Assembly (NCBI RefSeq): GCF_030581005.1
Contig: NZ_JAUQSX010000019.1
Coordinates: 1-64,000 of the forward strand
Direction: 5' to 3'
Source of the DNA: Hymenobacter mellowenesis
GTDB taxonomy: Bacteria; Bacteroidota; Bacteroidia; Cytophagales; Hymenobacteraceae
DNA length: 64,000 nucleotides
Position numbers and translations under genes: made by a program. The notes under the pieces were generated by a model, which saw only the letters and a program-made list of their open reading frames with translations, searched no databases and was not told the origin of the DNA. Shown here piece by piece: positions 1-64,000 of the stretch. Each line of letters starts with the position of its first letter. The stretch's first letter is position 1.

Positions 1-350
1 GCCGTTGCTGGCCAGCGTCAGGCCCGCCGGCAGCGCGCCGGCCGTGATGGCGTAGCTGTAGGGAGCCGTGCCGCCCGCGGCCGTGAGGCTCTGGCTGTAG
101 GCCGTGTTGGTAGCACCGTTAGGCAGCGTAGTCGGAGCCACCGTAATGGTCGGAGCCGCAATGGTGAGCGTGTAGCTGCGCGAGCCGGTGTACGGGCCGC
201 TACCCGTCGAAGCATCCGTCGCCGTGACCGTGAAGGTGAACGAGCCGCCCGCTGTGGGCGTGCCCGAGAGCGTGCCGTTGCTGGCCAGCGTCAGGCCCGC
301 CGGCAGCGCGCCGGCCGTGATGGCGTAGCTGTAGGGAGCCGTGCCGCCCG
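1..350. repeat. identical 77-bp segments in tandem Ig-domain DNA
   Basis: Bases 1-77 recur without change at 274-350. The offset is 273 bp, or 91 codons, which is one He_PIG domain. The flanks differ more, so this looks like recent unit duplication or gene conversion between adjacent domains of the giant protein. More copies probably lie beyond the left edge. Confidence 0.85.
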
Positions 351-3300
351 AAGCCGCGATGGGCTGGCTGTAAGCCGTGCCCACCGTGCCGTCCGGCAGT
401 GCGGCCGGGGCCAGCGTGATGGTGGGCGCTTGCACCGCGAAGGCCCGGGTTACCGTCTGAGCGCAAGGAGCGGTTACTGAAATAGTGCCATTGCCAAGGG
501 TTGCCCCGCTGGGCACCACGAACGTGAAGCCGGTGCTCGTCAGGCCGCTGATGGCTGCCGTCGCCCCGTTCACCGTTAGGCTGGTCAGCCCACTCAGGTT
601 GGTGCCGCCTACCGTGACGGTCGTACCCGGCGTCGCCGGATTGGGGCTTGCACTGGTGAGGGTAGCCGTGGGCGGCGGAGTCACCGTCACCTGGGCTACC
701 GAGGTGCTGCTGGTCGAGCCGTTGCTCACGGTCAGCAGCACGTACTGGGTTTTGCCGGCCTCGGTGCAGTTGTAGGTCAGGCTGGCGGCATCGGGCGAGT
801 AGGCGGCCTGCACGGCCAAGAACTTGGGCGTGCCGCCGCAGGGGTCGCCTAGTACAGGGTTGTTGCGGGTATCCGTGTTACTGGCATACATGCTGCCGCT
901 GCTACGGCCCACGTAGGCGTTTTGCGCGGCCGCCAGGCTGTTGGCCGCGTTACAGGGGCCCAGGCTATAGTTGCCGTTGGTGTTGTTGTTGGGCGTGCCG
1001 TAGCTGGCAAAGCGAATTTGGGTGAAATTCGCACCGTTGGGCGTCGTCAGCGTAAGCGGTGTGGTGCTCTCCGGAATATAGCCAAAAGCAATTTTCTGGA
1101 TGGTGTAGGTGAGCGTGCCCGGGCCGGTGCTGCCGTTATTGACGCCGCTGGCCGCGAGTGTGCCGTTGCCGTTGGCATCGAGTTGCACCGTCACGGGCTG
1201 CGAGTTGGCTACCAGCGGCTGCTGATAGGTTAGTGAGTAGGTGCCAGAGGCTGTGTTGCCGTTGCCGACCGCATCCTGAACCACGTTGGCGGCGATGGTC
1301 ACGTTGGTCACCGTGCCAGACGTGGTGGGTGTCACCGTGAAGGTATAGGGGCCGCTGCTGCTGCCCGTGGGGCCGCTGGTTACGGTGCCGTTGGTTACGG
1401 TGATGTCAGCAGCCGAGAAGCCTGTTACGCTTTCCGAAAACGTCACCGAATACGACAAAGGCGTGGTGGCAGTAGTGCTGCCGCTAGTCCCGTTCGAAGA
1501 GGTAAAGGCCGTCACTGTCGGAGCAGTCTTGTCGATGGAGTACAGCGGCGTGCCCGTGAAGGGCTCGTTGGAAATGCCGGGCGTCAGGCCCGTATCGTTG
1601 GCCAGCGTCAGCCCGAGCGTGCCGCTGCCGCTGCCCGTGTTCACCGTCACGGTGTAGACGGTGCCCGAAACGGCCGTTACACTCGTCACGCCGCTACCCG
1701 TCACGCTGCCGCCGTTGGCCGTCGTGAAGTTGCTGGTCGTCAAACCCGACACGCTGGCCGCAAACGTCACCGTAAATGTCACGCTGCTGGCATTGGTGGG
1801 GTTGGCCGCCGCCGGCACGATGGACGTGACGGTGGTGTTGGCCGCGCCCACCCGGGCGAAGAAACCCTCCGACCCGGCAGGAATGGTGGTAGCGCCGAAC
1901 GTGGAAGACGCACTGGGGTCAACGGTGCCGGCTACCACCGCCAGGCTGCCGAGCGGGGCTATCGCCCGGCCTTGGTCAAAGCCCGTGCCGCCGCCGCTGA
2001 TGGCTCCGTTCGGGGTCAGGCTGCCCGAGTCGGTATATTTAGCCAGGAAACCGTCGGTGCCGCCCTGCCCCGTGAGCGCGGTGCCGCTGATGGTGGCCGA
2101 CGTGTTATAGTTGCCCGTCACGTAAACGGCGGTGCCGACGACCGCCACGCCATAAGCAGAGTCATCGCCGGTACTGTTGGTGCTGCCAGCGGCGCTGTTG
2201 GCCGTCAGCGTACCATTCGTGTCCGTGTACTTCACCACGAGCATGTCGTTGCTTCCGGTGGTGCCCCCCGCGTTGGTGAGCGATACCGAGTTACCGAAGC
2301 TCATGGTAGGGCTAGCGTAGTAGCCCGCTACATACACCGTGGTGCCGCTGGTAGTAATGCCAAACCCAAAGTCCGCACCGGTGCCCCCGGCGGCCACCAC
2401 CGAGCTAAACGCCAGGGCGCTGCCCGAATCTGTGTACCGGGCCAGGAACATATCCCGGCTGCCGCTGCTGCTCAGCGTAGTTCCGCTACTAAAGGTGGCC
2501 CCGTTGGCTCCGTAGGTCCCGGTAACGTAGATGGTCCCGCTGCTGTTGACGGCAATGCCATAGCCCTGTTCCCCGGTTGAGGTGCCACCGGCCCGGAGGG
2601 CCCCGCCTTCTGCCAGGTTAGAGCTGGCATTCATGGCCGCATCGGTGTAGCGGGCCACGAAGATGTCCTGCGCTCCCGCACTCGACAGCGCGCTGCCGCT
2701 GATGGTGGCAGCGCCAGTTCCTAAATACCCCGTTACGTACACCGTGCCGGTGCTGCTGTTGATGGCAATGGCATTGGCCCGGTCGCTGCTCGCGCCGCCG
2801 CCGCGCAAAGCGCCCTTGCTGGTTACGCTCGTGCCGTTATCGTAGTACTTGGCCACGTACATGTCCAACGTTCCGTCGGTGTTGTAAGCGGCCAGCGAGC
2901 TGCCGCTGATGGTGGCCGTGCTGTTGGAGTAATTCCCGCATACGTACACGTTGTTGCCGTTCACGGCTATCCCGAAGGCTTGGTCAGTGCCGGCGCCACC
3001 GCCGCTCACCGCCCACGCCCAGGTGTTGGCCGTGCCGTTCCACTTGGCCACGAACATGTCTTCGGTGCCCGATGTGCTGGTCAGGGCAGTGCTGCCAAAC
3101 GTTGCGGTGCCCGTAAAGCTGCCCGCTATAAAAATGTCGCCGGCCGCATTGGTAGCCACGCCCTGCACGACACTGTTGCTGCTCGGGCCGGTAACTGGTA
3201 TGGGGTAGGCATTCTGCCACACAGGGACCTGCGCCCGGGCTCCCCAGGCTGCCAACAGCAACAAGGGCAGCAGTAGAAGTCGGTAAAAATTATTTTTCAT
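1..3300 (-). CDS. giant secreted SBBP/SUEL-lectin/IPT/Ig repeat protein (3' end outside window)
   Basis: An open frame of 1100 codons runs from ATG at 3300 off the left edge, so the C-terminus is missing. Residues 1-24 are a signal peptide (Lys, hydrophobic core, ending ARAQ). Residues about 25-480 are SBBP-type beta-propeller repeats, each with an AxxxSGTxYVxG-like core. About 490-735 are bacterial Ig-like domains. About 739-842 resemble a SUEL (galactose/rhamnose-binding) lectin: FTQIRFASYGTP, then an SLGPC segment, then GDPCGGTPKFLAV. About 867-957 is an IPT/TIG domain with SPNPATPGTTVTVGG. From about 957 on are putative-Ig (He_PIG) repeats. It is a cell-surface or secreted adhesin-like protein. 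A T9SS sorting domain would be expected beyond the edge but cannot be seen. It lies at the end of the collar-protein operon. The substrate is unknown. Confidence 0.85.
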   Translation of the reverse strand, partial: MKNNFYRLLLLPLLLLAAWGARAQVPVWQNAYPIPVTGPSSNSVVQGVATNAAGDIFIAGSFTGTATFGSTALTSTSGTEDMFVAKWNGTANTWAWAVSGGGAGTDQAFGIAVNGNNVYVCGNYSNSTATISGSSLAAYNTDGTLDMYVAKYYDNGTSVTSKGALRGGGASSDRANAIAINSSTGTVYVTGYLGTGAATISGSALSSAGAQDIFVARYTDAAMNASSNLAEGGALRAGGTSTGEQGYGIAVNSSGTIYVTGTYGANGATFSSGTTLSSSGSRDMFLARYTDSGSALAFSSVVAAGGTGADFGFGITTSGTTVYVAGYYASPTMSFGNSVSLTNAGGTTGSNDMLVVKYTDTNGTLTANSAAGSTNSTGDDSAYGVAVVGTAVYVTGNYNTSATISGTALTGQGGTDGFLAKYTDSGSLTPNGAISGGGTGFDQGRAIAPLGSLAVVAGTVDPSASSTFGATTIPAGSEGFFARVGAANTTVTSIVPAAANPTNASSVTFTVTFAASVSGLTTSNFTTANGGSVTGSGVTSVTAVSGTVYTVTVNTGSGSGTLGLTLANDTGLTPGISNEPFTGTPLYSIDKTAPTVTAFTSSNGTSGSTTATTPLSYSVTFSESVTGFSAADITVTNGTVTSGPTGSSSGPYTFTVTPTTSGTVTNVTIAANVVQDAVGNGNTASGTYSLTYQQPLVANSQPVTVQLDANGNGTLAASGVNNGSTGPGTLTYTIQKIAFGYIPESTTPLTLTTPNGANFTQIRFASYGTPNNNTNGNYSLGPCNAANSLAAAQNAYVGRSSGSMYASNTDTRNNPVLGDPCGGTPKFLAVQAAYSPDAASLTYNCTEAGKTQYVLLTVSNGSTSSTSVAQVTVTPPPTATLTSASPNPATPGTTVTVGGTNLSGLTSLTVNGATAAISGLTSTGFTFVVPSGATLGNGTISVTAPCAQTVTRAFAVQAPTITLAPAALPDGTVGTAYSQPIAASGGTAPYSYAITAGALPAGLTLASNGTLSGTPTAGGSFTFTVTATDASTGSGPYTGSRSYTLTIAAPTITVAPTTLPNGATNTAYSQSLTAAGGTAPYSYAITAGALPAGLTLASNG

Positions 3301-3464
3301 GAGAGAAAAAAGAAAATGAAAAAAAGCTAAATATTTGTAAAATTTTAAATTACTGTTGATTACAGTTAGCAATCAGCGCAGTGTAGGCCTGCGTGCACTG
3401 CGCTGGCAGGTGCGTGGCTGTGCTGGCCAGGCTGCCCGCCGGGCCCGGCAGCGCACGTATCATT

Positions 3465-4415
3465 TCAAGCCGGCGCCGCGCGCAACTGGCCCGCCAAGGG
3501 CTCCAGTACTTCGCCCACCTGCACGCCCATCCCCGCCAGCTGCCCTCCCGTGAAGTAGCCCTCCTCGAGCACGGCCATATCAAGCTGGGCCACCTGGCCC
3601 GCGCCGCAGGCCACCAGTAGCGCTTGGCCGGGGGCTGCCAGTACGATGGTGCCGGGTGCCGCCTCCACGGTTTCGGGCCGGGGACTCAGGCTCAGCACCC
3701 GCAGCAGCTGGCCGCGCAGGGTAGTCAGGGCACCCCGGTTCCAGGGGTTGGCGGCCCGCACCAGGCGAGCCAGGGATTCGGCGGGCTCCTGCCAGTCGAG
3801 TACCAGGTCGGGCAAGGTTGGGCGGGGCCAGTAGCGGGCCTGGGCCTCGTCCTGGGGCTGCTCGAGCAAGGGCGCTTCGCCCCGCAGGCCCGCCAGCAGC
3901 TGCCGTCCCGTGCCCACGGCCGCCAGGGCCAGTTGGGCGCGGTGCAAGCCGTGCGTGTCGTGTGGGCCGATGGGAACGGGCGTGGCCACCAGCACCGGGC
4001 CGGTGTCGAAGTCCTCGGCCATGCGATGAGCCGTAACCGCGCCGGCGGGCTCGCCGTGGCGCAGCTGCCAGAAGGTGGGCTCGGGCCCCCGGTAGCCGGG
4101 CAGCGCCGCGAAGTGAAAATTGATGAAGCCCTGGGGGGGAAGCCCCAGCACGGCGGCCGGAATGCGCCACGAAAACGTGAGCACCAGCACCGCCGTGGGC
4201 TGCGTGGCCGCTATCCAGGCAGCCAGCTCAGCGGCCAGGCCCTTGCGGGTCAGCCGGTGCGGGGTGAGGCCGGCTTGCGCCAGCACCTCGTTTACGCGCC
4301 CGTTCTCCTCGCTGCCCGTAACCGGCACGGCCACCCCGGCCACCACGCCCTGGCTGAGCAGGTCGTGCAGCAGGGGCCATCCCAGCAGGCTGCTAATGAT
4401 AACGGAAACGCGCAT
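3465..4415 (-). CDS. formyltransferase family protein (Fmt-like)
   Basis: A 316-residue protein built like methionyl-tRNA formyltransferase: a Rossmann-like formyl-transfer domain (about 1-170) followed by a smaller C-terminal domain. The catalytic triad of the family is visible as Asn99 and His101 (in FINFHFAALPGYRGPEP) and Asp137 (in EDFDTGPV), so the enzyme should be active with a 10-formyl-tetrahydrofolate-type donor. The ATG at 4415 puts the first beta strand (RVSVIISS) at the N-terminus; an in-frame extension to 4481 looks spurious. It is not next to def or priA. It lies 83 bp downstream of three collar-domain genes and 164 bp upstream of the giant surface protein, all on one strand. 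The acceptor may be a sugar amine or a protein rather than Met-tRNA; that is inference. Confidence 0.8.
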   Translation of the reverse strand: MRVSVIISSLLGWPLLHDLLSQGVVAGVAVPVTGSEENGRVNEVLAQAGLTPHRLTRKGLAAELAAWIAATQPTAVLVLTFSWRIPAAVLGLPPQGFINFHFAALPGYRGPEPTFWQLRHGEPAGAVTAHRMAEDFDTGPVLVATPVPIGPHDTHGLHRAQLALAAVGTGRQLLAGLRGEAPLLEQPQDEAQARYWPRPTLPDLVLDWQEPAESLARLVRAANPWNRGALTTLRGQLLRVLSLSPRPETVEAAPGTIVLAAPGQALLVACGAGQVAQLDMAVLEEGYFTGGQLAGMGVQVGEVLEPLAGQLRAAPA

Positions 4416-4498
4416 GGGGCAAGGGAGTAAGGAGTTCAACAAATAAGCAGATAGCCGCCATGCCGCAGCGGAGCGGAACAACGGCTACCTGCCTGGTT

Positions 4499-5029
4499 TT
4501 AGGCGCGCGACGGATAGATGCCTGTAATCGCAATGACGTAGTTGATGCCGACGTAGGGCTGGCGGTTGTTGTGCGCCTGGCTGAGCCCGGCATTCCCCGC
4601 CGTACCCGAGATGGTGCCCATCGGCGCGTTAGCGGCACCGTTGGTAAACTGGGCGCGGCCCTCGAGGGCAGGCAGCTTGTTGGTGGGGTCGTCGCTTTCC
4701 GGCGAGTCCGAGGATTGGAGCGTGCCCGTGAGCGTGTGCTGGTGGGCCGGCAGCTGCGTTTGGATAAGCGTGACGTTTTCGCTGCCACTCACCTGGCCCT
4801 GCAAGTAGTTGGTGCCGCCCGGGAGCTGGCCGGCGCCCATCGGCACGCGGCTGCGTAGGTCGGGCAGTGCGAAGGTGGTGGTGCCGTTGCCGCCAAACGT
4901 GGTTCCCAGCAGCGAAAACAGCGCCTGGTATTGATTGATTGGCAGGAGCTGGCCGTTGCAAAACGCCCAGTTCCTAGGGGCGTAATTGAACGAGATAGGG
5001 CGAATCTCGCCGATGAAGGGTTCGTCCAT
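4499..5029 (-). CDS. phage tail collar domain protein (Mdp-like) 1
   Basis: A 176-residue protein with the phage tail collar domain at the N-terminus (PFIGEIRPISFNYAPRNWAF, then CNGQLLPI, LLGTTFGGNG and FALPDLRSRVPMGAG). It belongs to the microcystin-dependent protein (MdpB) family of bacterial collar proteins. Residues 90-176 form the usual variable part with LPAHQHTL and ending near NYVIAITGIYP. There is no signal peptide. It is the third of three tandem paralogues of 176-185 residues and is followed by the formyltransferase-like gene. No other phage genes are near, so a prophage remnant is unlikely. Function in the cell is unknown. Confidence 0.9.
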   Translation of the reverse strand: MDEPFIGEIRPISFNYAPRNWAFCNGQLLPINQYQALFSLLGTTFGGNGTTTFALPDLRSRVPMGAGQLPGGTNYLQGQVSGSENVTLIQTQLPAHQHTLTGTLQSSDSPESDDPTNKLPALEGRAQFTNGAANAPMGTISGTAGNAGLSQAHNNRQPYVGINYVIAITGIYPSRA

Positions 5030-5082
5030 AAAATAACTCAGAGAGTTGAAGGAGTGAGAGAAAAAGCCAAGGGCAGCAGCTG

Positions 5083-5640
5083 CTACTGGGGCTGTGGCGG
5101 GTAGTAGCCGTCCGTGGCGATAATGAAGTTGAGCGCCAGCGACGGTTGCATGTTGGTGTGGGCCTGGCTAGCGCCGGCAGCGGCTAAGCTAGCCGTCAAA
5201 CCGTTGGATGCCAGGTTTTGGCCGGCCTGCGAGGTGCTCGCATAGGCCGGATTGCCCGCAGGAACGCCCGGGCGGCGGCCGCTTGGGTTGTCGCTCAGGG
5301 TGCCAGTGTTACTGGCTCCCAGCGAGCCGGAGTAGGTGTGTCCGTGCGCGGGCATCTGCGCGACGGTCAGTGCCACGTTTTCCTGCCCGCCCAGCGAGCC
5401 CAGGGGGTAGCTCGAAAGGCCGGGGCCGGAGTTGCCTCCCTGCGCTCCCACGCCTATCCGGCCGCTCATATTGGGCACGCCGAACGTCGTGACGCCGTCG
5501 CCGCCGTAGGTGGTGCCCAGCAAGGTAAACAGGACTTGATACTCACTGATTTGCAGGAGCTGCCCGTTGCAGGTAGCCCAGCCCACGGGGGGGAAATTAA
5601 ACCCAACGGCGCGAATTTCGCCTATGTAAGCGCTTGACAT
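5083..5640 (-). CDS. phage tail collar domain protein (Mdp-like) 2
   Basis: A 185-residue paralogue of its neighbours: YIGEIRAVGFNFPPVGWATC, CNGQLLQI, LLGTTYGGDG and FGVPNMSGRIGVGAQ at the N-terminus, then MPAHGHTY and a Gly/Ser/Ala-rich C-terminal half ending in ALNFIIATDGYYP. No signal peptide or membrane segment is visible. It is 53 bp from collar protein 1 and 39 bp from collar protein 3, which fits one transcript. Such triplets encode parts that could assemble as a tail-fibre-like hetero-oligomer; that is inference. Confidence 0.9.
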   Translation of the reverse strand: MSSAYIGEIRAVGFNFPPVGWATCNGQLLQISEYQVLFTLLGTTYGGDGVTTFGVPNMSGRIGVGAQGGNSGPGLSSYPLGSLGGQENVALTVAQMPAHGHTYSGSLGASNTGTLSDNPSGRRPGVPAGNPAYASTSQAGQNLASNGLTASLAAAGASQAHTNMQPSLALNFIIATDGYYPPQPQ

Positions 5641-5679
5641 AGAAGAGGATATTGTAAGGTGGAAAAGGCGAAAAACAAA

Positions 5680-6237
5680 CTACTGCCGCTGCGGAAACTC
5701 GCCCTGAGTGGCGATGTAATAGTTGAGGCCCAGGTAGGGCATGCGGTTTTCGTGCGACTGGCTGCCACCGGCCTGGCTCGTCGTGCCGCTCAGCAGGCCG
5801 GCAGCCATCGGGCCATTGCCGGTGCCGGTGCCAAAGGCTTCGCTGCCCGGCTCCTTGGCGAAAAACGCGCCGGCCGGTGAATTCACCCCGGCGGCGGCGC
5901 TGTTCACGGGTAGCAGCGGGTTGCCGAGGTCGTGCGTGTGCGCCGGCATTTCGGCCAGCTGTAGCGTCACGGTCTCGACCCCGACGGTGGTTCCCTGCGG
6001 GTAGGGGCTCAGGCCCGCTCCCTGCCCGGCCCCAAGGATGACCCGGCCATTCAGGTTAGGAACAGCAAAGGTGCTGCGGCCGTCGCCGCCGTATTGTGTC
6101 CCGAGCAAGGCGTAAAGCGCCGAATTTTGGGCAATTGGCAGCAGTTGGCCGTTGCACCGCGCCCAGCCCCGCGGCACGTAGTTGGTGTTGCCGCCAAAGG
6201 GCATGATGCGAATTTCACCGAGAAATGGTTCGGACAT
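5680..6237 (-). CDS. phage tail collar domain protein (Mdp-like) 3
   Basis: A 185-residue collar-domain protein. The N-terminal half shows FLGEIRIMPFGGN, RGWARCNGQLLPI, LLGTQYGGDG and FAVPNLNGRVILGAG; the C-terminal half has MPAHTHDL and ends in GLNYYIATQGEFPQ. It keeps the same architecture and length as collar protein 2, but sequence outside the core has diverged, so the duplication is old. It is the second gene of the inferred operon, 67 bp downstream of the Tat-signal collar gene. No signal peptide is present. Confidence 0.9.
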   Translation of the reverse strand: MSEPFLGEIRIMPFGGNTNYVPRGWARCNGQLLPIAQNSALYALLGTQYGGDGRSTFAVPNLNGRVILGAGQGAGLSPYPQGTTVGVETVTLQLAEMPAHTHDLGNPLLPVNSAAAGVNSPAGAFFAKEPGSEAFGTGTGNGPMAAGLLSGTTSQAGGSQSHENRMPYLGLNYYIATQGEFPQRQ

Positions 6238-6304
6238 AAGGAGAAAGGAAAAAGGTGAAAAGAAGAAGACGAACGAGTAGCAGCGAAGCGCGTAAGGGTG
6301 CCCC

Positions 6305-6781
6305 TTAAGCCACAGCCGGCCGCGACCGGCGCTGGTGCCGCATCCGCAGCTCGGCCAGCGCCGTGGTGGTAGCCGGCCCGTTGGCGGTTTTGATGGCTAG
6401 CTGCGTGGCGGCCGTGCCGCCCGGTGTTGGCTCGCCCAGGTAGGGCAGGGCAAACGTATGGTGGCCGTCGCCGCCGTAGGTTGCGCCCAGCACCGCAAAC
6501 AGCGCCGGGTGTTCGGCTACCAGCAGCATCCGGCCGTCGCAGAGCGTCCAGCCTATGGGCAGGGTGGTGCCGGCCAGTACCTTCACCACGCCAATGTGTT
6601 CGTCGCCCTCAGCCAGGGCAGCGGCATCCGGGGCCGGAGCGGGAGCGGCCAGCACGGTCGCGGGGGCGGCCAGCAGGCCGGTGCCCAGCAGCGCGCCCAT
6701 GCCTTTTAGCCAGGCGCGGCGTGAAGCCGGGCGGGCGTCTCCCGATGACGGGGAGCTTGAAAGAGTAGGAAGTATTTCCAT
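6305..6781 (-). CDS. Tat-signal protein with a short collar domain
   Basis: A 158-residue protein whose N-terminus carries a twin-arginine signal: SRRAWLKGMG followed by a hydrophobic stretch and an Ala-rich cleavage region. After residue 60 comes a collar domain (GVVKVLAGTTLPIGWTLCDG, LGATYGGDG, FALPYLGE), but the long variable C-terminal half of its neighbours is missing. The start at 6781 places the RR motif at a normal distance; a start 42 bp upstream is possible but less likely. It heads the run of minus-strand collar genes. A Tat route suggests export in folded form, unlike its leaderless paralogues. It may anchor or nucleate the other collar proteins; that is inference. Confidence 0.8.
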   Translation of the reverse strand: MEILPTLSSSPSSGDARPASRRAWLKGMGALLGTGLLAAPATVLAAPAPAPDAAALAEGDEHIGVVKVLAGTTLPIGWTLCDGRMLLVAEHPALFAVLGATYGGDGHHTFALPYLGEPTPGGTAATQLAIKTANGPATTTALAELRMRHQRRSRPAVA

Positions 6782-7308
6782 GCGCAAAAGAGGTTTAGAT
6801 GATGTTAAAAGAATAATTGCCAATAAAGCAAGAAATTATGTTCCTTGAGCGGGTAAAGGTACCGCTGATTTCTACACGGCGGTATGACATATTCATGTCA
6901 TTTTTATGACCTTAAGAACCGTAAAGTCATGCCCTAAATATGACGAATTCGCCGGGAGCCTGCAAGCCCGGCTTATCCCCATTTTGAGGTATGCAGCCGC
7001 TTGGAAGGTTGGTTTTTGTGCGGTTGCGGCGCTCACTTGCCAGCGCCGCAAGCTCTTCCTTATTGAGACTTCGGAGTGTGCAATCGTTTCCGCCAGTCGA
7101 GGGGTGTTGGCGGCCTTCGCAATGAACTGCCAACCCGTGTGGCATACTCGCCAGCCAGCGGTTGTTTTCGCAGTTATCAGATGCAGTGCAGGGGCCGCCG
7201 GCTGCAGCGGGGCTGCCGACTGGGCTGCTCGTGCTTTTTGCCGCTTCCCAGCGCGCAGTTTCGCCCCGTGCTGCTGCCCGCAGCAAGCACTGCCTGCCGG
7301 TTAACTTG
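6782..7308. other. 527-bp gap upstream of the collar operon
   Basis: No convincing gene is seen. Open frames on both strands (up to about 130 codons) have poor composition and no recognisable domain. The part nearest the collar genes (6782-6950) is AT-rich for this genome and probably holds the operon promoter. The rest is GC-rich and featureless to the eye. Confidence 0.5.
6884..6944. promoter_or_regulatory. cluster of ATGAC/GTCAT half-sites
   Basis: Five copies of ATGAC or its complement lie in 61 bp: 6884-6888, 6897-6901, 6906-6910, 6926-6930 and 6940-6944. The first two form a perfect 7-bp inverted repeat with a 4-bp spacer (6884-6901). The cluster is about 100-160 bp upstream of the first collar gene in AT-rich DNA, a plausible operator. 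No regulator is assigned. Confidence 0.35.
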
Positions 7309-8001
7309 TTAAAGAAACGTCTTCAGCTCGCTCAGGCAGCTGATTTCGTGCGTGGTTTGGGCGAAGTGCCGACGCTTTTCGGGGTTGAAATACACCTGGT
7401 CGATGCCGGCGTTGTAGGCGCCCAGCACGTCGCATTCCAGGTTGTCGCCAATCATCAGGCTTTCGGCGGCCGTGGCGCCGGTGTGCGCCAGCGCATGTTG
7501 GAACATGCGCGGGTCGGGCTTGAGGTGGCCGCTGTGCTCGGAGGTAATAACGGACTCGAAGTAGTGTGTCAGATTCGACGAGGCCAGTTTGATTTCCTGC
7601 ACATCGTTGAACCCGTTCGTGATGAGGTGCATCCGATATTTCGGCTTCAGGTAATCAAGCACTTCGTGCGTGTAGGGAAACACCGCCGACTTCAGCGGCA
7701 GAATATCCGTGAACTCAGCCGAAATATTGGGGGGAGTTTCGGCCTCCGCCACGCCCAGCTTGGCCAGTGTGCGCGCGAAACGCACGTCGCGCAGCTGCCG
7801 CTGCTGGATTTTGCCACTCTGATACATGCGCCACAGCGCGTGGTTGACGTCGCTGTACACCCGGACGAACTGCTCCACCGAAAAAGTGCCGAACCGCGCA
7901 AAATCGTGACGCTCGTACAGCGTGTGCAGCGTTTCGTTGGCATTCTTCTCGAAGTCCCACAGCGTGTGGTCGAGGTCGAAAAAAAGGTGACGGTATTTCA
8001 T
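7309..8001 (-). CDS. yjjG: YjjG family noncanonical pyrimidine nucleotidase
   Basis: A 230-residue HAD-superfamily phosphatase that hydrolyses nucleoside monophosphates, including damaged or noncanonical pyrimidine nucleotides, in the cytoplasm. HAD motif I is at the N-terminus (FFDLDHTLWDFEKN, both Asp residues present), motif II is LITNGF, and motif III/IV is KPDPRMF then MIGDNLECDVLGAYNAG. Length and order match the YjjG family. The start at 8001 leaves only five residues before motif I. It stands alone between the 527-bp gap and a palindromic repeat; no operon is evident. Confidence 0.9.
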   Translation of the reverse strand: MKYRHLFFDLDHTLWDFEKNANETLHTLYERHDFARFGTFSVEQFVRVYSDVNHALWRMYQSGKIQQRQLRDVRFARTLAKLGVAEAETPPNISAEFTDILPLKSAVFPYTHEVLDYLKPKYRMHLITNGFNDVQEIKLASSNLTHYFESVITSEHSGHLKPDPRMFQHALAHTGATAAESLMIGDNLECDVLGAYNAGIDQVYFNPEKRRHFAQTTHEISCLSELKTFL

Positions 8002-8050
8002 TTAACAGGTATCCATTAACATTTAACAGACCGGCTGGCGCAGCACAGTA

Positions 8051-8155
8051 GAACGTCATGTCGAGCTTGCCGAGACATCTCGCGTACCGAAGTAATCCAG
8101 TCGACAGGATTTACTACCCCACGCGAGATGTCTCGGCAAGCTCGACATGACGTTC
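8051..8155. repeat. family A palindromic repeat, copy 1
   Basis: Perfect 35-bp arms at 8051-8085 and 8121-8155 (GAACGTCATGTCGAGCTTGC variant with GAGACATCTCG). The loop holds a second, weaker inverted repeat (GTAATCC / GGATTTAC). It lies between the convergent side of the prenyltransferase gene and the start of yjjG. Confidence 0.95.
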
Positions 8156-8177
8156 TTTATCAAACAGCGAGGCAACC

Positions 8178-9113
8178 TCATACCGAGCCCGCCAGCAGCA
8201 TGCTCAGAACGCCGGCCAGCATAATACCCTTACACAGCGTACTGAGCTTGTGGAAATGCCGCCGCCGGTCGGCCCGGATGAGCAGGCGCGCCAGCTGGGC
8301 CATGGGCAGCAACACCAGCAGCACCAGCCAGGTGCCCAGCGGCCAGTGCCCGCTCACAAACAAGCGCGCCGTGGCGCCCACCGTGAGCAGGGCCAGGCAG
8401 GCCAGGAAAAAGCCCGTCACCCACTTGGTGCGGGCCACGCCCCACACCAGCGGCAGCGTGCGGCAGCCGTGCTGGGCGTCGCCGCGCATGTCTTCCACGT
8501 CTTTCACAATCTCGCGCACCATCGTGAGCAGGAAGGCGGCCAGCGCGTAGGGCCACACCACGCTGTGGCTGTCGTGGCGGGCCAATTGCCACTGCAGCTC
8601 GGGCAGCAGCACCAGCGCCGCCGTGAGCGTGGCAATGCTGGCGTTGCCCACCAGCGCCACCCGCTTGAAGCGCGCCGAATAGCCCCACAGCAGCAGGGCC
8701 GTGCCCAGCGTGACGGCCCCCAGCACCGGGTGCAGCCAGCCGGCCAGCAGCACGCCCGCGCCACTCAGCAGCATGTGGGCCAGCATGGCCTTGCGGCGGT
8801 TCACCACACGGCCCACCACCAGCCGGTCGGGCCGGTTGATGGCGTCTATTTTTACGTCATAATAGTCGTTGATGATGTAGCCGGCCGCCGCCACCAGCAG
8901 CGCCGCCAGCACCAGCGCCCCGAAGCGCCAGTCCAGCAGCGACTCGCGCAGCGGCGCATCAGGTAGCAGCAGCCCCGCCCGCACCAGGGCCATGCACAGC
9001 AGCATTATCAGCAGGTTGGGCCATCGCACCAGCGTGGGCAGGGCCGTGCGCAGGCGCTCCGCCGGGGGCGGGGGCAGGGCAGCGGCGGGCAGCTTGGGCG
9101 GGGGCGGGTTCAT
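8178..9113 (-). CDS. UbiA family prenyltransferase (geranylgeranylglycerol-phosphate-type)
   Basis: A 311-residue polytopic membrane protein of the UbiA family, which transfers prenyl groups from prenyl diphosphate to a lipid or aromatic acceptor. The first Asp-rich motif is NDYYDVKIDAINRPDR (Asn82 to about 97) and the second is KDVEDMRGD. About eight hydrophobic helices can be picked out. The N-terminus is Pro/Ala-rich. Homologues in Bacteroidota are usually called geranylgeranylglycerol-phosphate geranylgeranyltransferase, but the acceptor here cannot be read from the sequence; menaquinone or heme-type roles are less likely because those enzymes have their own operons. Confidence 0.85.
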   Translation of the reverse strand: MNPPPPKLPAAALPPPPAERLRTALPTLVRWPNLLIMLLCMALVRAGLLLPDAPLRESLLDWRFGALVLAALLVAAAGYIINDYYDVKIDAINRPDRLVVGRVVNRRKAMLAHMLLSGAGVLLAGWLHPVLGAVTLGTALLLWGYSARFKRVALVGNASIATLTAALVLLPELQWQLARHDSHSVVWPYALAAFLLTMVREIVKDVEDMRGDAQHGCRTLPLVWGVARTKWVTGFFLACLALLTVGATARLFVSGHWPLGTWLVLLVLLPMAQLARLLIRADRRRHFHKLSTLCKGIMLAGVLSMLLAGSV

Positions 9114-9186
9114 GGGCGGCGGCAGTGGGGGGCAAAGGTCGGTGATACCGGCCGGCCGGCGCCACCTCGCCCGCGCCGGAGGGCAA

Positions 9187-9219
9187 CAAAAAAGCTTCTC
9201 CGGGACGGGAGAAGCTTTT
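9187..9219 (-). terminator. Rho-independent terminator of the cold-shock gene
   Basis: A 12-bp perfect stem (9190-9201 with 9208-9219, AAAAGCTTCTCC) with a 6-bp loop. Read on the minus strand it ends in a run of six T, 37 bp after the cold-shock stop codon. Confidence 0.85.
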
Positions 9220-9255
9220 CGGGGCGGAATTTCCGCCGGTGTTTGTTAGTCTAGC

Positions 9256-9450
9256 TCAGATTTTGCGAACGTTCACGGCGTTGATGCCTTTGCGGCCTTC
9301 CTGCGTTTCAAACTCTACCCGGTCGTTTTGTTGCACCGTGGCGCCGTTCAGGCCCGTTACGTGGACGAAAAAGTCTTCTTTCGTTTGGTCGTCGGTCACG
9401 AAGCCATAGCCCTTGGCTTCGTTGAAAAATTTAATGATGCCGGTTTTCAT
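9256..9450 (-). CDS. cold-shock protein (CspA family)
   Basis: A 64-residue single cold-shock (OB-fold) domain that binds single-stranded RNA and DNA and melts mRNA structure. RNP1 is KGYGFVTD (residues 13-20) and RNP2 is DFFVHVT (26-32). The length is typical. It is a single-gene unit with a clear terminator downstream. The roughly 150 bp upstream (9451-9598) are free of genes and may be the long structured leader usual for csp mRNAs, but no known element was recognised in it. Confidence 0.95.
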   Translation of the reverse strand: MKTGIIKFFNEAKGYGFVTDDQTKEDFFVHVTGLNGATVQQNDRVEFETQEGRKGINAVNVRKI

Positions 9451-9598
9451 GCAAAAAACTAAAAAATGGAAGGTGGATAAACTGCCCGGGTAAAGGCTGC
9501 GGCAATGCCTGAAATGGCATGTACAACGTCCACTTCAGGGCCGCTTACGCGGGAAAGCGGCGCGGGGTTGGCCCCTGGCGGCATCCACCGTGGTCCAT

Positions 9599-9835
9599 CT
9601 ATTGGTTATCGCGCCACTCGTACACCCACTTGGCCTGAATCTGCTCCAGGTGGCCTTCGGTAGACTGCTCGCGGGTACCGTCGAAGTTGTCGAGGCTCAG
9701 CACCCACTCAATCAGTTCGGTGAAGCGGATGCGGTAGATTTTAGCCTCCGTGAAGTCGTCGCCGAACTTCTCGTAGAGTGCCATGGCAATATCCTCGTGG
9801 TCGGCCCAGTGCATGGGCGGCTCGAAATGGTTCAC
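9599..9835 (-). CDS. iscX: Fe-S cluster assembly protein IscX
   Basis: A 78-residue IscX/YfhJ homologue, a small acidic protein that binds the cysteine desulfurase IscS and modulates Fe-S assembly. The core HWADHEDIAMALYEKFGDDF, then RFTELIEWVLSLDNFDG and the terminal VYEWRDNQ match the family. A GTG at 9835 gives MNHFEPPMHWADHE and is preferred; the ATG at 9814 would start right at the conserved core. A longer frame to 9916 is translated from AT-rich upstream DNA and is doubtful. A 2Fe-2S ferredoxin gene lies just upstream on the same strand, as in isc operons. Confidence 0.85.
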   Translation of the reverse strand: MNHFEPPMHWADHEDIAMALYEKFGDDFTEAKIYRIRFTELIEWVLSLDNFDGTREQSTEGHLEQIQAKWVYEWRDNQ

Positions 9836-9954
9836 GGGTGAAATGTGAAAATGTGGGTTGATGTGAGAATGTGAAGATGGGTAAGGGAAACAGTGCTTTG
9901 CTAAAGCTATTTCCACCTTTCCACATCAATCATATTTCCACATTTAAAAAAAAA

Positions 9955-10290
9955 CTAGTGGCCCAGGAAGTGCTGGGGCGGAATGGTGACGGCGAGCTGC
10001 ATATCGGCCTCCACCACGCACTGGCAGGCCAGGCGGGAGTTGATGCGCGGGTTTTCGGCGCGGTCGATGAAGTCTTCTTCCTTGTCGGAAATCTCGGGCA
10101 GGTCGTCGCCGCCCGAGTTGATGTAGATGTGGCAGGTGCTGCAGCCGCACACGCCGCCGCAGTTGTGCTGGAGCTGGATGCCGTTGTTCAGGGCCACGTC
10201 GAGCACCGATTCGCCGGCGGCCGCCACATGGGTTTGGGCCGGCTGGCCGTCGCTGAACTGGAAGGTGATGGTGGTGGCAGGAACAGACAA
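9955..10290 (-). CDS. fdx: 2Fe-2S ferredoxin (adrenodoxin/ISC type)
   Basis: A 111-residue adrenodoxin-type ferredoxin. The cluster ligands are Cys44, Cys50, Cys53 and Cys89 (C-x5-C-x2-C ... LACQC); Cys48 and Cys91 are extra. The acidic stretch DKEEDFIDRAENP after the cluster loop is typical of electron donors to Fe-S assembly or P450 partners. The iscX gene follows 119 bp downstream on the same strand, which favours a role in Fe-S cluster biogenesis. The fdx symbol rests on this context. Confidence 0.85.
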   Translation of the reverse strand: MSVPATTITFQFSDGQPAQTHVAAAGESVLDVALNNGIQLQHNCGGVCGCSTCHIYINSGGDDLPEISDKEEDFIDRAENPRINSRLACQCVVEADMQLAVTIPPQHFLGH

Positions 10291-10373
10291 AACGAGAAAC
10301 TTATAAGTCGAAAAAACACAGCTTTTGAAGCCGCAAAGGTACTCCCCCCGCGCCCGGCATCAAAGCTGCGGCA

Positions 10374-10447
10374 GTAGCGCGAACTTTTAGTTCGCGTCCC
10401 CGCGCCGTAGGCACCGTTCTGCTACGCGAACTAAAAGTTCGCGCTAC
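10374..10447. repeat. family D palindrome (GCGAACT type)
   Basis: Perfect 23-bp arms, 10374-10396 and 10425-10447, each itself containing the small palindrome CGAACTnAAAGTTCG-like core (GCGAACTTTTAGTTCGC). It is different from the family A repeats. A degenerate half-like sequence lies near 26670-26700. Confidence 0.85.
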
Positions 10448-10454
10448 AGGTGCG

Positions 10455-11228
10455 CTACAGCTGGGCCTGAATGCTGGCCGTGAGCTGCACATACAGCGCC
10501 TGCCAGGCCGGATGGCCCGCCAGTGCCGCCGTGTGGGCCGCCAGGGTGGGGGCGTCACGCCGTACGGCCGGCCCGGTTTGCACCGCGAAGGGCGGGTTGG
10601 CCAGGGCCTTATCCACCGTTTCGCGCACCAGTGGCGCCAGCAATTCCGGCGGTAGGTCAGCCTCGGCCAGTAGGGCGTCGGCAATGCCCAACAGGTGGTT
10701 GGTGAAATTGTTGGCAAACACGGCTGCCACGTGGAGCTTCAGCCGCTGGGCCGAATCGAGCCGCAGCACGTGCCGGCTGAGGCTGCCGGCCAGGGCGAGT
10801 AAGGTGGTTTCGGCGGCCAGGTCGCTGGCCTCAATGCACAGCGGCACGGTGGGCCAGTCGATGGCCCGGCCCGGGCTGAAGGTTTGCAGCGGATAAAAAA
10901 CGCCGCCGCGCACGCCGGGCTGCGCGGCGAAAACGGCCAGCGGCAAGGCCCCGGCCAGATGCGCCACCAGGGCCCCTGCGGGCCAGGCGATGGACGCCAG
11001 GAGCGGGGCCACGGCGGCATCGGGCACGGCCAGTAGGTATGCATCGGCTGGCGGCAGGGGCGGGGTGAGGGTGGTGAGGACCTGCGCGCCGGGCAGCCGC
11101 TTCGCGAGTGTTTCGGCCGCGGCCGGGGTCCGGTTCCACACAAACACTACGTGGTGGCCGGCCGCCGCCAGGGCCGGCCCTAGTTGGCTGGCCACGCGCC
11201 CCGCCCCTAGCAGGCCGATGCGTAGCAT
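10455..11228 (-). CDS. DUF2520 domain protein with Rossmann fold
   Basis: A 257-residue protein with an N-terminal NAD(P)-binding Rossmann domain (RIGLLGAGRVASQLGPALA; acidic/basic switch near FVWNRTP) resembling F420-dependent or pyrroline-carboxylate-type reductases. The C-terminal all-helical DUF2520 domain shows LKLHVAAVFANNFTNHL. This pair of domains is typical of Bacteroidota proteins of unknown reaction. The ATG at 11228 starts directly at the first beta strand; ATGs at 11246 and 11285 are alternatives. It is flanked by palindrome D downstream and a divergent T9SS cargo gene upstream. Confidence 0.8.
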   Translation of the reverse strand: MLRIGLLGAGRVASQLGPALAAAGHHVVFVWNRTPAAAETLAKRLPGAQVLTTLTPPLPPADAYLLAVPDAAVAPLLASIAWPAGALVAHLAGALPLAVFAAQPGVRGGVFYPLQTFSPGRAIDWPTVPLCIEASDLAAETTLLALAGSLSRHVLRLDSAQRLKLHVAAVFANNFTNHLLGIADALLAEADLPPELLAPLVRETVDKALANPPFAVQTGPAVRRDAPTLAAHTAALAGHPAWQALYVQLTASIQAQL

Positions 11229-11477
11229 TGAGTTAATAGGATGCATTTTAGATAAAATATAACATGAGCTGCCTGCCGGTGGCAATAGCTGCTGTGCCTG
11301 GTATCAAGTTCGGGCAATTGTGCCGCAAAAGGACCTCTGCTTAGGTTTTTGTGCTAAATAATTAGCAACTTGTACCCTCAAAACTACCATGCAAATGGCG
11401 GGTCGGTTTTTCTGCCCGCCGCCAGGCTTTTTGTTTCACCCCCTTCTGTTTTTTATTCACCCACTTTACCCTTTTTT

Positions 11478-14400
11478 ATGAACCACCAATACGACCGCAC
11501 GGGGCCAACCTCGCGCCTGCGGCACTGGGCCTTGGCCGCGCTGCTCGCGACTGGAGCCGTTGGCTCGGCGCACGCGCAGCTGGGCTACGCCGCTGCCAAC
11601 GTCACGAACACGGCCGGTACCTACACCGACCTGGGCACCACCGGCACGGCCATCAGCACGGCCAACACCGACGACGCCAACTCGGCGGCCACGCCCATCG
11701 GCTTCAACTTCGTGTACAACGGCGCGACGTTCACCAACTTCGTGCTCAATACCAACGGCTTTATTAAGCTGGGGGGCACGGCGCCCACCGGCGCGCAGTA
11801 CACCGACGGCGGCCAGAGCATCCTCAACGGCCCCATCGACGGCGCCGAAACCAACCTGATTCTGCCCTTCAACCAGGACCTGACCGCCGGCTCGGCCGGG
11901 GGCACCGAGTACCGGGTGACCACCACGGGCACCTCGCCCAACCAGGTGTGCACCATTCAGTGGAAAAACGTGAGCGACAAGGCGCGCGGCGCCATTGGTA
12001 CGCAGTACGCCAACTTCTCTTTCCAGGCCAAGCTCTACGAAAGCACCAACCAGATTGAATTCGTGTACGGCACGGCCACGCCCGGCGCCGCCAGCGCCGA
12101 CATCGCCAAGTTCTGCGTGGTAGGTATCAAAGGAAATGCCGCTACGAGCTCGATTCTCGGCACGAAGGCTTCTGCTACGCCGTGGTCGGGCACCACGTTC
12201 ATCACCGGCCCTTACACTGCCAACGGCCATAACGTGCGCGTGACGCAGCTGCCTGACCCGGGCCGCACCTACCGCTTCACCATTCCGGTGGCTAACGACG
12301 CGGCTGTAGCCGCCATTCAGGGCTACGCCTCGGTAATTGTGCCGGCCAACAACCCCATCACCCTGCGCGCCGTGGTGCGCAACGCCGGTACCACCGCCCT
12401 GACGGGTGCCACCGCCGTAACGCTGACCATCAGCGGTGCCAACACCTACACCGCTACCCAAAACGTGGCGGCGCTGGGCGTGGGCGCTTCGGGCCTGGCC
12501 ACGTTCTCGGGCATCTCGCTGGCCAATGCCGGCCAGAACACCATAACCGTCACGATACCCAACGACGGTGCCAACAACAACAACTCGCTGGCGCAGGCCA
12601 TGGAAACCAGCGCCACGACGTTCTCGGCGGCCACACCGGGCGCCACGTCGGGCAACAACATCTTCCAAGCGGGTGAGGACGGCTACTACGCCACCAAGAT
12701 GACCCTGAACACCGCGCGCAGTATCACGGCCGTAACGGCCCTGCTATCCGATGCGGGCAACCAGGCCACGGCCAAAACTTCCGTGGGCGAGCGGGTGTAC
12801 GGCGTGGTGATAAACGCCACGACCGGCGCGGTGCTGGCCCGTTCGGCCGATTATACCATCACGGCAGCCGACTTTAACGTCTTCCACACGTTCACCTTCG
12901 CCGCGCCGGCTACGGTGCCGGCCGGCGACGTGCTCATCGGCATGGGCCAGGCGGCTTCGAGCGGTACCCTGCCGTTCTTTCCCTTCGGCGTGCAGATTGA
13001 AGACCCCAACCGCCTGAATACTTATTACACGGGCGATGTAGTAGCTATTGGGCCTCCAACGGCGGCCCTAACCAGCACGACTCCGACCAACACCACAGTT
13101 TACAAGTTTCCTTTCGGCGCCACCACGGCGGCTCCGGCCAACAACGACATCGCCGTGAACGAGATTCAGGGCTACGGTTCCATCGCCGTGCCGGTGGGCA
13201 ACCCGTTCAGCCTGCGCGCGGTGGTACGCAATGCCGGCATTTCGGCCGCTACGGCACCGGTGACGGTGACGCTGACCATCAGCGGTGCCAACACCTACAC
13301 CCAGACGCAGACCCTGACGTCGCTGGCTGTGAGTGCTACGGGTGTTGTCACCTTCACCAACATCAGCCTGCCTAACGTGGGGGCCAACACCGTGACCGTG
13401 ACCTTGCCCAACGACGACGTGGCTGCCAACAACACGCTGAGCCAGACCATGGCCACCAGCGCCACGCGCTTCTCGCACATCGCGGCGGGGGTACCCCCGA
13501 CCAGCGCTTATGGCATCACGCCTGGTACGGCAGCCACCACCCGCGCTTATTGCGTGAAGTACACGGTGAATACGCCGCGCGACGTGACGGCCGTGCGTGC
13601 TTTCATCTACAATGACCCGAACCTGGTAACCCGCAATACCAACGTATTCGGCGTGGTGCTGAATGCCACCACGGGTGCCGTTATCGCGCGCTCGGCCGAC
13701 TATGCCATTACGACTGCCGACCTGGGCCAATTGCACACTTTTAACCTGTCGGGCAGCGTGCCGACCGGCGATTTCCTCGTTGGGATGGCCATTGTAGTGC
13801 CCGCGGGTGCTTCCACGGACATCGTGTACCCGATGGCTTACCAGGCAGAGGTGCCGGCTCGCACGGGTATGTTCTACTCGGCCAACATCACCACGCCGGG
13901 TGCTCCCGTCGATGTGGCCGCTAACAATTCCCGCTTCATGCTGGAGGCCGAAACGTCAGCGCCCGCTACCTGCCCCGTGCCCACGGCGCTGATTATCCGC
14001 GGCACGACGTCGACCTCGGCTTCGTTCAGCTTCACGGGTGCGGCTGGGGCCACGGGCTACCAGATTGTGTACGGCCCGCAGGGCTTCACGCCCGGCGGCG
14101 CCAACAGCACCACCTCGCCCACCTTCACCGGCACCACCTACACGCTGAACGGCCTGACGGGCGGCACGACCTACGACTTCTACATCCGCACCATCTGCAG
14201 CGCCACCGACCAGAGCGCCTACGCCGGCCCGGTGCGCGCCACCACGGCCTGCACGCCGCCGGTTATCAGCACCTACCCCTACACGCAGAACTTCGACGTG
14301 ATTACGGCCGGCCAGCCGCTGCCCTGCGGCATCTCGGTGCTGGATAACAACAACGACAACTACACCTGGCGCGCCACGGGCACTGTGGATGCCAGCCTGG

Positions 14401-15077
14401 CCACGGGCAACATCGCGCGCTCGGCCCCGAACGCTATGGTGTATTCCTACAACTCGACCGACATCACGGTGGGTGCCGATGACTGGTTCTTCAGCCCGGC
14501 CCTGGTTATGACCAACACGCAGCGCTACCGCGTGCAGTTCTACTTCCGCGGTGCCGGTAGCGGCTATACCGAAGGCCTAGAAGTGAAGTATGGCACGGCG
14601 GCTACTGTAGCGGCTCAGACCAACACCCTCTACACCAACACGGCCATCACCAGCACCCTGTACCGTCCGGCCAACAATACCACCACGCCGGTGGTGGCCG
14701 ACATCACGCCCGCCAACGGCACCTACTATGTGGGCTTCCACGCCATCAGCTTGGCCAGCCAGGGCTTCTTGGCGGTGGACGACCTCACGATTACGGCCGG
14801 CCCGCTGGCCACGTCGGAGGCCCTGAAGCGCGCCGTGAGCGTGTTCCCGAATCCGTCGAACACGGGCGTGTTCAACCTGGAAATCCACGGTGCCAACGCC
14901 AAGCAGGCGCTGGCGGTGGAAGTGACCAACATGCTGGGTCAGCGCGTGTACACGGGCACGGCCAAGGACAACTTCCAGAACAGCGTGAACCTGTCGTCGC
15001 TGCAGTCGGGCATCTACTCCATCACCGTGCGCAACGGCCAGGAGTACACCCAGCAGCAGATTGCGATTGTGAAGTAA
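11478..15077 (+). CDS. T9SS-exported multidomain adhesin-like protein
   Basis: A 1199-residue secreted protein. Residues 1-34 are a signal peptide ending SAHAQ. Two CARDB-like Ig modules (about 272-390 and 554-667) share ITLRAVVRNAG / FSLRAVVRNAG and TLTISGANTYT, each followed by a similar beta-rich module with VNTPRDVTAV-type motifs. A fibronectin type III domain spans about 829-924 and a MAM/cleaved-adhesin-like domain about 927-1107 (YTQNFD, DDWFFSPAL). The last about 85 residues are a type A T9SS sorting domain (VFPNPSNTGVFNLEI, NMLGQRVY, LQSGIYSITV). It should be secreted by the T9SS and anchored at the surface by the PorU sortase. The ATG at 11478 starts the signal peptide; the upstream frame is AT-rich. 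A terminator follows. Confidence 0.9.
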   Translation: MNHQYDRTGPTSRLRHWALAALLATGAVGSAHAQLGYAAANVTNTAGTYTDLGTTGTAISTANTDDANSAATPIGFNFVYNGATFTNFVLNTNGFIKLGGTAPTGAQYTDGGQSILNGPIDGAETNLILPFNQDLTAGSAGGTEYRVTTTGTSPNQVCTIQWKNVSDKARGAIGTQYANFSFQAKLYESTNQIEFVYGTATPGAASADIAKFCVVGIKGNAATSSILGTKASATPWSGTTFITGPYTANGHNVRVTQLPDPGRTYRFTIPVANDAAVAAIQGYASVIVPANNPITLRAVVRNAGTTALTGATAVTLTISGANTYTATQNVAALGVGASGLATFSGISLANAGQNTITVTIPNDGANNNNSLAQAMETSATTFSAATPGATSGNNIFQAGEDGYYATKMTLNTARSITAVTALLSDAGNQATAKTSVGERVYGVVINATTGAVLARSADYTITAADFNVFHTFTFAAPATVPAGDVLIGMGQAASSGTLPFFPFGVQIEDPNRLNTYYTGDVVAIGPPTAALTSTTPTNTTVYKFPFGATTAAPANNDIAVNEIQGYGSIAVPVGNPFSLRAVVRNAGISAATAPVTVTLTISGANTYTQTQTLTSLAVSATGVVTFTNISLPNVGANTVTVTLPNDDVAANNTLSQTMATSATRFSHIAAGVPPTSAYGITPGTAATTRAYCVKYTVNTPRDVTAVRAFIYNDPNLVTRNTNVFGVVLNATTGAVIARSADYAITTADLGQLHTFNLSGSVPTGDFLVGMAIVVPAGASTDIVYPMAYQAEVPARTGMFYSANITTPGAPVDVAANNSRFMLEAETSAPATCPVPTALIIRGTTSTSASFSFTGAAGATGYQIVYGPQGFTPGGANSTTSPTFTGTTYTLNGLTGGTTYDFYIRTICSATDQSAYAGPVRATTACTPPVISTYPYTQNFDVITAGQPLPCGISVLDNNNDNYTWRATGTVDASLATGNIARSAPNAMVYSYNSTDITVGADDWFFSPALVMTNTQRYRVQFYFRGAGSGYTEGLEVKYGTAATVAAQTNTLYTNTAITSTLYRPANNTTTPVVADITPANGTYYVGFHAISLASQGFLAVDDLTITAGPLATSEALKRAVSVFPNPSNTGVFNLEIHGANAKQALAVEVTNMLGQRVYTGTAKDNFQNSVNLSSLQSGIYSITVRNGQEYTQQQIAIVK

Positions 15078-15102
15078 GCTGCGGCTTTCGGTTCACTTCG
15101 GT

Positions 15103-15135
15103 AAAAAGGGCCGCCCGGTTGGGCGGCCCTTTTTT
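15103..15135 (+). terminator. Rho-independent terminator after the T9SS cargo gene
   Basis: GC-rich stem GGGCCGCCC / GGGCGGCCC flanked by A and T runs, ending in six T on the plus strand, 26 bp after the stop codon. Confidence 0.9.
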
Positions 15136-15192
15136 GTTGACGACTGGGCCCGACGGGGCATATCCGGCCAGGTCGGCTGCCGACTAATAAAG

Positions 15193-15437
15193 AGGGCATC
15201 GGACGTTGGTCCGATGCCCTTCCCCATCTACCGAAACCGCACCGGACGTTGGTCCGATGCACTTACCCATGTACCGAAAGTGTATTGGACCAACGTCCGA
15301 TGCCCTTCCCCACCTACCAAAACCGCACTGGACCACGGTCCGATGCATTTCCCCACTTACCAAAAGGGTATTGAACCGTGGTCCAGTGCGCTTCCCCACC
15401 TACCGGAAGTCCACCGTACCGAGGTGCGATGCACTTT
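15193..15437. repeat. 43-bp tandem repeat array with an inverted repeat in each unit
   Basis: Units start at 15201, 15244, 15287, 15330, 15373 and (degenerate) 15416, exactly 43 bp apart. Each opens with a GGAC-N4-GTCC-type palindrome followed by CGATGC, CTTCCCCA and CTACC. Around unit 1 the palindrome extends to a 12-bp perfect stem (15193-15204 with 15209-15220) and a GTTG loop. The four central bases are inverted in unit 3 relative to units 1-2, and unit 5 is nearly inverted relative to unit 4. The array sits between two terminators and two convergent genes. No spacers are present, so it is not CRISPR. Confidence 0.9.
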
Positions 15438-15490
15438 GGGTATTGCTTAAACCATGCCGCGTTGAGGTGAAATGTACTTCTGGTACATGC

Positions 15491-15524
15491 AAAAGCCCAT
15501 CCTGCCAAGGCGGGATGGGCTTTT
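15491..15524. terminator. bidirectional terminator
   Basis: Stem AAAAGCCCATCC / GGATGGGCTTTT with a 10-bp loop. It lies 24 bp from the ccmF stop codon, so it probably ends the ccm transcript on the minus strand; the array side also ends in TTTT. Confidence 0.85.
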
Positions 15525-15548
15525 ACTGTTTGTGGTGAGGCAAACCGA

Positions 15549-18167
15549 TTAGCTCACCGGCTGGGGCCGCGCGGCCCGGCTGCCGGCCGACGCTTCGGTT
15601 TCGGCAGTGGCTTCGGTTTCCGGGGCTACGGCGCCGCGGCCGCCGCGCTGCCGCACGCTCAGGCCGAAACCGAGGGCCATGAGCAGCGTGCCGCTCCAGA
15701 GCAGGTTAATAAAGGGCTTTTCCATGGCCTTGAGGATGACATAGTCCTTTTGCGTCGTGCTCACGCCGAAGGTGAACTTGCCGGCCGTAGGGTCGATGGC
15801 GTTGAGGGTGAGGCGCACGCCGAGGTCTTCCACCTCGTCGGCCACGCGGCCCACCATGCGGTTGCGCACCACAAACACGGGGTGGGCGTGGTACTGGCGC
15901 TTTTCGCCATGCACTATCATGTCGGCCTGCAGGGCGAGGTCGCCTTTTTGCAGGTTGAGGCCGGCGGTTTCGTGGGCCGGCTCAATGGCCCGGAACACAG
16001 CGAAGTAGTCGTTGAGGAAAATGGTGTCGCCTACGGCTAGCACGCTTTCCTTGGGCTCGCTCCAGGGCCGCTCCTTGCGCGGGTCGAGCACGGAGCTGAC
16101 GTGGGTGTAGATGTCGTGGCCCCAGAACTTCTTGATGGCCGGCGAGGCCAGCAGGCCGCCGCCTTCGCCGCCGCCCATCTCGTCGTTTATCTGGGCGCGG
16201 GGGTAGAGGGCAAACTGCTCGCCCGACTTCGCATCCTTGTAATTGATGCGGTAGTAGGTGTTTTCGGGCAGAATAGCCACCGTATCACCGGTTTTGTAGT
16301 AGGTCTTGCCGCCCACGGCGATGGGGGCGCGGGCCAGGGCCTTGTAGTCGTCGTCGGTGCGGTAGAGGAACTGCTTGTCGACGTAGCCGGGCACGCCGGG
16401 CACCTCGTAAAACTGGCCGGTGTAGGTGAGCTGGTAGCCCTGCATGGGCGTGGTCTCGTTGCGGAACAGCAGCACGTTGTCGCGGTTGATGTCCTCGGCA
16501 AATTCCCGCGAGTAAACCAGGCCCGACACGTTGCGCGAAATAATATTGGAGTAGCCCGCCGAGGCCAGAATGCCCAGCAGCATAAGCGCAATGCCCAAGT
16601 GGGCCACCGCGCCGCCCGAGAGGCGCACCCCGCGGCGTAGCAGGTTGAAGATGGTGCCGAAGTTGGCCAGCACCCCAAACAGGCCCGCAAGCGTGAGCAC
16701 CACGTAGGCCGGCGAGATGGTCAGGCCATTATAGCGCACCAGCAGCACCGTGAGGGCCGTGCCCAGCAGCGCCAGCAGCGTGGGCGCCGTGAGGGCGTTG
16801 ACGACGGTTTCCTTGTTGTTGCGCTGCCACCACATAATCTGGGCGATGCCCGAAAGCAGGGCCACCACCACGCCCATCCAGAGCTGGAACTTGGAGTAGT
16901 GGGCAATCTGGTCGGCCGGCAGGGCCACGTTGGTTTTGATGCCGATGAAGCCCATAAAGGCGTTATACACCGGAATGCTGGTGGTGTACAGCACCTGGAA
17001 AGCGCCGAGGCACAGCACCGTAGCGCCCACAAACACCCACAGTTCGGGGTTGTAGCCGTTCAGCTCTTTCTCGGAAATTGGAATCTCCTTCCAGCGCGAA
17101 ACCAGCAGCGCCACGGACAGCACCGCAAACACGCCCAGGTAAATCAGCAGCTGCCCGCTCAGGCCCAAATCCGTGAACGAGTGCACCGAGGCATTGCCCA
17201 GCACGCCGCTGCGGGTGAGGAAGGTAGCGTAAAGAATGAGTACAAACGTGGCCACCACCAGCGCAAACGAGGTGCGCAGGCCCGTGCGGCGCTTCTGCCA
17301 CAGCACCAAGCCGTGCAGCGAGGCCACCAGCACCAGCCAGGGAATGTACACGGCGTTTTCGACGGGGTCCCAGTTCCAGTAGCCGCCGAAGTTCAGGGTT
17401 TCGTAGGCCCAGTAGGCGCCCATCACCACGCCCACGCCCAGCACGCCGCCGCCGATGAGCGTCCAGGGCAGCGCGGGTTTCACCCAGCTGGTCAGCTCGC
17501 GCTTCCAGAGGGCCGCAATGGCGAAGGCGAAGGGCACCAGCGTGAGCGCAAAGCCCAGGAACAGCGTGGGCGGGTGAATCACCATCCAGTAGTTCTGCAG
17601 CAGGGCGTTGAGGCCAGTGCCGTCTTTGGGCACGAAGTCGGGGTTCATTTTCCACACCGGCAGGTCGGTGAGGAACTCGCGCAGCAGGATGAAGGGCGAG
17701 GAGCCCACCTTCACGCCGCCCAGCACCACTCCCAGAATCATGCTCACCAGAAACAGCTGTACGCCGCTGAACACGGCCATCACCGGGGCTTCCCAGCGGC
17801 GGTTAAACTTCATGATGCACAGGCCCAGCACCACCTGCCAGAATATCCAGAGCAGAAACGAGCCCTCCTGACCTTCCCAGAAACAGGAAATCATGTACTG
17901 TACCGGCAGGTGATTGGAGCTGTGGCTCCAGGCGTAATAGTACTCATAGCGGTGGGCGTGAATGATGTTGAACAAGCACACAATCACCGAGAGCACCGCC
18001 GCGCCGTGCACGAAAAATGCGCCCCGCGCCAGCCGCAGCCAGCTCTGGTCCTCATCGCCCAGCGCCCGGCCCCGCGAAGCTTGGAAATAGCCATACGCCG
18101 CCACCAACGCCGCCGCAAAAGCGAGAATCACGCTGAGGTGGCCGATTTGTCCTACTAATAAGTTCAT
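15549..18167 (-). CDS. ccmF: cytochrome c heme lyase subunit CcmF
   Basis: An 872-residue polytopic membrane protein of the CcmF/NrfE family, which receives heme from holo-CcmE and attaches it to apocytochrome c at the outer face of the inner membrane. The WWD signature is WAYETLNFGGYWNWDPVENA (about residues 250-270). Many transmembrane helices flank it, a periplasmic region spans about 550-800, and a last helix lies near 830. The C-terminus is Ala/Glu-rich. Length is larger than the E. coli protein (647), mainly in the periplasmic part. It is the last gene of the ccm cluster and is followed by a terminator at 15491-15524. Confidence 0.92.
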   Translation of the reverse strand: MNLLVGQIGHLSVILAFAAALVAAYGYFQASRGRALGDEDQSWLRLARGAFFVHGAAVLSVIVCLFNIIHAHRYEYYYAWSHSSNHLPVQYMISCFWEGQEGSFLLWIFWQVVLGLCIMKFNRRWEAPVMAVFSGVQLFLVSMILGVVLGGVKVGSSPFILLREFLTDLPVWKMNPDFVPKDGTGLNALLQNYWMVIHPPTLFLGFALTLVPFAFAIAALWKRELTSWVKPALPWTLIGGGVLGVGVVMGAYWAYETLNFGGYWNWDPVENAVYIPWLVLVASLHGLVLWQKRRTGLRTSFALVVATFVLILYATFLTRSGVLGNASVHSFTDLGLSGQLLIYLGVFAVLSVALLVSRWKEIPISEKELNGYNPELWVFVGATVLCLGAFQVLYTTSIPVYNAFMGFIGIKTNVALPADQIAHYSKFQLWMGVVVALLSGIAQIMWWQRNNKETVVNALTAPTLLALLGTALTVLLVRYNGLTISPAYVVLTLAGLFGVLANFGTIFNLLRRGVRLSGGAVAHLGIALMLLGILASAGYSNIISRNVSGLVYSREFAEDINRDNVLLFRNETTPMQGYQLTYTGQFYEVPGVPGYVDKQFLYRTDDDYKALARAPIAVGGKTYYKTGDTVAILPENTYYRINYKDAKSGEQFALYPRAQINDEMGGGEGGGLLASPAIKKFWGHDIYTHVSSVLDPRKERPWSEPKESVLAVGDTIFLNDYFAVFRAIEPAHETAGLNLQKGDLALQADMIVHGEKRQYHAHPVFVVRNRMVGRVADEVEDLGVRLTLNAIDPTAGKFTFGVSTTQKDYVILKAMEKPFINLLWSGTLLMALGFGLSVRQRGGRGAVAPETEATAETEASAGSRAARPQPVS

Positions 18168-18189
18168 AAGCTAAGAATATCCGGCAAAT

Positions 18190-19326
18190 TTACGGCCGCG
18201 CCGCCGGAGCCGGGAGCTTCAATAACAACCGGTCGGTGAAAAAGTCGCCCCGCGGCGGATGAACGGTGATTTCGACGGCAATTTTTTCCAGACCGGCGTC
18301 CTGCCACTTGCGCACGGCTACTTCGCTTTGGCGCGGGTTGTCAGGCTGGTTGATGAGCTGCTGGGCCAGCAGCACGCGCCCGGTACCCGGGTCGGTGATG
18401 ACCACCGACAGGCGGGCCTTGTTGGGGTATTTGCGCAGGGGCAGGGTCACCACGTCGCGGCGGGGTGCGGTGCCGGGCAGGGGCATGGTGGCCGCCGTGC
18501 CGAATGCATACCACCACTGGCGCAGGCGGGCGGGTGCGGGGCCAGCGTCGGCGCGGGTGGTCACCACCTGGTAGTCGTAGATGCCGGGGCCGGGTAGCGT
18601 GTCGGCCACGGTGTAGGTGGTTTCGGGGCGGCCGTAGGTATCGCGGCGCACGGGCACGTAGTGTACCTCGGTGCTGCGGTACTGGTGAATCTCGCGGCGC
18701 ATCACCCGGCAGCCGGGCGTGCCGGCCAGCGAGTCGGGCAAGGTCCAGCTCAGCTCCACTATGCGGCTGTCGGTGGGCAGCAGGCGGGTAGGGCTGGGCG
18801 GGAAATAGCTCACCGGCATGCCCACAGCCGTCTGGCTCATCTGCAGCCGGAACTGGCAGAAGTCTTTCAAATACCCATCCACATCCAGCAAATAGGGCTG
18901 GCCGGCCCGCAGCGAATCCAGCGTTACAAACACGTCATCTTGCGTGCCCAGTGAGGTGCAGCTGAGCACGCGGTAAGTAGCCGGTTGGCACGGCGTGCCC
19001 GTGAGCACCACCAACTGCACGCCGCGCACGTCGCGGCATTGCTGCCCGCCGATATTCACAAAGTAGCGCCCCGAGGTTTTGGGCGTGAACTCAAACCACT
19101 GGTCGTTGTGGTACTCGATGCACTTGCCGGTCAGACGCTCGTCCACGCAGCTGCGTTGCACGGTGCAGCCCGTAGTGCTGGAGGTGATGGTTTCCTCCAG
19201 CCGCAGCACGCGGCGATTTTCGATGTTATCGTTGGGCACCTGGGCTGCTGCCGGAGAAACGGAGGCAGCGAAGAGCAATAGAAGCAGGACTGAAGAAAGG
19301 CCGTCATGCAGAGCGCAGCGAAGCAT
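18190..19326 (-). CDS. secreted protein of unknown function inside the ccm cluster
   Basis: A 378-residue protein with a signal peptide (SSVLLLLLFAASVSPAAAQ). Residues about 40-165 look like a beta-sandwich with paired cysteines (CTVQ-CVDE-CIEY; FEFTPKTSGRYFVNIGGQQC), similar to pre-peptidase C-terminal domains. Residues about 180-270 resemble a fibronectin-like fold. No T9SS sorting tail and no heme-binding CxxCH is seen. The ATG at 19326 lies inside palindromic repeat copy 2, so the first nine residues (MLRCALHDG) are written by the repeat arm. A start at a later non-ATG codon is possible. It sits 22 bp upstream of ccmF. The role is unknown; a link to cytochrome c maturation is only positional. 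Confidence 0.7.
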   Translation of the reverse strand: MLRCALHDGLSSVLLLLLFAASVSPAAAQVPNDNIENRRVLRLEETITSSTTGCTVQRSCVDERLTGKCIEYHNDQWFEFTPKTSGRYFVNIGGQQCRDVRGVQLVVLTGTPCQPATYRVLSCTSLGTQDDVFVTLDSLRAGQPYLLDVDGYLKDFCQFRLQMSQTAVGMPVSYFPPSPTRLLPTDSRIVELSWTLPDSLAGTPGCRVMRREIHQYRSTEVHYVPVRRDTYGRPETTYTVADTLPGPGIYDYQVVTTRADAGPAPARLRQWWYAFGTAATMPLPGTAPRRDVVTLPLRKYPNKARLSVVITDPGTGRVLLAQQLINQPDNPRQSEVAVRKWQDAGLEKIAVEITVHPPRGDFFTDRLLLKLPAPAARP

Positions 19327-19405
19327 CTCGCGTACCGAAGTAGACCAATCGATTGAATTGCTACTCCAAGCGAGATGCTTCGCTGCGCTCTGCATGACGG
19401 CCTTT
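19296..19405. repeat. family A palindromic repeat, copy 2
   Basis: Perfect 35-bp arms, 19296-19330 and 19371-19405 (GTCATGCAGAGCGCAGCGAA variant). The inner loop again carries an imperfect AGTAGACCAAT/ATTGAATTGCTACT repeat. The left arm overlaps the first codons of the secreted-protein gene. Confidence 0.95.
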
Positions 19406-19434
19406 GCCGTCCCGTTAGTGCTGTGCAACGCCCT

Positions 19435-19866
19435 TTACTTCACCGAAGCCGTAGCGCCCTCGTTCAAATCCTTCTTCACGTATTTGCTGGGGCACTTCAG
19501 CAGAATGTTGTCGGCCATGAATACCTGGCCTTTCATGCAACCGGTGATGACAACCTGCTCGGAAGCGTCGAAATCCTGGGGCTTGGGGTTGTTGTACACC
19601 ACGCGCTGGGCAATTTGCGTGCTGTCCACCAGCGTGAAGGCGAAGTAGTTGGGGTCCGTCATCGGGTCGTACTCCAAGCCGATGGGCTGCTTCTGGGCAT
19701 CGCGCGGGAGCTTGCCCACCACGTGCACCTTGGTGGTGTTGCCCTCGGCGGCCCGCTGCCGGGCTTCGCCGAAGCCCACGTACACGCTGGCATCGGCGGT
19801 GGTGCTGAGGATGATGGCGGCGGCCACCGCAATGATGGCCATGATGAAAATGTGCGACTTCTTCAT
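19435..19866 (-). CDS. ccmE: cytochrome c maturation heme chaperone CcmE (Cys type)
   Basis: A 143-residue membrane-anchored OB-fold heme chaperone: an N-terminal signal anchor (about 6-27), then a beta barrel. In classical CcmE heme is bound through His in H-x3-Y. Here the aligned segment is NILLKCPSKYVKK, with Cys125 and Tyr129, so this is a C-x3-Y variant of the kind reported from archaea and Desulfovibrio. A second Cys (Cys110) lies in the barrel. It comes from CcmC and passes heme to CcmF; both genes are close by on the same strand. Confidence 0.9.
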   Translation of the reverse strand: MKKSHIFIMAIIAVAAAIILSTTADASVYVGFGEARQRAAEGNTTKVHVVGKLPRDAQKQPIGLEYDPMTDPNYFAFTLVDSTQIAQRVVYNNPKPQDFDASEQVVITGCMKGQVFMADNILLKCPSKYVKKDLNEGATASVK

Positions 19867-19962
19867 AAAACCACGGGTTGTAACGAGTTGCGCGAAGCGG
19901 GTTAGCCGAGCCTCGCGGTGCTCGTCGGGGTGTAACAGTGCAAACGGGCAGCGGGTGCCCGG

Positions 19963-20208
19963 CTACTTCTTTATTTGCTCTTCGAGGCGGCTCACTTTGC
20001 GGTCGAGGTTGATGAGGTAGGCCAGCAGGCCCGCCACGATGATGACTACCACGGCCACCACCACGTAGATTTTTCCGTTGGCGCGCAGGCCGTCGGCCAT
20101 CTCGGGCTCGGTCGTTGCGGCTTGGGCGAAGGCATTGCCGACGTTGAAAAGCAGCGTCAGCAACAGCAGGAACAGGGCCGCCGAGCGCGGTGTGAGCTTA
20201 ATTTTCAT
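19963..20208 (-). CDS. ccmD: CcmD family protein
   Basis: An 81-residue protein with an N-terminal signal-like helix (residues 1-29, ending AFAQA), one further transmembrane helix (IYVVVAVVVIIVAGLLAYLI) and a short charged tail DRKVSRLEEQIKK. Small single-helix proteins in this position hold CcmC and CcmE together. Its start overlaps the end of ccmC by 11 bp, indicating translational coupling. The two-helix form with a possible cleaved signal is longer than the E. coli CcmD (69). Confidence 0.8.
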   Translation of the reverse strand: MKIKLTPRSAALFLLLLTLLFNVGNAFAQAATTEPEMADGLRANGKIYVVVAVVVIIVAGLLAYLINLDRKVSRLEEQIKK

Positions 20209-20953
20209 CGTGTTTCAATTTCAGGAAAGCAAAGCGGCTGGTGACCTGGGTGAGCCAGAAGGCAAACAAAATCCAGCCGATAACGGCGGGGTAAAACACC
20301 TGCCGCATGGTGTTGTCGAGGTCGTATTGGTTGAAGCCGGGGTTGCCGGTCTGGCCGGGATGCAGCGAGGGGCCGCTCAGGCGCGGCAGCACAAACAGCA
20401 GCGGAATGGCCGCCGCAAACGCAAAAATGTTGTAGATGGCCGACACCCGAGCCCGCTGCTGCTCGTCGCGAAACGAGCCACGCAGCACCAGGTAAGCCCC
20501 GTAGATGAGCATGGCCACGGCCGCTCCGTTCAGGCGCGGGTCGGGCGTCCACCACGCGCCCCAGGTGAATTTGGCCCACACGCTGCCAGTGGCCAGCCCC
20601 AGCAAGCCTAGCACGATGCCCGACTTGGCCGACTCGTGGGCCAGCACGTCCAGCCGCTCCGACGGTTCGCGCAGGTAGCGAATGGAGTACCACACCGACA
20701 CCAGCAGTACCATAATCATGGAAAACCACATCGGCACGTGGAAAAACAGGTTCCGGATGCTCTCGTTCACGATGGGCAGGCGCGGCACCGTAATCAGGAT
20801 GCCCACCGCCGAGGCGCCTATCAGCAGCAGCGCCGTAATGGTTTTCCATACCACGCCAGCCGTGCGCTGCTCGATGAGGTATTGCCCACCCCAGACGCCC
20901 ACCACCGTCATGGCCACGCCTGATACACTTCCGATAATTGCCGCTGTACTCAT
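20198..20953 (-). CDS. ccmC: heme exporter/transfer protein CcmC
   Basis: A 251-residue protein with six predicted transmembrane helices, of the CcmC/CcsA heme-handling family, which loads heme on to CcmE. Flanking conserved histidines are present in NLFFHVPMWF and LAHES. The WWD region reads AKFTWGAWWTPDPRLN: the WGxWW part is kept, but the usual xWDxRL becomes TPDPRL. It is 21 bp downstream of ccmB and overlaps ccmD, so it is part of one transcript. Confidence 0.92.
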   Translation of the reverse strand: MSTAAIIGSVSGVAMTVVGVWGGQYLIEQRTAGVVWKTITALLLIGASAVGILITVPRLPIVNESIRNLFFHVPMWFSMIMVLLVSVWYSIRYLREPSERLDVLAHESAKSGIVLGLLGLATGSVWAKFTWGAWWTPDPRLNGAAVAMLIYGAYLVLRGSFRDEQQRARVSAIYNIFAFAAAIPLLFVLPRLSGPSLHPGQTGNPGFNQYDLDNTMRQVFYPAVIGWILFAFWLTQVTSRFAFLKLKHDEN

Positions 20954-20974
20954 AATTTATTTATCAATAACGAA

Positions 20975-21676
20975 TTAGCCGCGCCACAAAAAAGGAAACA
21001 GCAGGTACGACGTAGCGCCCACTATCATGTTCAGCGCCACCAGCGTGAGCACCGCGCTCTGGCTCACGCTCCAGTCCAGGCCATCCAGCGCATTCTTGCT
21101 CACCTTGATGAGCAGCAAAAGCATGGGTACCATAATCGGGAAGCCGAGCACGGCCATAAGCGTGGCGCCATTGCCGCCGGCCTTGGCCGCAATGCCCGAT
21201 ACCAGCGTGAGCGTGGTGGCAAAGCCCACGGCGCCCAGCAGCAGGTTGGCCACAAACAGCCCCGGATTCTGAATAGGATTGCCGAGGAACACCGTGTAGA
21301 GAAACAGGCCCAGCAGCGCCACTACCGTCAGCAGCAGGGCGTTGTAGAGCATCTTGGCCAGAATAACGGCCTGGGGCCGCACCAGCGTGTAGTAGTAGAG
21401 CCGCTGGCCGGGGCTTTCCTGCATAAAGCCCTTCGCCACCGCGTTGATGGCGGCAAACAGCAGGATGACCCACAGCAGGGCGTTCCAAGCTGGCGGCGGG
21501 GGCGTGCCACCCCGCAGACTGAAGCTCAGAAAGCACACAAACACCGTGCTGCCCACGTAGAGCAGCAGCCCGCCCAGCGCCGCGCGCTGCCGCCATTCCA
21601 GGCGGAAGTCTTTGGCTAGCAGGGTGGAAATTTCGCGGAGCAAGGGCACGGGCGCAGGTTCGGTTTCGGGCCGCAA
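20975..21676 (-). CDS. ccmB: heme exporter protein CcmB
   Basis: A 233-residue membrane protein of the CcmB family (permease that pairs with the ATPase CcmA in releasing holo-CcmE from CcmC). The start ISTLLAKDFRLEWRQR and the six hydrophobic helices, with SGIAAKAGGNGATLMAVLGFP in the middle, are typical. It is the first gene of ccmBCDE. No ccmA was found in the window; it must be elsewhere. Confidence 0.9.
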   Translation of the reverse strand: MRPETEPAPVPLLREISTLLAKDFRLEWRQRAALGGLLLYVGSTVFVCFLSFSLRGGTPPPPAWNALLWVILLFAAINAVAKGFMQESPGQRLYYYTLVRPQAVILAKMLYNALLLTVVALLGLFLYTVFLGNPIQNPGLFVANLLLGAVGFATTLTLVSGIAAKAGGNGATLMAVLGFPIMVPMLLLLIKVSKNALDGLDWSVSQSAVLTLVALNMIVGATSYLLFPFLWRG

Positions 21677-21699
21677 AGATACGCCCGCCCCGCCCTGGA

Positions 21700-23223
21700 T
21701 TATTCCCCTACCGTCACTTTTGCGCTGGTGCTTCGGCCTTGCTGCGTCACTACCAGCACGTAGAGGCCGGGCGTGAGGCCGGCCAGCGGCACGGTGAGCT
21801 GGCCGCTCGCGGGCGTGGCTTCGGCCGCGTACACGGCTTGGCCCAGCAGGTTGCGCAGGCCCAGCCGGGCGGGCGCGCTGGTGGGCAGGCGCAGAGTGAG
21901 CGTACCTCTGGCCGGGTTAGGATAAGCGGCCAGTTCCAGGGCCAGGCCAGCCGGGCGGGCGGCCAGCACGGCGCTGGCCCGCATGGGCATGAAATTGAGC
22001 AAACCCAGCGCCGGTTGGTCCACCTGATGCACGATGTGGCTTTCGGCCACGGCGGCCGAATTGGTGCCCCAGTCGTTGTTTTGGGCCAGCATGTTGTCGG
22101 GCGCGTTCAGGTAAAAGTCGTAAATCTGCCCACCGTTGCCGTTGTTATAGAGCTGGTTGAGGCCCACGTTCAAGCTGTCAGTGCTGCTCACATCTCCAAA
22201 GCTCATGGTAGGGCCGGGCGCTGTGGAGGACGAGCGCAGTACCGTCACGCCCCAAAGGTTGCCGCGCAGCACGTTGCGGCTGACCACGCCGGTGAGCGTA
22301 GCGCCGCCCTGCAGGTTGATGCCGCTGCCGCCGGTATTGGCGTTGGAATTGATGTTGTTGTTTTCGATAATGTTACGGGTGACGACTGCGCTGATGCCCG
22401 AGCCCAGTAGGGCCACGCCGTAGCGGTTGTTGGCAATACGGTTCTGGCGGATGCGTACCGTGGTGGTGCCCGCCGAGCCCAGCAGGTTGGAAACCGACAC
22501 GCCACCCGCCATATTGTAAAGGCCGCCAATGACCTGGCAACGCTCAACTACGATGGGCGTGGCGCCGCCAATGCCCAGGTTAATTTGCGGGTAGTTGCCG
22601 TTTTCGGTGTCGTTGTCGCGGAACACGCAGTTCTGAATCACGGGCGAGGTATTGCGGTTGGCCGGGCTCAGCACGCCGGAGCGGGCATTGCTGTAGATGC
22701 GGCAGTTGAGTATGCGCGGCGCCCCGCCCGACGGGCTGATGGCCCCGCTGTTGGTGTTGGTGGTGCCGATGCGCGACACCTGGTAGCGCACCACGCAGCT
22801 ATCGAGCAGCAGGTCGTTGTCCAGAATCCGAATGCCGCCGCCGTATTCCACAATGGTTTTGCGCAGCCGCGAGCCCTGGCTAGTGGCCGAAAACGTGAGC
22901 CCACTAAACGGCGCCGTATTGGCCTGGGCCGTGATTTTGACCGAGTCACGTGGGTTTACCAGCAGCACGCCGTCCACCGTCACCAGTGCCGATGCCGCTA
23001 GGCGCAGCGTGGTGTTAGCGCTAATGGTTAGCGTATCGGTGGGGCTGAGGCGCAGGTTGCCGTTCACCGCATAGGTGCCCGGGCTGGTGAGCACCACGTT
23101 GGAGCCGGTGGCGGCGGCCAACTGAGCCAGCGTCCAGCGCACGCCGGTGCCGGGCGTTTGGAATTGCGCAAAAGCCCGGGGGGCGGCCAGCGTGAGCAGG
23201 GCAAGCAGTAGCAGCTTTTTCAT
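21700..23223 (-). CDS. right-handed beta-helix protein with T9SS sorting domain
   Basis: A 507-residue secreted protein: signal peptide MKKLLLLALLTLAAPRAFAQ, then parallel beta-helix repeats (about 40-390) rich in Asn ladders such as RNIIENNNINSN and NRIANNRYGVAL, as in pectin-lyase-like folds. The last about 75 residues are a T9SS sorting domain (LAAYPNPARGTLTLRL, LRNLLGQAVY, LTPGLYVLVV). No catalytic residues of polysaccharide lyases can be assigned. The ATG at 23223 gives the signal peptide; an extension to 23253 is unlikely. It lies 23 bp upstream of ccmB but is probably unrelated to it in function. Confidence 0.88.
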   Translation of the reverse strand: MKKLLLLALLTLAAPRAFAQFQTPGTGVRWTLAQLAAATGSNVVLTSPGTYAVNGNLRLSPTDTLTISANTTLRLAASALVTVDGVLLVNPRDSVKITAQANTAPFSGLTFSATSQGSRLRKTIVEYGGGIRILDNDLLLDSCVVRYQVSRIGTTNTNSGAISPSGGAPRILNCRIYSNARSGVLSPANRNTSPVIQNCVFRDNDTENGNYPQINLGIGGATPIVVERCQVIGGLYNMAGGVSVSNLLGSAGTTTVRIRQNRIANNRYGVALLGSGISAVVTRNIIENNNINSNANTGGSGINLQGGATLTGVVSRNVLRGNLWGVTVLRSSSTAPGPTMSFGDVSSTDSLNVGLNQLYNNGNGGQIYDFYLNAPDNMLAQNNDWGTNSAAVAESHIVHQVDQPALGLLNFMPMRASAVLAARPAGLALELAAYPNPARGTLTLRLPTSAPARLGLRNLLGQAVYAAEATPASGQLTVPLAGLTPGLYVLVVTQQGRSTSAKVTVGE

Positions 23224-23289
23224 AGCGGAAAGAAATGGGTTGGCGATGCGCAAATAAACGGAAAGTCCAGATTATCGGCCTGATGCACA

Positions 23290-23328
23290 AAACAAAAACG
23301 CTCCTGGCCAGGAAGCCGGGAGCGTTTC
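23290..23328 (-). terminator. Rho-independent terminator
   Basis: Stem AAACGCTCC / GGAGCGTTT (23296-23304 with 23319-23327), then TTGTTTTG on the minus strand, 42 bp after the stop of the beta-propeller/outer-membrane gene. Confidence 0.8.
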
Positions 23329-23369
23329 AGAAGAGTCGTTAATTAGCTGCTTTAATTACTTATTCACCG

Positions 23370-26300
23370 CTAGAAATCGTAGCCCAGCGTGAAGTAGAAT
23401 TTCGGGCCTTTGGTCACGTAGTCTTCCTGGCCCCAGGCCACGTCCATTTTGCCATAGAAGCCGAGCAGCGTGGTGCGGGCGCCCACGCCGTAGCCAATGA
23501 GCATGGGGTTGCGGAAGTTGACCACCGTGGCCGAGAAGTAGTTGCCCTGCGGGCTCACGTTCACGGTGTTGGCCGAGTTGTCTACGCCGAACGGGTTAGT
23601 GCCGGAGTAGGCCGTGCCCGCATCGGCAAAGCCAGTGAGCTGCAGGTTGCGGAAGAAGCCCGAGTAGATGGGGCGGCGTGCGAAATACTGCACAATGGGG
23701 ATGCGCAGCTCGCTGTTGAACAGCACGTAGCGCGGGCCGCTGCGGGCGCTGTAGTTGAAGCCGCGCAGGTTGGTCACGAAATCCTGGTTGAGCACCTGGT
23801 CGGGGGCCGAGTAGTTGGGCAGGAACCGGGCTTCGGTGTAGTCGGCGTTAATCAGCCAATTGTCCATGCCGCCGATGCGGAATACCTGGTCCCGCGGTCC
23901 AAAGAACTGCCCGTAGCTGGCCCGGTTGGCCCAGATGATGGAGCGGCTGATTTTCTGGTAATGCCGCAAATCAATCACAAACTTGCTGAAGCTGAGACTC
24001 TTGTCGCCCAAGCTGTTCAGGCTCAGCAGGCTGGCTTTCAGGCGGGTGCCCACCACCATATTCACGCCGGTATTGATGCTGTTGTCGAATACGACTTCGC
24101 CGTTGTAGCCGATGTAGTTGGTGGACTGGTCGTTTTCGGTCGATACATCGCCCAACTGCGTGCTCGAGATGTTCACGAAGCGGGGGCCGCCGCGCACGCT
24201 CAGGTTGTGCGTGAGCGGGTAGGCGATGGTGGGGGCTACTTCGTGGCGGCCGTAGCGGTAGTTATAGGAGCCAATGCCGAAGAAATAAGCCTGCTTCTGG
24301 TAGGCCACGCCCCAGTCGTAGCGCTTGGTCAGGTTGGTGTAGCCCACCCGAATGTTGCTGGTGCGCAGGTCGAACAAACCAAAGATGCTGGCATCGATGC
24401 GCTGGTTTTCCAGCACGTCGGTCAGCGATGCCTTGAACTGCAGACCCAGGCCCAGCAGCGGGTCCATATACAGCGCCGTCGATACGTTGTCGGCCATGAA
24501 GCGGGTGTCGTACTTAAACGGCCCGCTCAAGGGCGTGTCGAGTTGGGCTTGCGCCACCGCCGCTGCCGCCGTTGAGGCAGCAGTAGGCGTCAGGCGCCGC
24601 CGTTTGACGGCTGCGGCCTGGGCCGGCTCGTCTTCTTCAAACTGGTAGTCGCTGGTATTCACCTGGCTGGTCGACTTCGTTTTGGCTGGCGCGTTAGCCG
24701 GCGCGGTGGCCGAGTCGGACGCGGTGGCCGCGACAGGAGTAGGCGCCGGCGCCGGGGCGGGCTTGGGCGGGGCCACCGTGCGCGGCGGAGCCGACCGGTC
24801 TTCCAGAGTCTGTTGGCGGGCCGTTTTGGTGAGGGCCAGGGCCGTAGCGGGCAGCGGGTATTCGGGGTAGAGATAGAGAATGTCGCGCGACTGCGTAGGC
24901 GCTACAAACACCAGCGCTTTTGTGATGGCGCTGTAGTCAAAATCCTGCGTGTTGGGCAGCCAGTTGGTGAGAATGCCGCGCTGCTTGGTGCTGAGCGAGT
25001 AGCGGTAGATGGCCCGCACGCCACTTTCCTCGCCCAGATACAGAATCTCGTCGTTTGAAATAGCGCGGGGCCGCGTCTCGTTCGAAATCGTGCTCACCAG
25101 CGTTTCCACTGGGATTTCTCGGCCGTCGAGGTGGTATTCAAACAGGTCGTAGTTGTTCACCACGTTCTGGAAGGCGGCCGGCCGGGCCCGCCCGGCCGAG
25201 TCCAAATAGCGGTTCGAGCTAAACACGATGCCCTGGCCGTTGGGCAGGAACACCGGCTGCACGTCGTCGAACAAGTCGTTGGTGAGCTGCTCGGCCTGGC
25301 GGCTGCCGGCACGTAAGAGGTAGATGTCGTTCTGCCCGTTGCGCACGGCACTAAAGGCCAAGGCCTTGCCATCGGGCGAATAGCTCATGCTCAGAATCTG
25401 GTCGTAGGGCTCGAACAGCGACGCGGGCCGCGAGAAGCGAATGGCTTCGGTCACGCGGCGCACCAGGCCGCGGCCATCGGCGTCGCGCAGGCGCAGGGTC
25501 ATTTTGCCCCGGCTCATTTCGGCCACCGCCACCTGCGAGTTGCCGCGCCAGGCCAGCACCGGCAGACGGGTTTCAATCTGCTGGTCGGGGGTTTTGTAGC
25601 CGCCGCGGCTCAGGGTGCGGCGGTGCGAGCCGTCGCGGTTCATCACCATCACGCGGTAGCGGCCCTGCTCGTTCTGGGCATAAGCCACCAGCTGGCCGTT
25701 GGGGCTCACGATGGGCTGCGAGAATACATCGGCGTGGCGGTTGCGGCCGCCCAGCCGGAACTTCTTGTCGGGCTCCACCAATGTAGCAACCTGGGCGCCG
25801 TTCTGGTCGCGGTAGTACGTCAGCCAGTCCTTCAAAAACACCTTAAACGGCACGTTCAGCGAAGAACTGATGCCCACCTCAATGTCGCGCGTAATGCGCG
25901 TGAGGTTCAGAATGTTCTGGATGGTGGTGTAGCCGTAGCGCTCGGCCACATAGTTCCAGATGCTCTGGCCGGCCAGCGTGGAGTTGCGCAGGAAAAACGG
26001 CGCCGTGCGGTTGCCGGTGGGGTACTGCTTGGTCATGTCGCGCATGTAGCCGTCCATGTCCACGCTCCAGCCCTCGGCCGCGTAGGCCGACGCGCCCCCG
26101 ATAAACCAGTCGGGCAGCTGCAGCAGGTAGCTGCTTTGCAGCACCTCCTTGAGGGAGCCGCCGTACATCATATCATTGAGCAGCACCTGGGTTATCTGGG
26201 TGCTCAGCTCGCGCTTGAAGTCGGTTTCCTGGCCTTGAAAAGCAATTTGCACCTTGCTCATGCGGGCCAACGGGGTTTCGCCGCCGTTGATTTGCTGCAG

Positions 26301-26642
26301 GGTAGCGGTGAGGCCAATGTTGCTCTGCCGCAGGTCGCCCACCGAGTTATAGAACAGCAGCGTGGTCTTCGAGTAGGGGTAGTAGCCGATGAGCGCCGTG
26401 ATGCGCTGCAGCTCCTTTTCGGCGTACTCGGCGGCGCGGCGGGCGCTGGCCTCGCCGCCTTCGTAGTACATCACGTTGAAGTTCTGGGTGCTGAGCTGCT
26501 GCCAGTTGAAGGGCTTGTACTGGATGCGCACTCGCCCAAACGGCTCCTGCGCCGTCTGGGCCCGGGCCGCGGGGGAGTAGAGGAGGGGCAGCAGCAGCGC
26601 CAGAACGCCCAGCGTGCGCTTGGTGGATAATGGAATGGTCAT
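23370..26642 (-). CDS. beta-propeller/outer-membrane barrel protein with degenerate peptidase-like domain
   Basis: A 1090-residue protein in three parts. After a signal peptide (ending ARAQ) residues about 30-270 resemble peptidase MA domains (LPDWFIGGASAYAAEGW), but no HExxH is visible where the zinc motif is expected (ITQVLLNDMMYGG). Residues about 290-610 carry TolB/PD40-like propeller repeats (MSYSPDGKALAFSAVRNG, PVFLPNGQGIVFSSNR). A Pro/Ala-rich linker (about 620-690) leads to a BamA-like outer-membrane barrel (about 730-1090) ending in Phe (FTLGYDF). It is probably an outer-membrane protein with a periplasmic scaffold; the substrate is unknown. The ATG at 26642 starts the signal peptide. 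Confidence 0.85.
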   Translation of the reverse strand: MTIPLSTKRTLGVLALLLPLLYSPAARAQTAQEPFGRVRIQYKPFNWQQLSTQNFNVMYYEGGEASARRAAEYAEKELQRITALIGYYPYSKTTLLFYNSVGDLRQSNIGLTATLQQINGGETPLARMSKVQIAFQGQETDFKRELSTQITQVLLNDMMYGGSLKEVLQSSYLLQLPDWFIGGASAYAAEGWSVDMDGYMRDMTKQYPTGNRTAPFFLRNSTLAGQSIWNYVAERYGYTTIQNILNLTRITRDIEVGISSSLNVPFKVFLKDWLTYYRDQNGAQVATLVEPDKKFRLGGRNRHADVFSQPIVSPNGQLVAYAQNEQGRYRVMVMNRDGSHRRTLSRGGYKTPDQQIETRLPVLAWRGNSQVAVAEMSRGKMTLRLRDADGRGLVRRVTEAIRFSRPASLFEPYDQILSMSYSPDGKALAFSAVRNGQNDIYLLRAGSRQAEQLTNDLFDDVQPVFLPNGQGIVFSSNRYLDSAGRARPAAFQNVVNNYDLFEYHLDGREIPVETLVSTISNETRPRAISNDEILYLGEESGVRAIYRYSLSTKQRGILTNWLPNTQDFDYSAITKALVFVAPTQSRDILYLYPEYPLPATALALTKTARQQTLEDRSAPPRTVAPPKPAPAPAPTPVAATASDSATAPANAPAKTKSTSQVNTSDYQFEEDEPAQAAAVKRRRLTPTAASTAAAAVAQAQLDTPLSGPFKYDTRFMADNVSTALYMDPLLGLGLQFKASLTDVLENQRIDASIFGLFDLRTSNIRVGYTNLTKRYDWGVAYQKQAYFFGIGSYNYRYGRHEVAPTIAYPLTHNLSVRGGPRFVNISSTQLGDVSTENDQSTNYIGYNGEVVFDNSINTGVNMVVGTRLKASLLSLNSLGDKSLSFSKFVIDLRHYQKISRSIIWANRASYGQFFGPRDQVFRIGGMDNWLINADYTEARFLPNYSAPDQVLNQDFVTNLRGFNYSARSGPRYVLFNSELRIPIVQYFARRPIYSGFFRNLQLTGFADAGTAYSGTNPFGVDNSANTVNVSPQGNYFSATVVNFRNPMLIGYGVGARTTLLGFYGKMDVAWGQEDYVTKGPKFYFTLGYDF

Positions 26643-26826
26643 AGCAAAGGCAACGAGCAAGGGCGGGTTTTAGTCCGCGGTAACGCTTAGAAGTTCGCGG
26701 AGCCGGCGAAAGGTTCCGCCCGACGGGCTGGACGGTTGGGTCCGTTGAAGTAAAGGCATTTAGCGCGAAATTGTTCCCATCCGCCGCCCCGAATGTCGGC
26801 ATCTTTCGCCCGGCCCCCAATACTAC

Positions 26827-27903
26827 TCAAATTACGCCAACCGGCCGCAGGGCGTTGTAGCGCTGCAGGCTGGCATCGGGCCATATTTCGGCTCCGCTTT
26901 CCAGCCAATCGGCCAGCAGCGTGGCCAAGCGCGGGGCCAGCATCACGCCCTTCGAGCCGTAGCCGCCGCAGAAGCTTAACGAAGGCACCGTGGGGTGCGG
27001 CCCCAGCAGCGGCCGGCGGTCGCGCACGGCGGGCCGCACGCCCGCCCGCTGCCCCGCCACCACAAACGGCAGGTCGGTGACGACGGTGAGGCGGGCCGCT
27101 AGCTCCTCGCGGGCCACGGCCGTGATGCCCTCGGCAAACGGCGGCCAGCGGTAGGTGGCCCCCACGCGAAAGCGCCCCGCGCCCATGGGCACCACGTAGG
27201 CACCCCGGTTGAGCACCTGCGCCTCGTCCAGCCCGGCGCATTCCACGTCCAGCACCTCGCCCTGGTTGGGCGTAAGGGGCAGCCAGCTGAAATGCGGGTT
27301 GCGCACCGCCGCCGCGCCTTCGCAGCAAATGACGTGGCGGGCGCGCACCCGGCCGGCGTAGGTGGCGCCGTCGACGTCGGTTTCTACTTTATTCCAATCG
27401 AAGGCTTCGGCCCGCAGCCAGCCGTCGCGGGTGCCTTCGGCGGCAAGGGCAGCCAGCAGCTCGCGCACGGCCACGTGGCCCCCGCCGCGCAGCCAGGCCC
27501 CGCCAAAGGGCGCGTGCACGCCGGGCAGGCCAGGGTCGGTGGTAGTGAGTTCGGCCACGAAGCCGTCCCAGGGTTGGTCGGCGCTGCGGGCCAGCACGGC
27601 GTTCTGCTCCTCCACGGAGCCGAAGAGCTTGAAAATCGGGGTTGCGTGGAAAAAGCGTTGGTTGTAGCGCTGCTCCAGCTCGCGGTAGAAGGCGCCGGCA
27701 AAGGGCAGCAGCTCGGCTGCGCGCCACGTGAGGGCGAAGCGCTTGCCGGCCACCGGGTTCATCAGCCCCGCCGCCACGTTGGAGGCCGAGTTGGCTTGGC
27801 CGGGGTCGAATACGAGCACGCGGTGGCCCCGCTCGCGCAGCACATACGCCAGCGTAGCGCCCGCAATGCCGTGGCCCACTACCAGAAAATCATAGTCCGT
27901 CAT
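26827..27903 (-). CDS. FAD-dependent oxidoreductase (DAO family)
   Basis: A 358-residue flavoprotein of the D-amino-acid-oxidase/glycine-oxidase type. The dinucleotide-binding motif is DFLVVGHGIAGATLA (residues 4-18) with the ribose-binding acid in VLVFDPG. The substrate domain follows, then RAGVRPAVRDRRPLLG and FCGGYGSKGVMLAP, which close the FAD site. The reaction is probably oxidation of an amine or amino acid, but the substrate cannot be told. The ATG at 27903 leaves three residues before the first strand. It is a single gene followed upstream by repeat copy 3. Confidence 0.85.
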   Translation of the reverse strand: MTDYDFLVVGHGIAGATLAYVLRERGHRVLVFDPGQANSASNVAAGLMNPVAGKRFALTWRAAELLPFAGAFYRELEQRYNQRFFHATPIFKLFGSVEEQNAVLARSADQPWDGFVAELTTTDPGLPGVHAPFGGAWLRGGGHVAVRELLAALAAEGTRDGWLRAEAFDWNKVETDVDGATYAGRVRARHVICCEGAAAVRNPHFSWLPLTPNQGEVLDVECAGLDEAQVLNRGAYVVPMGAGRFRVGATYRWPPFAEGITAVAREELAARLTVVTDLPFVVAGQRAGVRPAVRDRRPLLGPHPTVPSLSFCGGYGSKGVMLAPRLATLLADWLESGAEIWPDASLQRYNALRPVGVI

Positions 27904-27950
27904 GGCCGGCAAGGTAAGGATGCGGGGCCTAATGCAAAATTGAGCGAATC

Positions 27951-28054
27951 GTCTTCTGTCATCCTGAGCGCACCGAAGGACCTTATTACAGTTGCTCTAT
28001 GCAAGTCGTTCTGACGTAATAAGCTCCTTCGGTGCGCTCAGGATGACAGAAGAC
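27951..28054. repeat. family A palindromic repeat, copy 3
   Basis: Perfect 30-bp arms, 27951-27980 and 28025-28054, of the variant CATCCTGAGCGCACCGAAGG. The inner part holds TTATTAC / GTAATAA. It lies between two divergent genes. Confidence 0.95.
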
Positions 28055-28122
28055 GTTCCTTCCAATTTCTCATTCCGCGCAGCGCCGTACCTTTCCGCAC
28101 TGCTTATAATCTCCTCCTTTAT

Positions 28123-28764
28123 ATGACCGTTGCCGGCTTTGCCTTCAATCCATTCTCCGAAAACACCTACCTGCTGATTGACGACGCCACCCGGCAGTGC
28201 GCCATCGTGGATGCCGGCTGCTACACCGCTGCCGAGCAGCAGGCGCTACGCAGCTACATCGAAACCAACCAGTTGCAGGTAGTGCTGTTGCTCAACACCC
28301 ACTCCCACATCGACCACGTCCTCGGCGCCCAGTTCGTGCTCGATACCTGGCCCGGCACGCCGTTTCTGGTGCACCGCCTCGATGTGCCCACCCTGCGCGC
28401 CGTGTCGACTTACGCCGCCAACTACGGCTTCCCGCAGTACCGGCCGGCCGAACCCACCGGCGAGCTGGTAGCTGGCCAGCCCGTGCGCTTCGGCGAAACC
28501 GAGCTGGAAGTGCGTTTCGCGCCGGGCCACGCGCCGGGCCATGTGGTGTTCTACCACGCGCCCACGGCCACCCTCATGGCCGGCGATGTGCTGTTTCAGC
28601 ACAGCATCGGGCGCACCGACCTGCCGGGCGGCAACCACGCCGAGCTGCTCCACAGCATCGAAACCGAGCTCCTGACCCTGCCCGACGACACGGTGGTGTA
28701 CCCCGGCCACGGCCCCGCCACCACCATCGGCGAGGAGCGCCGCCACAACCCGTTTCTCATTTAA
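28123..28764 (+). CDS. MBL-fold metallo-hydrolase (glyoxalase II-like)
   Basis: A 213-residue metallo-beta-lactamase-fold hydrolase. The metal motif is THSHIDH (about residues 65-71), followed by APGHAPGH, a metal Asp in MAGDVLF and a last His in YPGHGPAT. This is the YcbL/glyoxalase-II-like group, which hydrolyses thioesters such as S-lactoylglutathione. The start at 28123 gives MTVAGFAFNPFSENTY, the usual N-terminus. It is 116 bp upstream of pssA on the same strand, the gap being AT-rich. Confidence 0.9.
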   Translation: MTVAGFAFNPFSENTYLLIDDATRQCAIVDAGCYTAAEQQALRSYIETNQLQVVLLLNTHSHIDHVLGAQFVLDTWPGTPFLVHRLDVPTLRAVSTYAANYGFPQYRPAEPTGELVAGQPVRFGETELEVRFAPGHAPGHVVFYHAPTATLMAGDVLFQHSIGRTDLPGGNHAELLHSIETELLTLPDDTVVYPGHGPATTIGEERRHNPFLI

Positions 28765-28880
28765 CAATTAACATTTATCATTTAACAGACCATCGGCCCC
28801 GAACCTGCGTTGGCTGATTGCTGCTAAATGAGCTTGTTGGAAAGTCGAGAATTGTTAAATGTTAATTGAATAACTGTTAA

Positions 28881-29609
28881 ATGAAAAGACACCTGCCCAA
28901 CGCCATTACCTGCCTCAACCTGCTGTGCGGCTGTCTGGCGCTTACCTATATTTTCGCCGGTCAGCTGGAAACGGGGGCTTGGTTTGTAGCCGCCGCCGCC
29001 GCCGCCGACTTTGCCGACGGGCTGGTGGCCCGGGCCCTGCGTGTGTCGTCGGCTATTGGCAAAGACCTAGACTCATTGGCTGACATGGTGTCGTTTGGCG
29101 TGGTGCCGGGCGCTATTCTTTTCCATCTGCTCTACAAATCCATGATTTCGCCCGAGCCAGGCCTCCACAACCTGGTAGGTTGGGCCGGATATGTGCCTTA
29201 CGTGGGCTTTCTGGTCACCATCTTCTCGGCCTTGCGGCTGGCCAAGTTTAACAACGACACCCGCCAGACCAATTCCTTCATTGGCCTGCCCACCCCGGCG
29301 TGCACGCTGGTGGTGGCCTCGCTGCCGCTCATCCTGGCCCACGACCAATTCGGGCTGCGCAGCGTGGTGCTGAATCCGTTGGTGCTTGTGGGCATGGCCG
29401 TGCTGCTTTCGGGCCTGCTGGTGGCCGAGCTGCCGTTGTTTGCCCTCAAGTTCAAGACCCTGCGCTGGGGCGATAACCGGCGCCGGTTCATCTTTTTATT
29501 GCTGACGGCAGGATTATTGCTGATGCTGGGCGCGGCAGCCGTGCCGCTGGTGGTGCTGCTCTATGTGCTATTGTCGGTGCCGAAGTCGGCGGCCCGTAGC
29601 GGGGCGTAG
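28881..29609 (+). CDS. pssA: CDP-diacylglycerol-serine O-phosphatidyltransferase
   Basis: A 242-residue membrane enzyme that makes phosphatidylserine, precursor of phosphatidylethanolamine. The CDP-alcohol phosphotransferase motif is complete: Asp46-Gly47-x2-Ala50-Arg51-x8-Gly60-x3-Asp64-x3-Asp68. Six to eight hydrophobic helices follow. The 116-bp AT-rich leader (28765-28880) contains several AACATTTAAC-like words, probably promoter or low-complexity sequence. No psd gene is adjacent. Confidence 0.93.
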   Translation: MKRHLPNAITCLNLLCGCLALTYIFAGQLETGAWFVAAAAAADFADGLVARALRVSSAIGKDLDSLADMVSFGVVPGAILFHLLYKSMISPEPGLHNLVGWAGYVPYVGFLVTIFSALRLAKFNNDTRQTNSFIGLPTPACTLVVASLPLILAHDQFGLRSVVLNPLVLVGMAVLLSGLLVAELPLFALKFKTLRWGDNRRRFIFLLLTAGLLLMLGAAAVPLVVLLYVLLSVPKSAARSGA

Positions 29610-29741
29610 CGCCAAGGGCAATAAATAGACTATTTGATTGTTATGATAGCACTGGCGGGTGAACCGGAAGCCCGGCCGTGCTGTTGCCGGGCGAGGGTTC
29701 GGTCGGCCATCAAAAGGTACTAGTGTTTTAACAGAGCGTAT

Positions 29742-32700
29742 ATGCGTCTTTTTCTTCTCTTTGTTGCAGTTGCGGGGTTGATGACAGGAGCGGCGGCCCC
29801 GGCGCGCGCCCAGTCAGGCGCACTCACCACCACCCACGGCACCATTAGCTGGAGCGGCTATGCCGAAGTGCCAAGCCGCAGCGTGCGCAAGCAGAAGGTG
29901 CCCACCTTCAGCGAAGCCAATATGGGCCTGGACGAGCAGGTGGGCTGGTACACGCTGCGCCTGACGGGCGGGGCCGTGAGCCAGGGCGAGCTGCTGAACC
30001 TGGTGTACGAGCCCTTTTCGGCCGCCGACGCCAAGCTGTTCGACGTGAGCAAGCTGCCCGCTGGCCCCGACCCGCGCCTGTCTTCCGGCACCGAAATGAA
30101 GCTCGTGGTGACGCGCTTGAGCTTGCGCCCCGCCCGCCGCAACCCCCAAACCGGCCAGCCCGAGCGCCTGGTGTCGTTCGACTACCAGTATGCGGTGGAT
30201 AGCAAAAGCAGCGCGGCCAACCGCAGCACCGGTTTTCATACCTATGCCAGCCATTCGGTGCTGCAAACCGGCGATTGGTACAAAATAGGCGTGCCCGAAA
30301 GCGGCATCTACAAGCTCGACAAAGCCATGCTGGCCGACATGGGCCTGGACACGCAGACGCTCAACACCAACAACCTGCACCTCTACGGCAACTCGATGGG
30401 GATTTTGCCCCAAGCCAGCGCCGTGCGGCGCCCCGACGACCTGGCAGAAAATAGAATCATGCTCGTCAACGACAACGGAAACGGCAGGCTCGACGATGGG
30501 GAGTTTTTTCTATTTTACTCGCCGGGTCCGCACACCTGGCAGGCGCAGGACGGTGTGTTTCGGCACCGCAACAACATCTATACCGACACCACCTACTACT
30601 TCGTGAAGGTGGACAATACACCCGGCCAGCGCGTGGCCCCGGCCACTCCGCCGGCGGCCGGCGCTACGCCCGCCAGCATCACCACGTTCATGCACCGCGA
30701 CTTTCACGAGCGCGACATGGCCAACCTGCTGCGTTCGGGGCGCACCTGGGTAGGCGAGGGCTTCCGGCCCGGCGGCCTGACCCAAACATTTGCCTTCAAC
30801 GCGCCGGATTTGGTGGCCAATGTGCCTGTGAAAGTCGTCAGCTCGCTGGTGGCCAGCAGCAACGTGGTACCCAGCTCTTTCCAGCTGACGCTGAACAACG
30901 CAGCCCTGGGCACACAGCCGATTCGGGAATTGGAGACGCAGGCGTTCACGCCCATTGCCAACAAGGCCACCACCACCTGGTCGCTGGCCCTGCCAAGCCC
31001 CGGCAACGAGCTGCGGGTAGGCCTCACATTCAGCAGCGGCGACGGCGGCGCCAGCGGCTACCTCGACTACTTCGAAATCAATGCCCTGCGCCAGCTGCGC
31101 CTCGTGACCAGCGACGCGCAGCTGGAATTCCGCTCATTGAGCAACCTCGGGCTTGGCAACCTCAACCAGTACACGCTGGCCAACAGCACCGGGGCGGTGG
31201 TGTGGGACGTGACCAACCCGCGCCGGCCGGCTTCTTACGCCCTGAGTAATGGCAGCTTTGTGGCGCCGGCCGATACGCTGCGCGAGTACGTGGCCTTCCT
31301 GCCCAACGGCAACCTGACCAAGAAGCCCCGCAACTTCCGCCGCGTGCCCAACCAGGACCTGCACGCCATCGCGTCGGCCGATTTGATTATCGTGACCTAC
31401 CCGATATTTCTGAACGAGGCCCAGCGCCTGGCCAACCACCGCCGCACCCACGACGGCCTGCAGGCGGTGGTGGTGACCACGCCCCAGATTTACAACGAGT
31501 ACGGCTCGGGCGGGCAGGACGTGACGGCCATCCGCGATTTTGTGAAGCAGCTCTACGACCGGTCGCCGGCCGGCAAGCAGATGGAGTTGCTGCTGTTCGG
31601 CGATGCGTCGTACGACTACAAGTCGGACCCCAGCAACGACAAAGCGTTTGAGCCCGATTGGTGGAAAAACGGGGCTCGCGTACCGTTCCGTAGCAGCGCC
31701 GATTACGATAACTTCAACCAGAATTACGTCCCTACCTACGAGTCGCGGGAGTCGTTTGCGCCCTTCTACGGCGGGGTGAGCTACGCTTCGGACGACTACT
31801 ACGCCCTGCTCGACGATGACGAGGGCGAATGGTTTGAAGGCAATAGCAGCGAGCTGCTGGACCTGGGTGTGGGCCGCCTGCCGGTGCGCCTTCCCCAGGG
31901 CACATCAGCCGATGTGACCCTGCAGGCCCGGCAAGTAGTCGACAAGATTATTTCCTACGACTCGCCGCAGTCGTACGGCAAGTGGCGCAACCGCATCACG
32001 CTGGTGTCGGACGATGGCGAAGGCGACCTGTTTGTGGGGGGCGGCTCAGAAATCGTGGCCAACAGCCTGAAGGCGGACTACCCGGTCTACAACGTGCACA
32101 AGGTCTACCTCGACCTCTACCCGCAGGTGGCCCTCTCGGCCGGCCAACGCTCGCCCGATGCCGAGCGGGCCATCGACCAGTCGGTTGAGCAGGGCTCGCT
32201 GATTGTGAACTACCTGGGCCACGGCGGCCCCAAGGGCTGGGCCGACGAGCAGATTCTGACTAACGCCTCGGTGCTAGCCCTGCGCAACCCCAACAACTTC
32301 ACGTTCTTCACCACGGGCACCTGCGATTTCAGCTATTTCGACAACCCCGACTTCACCTCGGCCGGCGAGCAGGCCCTGACCGATAACGTCACGGGCGGCG
32401 CCATTGGCCTGTTCACCACCACCCGCGTGGTCGACGCCGGCCAGAACGCCGGCCTGAACCAGGCCTACTTCAACCGCGTGCTGCAGCCCGTCAACGGCAA
32501 GGTGCCCAGCATTGGCACCATCGTGATGAGGAGCAAGAACGACTACCACGGCGCGGGCCCGGCCTACGACCTCAACAGCCGCAACTACACCCTGCTAGCC
32601 GACCCCAGCATGACGCTGGCCTATCCCCAGCAAACGGTGGTGATAGATAATATCGAGCGGAACGTTAGAGGCCAGTGGCAGCCGGCCGATACTATGCAGG

Positions 32701-33737
32701 CGCTGGCCCGTGTGCGGTTGCACGGCAAAGTGCTGAACAACAACGCGCTGAATACGGCATTCACGGGCCGGGCGCAAGTGACGATTTACGACAAACCCAC
32801 CACGGTGATGACCCTCGGCGACGAGCAGGGCACGTATGCGGCCGATGCACCGCGGCCGGTGGTGATTCAGGAAAGCGTGATTTACAGCGGCCAGGCCAAC
32901 GTGACGAACGGCGAGTTCAACCTCTCGTTTGTGGTGCCCAAAGACATCAACTACAACGTGGGCCTGGGCAAAGTGAGTCTCTATGCTTCCGACGCCACCC
33001 GCCGCATAGATGCCCACGGCTACCAGCTGAAGCGTGTGGGTGGTGCCGATAGCACCGCGGTGCTCGATACCACCCCGCCCGAAATCAAGCTGTATATGGA
33101 CAGCGAGTCGTTTGCCTTCGGCGGCCTCACGGGCCCCAACACCACGCTGCTGGCTTTTTTGAGCGACTCAAGTGGCATTAACACCACCGGTTCCGGCATT
33201 GGCCACGACATCACGGCCACCGTCGACAACGATGTGAGCCGGCAGTTGGTGCTAAACGACAGCTACGTGTCCAACGTGGGCGATTTCCGCTCGGGCAAGG
33301 TCAATAACCTGTTCAAAGGGCTGGCCACCGGTCCGCACTCGTTGCGCCTCAAGGCCTGGGATACCTACAACAACTCGGCCGAGAAGGAAATTGAGTTTGT
33401 GGTAGCCACCAACGAGAAGTTGGCCCTCGACCACGTGCTGAACTACCCCAATCCGTTTGCCAACGCTACTACGTTCTTATTCGACCACAACCAAGCTGGG
33501 GGCGAGTCGGGCATGCTGGACGTGCAGGTGCAGATTTTCACGGTGGCGGGCCGGTTGGTGCGCACGCTCACGGCCTCGGTGCCGAGCACGGAATCGCACC
33601 AGAGCAGCATTACCTGGAACGGCCGCGACGAGTTCAATGACCAACTGGCCCGCGGCGTATACGTTTACCGCCTCAGCGTGCGTTCGGCCACCAACGGCAC
33701 GGCTTCGAAGTACGAAAAACTCGTCATCCTCAATTAA
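29742..33737 (+). CDS. porU: type IX secretion system sortase PorU
   Basis: A 1331-residue outer-membrane-associated sortase that cuts the C-terminal sorting domain from T9SS cargo and attaches the cargo to A-LPS. Residues 1-24 are a signal peptide (ending ARAQ). The peptidase C25 (gingipain) domain spans about 560-950 with His827 (YLGHGGPKGW) and Cys861 (TGTCDFSYFDNP). The C-terminus has a FlgD-like/CTD-like fold (ALDHVLNYPNPFANAT, FTVAGRLVRTL, RGVYVYRL). porV follows 49 bp downstream, the usual pair. It should process the cargo proteins encoded elsewhere in this window. Confidence 0.95.
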   Translation: MRLFLLFVAVAGLMTGAAAPARAQSGALTTTHGTISWSGYAEVPSRSVRKQKVPTFSEANMGLDEQVGWYTLRLTGGAVSQGELLNLVYEPFSAADAKLFDVSKLPAGPDPRLSSGTEMKLVVTRLSLRPARRNPQTGQPERLVSFDYQYAVDSKSSAANRSTGFHTYASHSVLQTGDWYKIGVPESGIYKLDKAMLADMGLDTQTLNTNNLHLYGNSMGILPQASAVRRPDDLAENRIMLVNDNGNGRLDDGEFFLFYSPGPHTWQAQDGVFRHRNNIYTDTTYYFVKVDNTPGQRVAPATPPAAGATPASITTFMHRDFHERDMANLLRSGRTWVGEGFRPGGLTQTFAFNAPDLVANVPVKVVSSLVASSNVVPSSFQLTLNNAALGTQPIRELETQAFTPIANKATTTWSLALPSPGNELRVGLTFSSGDGGASGYLDYFEINALRQLRLVTSDAQLEFRSLSNLGLGNLNQYTLANSTGAVVWDVTNPRRPASYALSNGSFVAPADTLREYVAFLPNGNLTKKPRNFRRVPNQDLHAIASADLIIVTYPIFLNEAQRLANHRRTHDGLQAVVVTTPQIYNEYGSGGQDVTAIRDFVKQLYDRSPAGKQMELLLFGDASYDYKSDPSNDKAFEPDWWKNGARVPFRSSADYDNFNQNYVPTYESRESFAPFYGGVSYASDDYYALLDDDEGEWFEGNSSELLDLGVGRLPVRLPQGTSADVTLQARQVVDKIISYDSPQSYGKWRNRITLVSDDGEGDLFVGGGSEIVANSLKADYPVYNVHKVYLDLYPQVALSAGQRSPDAERAIDQSVEQGSLIVNYLGHGGPKGWADEQILTNASVLALRNPNNFTFFTTGTCDFSYFDNPDFTSAGEQALTDNVTGGAIGLFTTTRVVDAGQNAGLNQAYFNRVLQPVNGKVPSIGTIVMRSKNDYHGAGPAYDLNSRNYTLLADPSMTLAYPQQTVVIDNIERNVRGQWQPADTMQALARVRLHGKVLNNNALNTAFTGRAQVTIYDKPTTVMTLGDEQGTYAADAPRPVVIQESVIYSGQANVTNGEFNLSFVVPKDINYNVGLGKVSLYASDATRRIDAHGYQLKRVGGADSTAVLDTTPPEIKLYMDSESFAFGGLTGPNTTLLAFLSDSSGINTTGSGIGHDITATVDNDVSRQLVLNDSYVSNVGDFRSGKVNNLFKGLATGPHSLRLKAWDTYNNSAEKEIEFVVATNEKLALDHVLNYPNPFANATTFLFDHNQAGGESGMLDVQVQIFTVAGRLVRTLTASVPSTESHQSSITWNGRDEFNDQLARGVYVYRLSVRSATNGTASKYEKLVILN

Positions 33738-33786
33738 TCCGCTTTTATTTGCGCCCGGGCCGCCAATGGCCTTTTCTCCCACCAGT

Positions 33787-35010
33787 ATGCAGTCACTCGT
33801 TTCCCGTTCGCGCTTGGCGCTGGTTGCCAGCTTGCTGGCTTCGGCCAGCACGGCCCACGCCCAGCTCGACCCCCACGCCATCACCACGGCCGTGCCCATT
33901 CTTACGCTCAGCCCCGATGCCCGCGCCTCGGGCATGGGCGAGGCCGGAGTGGCCACGTCGCCCGATGCCAACTCGGCTTATTTCAATCCGGGCAAGCTGG
34001 GCTTTCAGCAGTATAAATACGGCGTGTCGATGTCGTACTCGCCCTGGCTGCGTAACATCACCGACGACATGAGTTTGTCGTACCTCTCGGGCTACGCCAA
34101 GGTGGGCCAGCGCTCGGCCTTCGGCGCCTCGCTGATGTACTTCGACCTGGGCAACATCGACTACCGGGACGGCCAGAACCTGCCCAACGGCTCCTTCAAC
34201 CCCAAGGAATACGCCTTCACGGTATCATACGGCTTGCAACTGACCGATAACTTCGGCGTGGGCGCCTCGGCGCGCTACATCCGCTCCAACCTTATCGGGG
34301 CCATTGGCAGCAGTGATGCCAAGCCCGGCCAGTCGGTGGCCGTCGACCTGGGCGCCTATTATTCGAAGGACGTGACCATTGGCACGGGCCTGTATAACCT
34401 GGCCTTCGGGGGCACGATTTCGAACATCGGTAACAAGATGACCTACTCGGACCCCACCAACCCGAGCTTCCTGCCCACGCAGTTGAAGCTGGGCACGGCC
34501 CTGACGCGCGAAATCGACCAGTACAACAAAATCACGCTGGTATTCGATGCCACGAAGCTGCTGGTGCCCTCGCCGTACTACGAAGACGGCGTGAGCCAAA
34601 ACGACCCGCGCATCAAAGCCATTAACGTGGAGCGCAATAACCAGCCCATTGTGGGTGCCATTTTCTCGTCGTTTCACGATGCGCCGGGCGGATTCAAGGA
34701 AGAGTTGCGCGAAATCAACCTCTCGACGGGTCTGGAATACAACTACAACGACCTGCTGTATGCGCGCGGCGGCTATTTCTACGAGGCCCCCGACAAAGGC
34801 GACCGCCAATACGTGAGCCTGGGCCTGGGCGTGCGCTACCAGGTATTCGGCATCGACGGCACCTACCTGGTGCCCACCGGCAACAACTCGCAAAACAACC
34901 CGCTGGCCCAAACCATTCGGGTGTCGCTGCACTTCAACCTGAACAAGCTGGCCGATGCCTTCGACGAAAACGGTGCCGGTGGCACCAGCGGCGAAGTTCC
35001 CTCGAACTAA
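33787..35010 (+). CDS. porV: type IX secretion outer-membrane protein PorV
   Basis: A 407-residue outer-membrane beta barrel of the PorV (LptO) family, the shuttle that takes T9SS cargo from the Sov translocon to the PorU attachment complex. The signal peptide ends STAHAQ. The mature start AVPILTLSPDARASGMGEAGVATSPDANSAYFNPGKL and the FadL-like repeats are typical. The ATG at 33787 is preferred; an ATG at 33766 adds seven residues. It directly follows porU, probably in one transcript ending at repeat copy 4. Confidence 0.93.
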   Translation: MQSLVSRSRLALVASLLASASTAHAQLDPHAITTAVPILTLSPDARASGMGEAGVATSPDANSAYFNPGKLGFQQYKYGVSMSYSPWLRNITDDMSLSYLSGYAKVGQRSAFGASLMYFDLGNIDYRDGQNLPNGSFNPKEYAFTVSYGLQLTDNFGVGASARYIRSNLIGAIGSSDAKPGQSVAVDLGAYYSKDVTIGTGLYNLAFGGTISNIGNKMTYSDPTNPSFLPTQLKLGTALTREIDQYNKITLVFDATKLLVPSPYYEDGVSQNDPRIKAINVERNNQPIVGAIFSSFHDAPGGFKEELREINLSTGLEYNYNDLLYARGGYFYEAPDKGDRQYVSLGLGVRYQVFGIDGTYLVPTGNNSQNNPLAQTIRVSLHFNLNKLADAFDENGAGGTSGEVPSN

Positions 35011-35035
35011 GCCACTAGGTTGGTTGTAATAAACC

Positions 35036-35142
35036 GAACGTCATGCTGAGCGAAGTCGAAGCATCTCGCGCGTAGTAGTAATCCAATCGCATGGATTTAC
35101 TCTCGCGGTAGAGATGCTTCGACTTTGCTCAGCATGACGTTC
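35036..35142. repeat. family A palindromic repeat, copy 4
   Basis: Arms of about 32 bp, 35036-35067 and 35111-35142 (CATGCTGAGCGAAGTCGAAG variant). The two arms differ slightly (GCGAAG on the left pairs with TTTGC on the right). Inner repeat TAATCCAATCGCATGGATTTA. Confidence 0.9.
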
Positions 35143-35180
35143 TTTTTCTATTCATTCTCATCGATTTCCGATTCCTGCAA

Positions 35181-36461
35181 ATGCTTGACCGCACCCTAGC
35201 CCCTCCCGTTCAACCCCTGGCCCGCGTGGCGCTGCCCGCCGCCGAGGTGCTGGCCCTGCCCAGCGGCGCCCGTCTGCACGTGCTGGCCAACGACGCCCAG
35301 CCGGTGGTGCGCCTGCAGGCCGTGTTCCGGGCCGGCAAGCTGGCCGAGCCCCGGCCCGGCTTGGCCTCCCTCACGGCCCGCATGCTGCTGGAGGGCACCA
35401 CCACCCGCACCGCCCGCCAGATTGCCGACGAAGTGGCCTTCTACGGCGCCTCGTTGGAGTGCGACGCCGGTTTCGACCGCTCCACGCTCACGCTGTACTG
35501 CCTCACGCGCCACCTGCCGACGTTGCTGCCGCTGGTGCTGGACGTGCTCCAAAACCCCGCCTTCCCGGCCGACGAGCTGCAACAGCTCAAAACCCGCACC
35601 ATTCAGAACGTGCGCGTCGAGCGTCAGAAAACCAGCTTCCTGGCTTCGGAGCGTTTTAACGAGCTGCTGTTTGGGGCCGAAACGCCCTACGGCCGGCCCT
35701 TCGACGCCAACGCCTACCAGGCCCTTACCGCCGAGGAGGCGCGGGCATTCCACCAGACGGCCTACGGGCTGGCCAACGCTGAAATCTTTCTGTGCGGCGA
35801 TGTGGCTACCGACCAGGCCCTGGTAGCCGATGCCTTCAGCACGGGGCCAGCAGGGGAGGCCCGGCCGGCGCCGGGTGCGGCCGGGCAATCAGGTTTTGCG
35901 CCGGGTACGCCATCTCAGGTGCCGGTAGCAGGCAGCCTGCAGGCGTCCATCCGCATGGGCCGCCTGTGGCCCAGCCCCACGCACCCCGACACACACCGCC
36001 TCAAGCTGCTGGTGAACGTGCTGGGTGGCTACTTCGGCTCGCGCCTGATGCGCAACATCCGCGAGGACAAGGGCCTGACTTACGGCATTTACGCCAGCGT
36101 GGCCCCGCGCGAGGAAGGCGCGTCGCTCGTCATCGGCACCGATGTGAAAGGCGAAAGTGCTGGCTTCGCCGTGAGCGAGATTGAAATGGAGTTGCGCCGC
36201 CTGCAGGACGAACTGATTCCGGCTGATGAGTTGGAGACGGTGAAAAACTACATTCTCGGCAAGTTTGCCAATGAGCTGTCCACGGTGTTTGAACAGTGCG
36301 ACAAGTATAAAAACCTGGTTTTTATGGGCCTGCCGGCCGACTACTACACCGAATTCGTGCAGCAAACTGAAGCCACCGACGCCGAAACGCTACGAGCGCT
36401 GGCGCAGCAATACTTGGCACCAGAGGCTATGCAGACGGTGGTAGCGGGGCCGGCGGCGTAG
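35181..36461 (+). CDS. M16-type (insulinase family) protein lacking the zinc motif
   Basis: A 426-residue protein with the two-domain M16B fold (DELQQLKTRTIQNVRVERQK; RNIREDKGLTYGIYASVAPR). The place of the catalytic HxxEH reads SLTARMLLEGT, so both His and the Glu are absent and it cannot bind zinc in the usual way. Such proteins normally act as the non-catalytic partner of an active M16 subunit. No active partner lies next to it: upstream is repeat copy 4 and porV, downstream is repeat copy 5. No signal peptide is seen. Confidence 0.88.
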   Translation: MLDRTLAPPVQPLARVALPAAEVLALPSGARLHVLANDAQPVVRLQAVFRAGKLAEPRPGLASLTARMLLEGTTTRTARQIADEVAFYGASLECDAGFDRSTLTLYCLTRHLPTLLPLVLDVLQNPAFPADELQQLKTRTIQNVRVERQKTSFLASERFNELLFGAETPYGRPFDANAYQALTAEEARAFHQTAYGLANAEIFLCGDVATDQALVADAFSTGPAGEARPAPGAAGQSGFAPGTPSQVPVAGSLQASIRMGRLWPSPTHPDTHRLKLLVNVLGGYFGSRLMRNIREDKGLTYGIYASVAPREEGASLVIGTDVKGESAGFAVSEIEMELRRLQDELIPADELETVKNYILGKFANELSTVFEQCDKYKNLVFMGLPADYYTEFVQQTEATDAETLRALAQQYLAPEAMQTVVAGPAA

Positions 36462-36480
36462 GGAATATCAAAGCAGCTAA

Positions 36481-36593
36481 AAGAACGGTCATGCTGAGCG
36501 CAGTTGAAGCATCTCTACTGCGGAAGTAAATCCTGTCGATTGGATTACTTCTGCGGTAGAGATGCTTCAACTGCGCTCAGCATGACCGTTCTT
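36481..36593. repeat. family A palindromic repeat, copy 5
   Basis: Outer arms about 40 bp from 36481 and to 36593 (AAGAACGGTCATGCTGAGCG variant with CAGTTGAAGC / GCTTCAACTG). The CAGTTGAAG change is present in both arms. Inner repeat GTAAATCC / GGATTAC. Confidence 0.95.
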
Positions 36594-36620
36594 TTTTGGA
36601 TAAGCGGACGAATTACTCGC

Positions 36621-37994
36621 CTACGCCGGCTCCTGAATGGCGGGCGGCGTAGGATTATACTCGGCCGTAGCAGTGCGGTGCTCGGCGCTTTTCTTGCCCT
36701 TGTCGTCCTTCACATCGCGCCGGCTGAAGGGGCGGATGATGAGGCGCAGGGCCTGGTCGGTGCTGAAATAGCTAAAGGCCCAGTCGATGAAAGCTACCAC
36801 CTTGTTGCGGAAGCCTACCAGCGTCATCAGATGCACAAAAAGCCAGGTGGCCCAGCCAAAGAAGCCGTTGAAATGGATGTTCTTGGGCAGGTCCACCACG
36901 GCCTTGTTGCGGCTCACAATGGCCATCGAGCCCTTGTTGTTGTACACGAAATCCTTGGGCGTTTCGCCGCGCAACAGGCGTTGCAGGTTGGCGGCGAGGT
37001 GGTCGGCGTGCTGTTGGGCCACGGGCGCCAGCATGGGCAGGCCGCGGGGCATGTCGTCGGTCACCATGTTGGCCACATCGCCGATGGCGAAGACGTTATT
37101 CAGGCCCTCTACCTGGTTCCACAGGTTCACGTTGATGCGCTTGTTGCGGGTCACTACGTCGGCGGGCAGACCGGGCACTTCGGCACCGTTCACACCAGCG
37201 GCCCACACCAGGTTTTCGGTAGCAATAAATTCGTTGTCAGTATAATAAGCCCGGTTATCCTCAAAGTTTTTGATGGACGTGTTCAGCATCACCTTCACGC
37301 CCAGCTCGTCGAGGTAGCGCTTGGCATCGGCCTGGGAGGCTGGCGACATAGGCCCAAGCAGCGCCGGCCCGGCTTCGACCAGAAAAATCTGCATGTGCTG
37401 CAGGTCCAGCTCTGGGTAGTCTTTGGGCAGCACGTGCTTGCGCATCTCGGCCAGCGAGCCGCTGATTTCCACGCCCGTGGGCCCGCCGCCCACTACCACG
37501 ATGTTGAGCAGCGCCTGCCGCTCTTCGGGGTTTTCTGTGAGCAGGGCTTTCTCAAAATTCTGGAAAATGAAGCTGCGCAGGTTAAGAGCATTTGGGATGC
37601 TCTTGATTTGCATGGCGTTGCGCTCAATGCTTTCCAGCCCGAAGAAGTTGGTGAGCGAGCCGGTAGCCAGCACCAGGTAGTCGTAGCGAATATTGCCCAC
37701 GCTGGTAATCACCGTATTGGCGGCCGGGTCCACGCTGTGCACGTCGGCCATGCGGTAGAAGAAGTTTTTCTGGCCCGCAAAAATTTTCCGAATCGGATAC
37801 GCAATGCTGTCGGCCTCCAGGGCGCCGGTGGCTACCTGGTAGAGCAACGGCTGAAAGTTGTGGTAGTTGTTGCGGTCGATGACCACCACTTGCACCGGCG
37901 CCTTGCGCAGGGCCTTGGCCAGGCGCAAGCCCCCAAAACCGCAGCCAATAATGACCACGCGCGGGTGCGCCGAAACGGGAAGATTCGTGTCCAT
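36621..37994 (-). CDS. ndh: type II NADH dehydrogenase (NDH-2)
   Basis: A 457-residue flavoprotein that oxidises NADH and reduces menaquinone without pumping protons. The FAD motif is VVIIGCGFGGLRLAKAL (residues about 11-27); the second Rossmann motif is VVVGGGPTGVEISGSLAEM with NADH specificity; AIGDVANM and LAPVAQQHA follow. The C-terminal about 60 residues hold a hydrophobic/amphipathic membrane-binding part (WATWLFVHLMTLVGFRNKVV). It supplements complex I, two subunits of which are encoded at 53698-56735. Single gene. Confidence 0.92.
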   Translation of the reverse strand: MDTNLPVSAHPRVVIIGCGFGGLRLAKALRKAPVQVVVIDRNNYHNFQPLLYQVATGALEADSIAYPIRKIFAGQKNFFYRMADVHSVDPAANTVITSVGNIRYDYLVLATGSLTNFFGLESIERNAMQIKSIPNALNLRSFIFQNFEKALLTENPEERQALLNIVVVGGGPTGVEISGSLAEMRKHVLPKDYPELDLQHMQIFLVEAGPALLGPMSPASQADAKRYLDELGVKVMLNTSIKNFEDNRAYYTDNEFIATENLVWAAGVNGAEVPGLPADVVTRNKRINVNLWNQVEGLNNVFAIGDVANMVTDDMPRGLPMLAPVAQQHADHLAANLQRLLRGETPKDFVYNNKGSMAIVSRNKAVVDLPKNIHFNGFFGWATWLFVHLMTLVGFRNKVVAFIDWAFSYFSTDQALRLIIRPFSRRDVKDDKGKKSAEHRTATAEYNPTPPAIQEPA

Positions 37995-38090
37995 GTAATT
38001 GAAGTAAAGCCGGGTAATAACCTGTGCTTTACCCCAAATGTTGGGCAGAAGTTGTTTTTTCGTGCCCGCAGGCCCGCTGCCTACGAGGCG

Positions 38091-38777
38091 TTAGTCGTCG
38101 TTATACTTCTTCTTGAACTCGCCGTTTTTCACCTGCTGCACCAGCTTCAGCCAGCTGAAGGGGTTGAGCAGCGGGTTGTTGGCGTAAGTGCTGGGCCCGA
38201 AGCCGGCGCGCACGTCCTGGTTGTACTGCTGGTTTTGCATGGTCTGGCGGAAGTTGGCCACCGCCCCCATGGGCTGGGTCCGGAAAATGCGCGCCATCAG
38301 CTCTTGGTTTAGGTTGTCGGCGGCGGCGCTGCCCTTCTCGGTGGGCAGGCGCAAGGCCAGAAAAGCCTTTTTGAAGTCGCGCTCGGTGGTGTAGGGAAAC
38401 ACGCGCACTTCGCCCAGCATAGTAGCGTCTTCCACCAGCGAAATCACCACGGAGTAGCTCTGGCGCTGGTAGTCAGGCGGAATAACCACGGTGTAGTTGG
38501 CGTAGCCCAGCGAGCGGATGACGATGCTGTCGCCGGCCAGCACGGCCATCGAGAAATAGCCGTAGACGTTGGACGAGGTGCCGCGCCCGGCCCGGGGCAC
38601 GTAGATGCTGGCGCCGGGCACGCCCAGCAGGCTGTCGCCGGTGGCCACAATGCCGGTAAACTGAATGATTTTGCGCTTGCCCTGCGCGTACGCCGACGGG
38701 GCCGCCAGCAGCAGCGTGCCCAGCAGGGCCACGGCAAAAAAGAGGGAAAAGCGACGAAAGCGCAAGAAATCAGGCAT
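38091..38777 (-). CDS. carboxypeptidase-like regulatory domain protein
   Basis: A 228-residue exported protein: signal peptide with ALLGTLLLAAPSAYAQG, then a CarboxypepD_reg-like beta sandwich (about 30-115; IVATGDSLLGVPGASIYVP, YGYFSMAVLAGDSIVIRSLGYANYT). The rest (EVRVFPYTTERDFKKAFLALRL, NPLLNPFSWLKLVQQV) matches a type common in Bacteroidota with no assigned function. The ATG at 38777 starts the signal peptide; the longer upstream frame overlaps the divergent arsR gene and is a shadow. The 102-bp gap to arsR should hold both promoters. Confidence 0.8.
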   Translation of the reverse strand: MPDFLRFRRFSLFFAVALLGTLLLAAPSAYAQGKRKIIQFTGIVATGDSLLGVPGASIYVPRAGRGTSSNVYGYFSMAVLAGDSIVIRSLGYANYTVVIPPDYQRQSYSVVISLVEDATMLGEVRVFPYTTERDFKKAFLALRLPTEKGSAAADNLNQELMARIFRTQPMGAVANFRQTMQNQQYNQDVRAGFGPSTYANNPLLNPFSWLKLVQQVKNGEFKKKYNDD

Positions 38778-38879
38778 GTTCAGGAGTCGAGTAGGCAAAT
38801 ATACGGCGCCCGGGGCGGGGCCGATGGTAACTTTGGGCGGAAGAACACGGGGCATCCGTCCATTCATCCTAGACAGCAG

Positions 38880-39269
38880 ATGCGCTTGAAACATTTCACG
38901 GTTGCTTTTGGGCAGCAACTTTTTAAATCGTTGGGCGACGAAAGCCGTGTCCGCATCCTGCATTTGCTGTGGCGCAACCAGGAAATGGTGGTGGCCGATT
39001 TGGAGCAGGTGCTCGATTTCACCCAGACCAAAACCAGCCGGCAATTATCGTACTTGAAGAATGCAGGTTTGGTGAACGTGCGCCGGCTCGATAACTGGAT
39101 GTACTACTTCCTGAAAGAAGAGGCGGCCGAATTGCTGCAGGAGTTGCTCGGCTTCATGGAAAAAGACCCGCAGCTGCTGCGCGACCAGCAGATATACCAA
39201 ATCCTGTGGTCGAACCGCGAACTGGCCGCGTATAAGCTCCAGAACCGGCACTGGCACGGGCCGCTGTAG
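38880..39269 (+). CDS. ArsR family winged-helix regulator
   Basis: A 129-residue DNA-binding protein. The winged helix runs from LFKSLGDESRVRILHLLW (helix 1-2) through DFTQTKTSRQLSYLKNAGLV (recognition helix) to the wing VNVRRLDNWMYYFL. There is no ELCVCDL-type metal site; the equivalent segment is EMVVADLEQVL, so it is not a classical metal sensor. It is divergent from the regulatory-domain protein gene and is followed by repeat copy 6. The inducer is unknown. Confidence 0.88.
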   Translation: MRLKHFTVAFGQQLFKSLGDESRVRILHLLWRNQEMVVADLEQVLDFTQTKTSRQLSYLKNAGLVNVRRLDNWMYYFLKEEAAELLQELLGFMEKDPQLLRDQQIYQILWSNRELAAYKLQNRHWHGPL

Positions 39270-39291
39270 GAAGCTTAGCCGAAAAAAGAAT

Positions 39292-39389
39292 GTCATGCCG
39301 AGCGCAGCCGAGACATCTCGCGTGCTGAAGTAATCCTTTCAAAGAGTTAGTGGCGGCACGCGAGATGTCTCGGCTGCGCTCGACATGAC
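39292..39389. repeat. family A palindromic repeat, copy 6
   Basis: 34-bp arms, 39292-39325 and 39356-39389 (GAGCGCAGCCGAGACATCTC variant) with one mismatch. It follows the ArsR-family gene. Confidence 0.93.
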
Positions 39390-39431
39390 GGCCATTTGAT
39401 TCAATCGGTCCATTTTCAAATCCCTCTTATC

Positions 39432-39752
39432 ATGAGCACCTCCCGCCGCCTCTTCGTGTGCACCAACCAAAAATCAGGGATAGGGGAGGACGTGGCCAAA
39501 GCCCTGAAAAAAGAGCTCAAGCACCAAGGCTTGAAAAAACAGGTAATCGACGGCCACAAGCTGCGCACCCAGGTGCAAACCTGCGACTGCCTAGACCTGT
39601 GCCGTGACTGCAAAAAGGGCCCTGGCGCCGCCCTCATCGTATATCCCGAAGGCACCGTGTATGGCAACGTGCGCCCCGCTGATGCCGCCGAGCTGGTGGC
39701 CGAGCACGTGGGCCGGGGCAAGGTGCTAAAGCGGTTGCGGATAGAAGAATAA
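39432..39752 (+). CDS. (2Fe-2S) ferredoxin domain protein
   Basis: A 106-residue thioredoxin-like [2Fe-2S] protein. Cysteines that could hold the cluster are Cys10 (FVCTNQKSG), Cys51, Cys53, Cys57 and Cys60 (QTCDCLDLCRDCKKGP). The final part, IVYPEGTVYGNVRPADAAELV, is the usual end of this fold. The ATG at 39432 is at the right place before the first strand. It is in a plus-strand pair with the barrel-protein gene 82 bp downstream, but a shared role is not evident. Confidence 0.85.
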   Translation: MSTSRRLFVCTNQKSGIGEDVAKALKKELKHQGLKKQVIDGHKLRTQVQTCDCLDLCRDCKKGPGAALIVYPEGTVYGNVRPADAAELVAEHVGRGKVLKRLRIEE

Positions 39753-39834
39753 GCCTGCCAATGGGCCGGGTTCCAACCGAAGCGGGCTGGAATCCGTTGA
39801 TAGGGCAATTCATCTGTTATTCATCCGCCGCTCT

Positions 39835-41100
39835 ATGCGCTTTTCTCTCGCAGCCCTGCTTCTGACCGGGCTGGCTTTCAGTGCCGCCGCCCAGCCGGCC
39901 GCTCCCCCCGATTCCGTTTACACCGACACTGCTCCCCGCTCCGGCTTGGCGCCGCTGGCTACCCGGGCGCAGGCCCAGGCCATGGGCACCAAGTCCTTCG
40001 GGCAATTGGGCAAAGACGGCAATTTGAGTTTGCTGCCCATTCCGGTGTTGTTTTACCAGGCCGAAACCGGCCTCGGCTACGGCCTCGGTGCCCTGCTGAG
40101 CGGCCGGTTCTCCAAGGATACCCTCACGCGCCCTTCCAATGCCCGGGTGCAGTACTGGACCACCCAGAAGGGACAGTCACTGCTGCAACTAGTACACACC
40201 GTGTACACGCCCGGCGAGAAATTATATCTCAATGGTGAAATCAGCGCCTACGACATTCTGCTTTACTACTACGGCAAGGGCCCCGGCACTAGCAGCGCCG
40301 CTGAGTCGGAAACTGACTACAAGCTCTTCATCATCAACCAGCGTTTGCAGAAACAGATTGCTCCTAAGCTGTTTTTCGGCGCGCAATACCGTTTCACCTC
40401 TATCACGCAAGTCACCGCGCCGGGCAGCAGCGTGGACGGCGCCCGGACCAATGTCTTCTATACCGACCCGCGCATGACCGAGCGCGAACGGCAGAACACC
40501 CGCGTATCAGGCCTCGGCCCCGTCATTTCCTACGACACGCGCGACGTGCCCCTGGCCGCCTTCAAGGGCAACTTGCTGGATGTCGGCGCCACCTTCAACG
40601 GCACGGGCCTGGGTTCGGACTATCGTTTTGTGCGCTACCAGCTCGATGCCCGCCACTTCCAGCCCCTGGGCTCCAACCGCACCATTCTGGCGGCGCAGTT
40701 CCTCGGGCAGTTCCACACCGGCGATGTGCCGTTTCGCGAGCTGGCCGGCATTGGGGCCAACCTGGGCGGCACGCTCTACAACAACGCCAACTTGCTGCGG
40801 GGCATCTACGAGCAACGCTTCCGCGACCGCCAGATGATTATGTTCCAGGCCGAAATCCGGCACAAGCTGTTCCCCAATGGCGGCAGCGTATTGAGCCGGT
40901 TTGACGGGGCCGTTTTCGGCGGCGTTGGCAACGTAAACAACTACATCGACAAATTTGCCCTCAGCGACACCAAGTACGCTGGCGGCGCCGGTATCCGCTT
41001 CAATTTCATCCGCCGCGACCGGGTGAACCTGCGCCTCGACTATGCCGGCGGCACCGGCAGCTCGCCCGGTATCCTGTTCGCCATCGGCGAAGCCTTCTAA
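39835..41100 (+). CDS. BamA/TamA family outer-membrane protein
   Basis: A 421-residue outer-membrane barrel with a signal peptide (LAALLLTGLAFSAAAQ). The body is a surface-antigen-type (D15) beta barrel: IPVLFYQAETGLGYGLGALL early, ISYDTRDVPLAAFKGNLLDVG in the middle and RVNLRLDYAGGTGSSPGILFAIGEAF at the end, with C-terminal Phe. There is no run of POTRA domains. The function is probably protein or ligand transport across the outer membrane, but cannot be specified. A terminator follows 20 bp after the stop. Confidence 0.85.
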   Translation: MRFSLAALLLTGLAFSAAAQPAAPPDSVYTDTAPRSGLAPLATRAQAQAMGTKSFGQLGKDGNLSLLPIPVLFYQAETGLGYGLGALLSGRFSKDTLTRPSNARVQYWTTQKGQSLLQLVHTVYTPGEKLYLNGEISAYDILLYYYGKGPGTSSAAESETDYKLFIINQRLQKQIAPKLFFGAQYRFTSITQVTAPGSSVDGARTNVFYTDPRMTERERQNTRVSGLGPVISYDTRDVPLAAFKGNLLDVGATFNGTGLGSDYRFVRYQLDARHFQPLGSNRTILAAQFLGQFHTGDVPFRELAGIGANLGGTLYNNANLLRGIYEQRFRDRQMIMFQAEIRHKLFPNGGSVLSRFDGAVFGGVGNVNNYIDKFALSDTKYAGGAGIRFNFIRRDRVNLRLDYAGGTGSSPGILFAIGEAF

Positions 41101-41120
41101 GGTTACCAAAAACAATGATT

Positions 41121-41154
41121 AAAAGCCCTGCCCGTTAATTCGGGTGGGGCTTTT
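41121..41154 (+). terminator. Rho-independent terminator
   Basis: Imperfect stem AAAAGCCCTGCCCG / CGGGTGGGGCTTTT followed by TGTGTG, placed 20 bp after the barrel-protein stop codon. Confidence 0.8.
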
Positions 41155-41355
41155 GTGTGTTACAGAGCTGTAGAATGGCTGCTCTAGGCATGAGCTATTT
41201 GAATTATTCTGGAAAAATCAGTCTGGCTAAGCGCTGCATTCAAGGCCGGTGAATGATTTATACTGAGCGAGTAGAATTGATGAGAAGCTTCCTCGCTGCA
41301 TCCGCCCGGCAAGCTGGGCCTTATCCTTTCGCATGGCGCGGCGTACACCGATTTG

Positions 41356-42603
41356 ATGGACCACGCTACGCCCGCCCGCTTCCTCGCCGCCGGCGAGCCT
41401 ACCGCAACCGACCCCACCCAATCGGCCGACTGGCTGTTTCCGTTGCCACTCCAGGGCCGTAGCGCCCGCCTGCTGCAACAGCAGCTTGCCCTGCCCCATC
41501 CCGCATTGCGCATCAGCGTCATCATCCCGGCCAAAGATGAAGTAGCCAACCTGCCCACCACGCTGGCCGCCCTGGCCGCGCAGGTCGATTTGCAGGGCCG
41601 CCCCTGGCCGGCGGGCAGCTTCGAGGTCATTGTACTGGCCAATAACTGCACCGACCACACGGCCGCGGTGGTGCGCCAGCAGGCCCGCCGCTTTCCGCAC
41701 CTGATGGTGCACGTGGCCGAGCTGTGCCTGCCCGCCCCCAAGGCCCACGTGGGCCGGGCCCGCCGCCTGCTCATGGACGAGGCCTGCGCTCGGCTGGAGC
41801 AAGTAGGCCGCCGCCATGGCATTATCGCCAGCACCGATGCCGACACCCGTGTGGCCCCCACTTGGCTGGCCGCCATCCAGGCCGAAATAGACGCTGGCGC
41901 CGATGCCGTGGGCGGCCGCATCCTCACCGAAATGAGCAGCCCAGCGCTGCAGCCCCTGCGCCGTATTCAGACAGCTGACGCAGCCTACCATCTGCTCTGC
42001 GCCCGCCTGGAAAGCCTCCTCGACCCTGCGCCGGTTGACCCGTGGCCACGCCATCACCAGCATTTTGGGGCCAGTCTGGCCCTCACCGCCCGCGCCTACC
42101 GCCAGGTAGGCGGCCTGCCCGAAGTCCGTTTTCTGGAAGACGAAGCCCTGTGTCAGGCCCTGCGGCGGCACGACTTGAAGCTGCGCCATAGCCCTACGGT
42201 GCAGGTGCTCACTTCCGCCCGTCGCGAGGGCCGCGTCGAGGTCGGCCTTTCGTGGCAGCTAAGTGAGTGGTTGAAAATGAGCCAGCAGCAGCGTGAGCCT
42301 TACGTTGACAACCCCGTGCAACTGGCGCGGCGCTGGCAGCTACGTCGCCAGCTGCGCGCCTGCTGGAGCGGCTGCCCGGGCGCCGAAATCGCTGCGCTGG
42401 TCACCCGCCTCGGCCTGCCCGAATCGGTCGTATTGAGCCAGCTGGGGCAGGCGCCCACTTTTGGGGTGCTTTGGGAATGGACCTTGGCGCACAGCCCGGC
42501 GCTGGCTGTGGCTCCGGTGCCACTGTCGCGGGCGCTGCTGCTGTTGCCGCGGCTCATCCAGAGCCATCTGGTAGCGGGGGGGCGGGCCGTGGTGGCCGTT
42601 TAG
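41356..42603 (+). CDS. GT2 family glycosyltransferase
   Basis: A 415-residue GT-A fold enzyme. The N-terminal strand ISVIIPAKDEVANLPTTLAAL binds the nucleotide sugar; the DxD-type motif is ASTDADTRVAPTW; the catalytic acid is in FLEDEALCQAL. A C-terminal region (QLSEWLKMSQQQRE to the end) is mostly helical without clear membrane spans. The start codon is the ATG at 41356; a TTG precedes it. Its stop overlaps by four bases the stop of the convergent methyltransferase gene. With the deacetylase, methyltransferase and flavoprotein next door it suggests a small glycoside pathway. Confidence 0.85.
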   Translation: MDHATPARFLAAGEPTATDPTQSADWLFPLPLQGRSARLLQQQLALPHPALRISVIIPAKDEVANLPTTLAALAAQVDLQGRPWPAGSFEVIVLANNCTDHTAAVVRQQARRFPHLMVHVAELCLPAPKAHVGRARRLLMDEACARLEQVGRRHGIIASTDADTRVAPTWLAAIQAEIDAGADAVGGRILTEMSSPALQPLRRIQTADAAYHLLCARLESLLDPAPVDPWPRHHQHFGASLALTARAYRQVGGLPEVRFLEDEALCQALRRHDLKLRHSPTVQVLTSARREGRVEVGLSWQLSEWLKMSQQQREPYVDNPVQLARRWQLRRQLRACWSGCPGAEIAALVTRLGLPESVVLSQLGQAPTFGVLWEWTLAHSPALAVAPVPLSRALLLLPRLIQSHLVAGGRAVVAV

Positions 42604-43196
42604 CGTTTCTCCAGCAGGTCGAGCCGGTACTTTTCGTGGCGCTGACCGGTGAGGTGCCGCAAGGGACCAGTTTCCGTGGCCTTGGCCAGAAAAAACTCGT
42701 GCACGTCGTCGCCTGTGAGTGGGTAGTCGTGAACCGGCGGCGTCCAATGCACCAGTAAGAGTTGGCCGCCAGGCTGTAGGCCAGCAATGAGTTGGTCGGC
42801 TGCGCGGGCCAAGTCGTTCGGCGACCAGTAATAACCGACTTCCGACAATAAAATCAGGTCAAATTTCTGGGTGGGAAATTCGTTAGGCACCTGCATCAGA
42901 CGAATTTCTACCTGCGGCAGCTCGGCGCAGCGGGCTCGGGCCTGGGTCAGCGCGGCTTCGCTTACGTCCACGGCCAACAGGTGAGCGCAGCGCGGCGCCA
43001 GCTGGGCCGTGAGCACGCCCAGCGAACAACCTATTTCAAACGCTTCGGCGTAATGCGGGCGCGGCAGGGCGGCCAGTGTGGCAGCGTATTTCTCGCGCTC
43101 ATAAGGACTGGTTTCAAAATTCCACGGGTCGCGGTTGGCCTGGTACACGTGGTCGAAATATTCCGGCGGTAGGGTGTTGGGCTGGTTTTCGTTCAT
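42600..43196 (-). CDS. class I SAM-dependent methyltransferase (NodS-like)
   Basis: A 198-residue methyltransferase with the NodS-type N-terminus (YFDHVYQANRDPWNFETSPYEREKYAATLAALP) and SAM motif I AFEIGCSLGVLTAQLAP, acidic strand-2 residue LLAVDVS, motif IV DLILLSEVGYYW. NodS methylates the free amine of deacetylated chitin oligomers in Nod-factor synthesis. The adjoining upstream gene is a deacetylase with a four-base ATGA overlap, so an N-methylated amine made by deacetylation is a sensible prediction; that part is inference. Confidence 0.85.
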   Translation of the reverse strand: MNENQPNTLPPEYFDHVYQANRDPWNFETSPYEREKYAATLAALPRPHYAEAFEIGCSLGVLTAQLAPRCAHLLAVDVSEAALTQARARCAELPQVEIRLMQVPNEFPTQKFDLILLSEVGYYWSPNDLARAADQLIAGLQPGGQLLLVHWTPPVHDYPLTGDDVHEFFLAKATETGPLRHLTGQRHEKYRLDLLEKR

Positions 43197-43912
43197 GGCG
43201 CTACGGCTTCAAAAAAAACTTCATACGGTGTGGCGAAGTGCGCCAGCATTTCTTCGGATAATAAAAAACCGTCAGCATCGTCGGTGAACACGCCCGGTGC
43301 CACCTGCGAGCGGTGCGCCGCAATGGCCCGCTGCTTCTGCCGCAGCCCAGCCTCAATATTTAGGCGAAACCCCTGTACGCCATCGGCTGCCGTGGGCAGG
43401 TCGTCGGGCGCGGCGCGTTCCCAGGCCCACACCACGTATTCAAGCCGGCGCGGTGGCTTATCCATCGCGGCCAGAGCCACCGCCACCAGTTGGCTGGTAG
43501 CGCGGTGGTCGGGGTGGGGGTCGCGCCGCCAGGGCACCAGCACGGTAGCTGCCGCATGTTGCTCCAGAAACTCCTGCAGCTGAGTGGCGGCAGCGGCAAA
43601 GCCGGGTTCGGTGGTTGAGCTGGGTACGCGACCATCGGGCAGGCCCAGCAGCAGCGGCTCCGTGGCATCGAGCCCGAGCAAAGTGAGGGCGTGGCAGAAC
43701 TCCGTCTCCCGAACTGCCCGGCGTGCTTGGGCTGAAAACAACAGCGAGTTTGAGTGCGACATCGAGCCGTCGCTCACCAGCACGGCCGCTACCGGCACGC
43801 CTTGTTGCCGCAACAGGGCCAGCAGCCCGCCGCAGCCCAGGGCCTCGTCGTCGGGGTGGGGAGCTATTACCACTGTGGGGCCCAGCGTGGCGGCAAAGCT
43901 GCCCGGCCGCAT
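43193..43912 (-). CDS. PIG-L family deacetylase
   Basis: A 239-residue zinc deacetylase of the LmbE/PIG-L family, which removes N-acetyl groups from GlcNAc-type sugars. The metal and catalytic motif is APHPDDEALG (His19, Asp21, Asp22, Glu23) with the second His site in DPHPDHRAT. The ATG at 43912 begins right before the first strand; the longer frame to 43981 has an odd hydrophobic leader and is less likely. It is coupled to the methyltransferase gene (four-base overlap) and follows the flavoprotein gene by 69 bp. Confidence 0.88.
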   Translation of the reverse strand: MRPGSFAATLGPTVVIAPHPDDEALGCGGLLALLRQQGVPVAAVLVSDGSMSHSNSLLFSAQARRAVRETEFCHALTLLGLDATEPLLLGLPDGRVPSSTTEPGFAAAATQLQEFLEQHAAATVLVPWRRDPHPDHRATSQLVAVALAAMDKPPRRLEYVVWAWERAAPDDLPTAADGVQGFRLNIEAGLRQKQRAIAAHRSQVAPGVFTDDADGFLLSEEMLAHFATPYEVFFEAVAP

Positions 43913-43981
43913 CGGGTAAGAATTAAAAGGAAGCAAAGCTGGAAAGGAAAACGCTAACAACTGACAACAAAAAACCAACAA

Positions 43982-45205
43982 CTAAAACGTCTTGCCTTCG
44001 AGCACGAAGCGGCCCACGTCGGCCAGCGCGCCGTCGGGCGCGGGCTGGCGCAGGTAGTGGGTGAGGTCGCGGTGCAGGCGCTCGAAGGGAAGGGGCTGGA
44101 GCAGGCCGCGGGCGCCCACGCAGCGCTCGGCCAACTGCAGCATGTCGAGGCAGATGGTCTCGATGGCCGTGCGCATCATGTTGGCATAGGCCACGGTGGC
44201 TTCGGCCTCGGCCGTGGCGTTGGGGCGGGCGGCGTGTTCGGCGGCCCCGCGTACCCACTGGTGGCCGCTTTCGAGGGCAAGGGCCATTTGGCCGAGGCGC
44301 TGGCGTTGGTAAGGGTCGTCGATGCGCCCCAGGCTTTGCAGAAAGCGGCGGGTTTCTTCGAAAATCGCCTCGGCCCCACCCAGCTGCACCGCCGCAAACC
44401 GGATGGCGCCGCCACTGAATGCCGGCTGCCGGTAATACGCATCGGGCGGACCGATGAAGTCCTCGGGACCTATTTCCAGCCCGGTCAAGTCGGCCCGAAA
44501 GCTGGCCGTGGCCCGCATGCCCAACGGCCGCCAGAAGGAGCGGTCCAACTCGGGAGGCTGGCTGTCGGCGGGCAGCACGAACAACTGCCAGCCCTGCCCA
44601 TCGGGCAAGGCGCCGGTGATAAGCGGCCGCGCCAGATGGCCCGCGCCCGATGCAAACGTTTTGGCCCCGCGCAGGCGGTAGCGCCCGTTAGGCAGGGCTT
44701 CGAGGTGCACACCATCAGCCGGAATCTCGGTATTCCAGACACCAAACAGCCGGCCGGCGCGGGCATCGGCGGCGTAGCGCGCCACTTGCTCGGCCGTGCC
44801 CATTTGCTGAATAAGCTGCAGCGCATTCGTGTGCCCTTCAAACACGCGCCCCACCGCCAGGTTTCCCCGCCCAATGTGCTGCAGCACCCGCAGCAGCGGC
44901 AACGTAGCCGCCGGGGTATCGAGCCCGGCGCCGCCCAATGTAGCGGGCAAGGCCGCCGTGAGCAGGCCCACCGCTCGCAGCCAATCAAATTCCTGCGTGG
45001 GAAAACCGCCTTCTACATCGGTTTCGGCGGCCTGGGCAAATAAGCGCGGCGCCAGCTGGGCGGCGGCGGCTTCCGCTGCGGCGGGGTTGGTTAAGGCCGC
45101 TGGGGCCAGTGTATCAGTTGTAATCAAAGCGGGTGGTGTGGAGAGCAGCGCGAAATCGGAGTCAGCGGCCGGCATAGGCTGAAGGAGAGAGTTTCTATAC
45201 TTCAT
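43982..45205 (-). CDS. acyl-CoA dehydrogenase-like flavoprotein
   Basis: A 407-residue protein with the three-domain acyl-CoA dehydrogenase fold: helical N-terminal part (FPTQEFDWLRAVGLLTAALPATLGGAG), beta domain (FGVWNTEIPADG; RLRGAKTFASGAGHLARP) and helical C-terminal part. The catalytic Glu region of true dehydrogenases (a YEGT-like motif) is absent; here it reads RDLTHYLRQPAPDG, more like flavin monooxygenases and oxidases of the superfamily. The start is ambiguous: ATG at 45205 or 45175. It is the first gene of a three-gene minus-strand operon with the deacetylase and methyltransferase. Confidence 0.85.
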   Translation of the reverse strand: MKYRNSLLQPMPAADSDFALLSTPPALITTDTLAPAALTNPAAAEAAAAQLAPRLFAQAAETDVEGGFPTQEFDWLRAVGLLTAALPATLGGAGLDTPAATLPLLRVLQHIGRGNLAVGRVFEGHTNALQLIQQMGTAEQVARYAADARAGRLFGVWNTEIPADGVHLEALPNGRYRLRGAKTFASGAGHLARPLITGALPDGQGWQLFVLPADSQPPELDRSFWRPLGMRATASFRADLTGLEIGPEDFIGPPDAYYRQPAFSGGAIRFAAVQLGGAEAIFEETRRFLQSLGRIDDPYQRQRLGQMALALESGHQWVRGAAEHAARPNATAEAEATVAYANMMRTAIETICLDMLQLAERCVGARGLLQPLPFERLHRDLTHYLRQPAPDGALADVGRFVLEGKTF

Positions 45206-45363
45206 AAGCGGCTGCAGTGTTCGGCCCATTCAGCCTTATCGGTCAAGCTCTCGAAGGCGCGGCTAACAATTCGGTAATAAAGCTTTTGGAATGCCGCGGG
45301 GGTAGGGGCGTACCTTTGCGGCGGCAATAGTGCTGTGCTTTTTCCTGCAAAAACAACCTTATT

Positions 45364-46899
<1,536 letters not shown>

Positions 46900-46905
46900 G
46901 GGCAG

Positions 46906-47127
46906 GCCAGTCGCCTGTCATTGCGAGGCCGCAGGCCGTAGCAATCCGTCCTGTTCTCAGCGACTAGCCTAATAATGTGACAACCGAACGTCAACGCGGC
47001 TAAAGCTCTAAAACCTGAAAAGCCCCGGTACTGCGCAGTGCCGGGGCTTTGTGGCGAAAGGGCGTGTCTGATTTTGACAGGACGGATTGCTTCGTCGTGC
47101 CTCCTCGCAATGACAGGCGGGACTGGC
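46906..47127. repeat. family B palindrome (TCATTGCGAGG type) enclosing a terminator
   Basis: Outer arms 46906-46928 and about 47103-47127 (GCCTGTCATTGCGAGG / CCTCGCAATGACAGGC) with a 2-bp insertion in the right arm; inner arms 46941-46956 and 47075-47090 (GCAATCCGTCCTGT). The centre carries the purH terminator. It fills most of the 346-bp gap between purH and mreB, in which no gene was seen. Confidence 0.85.
47018..47050 (+). terminator. probable purH terminator
   Basis: Stem AAAGCCCCGGTACTGC / GCAGTGCCGGGGCTTT, long and GC-rich, about 120 bp after the purH stop, inside the family B palindrome. The T run is short (TTT), so strength is uncertain. Confidence 0.65.
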
Positions 47128-47245
47128 CGGCATCCTTGGCAGAATCCCATAATCCCGTTCACCAACCCCGCCCAAACCTTCCGTACCTTTGCCCATTATT
47201 TTGCTTGAGCACCGGCCCGAGCTCCGCCTTATTGCATATATCTCA

Positions 47246-48271
47246 ATGGGTTTCTTTAATTTCCTGACCAGCGACATCGCCATCGACCTGGGCACGGCCA
47301 ATACGCTCATCATTCACAACGACAAAATCGTGGTGGACGAGCCGAGCATCATCGCCAAAGACCGAACCACGAACAAAGTCATCGCCGTGGGCCGCCAGGC
47401 CCAGCAGATGCACGAGAAAACGCACGACAACATCCGCACCATCCGCCCGCTCAAGGATGGGGTAATTGCCGATTTCCACGCCGCCGAGGAAATGATTAAG
47501 GGCATGATTAAGATGATTGACACGCGCACGCGGCTGTTTCAGCCCTCGCACCGCATGGTCATCTGCATCCCCTCGGGCATCACCGAAGTAGAGAAACGCG
47601 CCGTGCGTGACTCCGCCGAGCACGCTGGCGCCAAGGAAGTCTGGATGATTCAGGAACCCATGGCCGCCGCCATCGGCATCGGCATCGACGTGGAACAGCC
47701 CGTGGGCTCGATGATTATCGACATCGGCGGCGGCACCACCGAAATCGCCGTTATCGCCCTCTCGGGCATCGTGTGCGACCAGTCCATTAAAACGGCTGGC
47801 GACGTTTTCAACCAGGACATCCTCGACTACATGCGTCGGCAGCACAACCTGCTCATCGGCGAACGGTCGGCCGAGCGCATCAAAATCGAAGTTGGCGCCG
47901 CTCTCACCGAACTCGACGTGCCGCCGCCCGACCATGAAGTGCGCGGCCGCGATTTGATGACGGGCATTCCGAAGGTTATTAAAGTAACGTTCTCGGAAAT
48001 TGCCATTGCCCTCGATAAATCGGTGGCCAAAATCGAAGAGGCCGTATTGAAAGCCCTCGAAATTTCGCCGCCTGAACTCTCGGCCGATATTTACGAAAAC
48101 GGCATTCACCTCACCGGCGGCGGCGCCCTGCTGCGCGGGCTCGACAAGCGTCTCGCGGCCAAAACCAAGCTGCCCATTCACATTGCCGAAGACCCGCTGC
48201 GCGCCGTAGTGCGCGGCACCGGCAAGGCCATTAAGGACATTCAGGCCTTTAAAGGCGTGCTGCTGACGTAA
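47246..48271 (+). CDS. mreB: rod-shape-determining protein MreB
   Basis: A 341-residue bacterial actin that directs the elongation machinery under the inner membrane. The N-terminal amphipathic start GFFNFLTSDIAIDLGTANT holds the phosphate 1 site; MIIDIGGGTTEIAVI is phosphate 2; NGIHLTGGGALLRGLDKRL is the adenosine motif. The ATG at 47246 is chosen because longer frames add an unconserved leader. It begins the mreBCD-mrdA group but is separated from mreC by repeat copy 7. Confidence 0.96.
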   Translation: MGFFNFLTSDIAIDLGTANTLIIHNDKIVVDEPSIIAKDRTTNKVIAVGRQAQQMHEKTHDNIRTIRPLKDGVIADFHAAEEMIKGMIKMIDTRTRLFQPSHRMVICIPSGITEVEKRAVRDSAEHAGAKEVWMIQEPMAAAIGIGIDVEQPVGSMIIDIGGGTTEIAVIALSGIVCDQSIKTAGDVFNQDILDYMRRQHNLLIGERSAERIKIEVGAALTELDVPPPDHEVRGRDLMTGIPKVIKVTFSEIAIALDKSVAKIEEAVLKALEISPPELSADIYENGIHLTGGGALLRGLDKRLAAKTKLPIHIAEDPLRAVVRGTGKAIKDIQAFKGVLLT

Positions 48272-48292
48272 TTCGAAATTAGTGTAAAAACG

Positions 48293-48378
48293 GTCATGCA
48301 GAGCGTAGCGAAGCATCTTTACCTCAATAGTAAATAATTACTGCTGCGGTAAAGATGCTTCGCTACGCTCTGCATGAC
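48293..48378. repeat. family A palindromic repeat, copy 7
   Basis: Perfect 31-bp arms, 48293-48323 and 48348-48378 (CATGCAGAGCGTAGCGAAGC variant). It lies between mreB and mreC, inside a probable operon. The loop (AT-rich, 24 bp) is the shortest of those with degenerate inner repeats. Confidence 0.95.
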
Positions 48379-48405
48379 GTTCTTATTCAATCCAATTAAT
48401 CCCCC

Positions 48406-49344
48406 GTGCGGAATTTATTTCTTTTCCTATTTCGCTTTCGCGGGGCGCTGGTATTTGGCTTATTGGAAATAATAAGCCTCTATTTATTTGTAACCAATAA
48501 TTCGTACCAGCGGGCGGCGTTTTTTAATTCGGCCAATTCCTACGCGGGCGTGGTGCTGGAGCGCCGCACCCATATAACGGACTATTTCCATCTGGCCGAT
48601 TTAAATAAACAATTAGCGGCCGAAAATGCGGCGCTGCGCCAGCAACTCTACCCGCCCGACACGGCCCGGCGCGAGGCCGACTCGGTGGCCATTCCGCCAG
48701 CCCGCACCGACACGCTCCGGCTGGTGCGCTACCAGCGCCCCGCCAGCCGCCCCGATACGCTGCTGCTGGGCCAGCAGCGCCTGCCGGCCCGCGACCCGAG
48801 TTACCCCCTGATTCCGGCCCGGGTTATCAACAACCGCCTCAGTAATGTGGATAACTTCTTCACCCTGAACGTGGGCACGGCCAACGGCGTGCAGCGCGGC
48901 CTGGGCGTGGTGGCGGCGGGCGGCGTGGCCGGCCGCGTGCAGGCCGTGACCGAGCACTACGCCACCGTGGCCAGCCTGCTGCACTCCAAAACCACCATTG
49001 CCTCCAAAATCAAGCGCGACGGCACCTTCGGCACCATCAAGTGGCAGGGCGACGACCCCACCCACGCCCTGCTCGACAACGTGCTGCGCGAAACCAAACT
49101 GGTGAAAGGGGACACAGTGGTGACGTCGGGCTACAATGCCATTTTCCCGGAAGGTATTTTCATCGGTACCATTGATTCCTTCGTGAAAGAACCGGACAAG
49201 AACTTCTGGACCATTCGGGTGCGCCTAGGCGTCAATTTTTCCAATTTACAATACGTGTACGTGGTGACGAGCCGGCCTAAAGCCGAGCGCGACACCGTGG
49301 AGGCGCGCGCGGGCATGCTGCCGGAAGGAGGGAAGCGCAAATGA
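48406..49344 (+). CDS. mreC: rod-shape-determining protein MreC
   Basis: A 312-residue protein with one N-terminal membrane helix (about 10-28), a coiled coil (DLNKQLAAENAALRQQL) and the periplasmic beta-domain (GLGVVAAGGVAGRVQAV; GDTVVTSGYNAIFPEGIFIGTI). It links MreB to PBP2. The start is GTG at 48406, MRNLFLFLFRFRGALV, the usual N-terminus. Its last bases overlap mreD by four (ATGA). Confidence 0.94.
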   Translation: MRNLFLFLFRFRGALVFGLLEIISLYLFVTNNSYQRAAFFNSANSYAGVVLERRTHITDYFHLADLNKQLAAENAALRQQLYPPDTARREADSVAIPPARTDTLRLVRYQRPASRPDTLLLGQQRLPARDPSYPLIPARVINNRLSNVDNFFTLNVGTANGVQRGLGVVAAGGVAGRVQAVTEHYATVASLLHSKTTIASKIKRDGTFGTIKWQGDDPTHALLDNVLRETKLVKGDTVVTSGYNAIFPEGIFIGTIDSFVKEPDKNFWTIRVRLGVNFSNLQYVYVVTSRPKAERDTVEARAGMLPEGGKRK

Positions 49345-49868
49345 GTGGCCTACGGTTTCTATTCGTTCAAATCCTGCGCTTCGCGCTTTACGCGGGCCTG
49401 CACGTGATGCTCATTAGCCGGCTGGTGTTGTTCGATTTGGGCTGGTGCTTTTTCTACTTGGGCTTCCTGTTGTTTTTGCCCTTGCGCACGCCTATTGTGG
49501 TGCAGTTGCTGCTGAGTTTCGCCATGGGCGTCACGATGGATATTTTCTACGACACGGGCGGGCTGCACGCGGCGGCGGCGGTGCTGCTGGGCTTTCTGCG
49601 GCCGTGGGTGCTGCGCCTGCTCACCCCGCGTGACGGTTACGACTCGGCCGACGCCGTGAACGTGCACCAGATGGGCTGGCATTGGTTCGGCGTGTATCTC
49701 ACGCTGTTGGTGCTGCTGCACCACGCCACGTTTTTCATCCTGGAGTTGGGCAGCTTCCGCCACATCGGCCTCACGCTGGGAAAAATACTGGTGAGCGCAC
49801 TCTTTACCGGGCTGGCGTTGTTAATCGTGCAGCTGCTGTTTTTCCCGGTGCGAAGGGGGAGGAGTTAG
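49341..49868 (+). CDS. mreD: rod-shape-determining protein MreD
   Basis: A 175-residue integral membrane protein with five to six hydrophobic helices (e.g. VLFDLGWCFFYLGFLLFLPL; IVVQLLLSFAMGVTMDIFYD). The sequence is weakly conserved, but size, membrane pattern and position between mreC and mrdA identify it. Its start is coupled to the end of mreC. It is followed by repeat copy 8. Confidence 0.9.
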   Translation: MSGLRFLFVQILRFALYAGLHVMLISRLVLFDLGWCFFYLGFLLFLPLRTPIVVQLLLSFAMGVTMDIFYDTGGLHAAAAVLLGFLRPWVLRLLTPRDGYDSADAVNVHQMGWHWFGVYLTLLVLLHHATFFILELGSFRHIGLTLGKILVSALFTGLALLIVQLLFFPVRRGRS

Positions 49869-49888
49869 GAGTAAATTATTTAGTAGAA

Positions 49889-49992
49889 CGTCATGTCGAG
49901 CTTGCCGAGACATCTCGTGTGCTACCACTAATCCTTTTTACCCATTGGATTAGTGGTAGCACACGAGATGTCTCGGCAAGCTCGACATGACG
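49889..49992. repeat. family A palindromic repeat, copy 8
   Basis: The longest perfect copy: 46-bp arms, 49889-49934 and 49947-49992, with only 12 bp between them. In this copy the inner GTAATCC-type repeat is fused to the outer arm (CACTAATCC / GGATTAGTG). It lies between mreD and mrdA. Confidence 0.97.
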
Positions 49993-50011
49993 GGCAACGA
50001 TATAAAGTGAA

Positions 50012-51865
50012 ATGCAATATTTAGAAGGCCGTAAATACGTCGTCCAGGGCATCTTCTTAATTGTGGTGCTCATCTTCCTCACCCGCTTGTTTTTCATGCA
50101 GGTGATGGACGGTACGTACAAGCTGGCCGCCGACAAAAACACCCTGCAGCGCCTGGTGCAGATACCCTACCGCGGCCTGATTTACGACCGCAAAGACCAG
50201 TTGCTGGTGCAGAATGAGCCCGTGTATGACCTCATGGTGGTGCCCCGGGAGGTGAAGCAACTCGACTCGGCCCGCTTCTGCGAGCTGCTGCAAATTCCAC
50301 AGGAAGAGTTGCGCAACAGCCTGCGCGTGGCCAAAAAATATTCGCGCAACAAGCCCTCGCCCATTGTCCAGAACCTGACTACGCGCGACCTAGCCATCAT
50401 TCAGGACAACCTGATGGACTTTCCCGGCTTCCGCATTCAGGCGCGCATGGCCCGGGCCTACCGCACGGCCAACCTGGCCCACGCCCTGGGCTACGTGGGT
50501 TCCATCACGCCAGCGCTGCTCGAAAAGCCGAAATACGCCAAGTACCAGCCCGGCGAAAATATCGGTATTTCGGGCCTGGAGTCGTATTACGAGCCTATTC
50601 TGATGGGCCGCCGCGGTGTGCAGTACAAGATGGTGAACGTGCGCGGCATCGAGAAAGGCAAGTTCCGAGGCGGCGAGTTCGACACCCTTTCGGTGGCCGG
50701 GCAGGACTTGCACCTGAGCATCGACGCCGAGTTGCAGGCCTACGGCGAGAAGCTGCTAGCCAACCGCCGCGGTTCCATCGTGGCCATCGACCCCAAGACG
50801 GGCGAAATTCTGGCCTTCGTTTCGGTGCCGCGCTACGACCCCAACCTGCTGACCGGCAAGGGCGCGGGCAACCGCTACATGGCCCTGCTCAACAACCCCG
50901 ACCGCCCGCTCTTCGACCGCCCGCTGATGGCCACCTACCCGCCCGGCTCGGTGTTTAAGCTGGTGAACGAGTTGGTGGCCCTGCAGTTGGGCGTGGTGCA
51001 GCCCGGTACTGGCTTCGAGTGCAACCAGAAGCTGGTGCGCTGCACCCACCGCCACGAGCGGCCGTCCAACGTGAGCATTGCCATCAAAAACAGCTGCAAC
51101 CCCTATTTCTATCAGGTGATGCAGGCGGCCGTGCTGCGCGGCCAGGGCAAGAATAAGTACGAGGATACCCACATCGGCCTGGGCCAGTGGCAGAAAATGG
51201 TGAAAACCTTCGGACTGGGTGAGAAGCTGGGCGTGGACATGCTTCAGGAAAAGCGCGGCCTGATTCCCTCGCCGGAGTTTTACGATAAGAAGTTCTTCAA
51301 CAAGAAGGAAAACCGCCAACACCGCTGGAGCTACCGCAACGTGTACTCGCTCAGCATCGGGCAAGGCGAAATCGGCATCACGGGCGTGCAAATGGCCAAC
51401 GTGCTGGCCACCATCGCCAACCGCGGCTGGTACTACACGCCGCATTTCGTGCGCAGCATCGGCAACGGCGGCCCGCTGCCCCAGTTCCGCCAGAAGCACT
51501 ACACGGCCGTCGATACGACGCTGTTCAAATACATCATCCCCGGCATGCAGATGGTGGTGGACGGCAACGGCGGCACCGGCAACCTAGCCTCGCTGGCCGA
51601 GCTGGGTATTTCGGTGGCCGGCAAAACCGGCACTGTGCAGAACCCCCACGGCTTCGACCACGCCACCTTCGCCGCCTTCGCCCCGGTGAACGACCCGAAA
51701 ATTGCCATCGCCGTGTTCATCGAAAACTCCGGTTTTGGGGGTACCAGCGCCGCTCCCGCTGCGGGGTTAATGATTGAAAAATACCTGCGTGGCAAAGTGG
51801 CTGGCTACCGCCACCGCTGGGAAGACTGGGTGATGTACGGCGACTTCACGAAGAAGCTGCACTAA
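50012..51865 (+). CDS. mrdA: penicillin-binding protein 2
   Basis: A 617-residue transpeptidase of the rod complex. A membrane helix is at about 8-26 (VVQGIFLIVVLIFLTRLFF), then the PBP dimer domain, then the transpeptidase with Ser313 in SVFK, SCN near residue 361 and KTGT near 537. It cross-links new peptidoglycan during elongation and is controlled by MreC. The usual next gene rodA is not present; an SDR gene follows after a palindrome. Confidence 0.95.
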   Translation: MQYLEGRKYVVQGIFLIVVLIFLTRLFFMQVMDGTYKLAADKNTLQRLVQIPYRGLIYDRKDQLLVQNEPVYDLMVVPREVKQLDSARFCELLQIPQEELRNSLRVAKKYSRNKPSPIVQNLTTRDLAIIQDNLMDFPGFRIQARMARAYRTANLAHALGYVGSITPALLEKPKYAKYQPGENIGISGLESYYEPILMGRRGVQYKMVNVRGIEKGKFRGGEFDTLSVAGQDLHLSIDAELQAYGEKLLANRRGSIVAIDPKTGEILAFVSVPRYDPNLLTGKGAGNRYMALLNNPDRPLFDRPLMATYPPGSVFKLVNELVALQLGVVQPGTGFECNQKLVRCTHRHERPSNVSIAIKNSCNPYFYQVMQAAVLRGQGKNKYEDTHIGLGQWQKMVKTFGLGEKLGVDMLQEKRGLIPSPEFYDKKFFNKKENRQHRWSYRNVYSLSIGQGEIGITGVQMANVLATIANRGWYYTPHFVRSIGNGGPLPQFRQKHYTAVDTTLFKYIIPGMQMVVDGNGGTGNLASLAELGISVAGKTGTVQNPHGFDHATFAAFAPVNDPKIAIAVFIENSGFGGTSAAPAAGLMIEKYLRGKVAGYRHRWEDWVMYGDFTKKLH

Positions 51866-51882
51866 CGGCAGGGGGAGAAGTT

Positions 51883-52017
51883 GAACGAGGTAGAGACGCA
51901 ATATTTTGCGTCTCGTCGTTGCTGATGTTGTTATGACTGCGCAGTCATGCGGTGTCAAATGGTGTGGACCCGGTCGTTCAACGACGAGACGCAAAATATT
52001 GCGTCTCTACCTCGTTC
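51883..52017. repeat. family C palindrome (GAGACGCAA type)
   Basis: Perfect 39-bp arms, 51883-51921 and 51979-52017, each containing the nested palindrome GAGACGCAATATTTTGCGTCTC. The centre (51922-51978) has a small palindrome, ATGACTGCGCAGTCAT. It lies between mrdA and the SDR gene. Confidence 0.95.
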
Positions 52018-52080
52018 GATAGCCAACCTTCCGCCCGTTTCCCCGGTTGTAGCACCTCCTCAATCACCACTACAATTACT

Positions 52081-52797
52081 ATGGAATCCCTGCAAGGAAA
52101 AGTTGCCCTCGTCACGGGCGCCGGCAAAGGCATTGGCCGCGCCGTGGCCCTCGCCCTGGCCGCCGAAGGCGTGCAAGTGGGCCTGCTGGCCCGCACCGAT
52201 AGCGACCTGCAAGAAGTAGCTGCCGAAATCATTGCCGCCGGTGGCACCGTAGCCACTGCCGTGGCCGACGTGGCCGACCGCCCCGCCGTGAACCTGGCCG
52301 TGGCCAAAATCCACCAAGAACTTGGCCCCATCGACATCCTCATCAACAACGCCGGCATCGGCAGCTTCGCTAAGTTTCTGGAGATGGAGCCTGAGAAGTG
52401 GGAGCAAATCGTACAGGTCAATCTATTCGGTACCTACTACGTGACGCGCGCCGTGTTGCCCGACATGATAGAGCGCCAGGCCGGCGACATCATCAACATT
52501 TCCTCCACCTCCGGGCAGCGGGCCGCCGCCGGCAGCAGCGCCTACAGCGCCTCCAAATTCGCCGTGATGGGCCTCACCGAAGCGCTGATGCAGGAAGTGC
52601 GCAAGCACAATATCCGCGTGTCGGCCCTCACGCCCAGCACCGTGGCCACGCCCCTGGCCATCGGCAACAACCTCACCGACGGCAACCCCGACAAGGTGAT
52701 GCAGCCCGAAGACCTGGCCGAATTCATCGTGTCGCAGTTGAAGCTGAACCGCCGCATCTTCATCAAGGAAGCGGGCATGTGGTCGACGAATCCGTAG
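52081..52797 (+). CDS. SDR family oxidoreductase (3-ketoacyl-ACP reductase-like)
   Basis: A 238-residue classical short-chain dehydrogenase/reductase. The cofactor motif is TGAGKGIG (about 13-20), NNAG follows, and the catalytic set is Asn in VNLFGTY, Ser in NISSTSG, and YSASK. An Arg (LLARTDSD) after strand 2 favours NADPH. Length and order resemble FabG, but the gene is alone, so the substrate could be another ketone. The ATG at 52081 is clear. Confidence 0.9.
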
Positions 52798-52821
52798 CCT
52801 CGACGAAGTTTCTTAGTAGCC

Positions 52822-52857
52822 AAAGCGCCCCCGTAGCCTAAGTTGCGGGGGCACTTT
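52822..52857. terminator. bidirectional terminator
   Basis: Stem AAAGcGCCCCCG / CGGGGGCaCTTT between the SDR gene and the convergent dipeptidase gene; it could end both transcripts. Confidence 0.8.
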
Positions 52858-52867
52858 ATTTTCAAAA

Positions 52868-53518
52868 CTACAGCTTCTCAAACGGCACATCCTGAATAGG
52901 ATACACCTTCCAGTCTTTGTAATCATAATGCCACCACTCGGCCGGCAGCACGGTGAAGCCGTGGGCTTCCATGCGGGCGCGCAGTAGGTCGCGGGCGGCG
53001 CGCTGGGCGGGGGTGCCGCCCGCGTAGGCTGCGTAGGAGCGGGGGCTCATCTCGTCATAGGCGCCCGGCATTTCCACCTCGCGGCCGGTGGCCAAGTCGA
53101 ATAAGCTCAGGTCCACGGCACAGCCGCGGTTGTGGCGCGAGCCCTTGCGTGGGTCGGCTACGAACTCCTTTTTGTCGGCTGGCGTGTGGTCCCACATCTG
53201 CTTGGTGATGCGCCAAGGCCGGTAGCCGTCGAACACCAACAGACCGTAGCCCAGCGGTTTCAGCTCCGCATTTACTTGCACCAACGCCTCGGCTGCCGGC
53301 CGCTGCAGAAATGCTCTCGCCTGCGGGTAGAGCACCCGACCCATGAAGTTCTGGCTCGTGGCGTAACGGATATCCAGCCGGATGGTCGGGTCGAGCCGGG
53401 TCAGCTCCACTAAATCGGAAGATTGGAAGGGGCCGGTTTCGCGCGGTGGCCGGGCCGCGCAGCTGCTGACGATACTCAGGTAGCAGGCCAAGAGCAGGAT
53501 TTGGAAGGCTTGACGCAT
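52868..53518 (-). CDS. D-alanyl-D-alanine dipeptidase (M15D, VanX-like lipoprotein)
   Basis: A 216-residue zinc dipeptidase of the M15D group (VanX/DdpX), which hydrolyses D-Ala-D-Ala released from peptidoglycan. The N-terminus is a lipoprotein signal (ILLLACYLSIVSSC, lipid Cys20). Zinc motifs are SRHNRGCAVDLS (SxHxxGxAxD) and the Glu/His pair EWWHYD. VFDGYRPW is also conserved. The start at 53518 gives the lipobox; an ATG at 53548 is less likely. It probably recycles cell-wall fragments. No van resistance genes are near. Confidence 0.9.
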   Translation of the reverse strand: MRQAFQILLLACYLSIVSSCAARPPRETGPFQSSDLVELTRLDPTIRLDIRYATSQNFMGRVLYPQARAFLQRPAAEALVQVNAELKPLGYGLLVFDGYRPWRITKQMWDHTPADKKEFVADPRKGSRHNRGCAVDLSLFDLATGREVEMPGAYDEMSPRSYAAYAGGTPAQRAARDLLRARMEAHGFTVLPAEWWHYDYKDWKVYPIQDVPFEKL

Positions 53519-53637
53519 AATATGTCGAAGTAGGGGCGGGGCCTGCAACCGCCCGCCGGTAAACGAAATTGTTGAGGTAATGTGAACGACGTGCGGGGGC
53601 AGGCGCCGCCCCTACACCGGCCGTGCAAAAACCCAAA

Positions 53638-53678
53638 TAAACAGAAAAAGCAGCCCAATGGACTGCTTTTTCTGTTTT
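53638..53678 (-). terminator. terminator after nuoN
   Basis: 16-bp perfect stem AAAACAGAAAAAGCAG / CTGCTTTTTCTGTTTT (53638-53653 with 53663-53678) 20 bp after the nuoN stop; T-rich on the minus strand. Confidence 0.8.
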
Positions 53679-53697
53679 CAATAAAGCGCGGAAGCAA

Positions 53698-55098
53698 TTA
53701 CAGCAGCCCGCTCAGGAAACCCGGTGCAACACCCAGCAAAATGGTGAGCAGCGCCAGCACCACCAGCGTGGCGGACTGAATACCATCGACCGGCACCGGC
53801 GTGGCGTCAGCTTCGGCCGGGCGCAGGTACATGGCGATGAGCGGGCGCAGGTAGTAGTACAGGCCCACCATGCTCATGATAACGGCAAATACCACCAGCC
53901 CGATGTAGCCCTGGCCCACGGCTGCCGCTAGCAGGAAAAACTTGCCGAAGAAGCCGCCCGTGAGCGGAATGCCGGCCAGCGAGAGCATGGCCACCGTCAT
54001 CACGAAGGCCAGCAGCGGGTTGGTGCGGCCCAGGCCGTTGAGGCCGTTGTAGGAGTCGTTCTGGCGGTGGTCGCTCACCAGTTTCAGCACGCCGAAAGCG
54101 GCCACGGTGGCAATGGAGTAAGCCAGTGAGTAGAAGAAGATGGCGCTGGCAGCCTCGCCTCTTAGGATGCCTTTGCTGGCCACGAGGCCGATGAGCAGGT
54201 AGCCAGCGTGGCTCACGCTGGAGTAGGACAGCATGCGTTTGGTACTGGTTTGGGCCGCCGCGCCTACGTTGCCGAGTAGCAGCGTGAGGGCGCACATGGC
54301 CTGAATGGTGGGCATCCAGAAGCCCTGGGCGGCAGGCAGGGCCACCGCCAGCAGCTTGAGGAAGGCAGCGAAACCAGCCGTTTTCACCACCGTGCTCATG
54401 AAGGCGGTAAAGAAGGTGGGCGTGCCCTCGTACACGTCGGGCGTCCAGAAGTGGAACGGCGCGGCCGAAACCTTGAAGCCAATGCCGATAATCATCATCA
54501 AAATGCCGATGTAGAGCATGGGCTGCAGGCTGGCATTGGCCGGCGCGGCCACGGCGGCGCCGAGTTGCGAGAGGGCAAATGTGCCAGTGGCACCGTAGAG
54601 CAACGCGATGCCGAAGAGCAGGATGCCGGTGGCAAAGGCGCCCATTAGGAAGTATTTCAGGGCGGCCTCGTTGCTGCGCGAGTCGCGCTTGCTGCTGCCG
54701 GCCAACACGTACATGCTGATACTCAAGATTTCAATGCCCACGAAGAGCATAAGTAGGTGGTCGTAGCCAATCATCATGATGGCACCCACCAATGCGAAAA
54801 GCAGCAGGGCGTAGTATTCAGCAAGGTTGGGCTCGCCGGCGGTCACGTAACTGCGCGAGAAGGGCAGCAGCACAATGGTGGTGAGCAGCACGATGCCGGT
54901 GAAGGCTACCGTGTAGTTGTCCACCACCAGCATGTGGTTGAAGTAGGGCTCGTGCGCCACGTTCCAGTCGGCGTAGTTGGCCCCGAACACGGCCAGCAGC
55001 AGCAGCATGGCGCCGGGCAGCAGCACCTTGTTCGAGCGCAGGAAGCCCAGGAACAGGTTGAGGATGCCGAAGACGGAGAGGAGAATGATGGAGGTCAT
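53698..55098 (-). CDS. nuoN: NADH-quinone oxidoreductase subunit N
   Basis: A 466-residue antiporter-like proton-pumping subunit of complex I with about 14 membrane helices. Key charged residues lie in ALVGAIMMIGYDHLLMLFVGIEILSISMYVLAGSSKRDSRSNEAALKYF (Glu in GIEIL) and KVSAAPFHFWTPDVYEGTP (Lys). KRMLSYSSVSHAGY is the central helix. nuoM lies upstream on the same strand with a repeat between them; the other nuo genes are not in the window. Confidence 0.95.
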   Translation of the reverse strand: MTSIILLSVFGILNLFLGFLRSNKVLLPGAMLLLLAVFGANYADWNVAHEPYFNHMLVVDNYTVAFTGIVLLTTIVLLPFSRSYVTAGEPNLAEYYALLLFALVGAIMMIGYDHLLMLFVGIEILSISMYVLAGSSKRDSRSNEAALKYFLMGAFATGILLFGIALLYGATGTFALSQLGAAVAAPANASLQPMLYIGILMMIIGIGFKVSAAPFHFWTPDVYEGTPTFFTAFMSTVVKTAGFAAFLKLLAVALPAAQGFWMPTIQAMCALTLLLGNVGAAAQTSTKRMLSYSSVSHAGYLLIGLVASKGILRGEAASAIFFYSLAYSIATVAAFGVLKLVSDHRQNDSYNGLNGLGRTNPLLAFVMTVAMLSLAGIPLTGGFFGKFFLLAAAVGQGYIGLVVFAVIMSMVGLYYYLRPLIAMYLRPAEADATPVPVDGIQSATLVVLALLTILLGVAPGFLSGLL

Positions 55099-55131
55099 GG
55101 GCTTGCTTGGAGTCGGAACAACAGCGAAAAA

Positions 55132-55237
55132 CTGTCATCCTGAGCTTGCGAAGGACCTTATCAAGGCCGCTTCGTTGAATTACAACTTCAAATCTGCGCT
55201 GGCGTGAGAAGGTCCTTCGCTGCGCTCAGGATGACAG
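55132..55237. repeat. family A palindromic repeat, copy 9
   Basis: Arms about 29 bp with mismatches, 55132-55160 and 55208-55237 (CATCCTGAGC plus CGAAGGACCTT, like copy 3). It separates nuoM from nuoN inside one probable transcript. Confidence 0.9.
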
Positions 55238-55262
55238 GTGTTGGCCTATTATCCTGTAAGAA

Positions 55263-56735
55263 TTACCGGCCGACGAGCGCCAGAATATTCGTTACGGCCG
55301 GCTCCGAGAGGTGCAGGAACGAGTTCGGGAACAAGCCAATCCAGAACACCAGCGCGATGAGGGGCACCAGAATCAGCAGCTCGCCGCCGATGAGGTCGGT
55401 GATGGTTTCGGAGAACGAGGAGTCCGGGCCGAGCATTACGCGCTGGAACATGCGCAGCAGGTACACGGCCGAGAAAATGATGGTGAGGCCGGCCACGGCA
55501 CCTACCCAGGCGTTGTACTGGTACACGCCCGCTAGCAGCAGTAATTCACCCACGAAGCCGCCGGTGAGCGGCAGGGCCACCGTGCTCAGCAGCATCACTA
55601 GGAAGCAGACCGTGAGAACGGGCGTGCGGCGGGTGAGGCCGCCCAGGTCCGGGATGTAGCGGGTGCCGGTGCGGCGCTCGATGGCGTCGGCGATGAAGAA
55701 CATGCCGACCACGTTTACGCCGTGGGCCAGCATCTGGACCACCGCGCCCTGCAGGCCGATTTGGGTGAGGGAGAACACGCCGGCCGCCATCAGCCCCACG
55801 TGCGAGAGCGAGGAGTAGGCAATGAGGCGCTTCACGTCACGCTGCCGAATGGCGATGATGGCGCCGTAGATGATACCGATGACCGAGAGGATGATAACCG
55901 GTTTCTGCCACTGGCTCACGCCGAGCGGCACGACCGGCAGCAGCCAGCGCATGGTGCCGTAGATGCCCATTTTCAGCATGATGCCCGAAAGCAGCATGGT
56001 GGCGGGAGCGGGCGCCTCGGTGTAAGTATCGGGCTGCCAGGTGTGGAAAGGGAAGATGGGCATCTTCACGGCGAAGGCCGCAAAAATCAGCCAGAACAGC
56101 CACGACTGCTCGGCCGCGCTCAATTTCAGGCTGTAGAAGGCCGAGAGCTCCGACGAGTGCGCGGCCAGCGAGCCGGCGGCGGGACCGGTTTGTAGGTACA
56201 GGTACACGAAGCCGGCCAGCATCAGCAGCGAGCCGACGACGGTGTAGAGGAAAAACTTGAGGGTGATGGCCACGCGGCGCTCGCCGCCCCAGGCGCCGGC
56301 CAGGAAATAAATCGGAATGAGGGCCACTTCCCAGAAGAAGTAGAACAAGAAGGCATCGAGCGAGGTGAACACGCCCAGCAGGCCGGTTTGCATGAACAGC
56401 ACGAGGGCGTAGAAGGCCGACGGGTTGTCGAAGTCGCGCTTGAAGGCGCTGAGCAGGATGAGCGGCACCAAGAAGGTGGTCAGCAGCACCAGCAGCAAGC
56501 TCAGGCCATCGAGCCCGAGGTGGAAGTTGATGCCGGCCGAGGGAATCCAGCTGTAATTGAGGTTGAAGCTGGCCGAGCCGCTGCTTTTGAAGGCGAAGGC
56601 GGTGTACACCGCGAGGCCAAATTCGATGATGGAGGCGCCCAGAGCCAGGGCCCGGGCGGTGGCTCCCTTGGTGAGCAGCAGCAGCAAGGCGGCGGCCAGC
56701 GGGAGGAAAAGCAGAACAGCAGTCAGCATCGGCAA
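55263..56735 (-). CDS. nuoM: NADH-quinone oxidoreductase subunit M
   Basis: A 490-residue proton-pumping subunit of complex I with about 14 helices. The conserved Glu is in FYFFWEVALIPIYFLAGAWGG, the Lys in FAVKMPIFPFHTWQPDTYTEAP, and RDVKRLIAYSSLSHVGL is the broken central helix. The ATG at 56735 or 56729 is used. There is a 96-bp gap to the serine hydrolase gene upstream, so the nuoMN transcript seems to start here instead of following nuoL. Confidence 0.95.
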   Translation of the reverse strand: MPMLTAVLLFLPLAAALLLLLTKGATARALALGASIIEFGLAVYTAFAFKSSGSASFNLNYSWIPSAGINFHLGLDGLSLLLVLLTTFLVPLILLSAFKRDFDNPSAFYALVLFMQTGLLGVFTSLDAFLFYFFWEVALIPIYFLAGAWGGERRVAITLKFFLYTVVGSLLMLAGFVYLYLQTGPAAGSLAAHSSELSAFYSLKLSAAEQSWLFWLIFAAFAVKMPIFPFHTWQPDTYTEAPAPATMLLSGIMLKMGIYGTMRWLLPVVPLGVSQWQKPVIILSVIGIIYGAIIAIRQRDVKRLIAYSSLSHVGLMAAGVFSLTQIGLQGAVVQMLAHGVNVVGMFFIADAIERRTGTRYIPDLGGLTRRTPVLTVCFLVMLLSTVALPLTGGFVGELLLLAGVYQYNAWVGAVAGLTIIFSAVYLLRMFQRVMLGPDSSFSETITDLIGGELLILVPLIALVFWIGLFPNSFLHLSEPAVTNILALVGR

Positions 56736-56831
56736 TAGCAGGAGGGCAGCAGCGGCACCGGGAAACCGGCCCGCAAATTGACCGCAAACTTACGCATTGA
56801 CTAGTAAGGCTGCACTGTTTTTGTGCAAGTT

Positions 56832-58160
56832 CTACTGGCGGGCTACTTTACGGCTCATCAACACGCGCCCGGCCGTGTCCATCCATTGCGCGGTGTAAAG
56901 CCCCGGCGCCAAGGCCGCTACCGAAACAGAAGCCTCCATTCCAGCTACCGGCTGGCGCCGTACCTCACGGCCCAGCGCATCTAGCAAACGCACGGCGGCG
57001 GCGGTTTGGGTGGGCTGGCGCAGGCTGAGGGTTTCGGTGGCGGGGTTAGGGAAGGCGCTGTAGCCGGCCGCTTCGGCAGCCGCTGCCGTGGCGGTGGGGC
57101 GGCAGAACACGGCCATGATTTTCGTCCACAGCTCGTTGTCGAAAGACGATGCGGCCAAGGTGCGCGGGCCCGCCGACTGGCCCTGGCGCACCACCACGAG
57201 GCCCAGGCTGGGCACCACGTAAATCTTCTGGTCGTTTTTGCCGAGGGCGGCAATGAGGTCGGCCGGGGCGGCGGGGATGAGCGGGCCCGGGAAATTGATT
57301 TGAGACTGGGGCAGGCGGTAGCTGCTCTGGCCATTGAGCCACCAGAGGTAGCCGTAGCTGCGGTTCAGGGTTTGGCTGGGCGTAGTCATGCGCCGGAAAT
57401 AGGCGGTGTCGGTCATAATTTGGGTGCCGTTCCAGGCGCCGCGGGCCAGGATGAACAGGCCGAAGCGGGCCATGCTGCGGGCTTTGCTGTAGAACACGTC
57501 GTTGGCCCACAGGCCGGTCATGCCGATGCGGTTGCCGAGGCGCTGGTTGGTGTATTGGATGATGGCGGCGGCGCCGCTGGCTTGCACCAGCACGTCTTGC
57601 AGGGTGCGGTAGGCGCCGGTGTGGTAGGCCCAGCGCGTGGCGGGCGGGGCGAGGTAGCGCAGGCAGCTGGGCGTGGTGCTCTCGTTGTCGCAGGGCGCGG
57701 GCGGGGTTTCGTCGAGCCCGGTGGTCATCGTGAGCTGGTGCAGCAGCTGAATCTGGCGCTGCTGGGCGCGGGTGGCGCTGGTCCAGCGGCCGAGGTAGCG
57801 GGAGGTGCTGTCGGTGAGGCTCAGGATGCCGTCCTGCCGGGCCAAGCCCACGAGGGTGGCCGTGAGCGACTTGCCCGCCGAGGCCCAGTACCAGGCCGAG
57901 TCGGCGGTGTAGCTGCCGTAATACTGCTCCACCACCAGGCGGCCGTCTTTCAGTATCAATAACGACTTGCTGCCCTTGCGCCCGGCAAAGGCCAGCAGCG
58001 AATCGAGTGGCGTTTGGCACCAGCCCAGGCTGGCCGGCGTGGTGGTGGCCCAGGTACTGCCGGTGAGGGGCGGGAAGTAAAGGGCGGACGTCTGGGCCTG
58101 AATCGGGTTGTCCATCAGAAGCAAACCCAACAGGCAGCAAGTAAGTAGCACGTTTGTCAT
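56832..58160 (-). CDS. serine hydrolase (class C beta-lactamase fold) with T9SS sorting domain
   Basis: A 442-residue secreted hydrolase. The signal peptide ends PIQAQ. The SxxK motif is Ser94-Ala-Gly-Lys97 (YWASAGKSLTATL) and the second-motif Tyr is probably in WAYHTGAYRTL. Residues 45-340 form the penicillin-binding/esterase EstB-like fold. The C-terminal about 85 residues are a T9SS tail (YSAFPNPATETLSLRQ, LDALGREVRR, LAPGLYTAQWMDTAGRVLMSRK). It is likely an esterase or peptidase at the cell surface; antibiotic hydrolysis is not implied. Confidence 0.9.
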   Translation of the reverse strand: MTNVLLTCCLLGLLLMDNPIQAQTSALYFPPLTGSTWATTTPASLGWCQTPLDSLLAFAGRKGSKSLLILKDGRLVVEQYYGSYTADSAWYWASAGKSLTATLVGLARQDGILSLTDSTSRYLGRWTSATRAQQRQIQLLHQLTMTTGLDETPPAPCDNESTTPSCLRYLAPPATRWAYHTGAYRTLQDVLVQASGAAAIIQYTNQRLGNRIGMTGLWANDVFYSKARSMARFGLFILARGAWNGTQIMTDTAYFRRMTTPSQTLNRSYGYLWWLNGQSSYRLPQSQINFPGPLIPAAPADLIAALGKNDQKIYVVPSLGLVVVRQGQSAGPRTLAASSFDNELWTKIMAVFCRPTATAAAAEAAGYSAFPNPATETLSLRQPTQTAAAVRLLDALGREVRRQPVAGMEASVSVAALAPGLYTAQWMDTAGRVLMSRKVARQ

Positions 58161-58259
58161 CGGCGCAAAGGTCTTTACAAGCGAATATTTAACTAGACTT
58201 GCTACCCAGTTACCGGTTTAATGAATGAACTGACTCAATCCGCAACGATTCCCAATTAC

Positions 58260-58652
58260 ATGAACCATCCCATCCTGCGCGTGGCCCGGCCCACCGATAA
58301 CCTGTCTGCTTTGCTACGTTTTTACTGCGACGGCCTCGGCTTACAGCAATTAGCTTCTTTCACGGCCCATAATGGTTTCGATGGCGTGATGCTGGGCCAC
58401 CCGCAGGCGCCTTACCATCTGGAGTTCACGCATCAGCCCGGCCACGTCGTGGGCCGCGCCCCCACGGCCGATAACCTGCTCGTGTTTTACCTGCCCGATG
58501 CGGCCGAGTGGCAGGCTGCCGTGCGGCGCATGGAAGCAGCGGGGTTTGCGCCGGTGCCGTCCTACAATCTGTATTGGGACCAGCACGGCCGCACCTTTGA
58601 GGACCCCGACGGCTACCGTGTGGTGTTGCAGCAGGCCGCGTGGAACTTGTAG
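58260..58652 (+). CDS. VOC family protein (glyoxalase/dioxygenase fold)
   Basis: A 130-residue protein of the vicinal oxygen chelate fold. The two beta-alpha-beta-beta-beta modules start at HPILRVARPTDNLSALLRFY and PDAAEWQAAVRRMEAAGF; potential metal residues are His3, His in YHLEFTHQPGH and Glu in RTFEDPDGYRVVLQ. Such proteins may be glyoxalases, dioxygenases or antibiotic-binding proteins. The ATG at 58260 is preferred to one at 58221. It ends 12 bp before the GluRS-like gene. Confidence 0.8.
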   Translation: MNHPILRVARPTDNLSALLRFYCDGLGLQQLASFTAHNGFDGVMLGHPQAPYHLEFTHQPGHVVGRAPTADNLLVFYLPDAAEWQAAVRRMEAAGFAPVPSYNLYWDQHGRTFEDPDGYRVVLQQAAWNL

Positions 58653-58664
58653 CCCAGGAAACGT

Positions 58665-59570
58665 ATGCTCCCGAAGATACCTGAGCTACGTCCTCCCGTT
58701 TCGCGCCTGGCGCCCACGCCCAGCGGCTTTCTGCACCTCGGCAACGCCGTGAATTTCGTGCTCACCTGGCTGCTCACGCGCCGGGCCGGCGGCACGCTGC
58801 ACCTGCGCATCGATGACCTGGACCGCGCCCGCCTGCGCCCGGCCTATCTGGATAATATCTTCCGCGTCATCGACTGGCTGGGCATCGACTACGACCACGG
58901 CCCCAGCGGCCCCGATGACTTCCTACGCCACCATTCGCAGCTGCTACACCTGCTCGAATACAACCGCATACTGCGCCGGCTGGCCCAACAGCCGGACCTT
59001 GTGCGGGCCAGCCAGCGCACCCGTACCGGCGGCGCCGAGGCAGCTGTCTCGCTCGAAACGCCGGGCGCGGCGTGGCGGGCGCTGGTGCCGGCCGGTACCG
59101 AAATCAAATTTGTAGATGCCTGGCAGGGTGAAACCAGCGTCCCTCTTGGTGTCTTGATGCCAGACTTTGTCATTCGCAAAAAAGACGGCGTGGTGGCCTA
59201 TCAGGTGGCATCAATAGTAGACGACCTGCGGCTTGGCACCACGCTCATCGTCCGCGGGCTGGACTTGCAGCCCAGCACGGCCGCGCAGCTATGGCTGGCC
59301 GGGCAGCTTTCCGAAACGGCTGCTTTCAACACCTCGCGCATCACTTTTCATCACCATCCGCTGCTGACGAATGATGCCGGGCAAAAGCTTTCCAAGTCGC
59401 AGCAGTTGCCGGTCGATGTGGGCGTGCTGGCGCAGCGGAAGGGCAAACGAGCTGTGTTTGGGGCAGTCGCTGAGATGCTGAAGCTGCCAACCGGCGCGGG
59501 AGAGTCGCTGGCTGCCCTGCAACCGGCGTTCAGCGACTCTCCTGCTTTAACTCAATCCAAAGAGGAATGA
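58665..59570 (+). CDS. glutamyl-tRNA synthetase-like protein without anticodon or zinc domain
   Basis: A 301-residue class I synthetase catalytic core resembling glutamyl-Q tRNA(Asp) synthetase. The HIGH-like motif is APTPSGFLHLGN (about 16-27), LRIDDLDRARL follows, and the KMSKS-like motif is GQKLSKSQ. The zinc-finger cysteines of GluQ-RS are absent; the whole protein has no Cys. The tRNA anticodon-binding domain of GluRS is also missing. It might attach Glu to tRNA(Asp) or to another acceptor; function uncertain. It is transcribed after the VOC gene, possibly together. Confidence 0.82.
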   Translation: MLPKIPELRPPVSRLAPTPSGFLHLGNAVNFVLTWLLTRRAGGTLHLRIDDLDRARLRPAYLDNIFRVIDWLGIDYDHGPSGPDDFLRHHSQLLHLLEYNRILRRLAQQPDLVRASQRTRTGGAEAAVSLETPGAAWRALVPAGTEIKFVDAWQGETSVPLGVLMPDFVIRKKDGVVAYQVASIVDDLRLGTTLIVRGLDLQPSTAAQLWLAGQLSETAAFNTSRITFHHHPLLTNDAGQKLSKSQQLPVDVGVLAQRKGKRAVFGAVAEMLKLPTGAGESLAALQPAFSDSPALTQSKEE

Positions 59571-59598
59571 GCCGACCGATTTGCTTTGTTCGGCTGCG

Positions 59599-61386
59599 CT
59601 AGTTTTTTACCAGGCGGGCGCGCACGCTGCCGGTGGCCGTACGCGCCTCCAGCAGGTAGATGCCCACGGTGAGCGCGGAAACGGGTACGGTGAGTTCCTG
59701 GCGGCCGGCGGGCAGTTGGCCCGTCCACACCAGGCGGCCGCTCAGGTCGGTGAGCAGCAGCTGGGCGCTGCCCTTCAGGTTTTCGATGGTGACGTGGACA
59801 GCATCAGAAGCAGGCACGGGGCTGGCCGCAATGTTCAACCCATCGGGACCGAGTTGGCCCACGCGCGTGGCCAGCGGCCCGCTGGTACCAAACACTTTGA
59901 AAGCCATGGCTTGGTTGACGGTGGTGGCCCCCGTGCCAGTGCCGGTGTCGGTCAGGGCCGCCCAGGTGGTGGTGGTGCCGGCAACGGTGCCCTGCAGGGC
60001 GTTGGCTCCGGCTTGGGTGCGGGCGCCCACGGTCGTCACGGGCACGAAAAAGTGCGTTCCGGTGCCGGTGCTCGTGGCCGACCAGCTCACCCAGTAGGTG
60101 CCGGGCTGCAGCACCAGGCCGGGCGAGACGGTGGCCTGCACCTCCCACACCTTGCGCGTGGTGCCCGGGGCCGTGGGTGTGGGGTAGAGGCTGTTGAAGA
60201 TGCGGTAGGTCAGCGCGTCGGTCGAACTGCCCAGCCGGTTGGTGGTTGCGTCGCCAAATACAACCGTGGCCCCCGCGGTGCCCGGCTGGCCCCGCCACAC
60301 CCGAATGGTGAGCGCCGAAAAGGGCGAAGGGGTGGCGGCGGCGCCGGTCTGGTAGCCAAAAAAGCTGAAGCTGCTCACCGTCCAGGCTTGCCCGGCCGGC
60401 ACCGTGAAGTCGTCGGCTAGTTCCAGGCTGCTGGTGGGGCTGGCCGCGTAGCCGGCGTTGGTGTTGGCCACGGCGGTGTTGCCGTTGTCGTTCTGCGCCT
60501 CGCTCCACTGCGTGCCGGTGGGGGCGGCCACCCCGCTCTTGCTCGTGGCCGTAGTGGCGAAGGAGCTGCTCGTCAGGCTGGTCGCGCCGTTATTGAAGAG
60601 CGGCGTACTCGTGCCCACGGTGGCGCTGGTGCCAAACACCCGGAAAGCCATGGCCTGGTTGACGGTGGTGGCCCCCGTGCCGGTGCCGGTATCCGTCAGG
60701 GCCGCCCAGGTGGTGGTACCGGACGTAGTGGTGGCCTGCAGGCCGTTGGCACCGGCTTGGGTGCGGGCGCCCACCGTGGTCACGGGCACGAAAAAGTGCG
60801 TTGCTCCCCCCGTGTTCGCCGACGACCAGCTCACCCAATAGGTGCCGGGCTGCAGCACGAGGCCGGGCGAAACGGTGGCCTGCACTTCCCACACCTTGCG
60901 CGTGGTGCCCGGGGCCGTGGGCGTGGGGTAGAGGCTGTTGAAGATGCGGTAGGTCAGCGCGTCGGTCGAGCTGCCCAGCCGGTTGGTGGTCAGGTTGCCG
61001 AAGATGACCGTGGCCCCGGCCGTGCCCGGCTGGCCATTCCAGACTTGAATATACAGTTCTGAAAAAGGCGAGGGAGTGGCGGCGGCGGCGGTCTGGTAGC
61101 CAAAAAAGCTGAAGCTGCTCACCGTCCAGGCCTGCCCGGCCGGCACCGTAAAATCGTCGGCCAGCTGGTAGCCCAGGCTTTGGTTGGCGGTGAAGCCCGA
61201 ATTGGTGTTGGCCACGGCGGTATTGCCGTTGTCGTTCTGCACCTCGCTCCACTGCGTGCCGGTGGGGGCGGCCACCCCGCTCTTGCTCGTGGTCCCGGTC
61301 GCAATCGAGCCATTGGTGAATAGCTGCGCCCGGCCGCCTAAGGTGGTGGCAATAAACAGAATTGAAATAAGGAAGAAGTTTTTCAT
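59599..61386 (-). CDS. T9SS-exported protein with internal duplication
   Basis: A 595-residue secreted protein: signal peptide MKNFFLISILFIATTLGGRAQ, then two nearly identical modules of about 240 residues (about 22-253 and 254-501), each with SGVAAPTGTQWSEVQND/AQND, DDFTVPAGQAWTVSSFSFFGY and GTYWVSWS, followed by a T9SS sorting tail (about 515-595; LNIAASPVPASDAVHV, LTDLSGRLVW, ALTVGIYLLEART). It is probably a surface or matrix protein. No enzyme motif is visible. The ATG at 61386 is the signal-peptide start. It converges with the GluRS-like gene 28 bp away. Confidence 0.88.
   Translation of the reverse strand: MKNFFLISILFIATTLGGRAQLFTNGSIATGTTSKSGVAAPTGTQWSEVQNDNGNTAVANTNSGFTANQSLGYQLADDFTVPAGQAWTVSSFSFFGYQTAAAATPSPFSELYIQVWNGQPGTAGATVIFGNLTTNRLGSSTDALTYRIFNSLYPTPTAPGTTRKVWEVQATVSPGLVLQPGTYWVSWSSANTGGATHFFVPVTTVGARTQAGANGLQATTTSGTTTWAALTDTGTGTGATTVNQAMAFRVFGTSATVGTSTPLFNNGATSLTSSSFATTATSKSGVAAPTGTQWSEAQNDNGNTAVANTNAGYAASPTSSLELADDFTVPAGQAWTVSSFSFFGYQTGAAATPSPFSALTIRVWRGQPGTAGATVVFGDATTNRLGSSTDALTYRIFNSLYPTPTAPGTTRKVWEVQATVSPGLVLQPGTYWVSWSATSTGTGTHFFVPVTTVGARTQAGANALQGTVAGTTTTWAALTDTGTGTGATTVNQAMAFKVFGTSGPLATRVGQLGPDGLNIAASPVPASDAVHVTIENLKGSAQLLLTDLSGRLVWTGQLPAGRQELTVPVSALTVGIYLLEARTATGSVRARLVKN
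59885..61340. repeat. 744-bp tandem duplication within the T9SS cargo gene
   Basis: Sequence from about 59885 to 60596 is repeated at 744 bp distance (for example the AAAGCCATGGC word at 59900 and 60644; the GGTGGGGGCGG word at 60517 and 61261). Long stretches are identical, so the duplication is recent. The offset is 248 codons and keeps the frame. Confidence 0.9.
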
Positions 61387-61475
61387 GGGAAAGCAGGAAA
61401 AATGGAAATCAGAAGTAAGTAGGATTGTGCGTAGTAAATATATATTTAATATAGTAAAAACAAAATTAATAGGCC

Positions 61476-61525
61476 AAAAAAATAGTGCTGCGAATGAACT
61501 GAATAGCAGTTCGTCCGCAGCACTA
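61476..61525 (-). terminator. terminator after endonuclease V gene
   Basis: Stem TAGTGCTGCG / CGCAGCACTA (61483-61492 with 61516-61525), with an inner GAACTG / CAGTTC helix, followed on the minus strand by seven T. It is 33 bp after the nfi stop. Confidence 0.85.
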
Positions 61526-61558
61526 GCCGCCTGCACTCGTGCCAAGCCGGATGGCTCG

Positions 61559-62248
61559 TTATCGCACTTCTTTCTTAAATTCCTCCGCCCAATGGTCGGC
61601 CAGGCGCGTGGGTTCCGGCAGCTTGTAGCCTTTGAGGCACGCCAGCGTGAGGCGCGTGGCGGTGGCCTGGTCGCAGCGGTGGCCGGGGCTCACGAACAGC
61701 GGCAGCACCTTGTCTTTACTGCGGATGACTTCGCCAATCAGCTCGCCGGATTTCGCATCAAGCAGCTCCGTGATGCTGCCGCGCGCGATGCCGGGCTCCT
61801 GAAATATGCCGGTCAATTTCTGCTTAGCCACGCCGAAGGTGGGCATGTCGAGTAGCACGCCGAGGTGCGCGGCAATGCCCATGCGGCGCGGGTGCGCGAT
61901 GCCGTGACCGTCGACCATGATGACGTCGGGCTTATGCTGGAGCTTGGCAAAGGCGTGAATGACATTCGGGGCCTCGCGGAAGGAGAGGAAGCCGGGCACG
62001 TAGGGCATATCCACGGGGCCGTAATTGTAGACCTTTTCGACCAGCTCCAGCGACGGGAATTTCAGCACCACAAACACCGACAGGATGGTGTCGGGGGTGG
62101 GAAACGACGAGTCGCAGCCGGCAATGAGGCGTGGCTCCTGCGGCAGTGGCTCGTGACGCACGCGCTGGCGCATCTCGTGCTGCTGCTGGGTGAGGCTGCG
62201 CACGAGGGCGGGGTCGGGTGGGGGACCGGGCGGGCGGTAGTAAGCCAT
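61559..62248 (-). CDS. nfi: endonuclease V
   Basis: A 229-residue repair nuclease that cuts DNA one base 3' to deoxyinosine and other deaminated bases. The catalytic acids are Asp46 (LIAGCDSSF), Glu92 (PGFLSFREAP) and Asp113 (MVDGHGIAHPRRMG), matching the family in order and spacing. The wedge motif PYVP is present. It is a single gene with its own terminator. Confidence 0.95.
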   Translation of the reverse strand: MAYYRPPGPPPDPALVRSLTQQQHEMRQRVRHEPLPQEPRLIAGCDSSFPTPDTILSVFVVLKFPSLELVEKVYNYGPVDMPYVPGFLSFREAPNVIHAFAKLQHKPDVIMVDGHGIAHPRRMGIAAHLGVLLDMPTFGVAKQKLTGIFQEPGIARGSITELLDAKSGELIGEVIRSKDKVLPLFVSPGHRCDQATATRLTLACLKGYKLPEPTRLADHWAEEFKKEVR

Positions 62249-62381
62249 CTGCTTTTAGTTATGAGGTAAAAGTTAGGAGTTGCGAGTTTTGGGGACCCCG
62301 GTTTTCTGATGCCCCAAAGCCCATCCGTAGCATCTTCCGGCGGCGCGGGGCGTATGAGGGCCATACGTTTCTTCGTTGGCC

Positions 62382-62960
62382 ATGTCTGAATCCACTGCTG
62401 AACAACCTGCTTCCACCGGCTCCGGCCCGCTGCTGGAGCGCCGCTATTTTATTGATGTGGCGCGGGCGCGTCAGACGCCGGCCCAGCTGATGGCCGCGGT
62501 ACAGGCCAACGTGCCCCACTTCTCGCCCGATGCGCTGGCCGATTTCAAGAAGAAAAATGGCGATGCCGACGACCTGAAAGCGGGCGACGAGTTCAGTATC
62601 AAAATCCTGGGCCCCTGGAACGGCTGCGTGCGCGTCACCGACGTGAGCGCCACGGCGTTCGAGTTCATCACCCTCGAAGGCCACCCCGAGGCCGGCCGCA
62701 TCCGCTTCGAAACCCATTACCTTAATGACCGGCCCGACGTGCTGCGCTTCGAAATCCGCTCCTCGGCCCGCTCGCGCGACGGGCTGGTGGCCTTCGCCTA
62801 CGACACCATCGGGGGCGGCAAGCTGATGCAGGAGGCCACTTGGACGGAATTCTGCCGGCGCGTGGCGGCGGCCAGCGGCGGCCAGGCCCTCGGCGATGTC
62901 ACCGTCGAAACCTTCCGGCACGACGAGGCCGGCCACGTGCAGCACACCCGCCATGACTAA
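62382..62960 (+). CDS. DUF1990-like protein
   Basis: A 192-residue soluble protein. The central part (IKILGPWNGCVRVTDVSATAFEFITLEGHPEAGRIRFETHYL) and the end (IGGGKLMQEATWTEFCRRV) resemble the DUF1990 family. No signal peptide or catalytic motif is recognisable. The ATG at 62382 is used; a TTG six bases upstream is possible. It overlaps the next gene by eight bases, so the two are co-translated and may act together. Confidence 0.7.
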   Translation: MSESTAEQPASTGSGPLLERRYFIDVARARQTPAQLMAAVQANVPHFSPDALADFKKKNGDADDLKAGDEFSIKILGPWNGCVRVTDVSATAFEFITLEGHPEAGRIRFETHYLNDRPDVLRFEIRSSARSRDGLVAFAYDTIGGGKLMQEATWTEFCRRVAAASGGQALGDVTVETFRHDEAGHVQHTRHD

Positions 62961-63666
62961 CCAAGTTGCCGCCGTGCCCGCCTCGGCCAAACCAGCCGCC
63001 TGGGAGCAGTACCAAGCCCGCATCGATGCCTACGCCGACGCGAAGGTGAACTACGATTTCTCGCGCCAGAACGAGTACACCAGCGCTACCGGCTGGCGCC
63101 TCGACGACTACGCCACCGACCTGCCCGCCGAAGCCCCCGGCCCGCCCGAAGCGGCCGGCTCCTTCGCCGCCGCGCAGGAGGTGCTGCGCCGCTACGCCTT
63201 CCCGCCGCCCGACCTCATCACCGGCTACTTCGACCCCAAGGTGCCACTCGAAAAGCGCATCATGGTGCTGCGGGCGCATTTTCTGGTGTTCAACTTCTAT
63301 TTCGGCGTGCGCGTGAGCGAGGTGACTGATGAACAAGCCCGCGACACGCCCAACGGTCCCGAGCGGGTGTGGGGCTACGGCTACCGCACCCTCGAAGGCC
63401 ACTTCGAGCGCGGCCAGATTGACTTCACCATCCATAAAAACCTCACGACCGGGGCGGTGCAGTTTCGCATCCACGCCGTGTCGCAGCCGGGCCAGATTCG
63501 CAACCCATTCTACTGGTTGGGCTTCAAGCTGTTCGGGCGGATGCTGCAGCGCAAGTTCGCTCGCGAGTCGTTGCGGCGCATGCGGGAGCTGGTGGCTTCG
63601 CAGCTGGCTGGCCAGCCGCTGCCGCAAACTTTGAACGCGCCGGCCGGTTCTATCAGCGCTCCGTGA
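62953..63666 (+). CDS. DUF1990 family protein
   Basis: A 237-residue protein with a typical DUF1990 core: LRRYAFPPPDLITGYFDPKVPLEKRIMVLRAHFLVF, then RVWGYGYRTLEGHFERGQIDFTIHKNLTTGAVQFRIHAVS and NPFYWLGFKLFGRMLQRKF. No function is known for the family. The start ATG lies within the end of the previous gene. The stop TGA at 63664-63666 overlaps the first bases of repeat copy 10. Confidence 0.82.
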   Translation: MTNQVAAVPASAKPAAWEQYQARIDAYADAKVNYDFSRQNEYTSATGWRLDDYATDLPAEAPGPPEAAGSFAAAQEVLRRYAFPPPDLITGYFDPKVPLEKRIMVLRAHFLVFNFYFGVRVSEVTDEQARDTPNGPERVWGYGYRTLEGHFERGQIDFTIHKNLTTGAVQFRIHAVSQPGQIRNPFYWLGFKLFGRMLQRKFARESLRRMRELVASQLAGQPLPQTLNAPAGSISAP

Positions 63667-63770
63667 ACGTCATGCTGAGCGCAGTCGAAGCATCTCTACC
63701 GTAATACTATTCCTTTCGATTGGTTTAGTACTGCGGTAGAGATGCTTCGACTACGCTCAGCATGACGTTC
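63665..63770. repeat. family A palindromic repeat, copy 10
   Basis: Arms of 37 bp, 63665-63701 and 63734-63770 (CATGCTGAGCGCAGTCGAAG variant) with one mismatch. It begins inside the stop codon of the preceding gene. Confidence 0.95.
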
Positions 63771-63804
63771 TGATTTTTCCATTACTATTCCTAAATTACC
63801 CCAG

Positions 63805-64000
63805 ATGCTTCCAACGAAAGCCTACGCCGCCCCGGCCCCCAGCGTCCCGCTCGCGCCCTTCGATTTTGAGCGCCGCGAAGTCGGCCCGCACGACGTATTG
63901 ATTGACATTGCCTTTTGCGGCGTGTGCCACTCCGACCTGCACCAGGTGCGCGACGAGTGGGGCGCCGGCATTTTTCCCATGGTGCCGGGCCACGAAATCG
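63805..64000 (+). CDS. zinc-dependent alcohol dehydrogenase (5' part, runs off window)
   Basis: The first 65 codons of a medium-chain alcohol dehydrogenase. The zinc ligand region is IAFCGVCHSDLHQV (Cys41 as the likely catalytic zinc ligand), and MVPGHEI with His63 and Glu64 follows. The N-terminus KAYAAPAPSVPLAPFDFERREVG resembles cinnamyl-alcohol/YahK-type NADPH-dependent aldehyde reductases. The rest of the gene lies beyond the right edge. It starts 34 bp after repeat copy 10. Confidence 0.85.
   Translation, partial: MLPTKAYAAPAPSVPLAPFDFERREVGPHDVLIDIAFCGVCHSDLHQVRDEWGAGIFPMVPGHEI

Follow-up and report, generated by a model that had tools for sequence, protein, structure and literature searches.

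In mycothiol and bacillithiol synthesis, a glycosyltransferase (MshA or BshA) joins GlcNAc to a small acceptor, and the resulting glycoside is then deacetylated by a PIG-L enzyme (MshB or BshB). Amino sugars are also the substrates of the sugar N-oxygenases and nitrososynthases (KijD3, DnmZ, and ORF36), which are flavoenzymes with the ACAD fold. The Nod-factor set nodC-nodB-nodS combines a GT2-type synthase, an N-acetylglucosamine deacetylase, and the NodS methyltransferase, and the order nodA-nodB-nodC-nodS was found in R. etli Mim1 and S. americanum. An excerpt of one report states that NodS methylates only once deacetylation has occurred (PMC5080398).

Four adjoining genes with likenesses to these systems were found in a 64,000-nucleotide window of Hymenobacter mellowenesis DNA, the whole stretch that was analysed (Table 1). 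They resemble the Nod-factor set in joining a GT2-type enzyme, a deacetylase, and a NodS-type methyltransferase, and the form of the module found in Rubrobacter has a NodB-like deacetylase. However, no NodA acyltransferase was seen in the module, the NodC model was not among the eight families listed for its GT2, a PIG-L rather than a NodB-type enzyme is used outside Rubrobacter, and a flavoprotein is added. A glycosyltransferase and a PIG-L enzyme are shared with mycothiol and bacillithiol synthesis, whereas the glycosyltransferase of the module belongs to GT2 and not to GT4, its PIG-L protein falls under the BshB1, BshB2, and MshB cut-offs, and its four genes provide N-methylation instead of a cysteine ligase. 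No title or abstract opening among the matches listed in full-text literature searches, whose scope left out most subscription papers, described the four-gene combination.

Table 1. Coordinates of the four genes in the window.
Feature	Position	Strand	Remarks
GT2 glycosyltransferase, 415 aa	41356..42603	+	Orientation opposed to the other three genes
NodS-like SAM-dependent methyltransferase, 198 aa	42600..43196	-	PF05401; putative N-methyltransferase of the bared amine
PIG-L-type de-N-acetylase, 239 aa	43193..43912	-	PF02585; PHPDDE and HPDH motifs
ACAD-fold flavoprotein, 407 aa	43982..45205	-	Apparently nearest to group D monooxygenases; RDLTHYLRQPAPD at the dehydrogenase (Y/F/G)EGT position

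Layout and conservation of the four genes

The initial annotation had described tight coupling of the minus-strand genes and a GT2 gene converging on them with a four-base stop overlap, and the recomputed coordinates agree with it to the base. The stops of the GT2 and methyltransferase genes overlap at 42600-42603, and the methyltransferase start overlaps the PIG-L stop at 43193-43196, by four bases each. The PIG-L and ACAD-like genes are 69 bp apart if PIG-L starts at the ATG at 43912, and this gap is gone if an in-frame TTG at 43981 is the start.

The four genes had also been proposed to form a module, and the neighbourhood search for the four families found them together elsewhere. Using the methyltransferase as the sole query, named genomes were scanned and 80 loci were kept, which were annotated with family profiles that had themselves been derived from these loci by iteration (inclusion E 1e-8). 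All four families were adjacent in 68 of the 80 loci, comprising 36/37 from Hymenobacter and 32/43 from other groups, and the module occurs in Bacteroidota, Cyanobacteriota, Pseudomonadota, and Actinomycetota, as well as on Deinococcus plasmids. Four PIG-L (PF02585) copies are present in the organism's own 6.42-Mb genome, and such a gene is thus expected in ~1% of 20-kb stretches, as compared with the 76 of 80 loci (each up to 20 kb) in which PIG-L lies beside the methyltransferase; the grouping is therefore not due to chance. In an independent draw of 296 Bacteroidota genomes, a homologue was detected in nine (own genome counted), among which the six with close homologues (three of them Hymenobacter) had the full set and the three with distant homologues did not.

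In several loci, a member is missing although no contig end explains it: ACAD is absent in L075, L078, L085, and L088, GT2 in L078 and L088, and PIG-L in L072 and L105, implying that no single step is required everywhere. In L081 and L082, the methyltransferase occurs without the other three families. The module members counted were 72 ACAD, 73 GT2, and 76 PIG-L stretches. The S. meliloti pSymB locus (L034), where PIG-L was the sole family found, was not counted as a module.

Predicted sugar-modifying enzymes and proposed pathway

The PIG-L protein scores above the Pfam cut-off (PF02585, 85.3 bits; cut-off 28.2), its PDB matches include TT1542 and diacetylchitobiose deacetylases, and it carries both zinc motifs, (P/A)HPDDE and HxDH, whose loose forms are present in 75/76 and 74/76 module members, respectively. 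Similarly, the methyltransferase exceeds the cut-off for PF05401 (NodS; 67.1 bits against 24). Its PDB matches include an unnamed methyltransferase (4isc, E 3.6e-33) and NodS (3ofj, E 8.2e-17). Identification as BshB, MshB, or NodS proper was rejected because all scores against the curated NCBIfam equivalogs fall below the cut-offs (BshB2, 59.6 of 195.25; BshB1, 55.2 of 182.5; MshB, 22.5 of 224.35; NodS, NF041650, the top match of the methyltransferase, 80.8 of 300). By its sequence, the methyltransferase is NodS-like but not NodS, a further difference from the Nod-factor system; in a tree of 42 hand-picked rows, NodS lies beside Rubrobacter on a branch of 3.62, a length that makes this placement unsure.

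PIG-L and the methyltransferase are fused in one frame, with non-overlapping domains, in 19/80 loci (including L114, whose PIG-L part is truncated by the contig end), and such fusions were found in Actinomycetota, Bacteroidota, and Cyanobacteriota. Moreover, in both Rubrobacter loci (2/2), PIG-L is replaced by an unrelated CE4 deacetylase adjoining the NodS-like methyltransferase; its top NCBIfam match, scored for one of the two loci, is NodB (113.4 bits; cut-off 240). Because of this fusion and this non-homologous replacement, the previously suggested pairing of deacetylation with N-methylation appears well supported.

The GT2 protein matches PF00535 (Glycos_transf_2; 39.2 bits, cut-off 23.3). 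Its DxD motif is TDAD, and TD[AGSP]D was found in all 73 module GT2s, 42 of which were aligned with the window protein. The predicted model is a compact GT-A fold (pLDDT 90.8), whose nearest solved folds include WrtF (Z 21.9, rmsd 2.1, 182 aligned) and TarS (Z 20.3, rmsd 3.0, 204 aligned); these fold matches do not distinguish the donor or the acceptor.

Taken as a whole, the best explanation is that the module represents a stress-related pathway to an N-methylated, perhaps N-oxygenated, amino-sugar glycoside, for which we see about an even chance; in it, the four genes constitute one conserved biosynthetic module. GT2 would glycosylate a putative, probably soluble acceptor with an N-acylated amino sugar, of which GlcNAc is the likeliest. 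PIG-L would strip the acetyl group from the sugar, and the NodS-like enzyme would methylate the bared amine, by analogy with NodB and NodS in Nod-factor synthesis. The flavoprotein, acting last or in between, would oxygenate the product using reduced flavin made elsewhere in the cell; the amine would be the most plausible site. The product may serve survival under oxidative or desiccation stress.

The link to stress comes from neighbouring genes. On plasmids of other bacteria, catalase, Ku, or trehalose genes are often next to the module. Across 18 module windows with annotation, totalling 284 kb, sixteen stress genes were counted, spread over 10 of the windows, compared with two in seven 50-kb control stretches (350 kb) from seven of the same records, where the list (catalase, Ku, LigD, trehalose synthesis, Hsp20, CsbD, and 'general stress protein') was compiled post hoc after the windows had been viewed, the 18 windows were the author's choice from two match lists, and the seven control records all have a listed gene in their module window. 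Eight of the 18 windows contain none of the listed genes, four are from sphingomonads (three sharing one catalase arrangement), and one or more of the four families are missing from five (L031, L032, L120, L122, and L123). According to one report, EcfG of Sphingomonas melonis Fr1 controls several glycosyltransferase genes as well as catalases and a Ku gene (PMC6599016). All Hymenobacter loci (37/37) have purH next to the module, which also adjoins a BamA-like gene in 36/37, and a search for catalase alone found no homologue in these 37 loci. Among the best 40 clusters of non-Hymenobacter neighbours (frames of at least 120 aa), scattered families only were found beyond the four families and many shadow frames (ABC-ATPase-like in seven groups, SDR-like in six, catalase in four, and MFS in three).

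Other neighbours are consistent with a different reading, possible but rather doubtful, in which the target of the module is a polysaccharide or lipid of the cell surface: GlcNAc would be added by GT2 to an envelope glycan, deacetylated, and N-methylated, altering the surface charge, and the flavoprotein would oxidise a lipid or a sugar carbon. At least one of a GT1 (top NCBIfam match TuaH, under the cut-off), a UDP-galactopyranose mutase, and a glycosidase-like protein occurs in 7/108 loci, the last forming a single protein with the flavoprotein on two Deinococcus plasmids. In addition, three further glycosyltransferase genes surround the module in four sphingomonad plasmids, and the GT2 fold is near those of the polymer-modifying WrtF, RmlT, TarS, and TarP. 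However, no transporter, flippase, or polymerase was found at a fixed place, the ABC-ATPase-like and MFS genes lying at varying distances, and the compact GT-A protein predicted for GT2 also argues against such a role.

The ACAD-fold flavoprotein

The flavoprotein has the ACAD fold and domains (Acyl-CoA_dh_N, PF02771, 40.1 bits; PF00441, 35.8 bits), as the initial annotation had assumed in calling it an ACAD-like enzyme that oxidises; acyl-CoA dehydrogenase chemistry is unlikely. In profile searches, the matches were led by DszC (110.8 bits) and included MsuC (91.1), KijD3 (82.1-82.2), and DnmZ (66.1), as well as the short-chain acyl-CoA dehydrogenase 7y0a (80.2) and three entries named just acyl-CoA dehydrogenase (94.5, 89.5, and 82.9), which are interspersed with the monooxygenases. 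The first six Foldseek matches were DszC and TdsC, at 20-25% identity. In VIA-align, DszC and TdsC reached Z 41.4-41.6 (TdsC 41.6), others 40.0-40.1 (human SCAD 40.0), and KijD3 (4kcf) 39.2 (rmsd 2.7, 361 aligned). Dehydrogenases overall gave 38-41, including the cysteine dehydrogenase ColB1 in a tie at 40.7, and thus fold alone does not decide the class of the modelled protein.

The C-terminal EGT, which holds the catalytic glutamate of acyl-CoA dehydrogenases, was present in 4/4 canonical ACAD paralogues of the genome and in 0/11 aligned module members; among the 72 module ACAD members, in which rows L073 and L107 are too short to show the region, the three EGT matches all lie near residue 100, outside the C-terminal region. 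Some dehydrogenases have their glutamate at an alternative position. Because the usual glutamate is missing and the nearest relatives appear to be DszC-type monooxygenases, the flavoprotein is probably not an acyl-CoA dehydrogenase. It probably inserts oxygen, perhaps at an amine, judging from these relatives.

By profile and Foldseek, the group D monooxygenases DszC, SfnB, and MsuC appear to be the closest described enzymes, but the flavoprotein scores far below the NCBIfam equivalog cut-offs (DszC, 78.9 of 850; SfnB, 84.6 of 430.9), and identification as DszC or SfnB proper was rejected accordingly. The sugar N-oxygenases, which belong to the DszC group as well, are represented among its matches by KijD3, whose 4kcf entry is titled as bound to a dTDP-amino sugar; however, DszC, TdsC, and MsuC are closer, and no dTDP-sugar gene is among the four. 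The flavoprotein alignment comprised the window protein and 47 of the 72 ACAD stretches. The 'ACAD' candidate of the Dyadobacter locus L075 was a glycosidase-like protein and was left out. No constant flavin reductase neighbour was seen on inspection of the loci.

It is unlikely that the flavoprotein instead acts on a sugar, amine, or acyl group as a dehydrogenase or oxidase, yielding an oxidised N-methylated amino sugar with no oxygen insertion. Such an activity would fit the shared fold, the ColB1 tie, and the high-ranking acyl-CoA dehydrogenase entries, and both Rubrobacter clusters (2/2) include a pyridine-nucleotide-disulphide oxidoreductase (top NCBIfam match, ferredoxin-NAD reductase) that might pass electrons. 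Against it stand the absence of the glutamate from its usual place and the monooxygenases as top single matches.

A possible stress-related product

That the four genes serve separate pathways and were co-inherited by neutral synteny, as the fixed Hymenobacter site adjoining purH and mreB might suggest, is very improbable and was rejected, since they stay together across five phyla, on plasmids and chromosomes, with changing flanks and orientations, fusions, and a non-homologous replacement.

Within the preferred reading of a stress-related amino-sugar glycoside, a more specific product can be imagined, although we consider it a long shot: a new class of low-molecular-weight protectant, which would add a third member to the glucosamine-derived stress molecules mycothiol and bacillithiol, in the form of a nitrone-forming, radical-trapping glycoside. 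Deacetylation and mono-methylation would give a secondary amine, which an N-oxygenase-like flavoprotein would turn into an N-methyl-N-hydroxylamino (nitrone-forming) glycoside. A radical-trapping group would account for the recurring catalase, Ku, and trehalose neighbours, and for the spread of the module among bacteria of dry and sunlit habitats.

The conservation of a four-enzyme pathway across five phyla, plasmid-borne in some bacteria and fixed in position in Hymenobacter, suggests a useful small molecule or glycan without a name in the literature searched. The fused and replaced forms offer clear and compact targets for in vitro study. Should the product prove to be a stress protectant, it would take its place beside trehalose, mycothiol, and bacillithiol among the testable explanations of how some of these bacteria withstand drying and oxidation.

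Module layout and conservation across genomes

The positions, overlaps and 69-bp gap that the initial annotation gave for the four genes in the window were confirmed by re-reading the sequence, and the PIG-L gene may be longer, with a TTG at 43981 in frame. The names of the flanking genes listed in the table (purH, mreB, mreC and BamA-like) were read from translations, and of these the conserved order alone was tested.

Features of the module in the window and of related loci (L-numbers denote loci of relatives)
Feature	Sequence	Coordinates	Strand	Remark
GT2 glycosyltransferase	window	41356-42603	+	above Pfam cut-off
NodS-like methyltransferase	window	42600-43196	-	above Pfam cut-off
PIG-L deacetylase	window	43193-43912	-	above Pfam cut-off
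ACAD-fold flavoprotein	window	43982-45205	-	above Pfam cut-off
Module with flanking genes	window	35181-52797		purH, mreB, mreC on one side, BamA-like gene on the other
CE4 deacetylase replacing PIG-L	L123	5951-6823		NodB-like
CE4 deacetylase replacing PIG-L	L105	8296-8829		
Glycosidase-like family	L075	7985-9202		recurs with GT1 and UDP-galactopyranose mutase
Glycosidase-like family	L031	3660-4889		recurs with GT1 and UDP-galactopyranose mutase
Glycosidase-like family	L134	4953-5981		recurs with GT1 and UDP-galactopyranose mutase
Glycosyltransferase by annotation	L118	5154-6200		348 aa

By using the methyltransferase alignment as the sole query in a scan of named genomes, 207 relatives were found, the best 80 of which were kept as loci. 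The four genes are a conserved unit: the co-occurrence search proposed in the initial annotation found all four families together in 68 of these 80 loci (36 of 37 Hymenobacter loci and 32 of the 43 others). In four of the 12 incomplete loci (L063, L100, L106 and L114), the gene that is absent or incomplete falls at the end of a contig, and the other eight are real departures, in which PIG-L is lacking (L072, L105), ACAD is lacking (L075, L078, L085, L088, with GT2 also missing in L078 and L088 and PIG-L dissimilar in L085 and L088), or the methyltransferase occurs without the other three (L081, L082). In an independent draw of 296 Bacteroidota genomes, a homologue was present in nine, host included; the six close homologues (three from Hymenobacter, the window counted) had the full set, and neither PIG-L nor ACAD was found in the neighbourhoods of the three distant ones.

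The closest named loci to the window's module are those of Hymenobacter, which share its gene order. There, purH adjoins the module in all 37 loci and the BamA-like gene in 36, the 37th locus being cut; outside the genus, gene orders and flanks are variable. A PIG-L match was detected in 35 of 37 Hymenobacter genomes, host (6.42 Mb) included, and was absent at E 1e-20 from genomes G010 and G015. Partial matches with a stop in G012 and G028 are possibly decaying copies. The other three genes were read in 30 fetched loci, some genes being cut at locus ends. In one Hymenobacter locus (L149, genome G129), the GT2 and methyltransferase genes do not touch but stand about 2.8 kb apart.

Deacetylase, methyltransferase and glycosyltransferase

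Deacetylation and N-methylation, two steps proposed from the sequence, were supported by gene fusion and gene replacement. PIG-L and the methyltransferase are fused, with non-overlapping domains, in 19 of the best 80 of 207 relatives (Arthrobacter, Leifsonia, Cellulomonas, Microbacterium, Glaciibacter, Neolewinella and a Gloeobacterales MAG), and one further fusion was found outside these 80 in Bacteroidota locus L152. In Rubrobacter indicoceani, a polysaccharide deacetylase (CE4) occupies the PIG-L slot beside ACAD, methyltransferase, pyridine-nucleotide oxidoreductase and GT2 genes, and a Rubrobacter MAG (L105) has the same gene set. The R. indicoceani deacetylase matches Polysacc_deac_1 (Pfam) at 92 bits, has NodB as its top NCBIfam match at 113.4 bits, below the cut-off of 240, and retains the TFDD and HxxxH motifs. 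The strongest evidence that this slot would serve to expose an amine to methylation is the occurrence of two unrelated N-deacetylases in it, adjoining a NodS-like enzyme. Deacetylation is the earlier step and N-methylation the later one in Rhizobium sp. IRBG74 (PMC5080398). The oxidoreductase gene of Rubrobacter, situated between the methyltransferase and GT2 genes, encodes a ferredoxin-reductase-like protein.

The predicted GT2 model (pLDDT 90.8) has a GT-A fold, and its nearest solved folds include WrtF, RmlT, TarS, PcManGT and TarP. Because of the PIG-L enzyme, the transferred sugar would be GlcNAc.

Stress genes and further sugar enzymes near the module

Stress genes were tallied in 18 annotated plasmid neighbourhoods (284 kb) hand-chosen from two hit lists, four of them from sphingomonads; all four families occur in 13, the incomplete ones being L031, L032, L120, L122 and L123. 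The list, drawn up post hoc, comprised catalase, Ku, LigD, trehalose synthesis, Hsp20, CsbD and "general stress protein". Sixteen such genes were found in 10 of the 18 neighbourhoods (L033, L036, L117-L121, L128, L129 and L131), and two (CsbD and manganese catalase) in seven 50-kb control stretches on seven of these records. Per base, the controls are approximately 10-fold below the module neighbourhoods, with a post hoc list and with all seven control records being ones that carry a listed stress gene near the module.

On the four sphingomonad plasmids, the module is flanked by three further glycosyltransferase genes (in L130, one of these is split), and three of these plasmids have genes for a catalase and a Crp-type regulator ahead of it. 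The 348-aa protein of plasmid locus L118 has no Pfam or NCBIfam match, and its conservation extends over five loci, four of sphingomonads and one of Methylobacterium. An Acinetobacter towneri plasmid carries catalase, trehalose genes and an iron-containing redox enzyme beside the module. A. baumannii DtpC is described as a predicted haem-oxygenase-like diiron oxidase co-transcribed with katE, either dtpC or katE alone being enough for survival of drying (PMC13232832).

Of 108 loci, 7 carry one or more of three further sugar enzymes: GT1, UDP-galactopyranose mutase and a glycosidase-like protein. Matches of the glycosidase-like family to the GH42, GH53 and GH35 models are all sub-threshold, and on two Deinococcus plasmids (L031, L134) this protein is fused to the flavoprotein. 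In Bacteroidota locus L153, mutase and glycosidase-like genes directly precede GT2-ACAD-PIGL-methyltransferase, with a piece of GT1 at the edge. In the host genome, the mutase (72% identity) and the glycosidase-like protein (58%) are encoded at two widely separated sites, both far from the module.

The flavoprotein

DszC and TdsC fill Foldseek ranks 1-6 for the predicted flavoprotein model (pLDDT 91.5, pTM 0.89). VIA-align gave Z 41.6 for TdsC (rmsd 2.4, 362 aligned), 41.4 for DszC (2.4, 363), 40.7 for the cysteine dehydrogenase ColB1 (2.2, 352), 40.0 for a human short-chain dehydrogenase (2.6, 356) and 39.2 for the sugar N-oxygenase KijD3 (2.7, 361). Since dehydrogenases and monooxygenases have similar Z, the fold alone is not decisive. 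Profile scores were 110.8 bits for DszC, 91.1 for MsuC, 82.2 for KijD3, 80.2 for short-chain dehydrogenase 7y0a and 66.1 for DnmZ, and 94.5, 89.5 and 82.9 for three entries named only acyl-CoA dehydrogenase. The substrates of KijD3, DnmZ and ORF36 are dTDP-amino sugars, in agreement with PDB titles. Among 48 flavoprotein members, NCBIfam models matched 35 (SfnB), 30 (DszC) and 25 (3-sulfinopropanoyl-CoA desulfinase), and the window's flavoprotein is far below all three cut-offs. N-hydroxylation is among the group D activities (PMC6165268).

The ACAD-like assignment in the initial annotation holds for the fold but not for the catalytic glutamate site, where alignment showed EGT in the host genome's four canonical ACADs and RQ followed by P or S in 11 aligned module members. 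Of the four-step chemistry first proposed, deacetylation and N-methylation are supported, the flavoprotein step is corrected and the glycosylation step is putative. A description of this gene combination was not found in the open-licence papers searched; the module brings together enzyme families that are already known, in a combination that is conserved widely and apparently undescribed.
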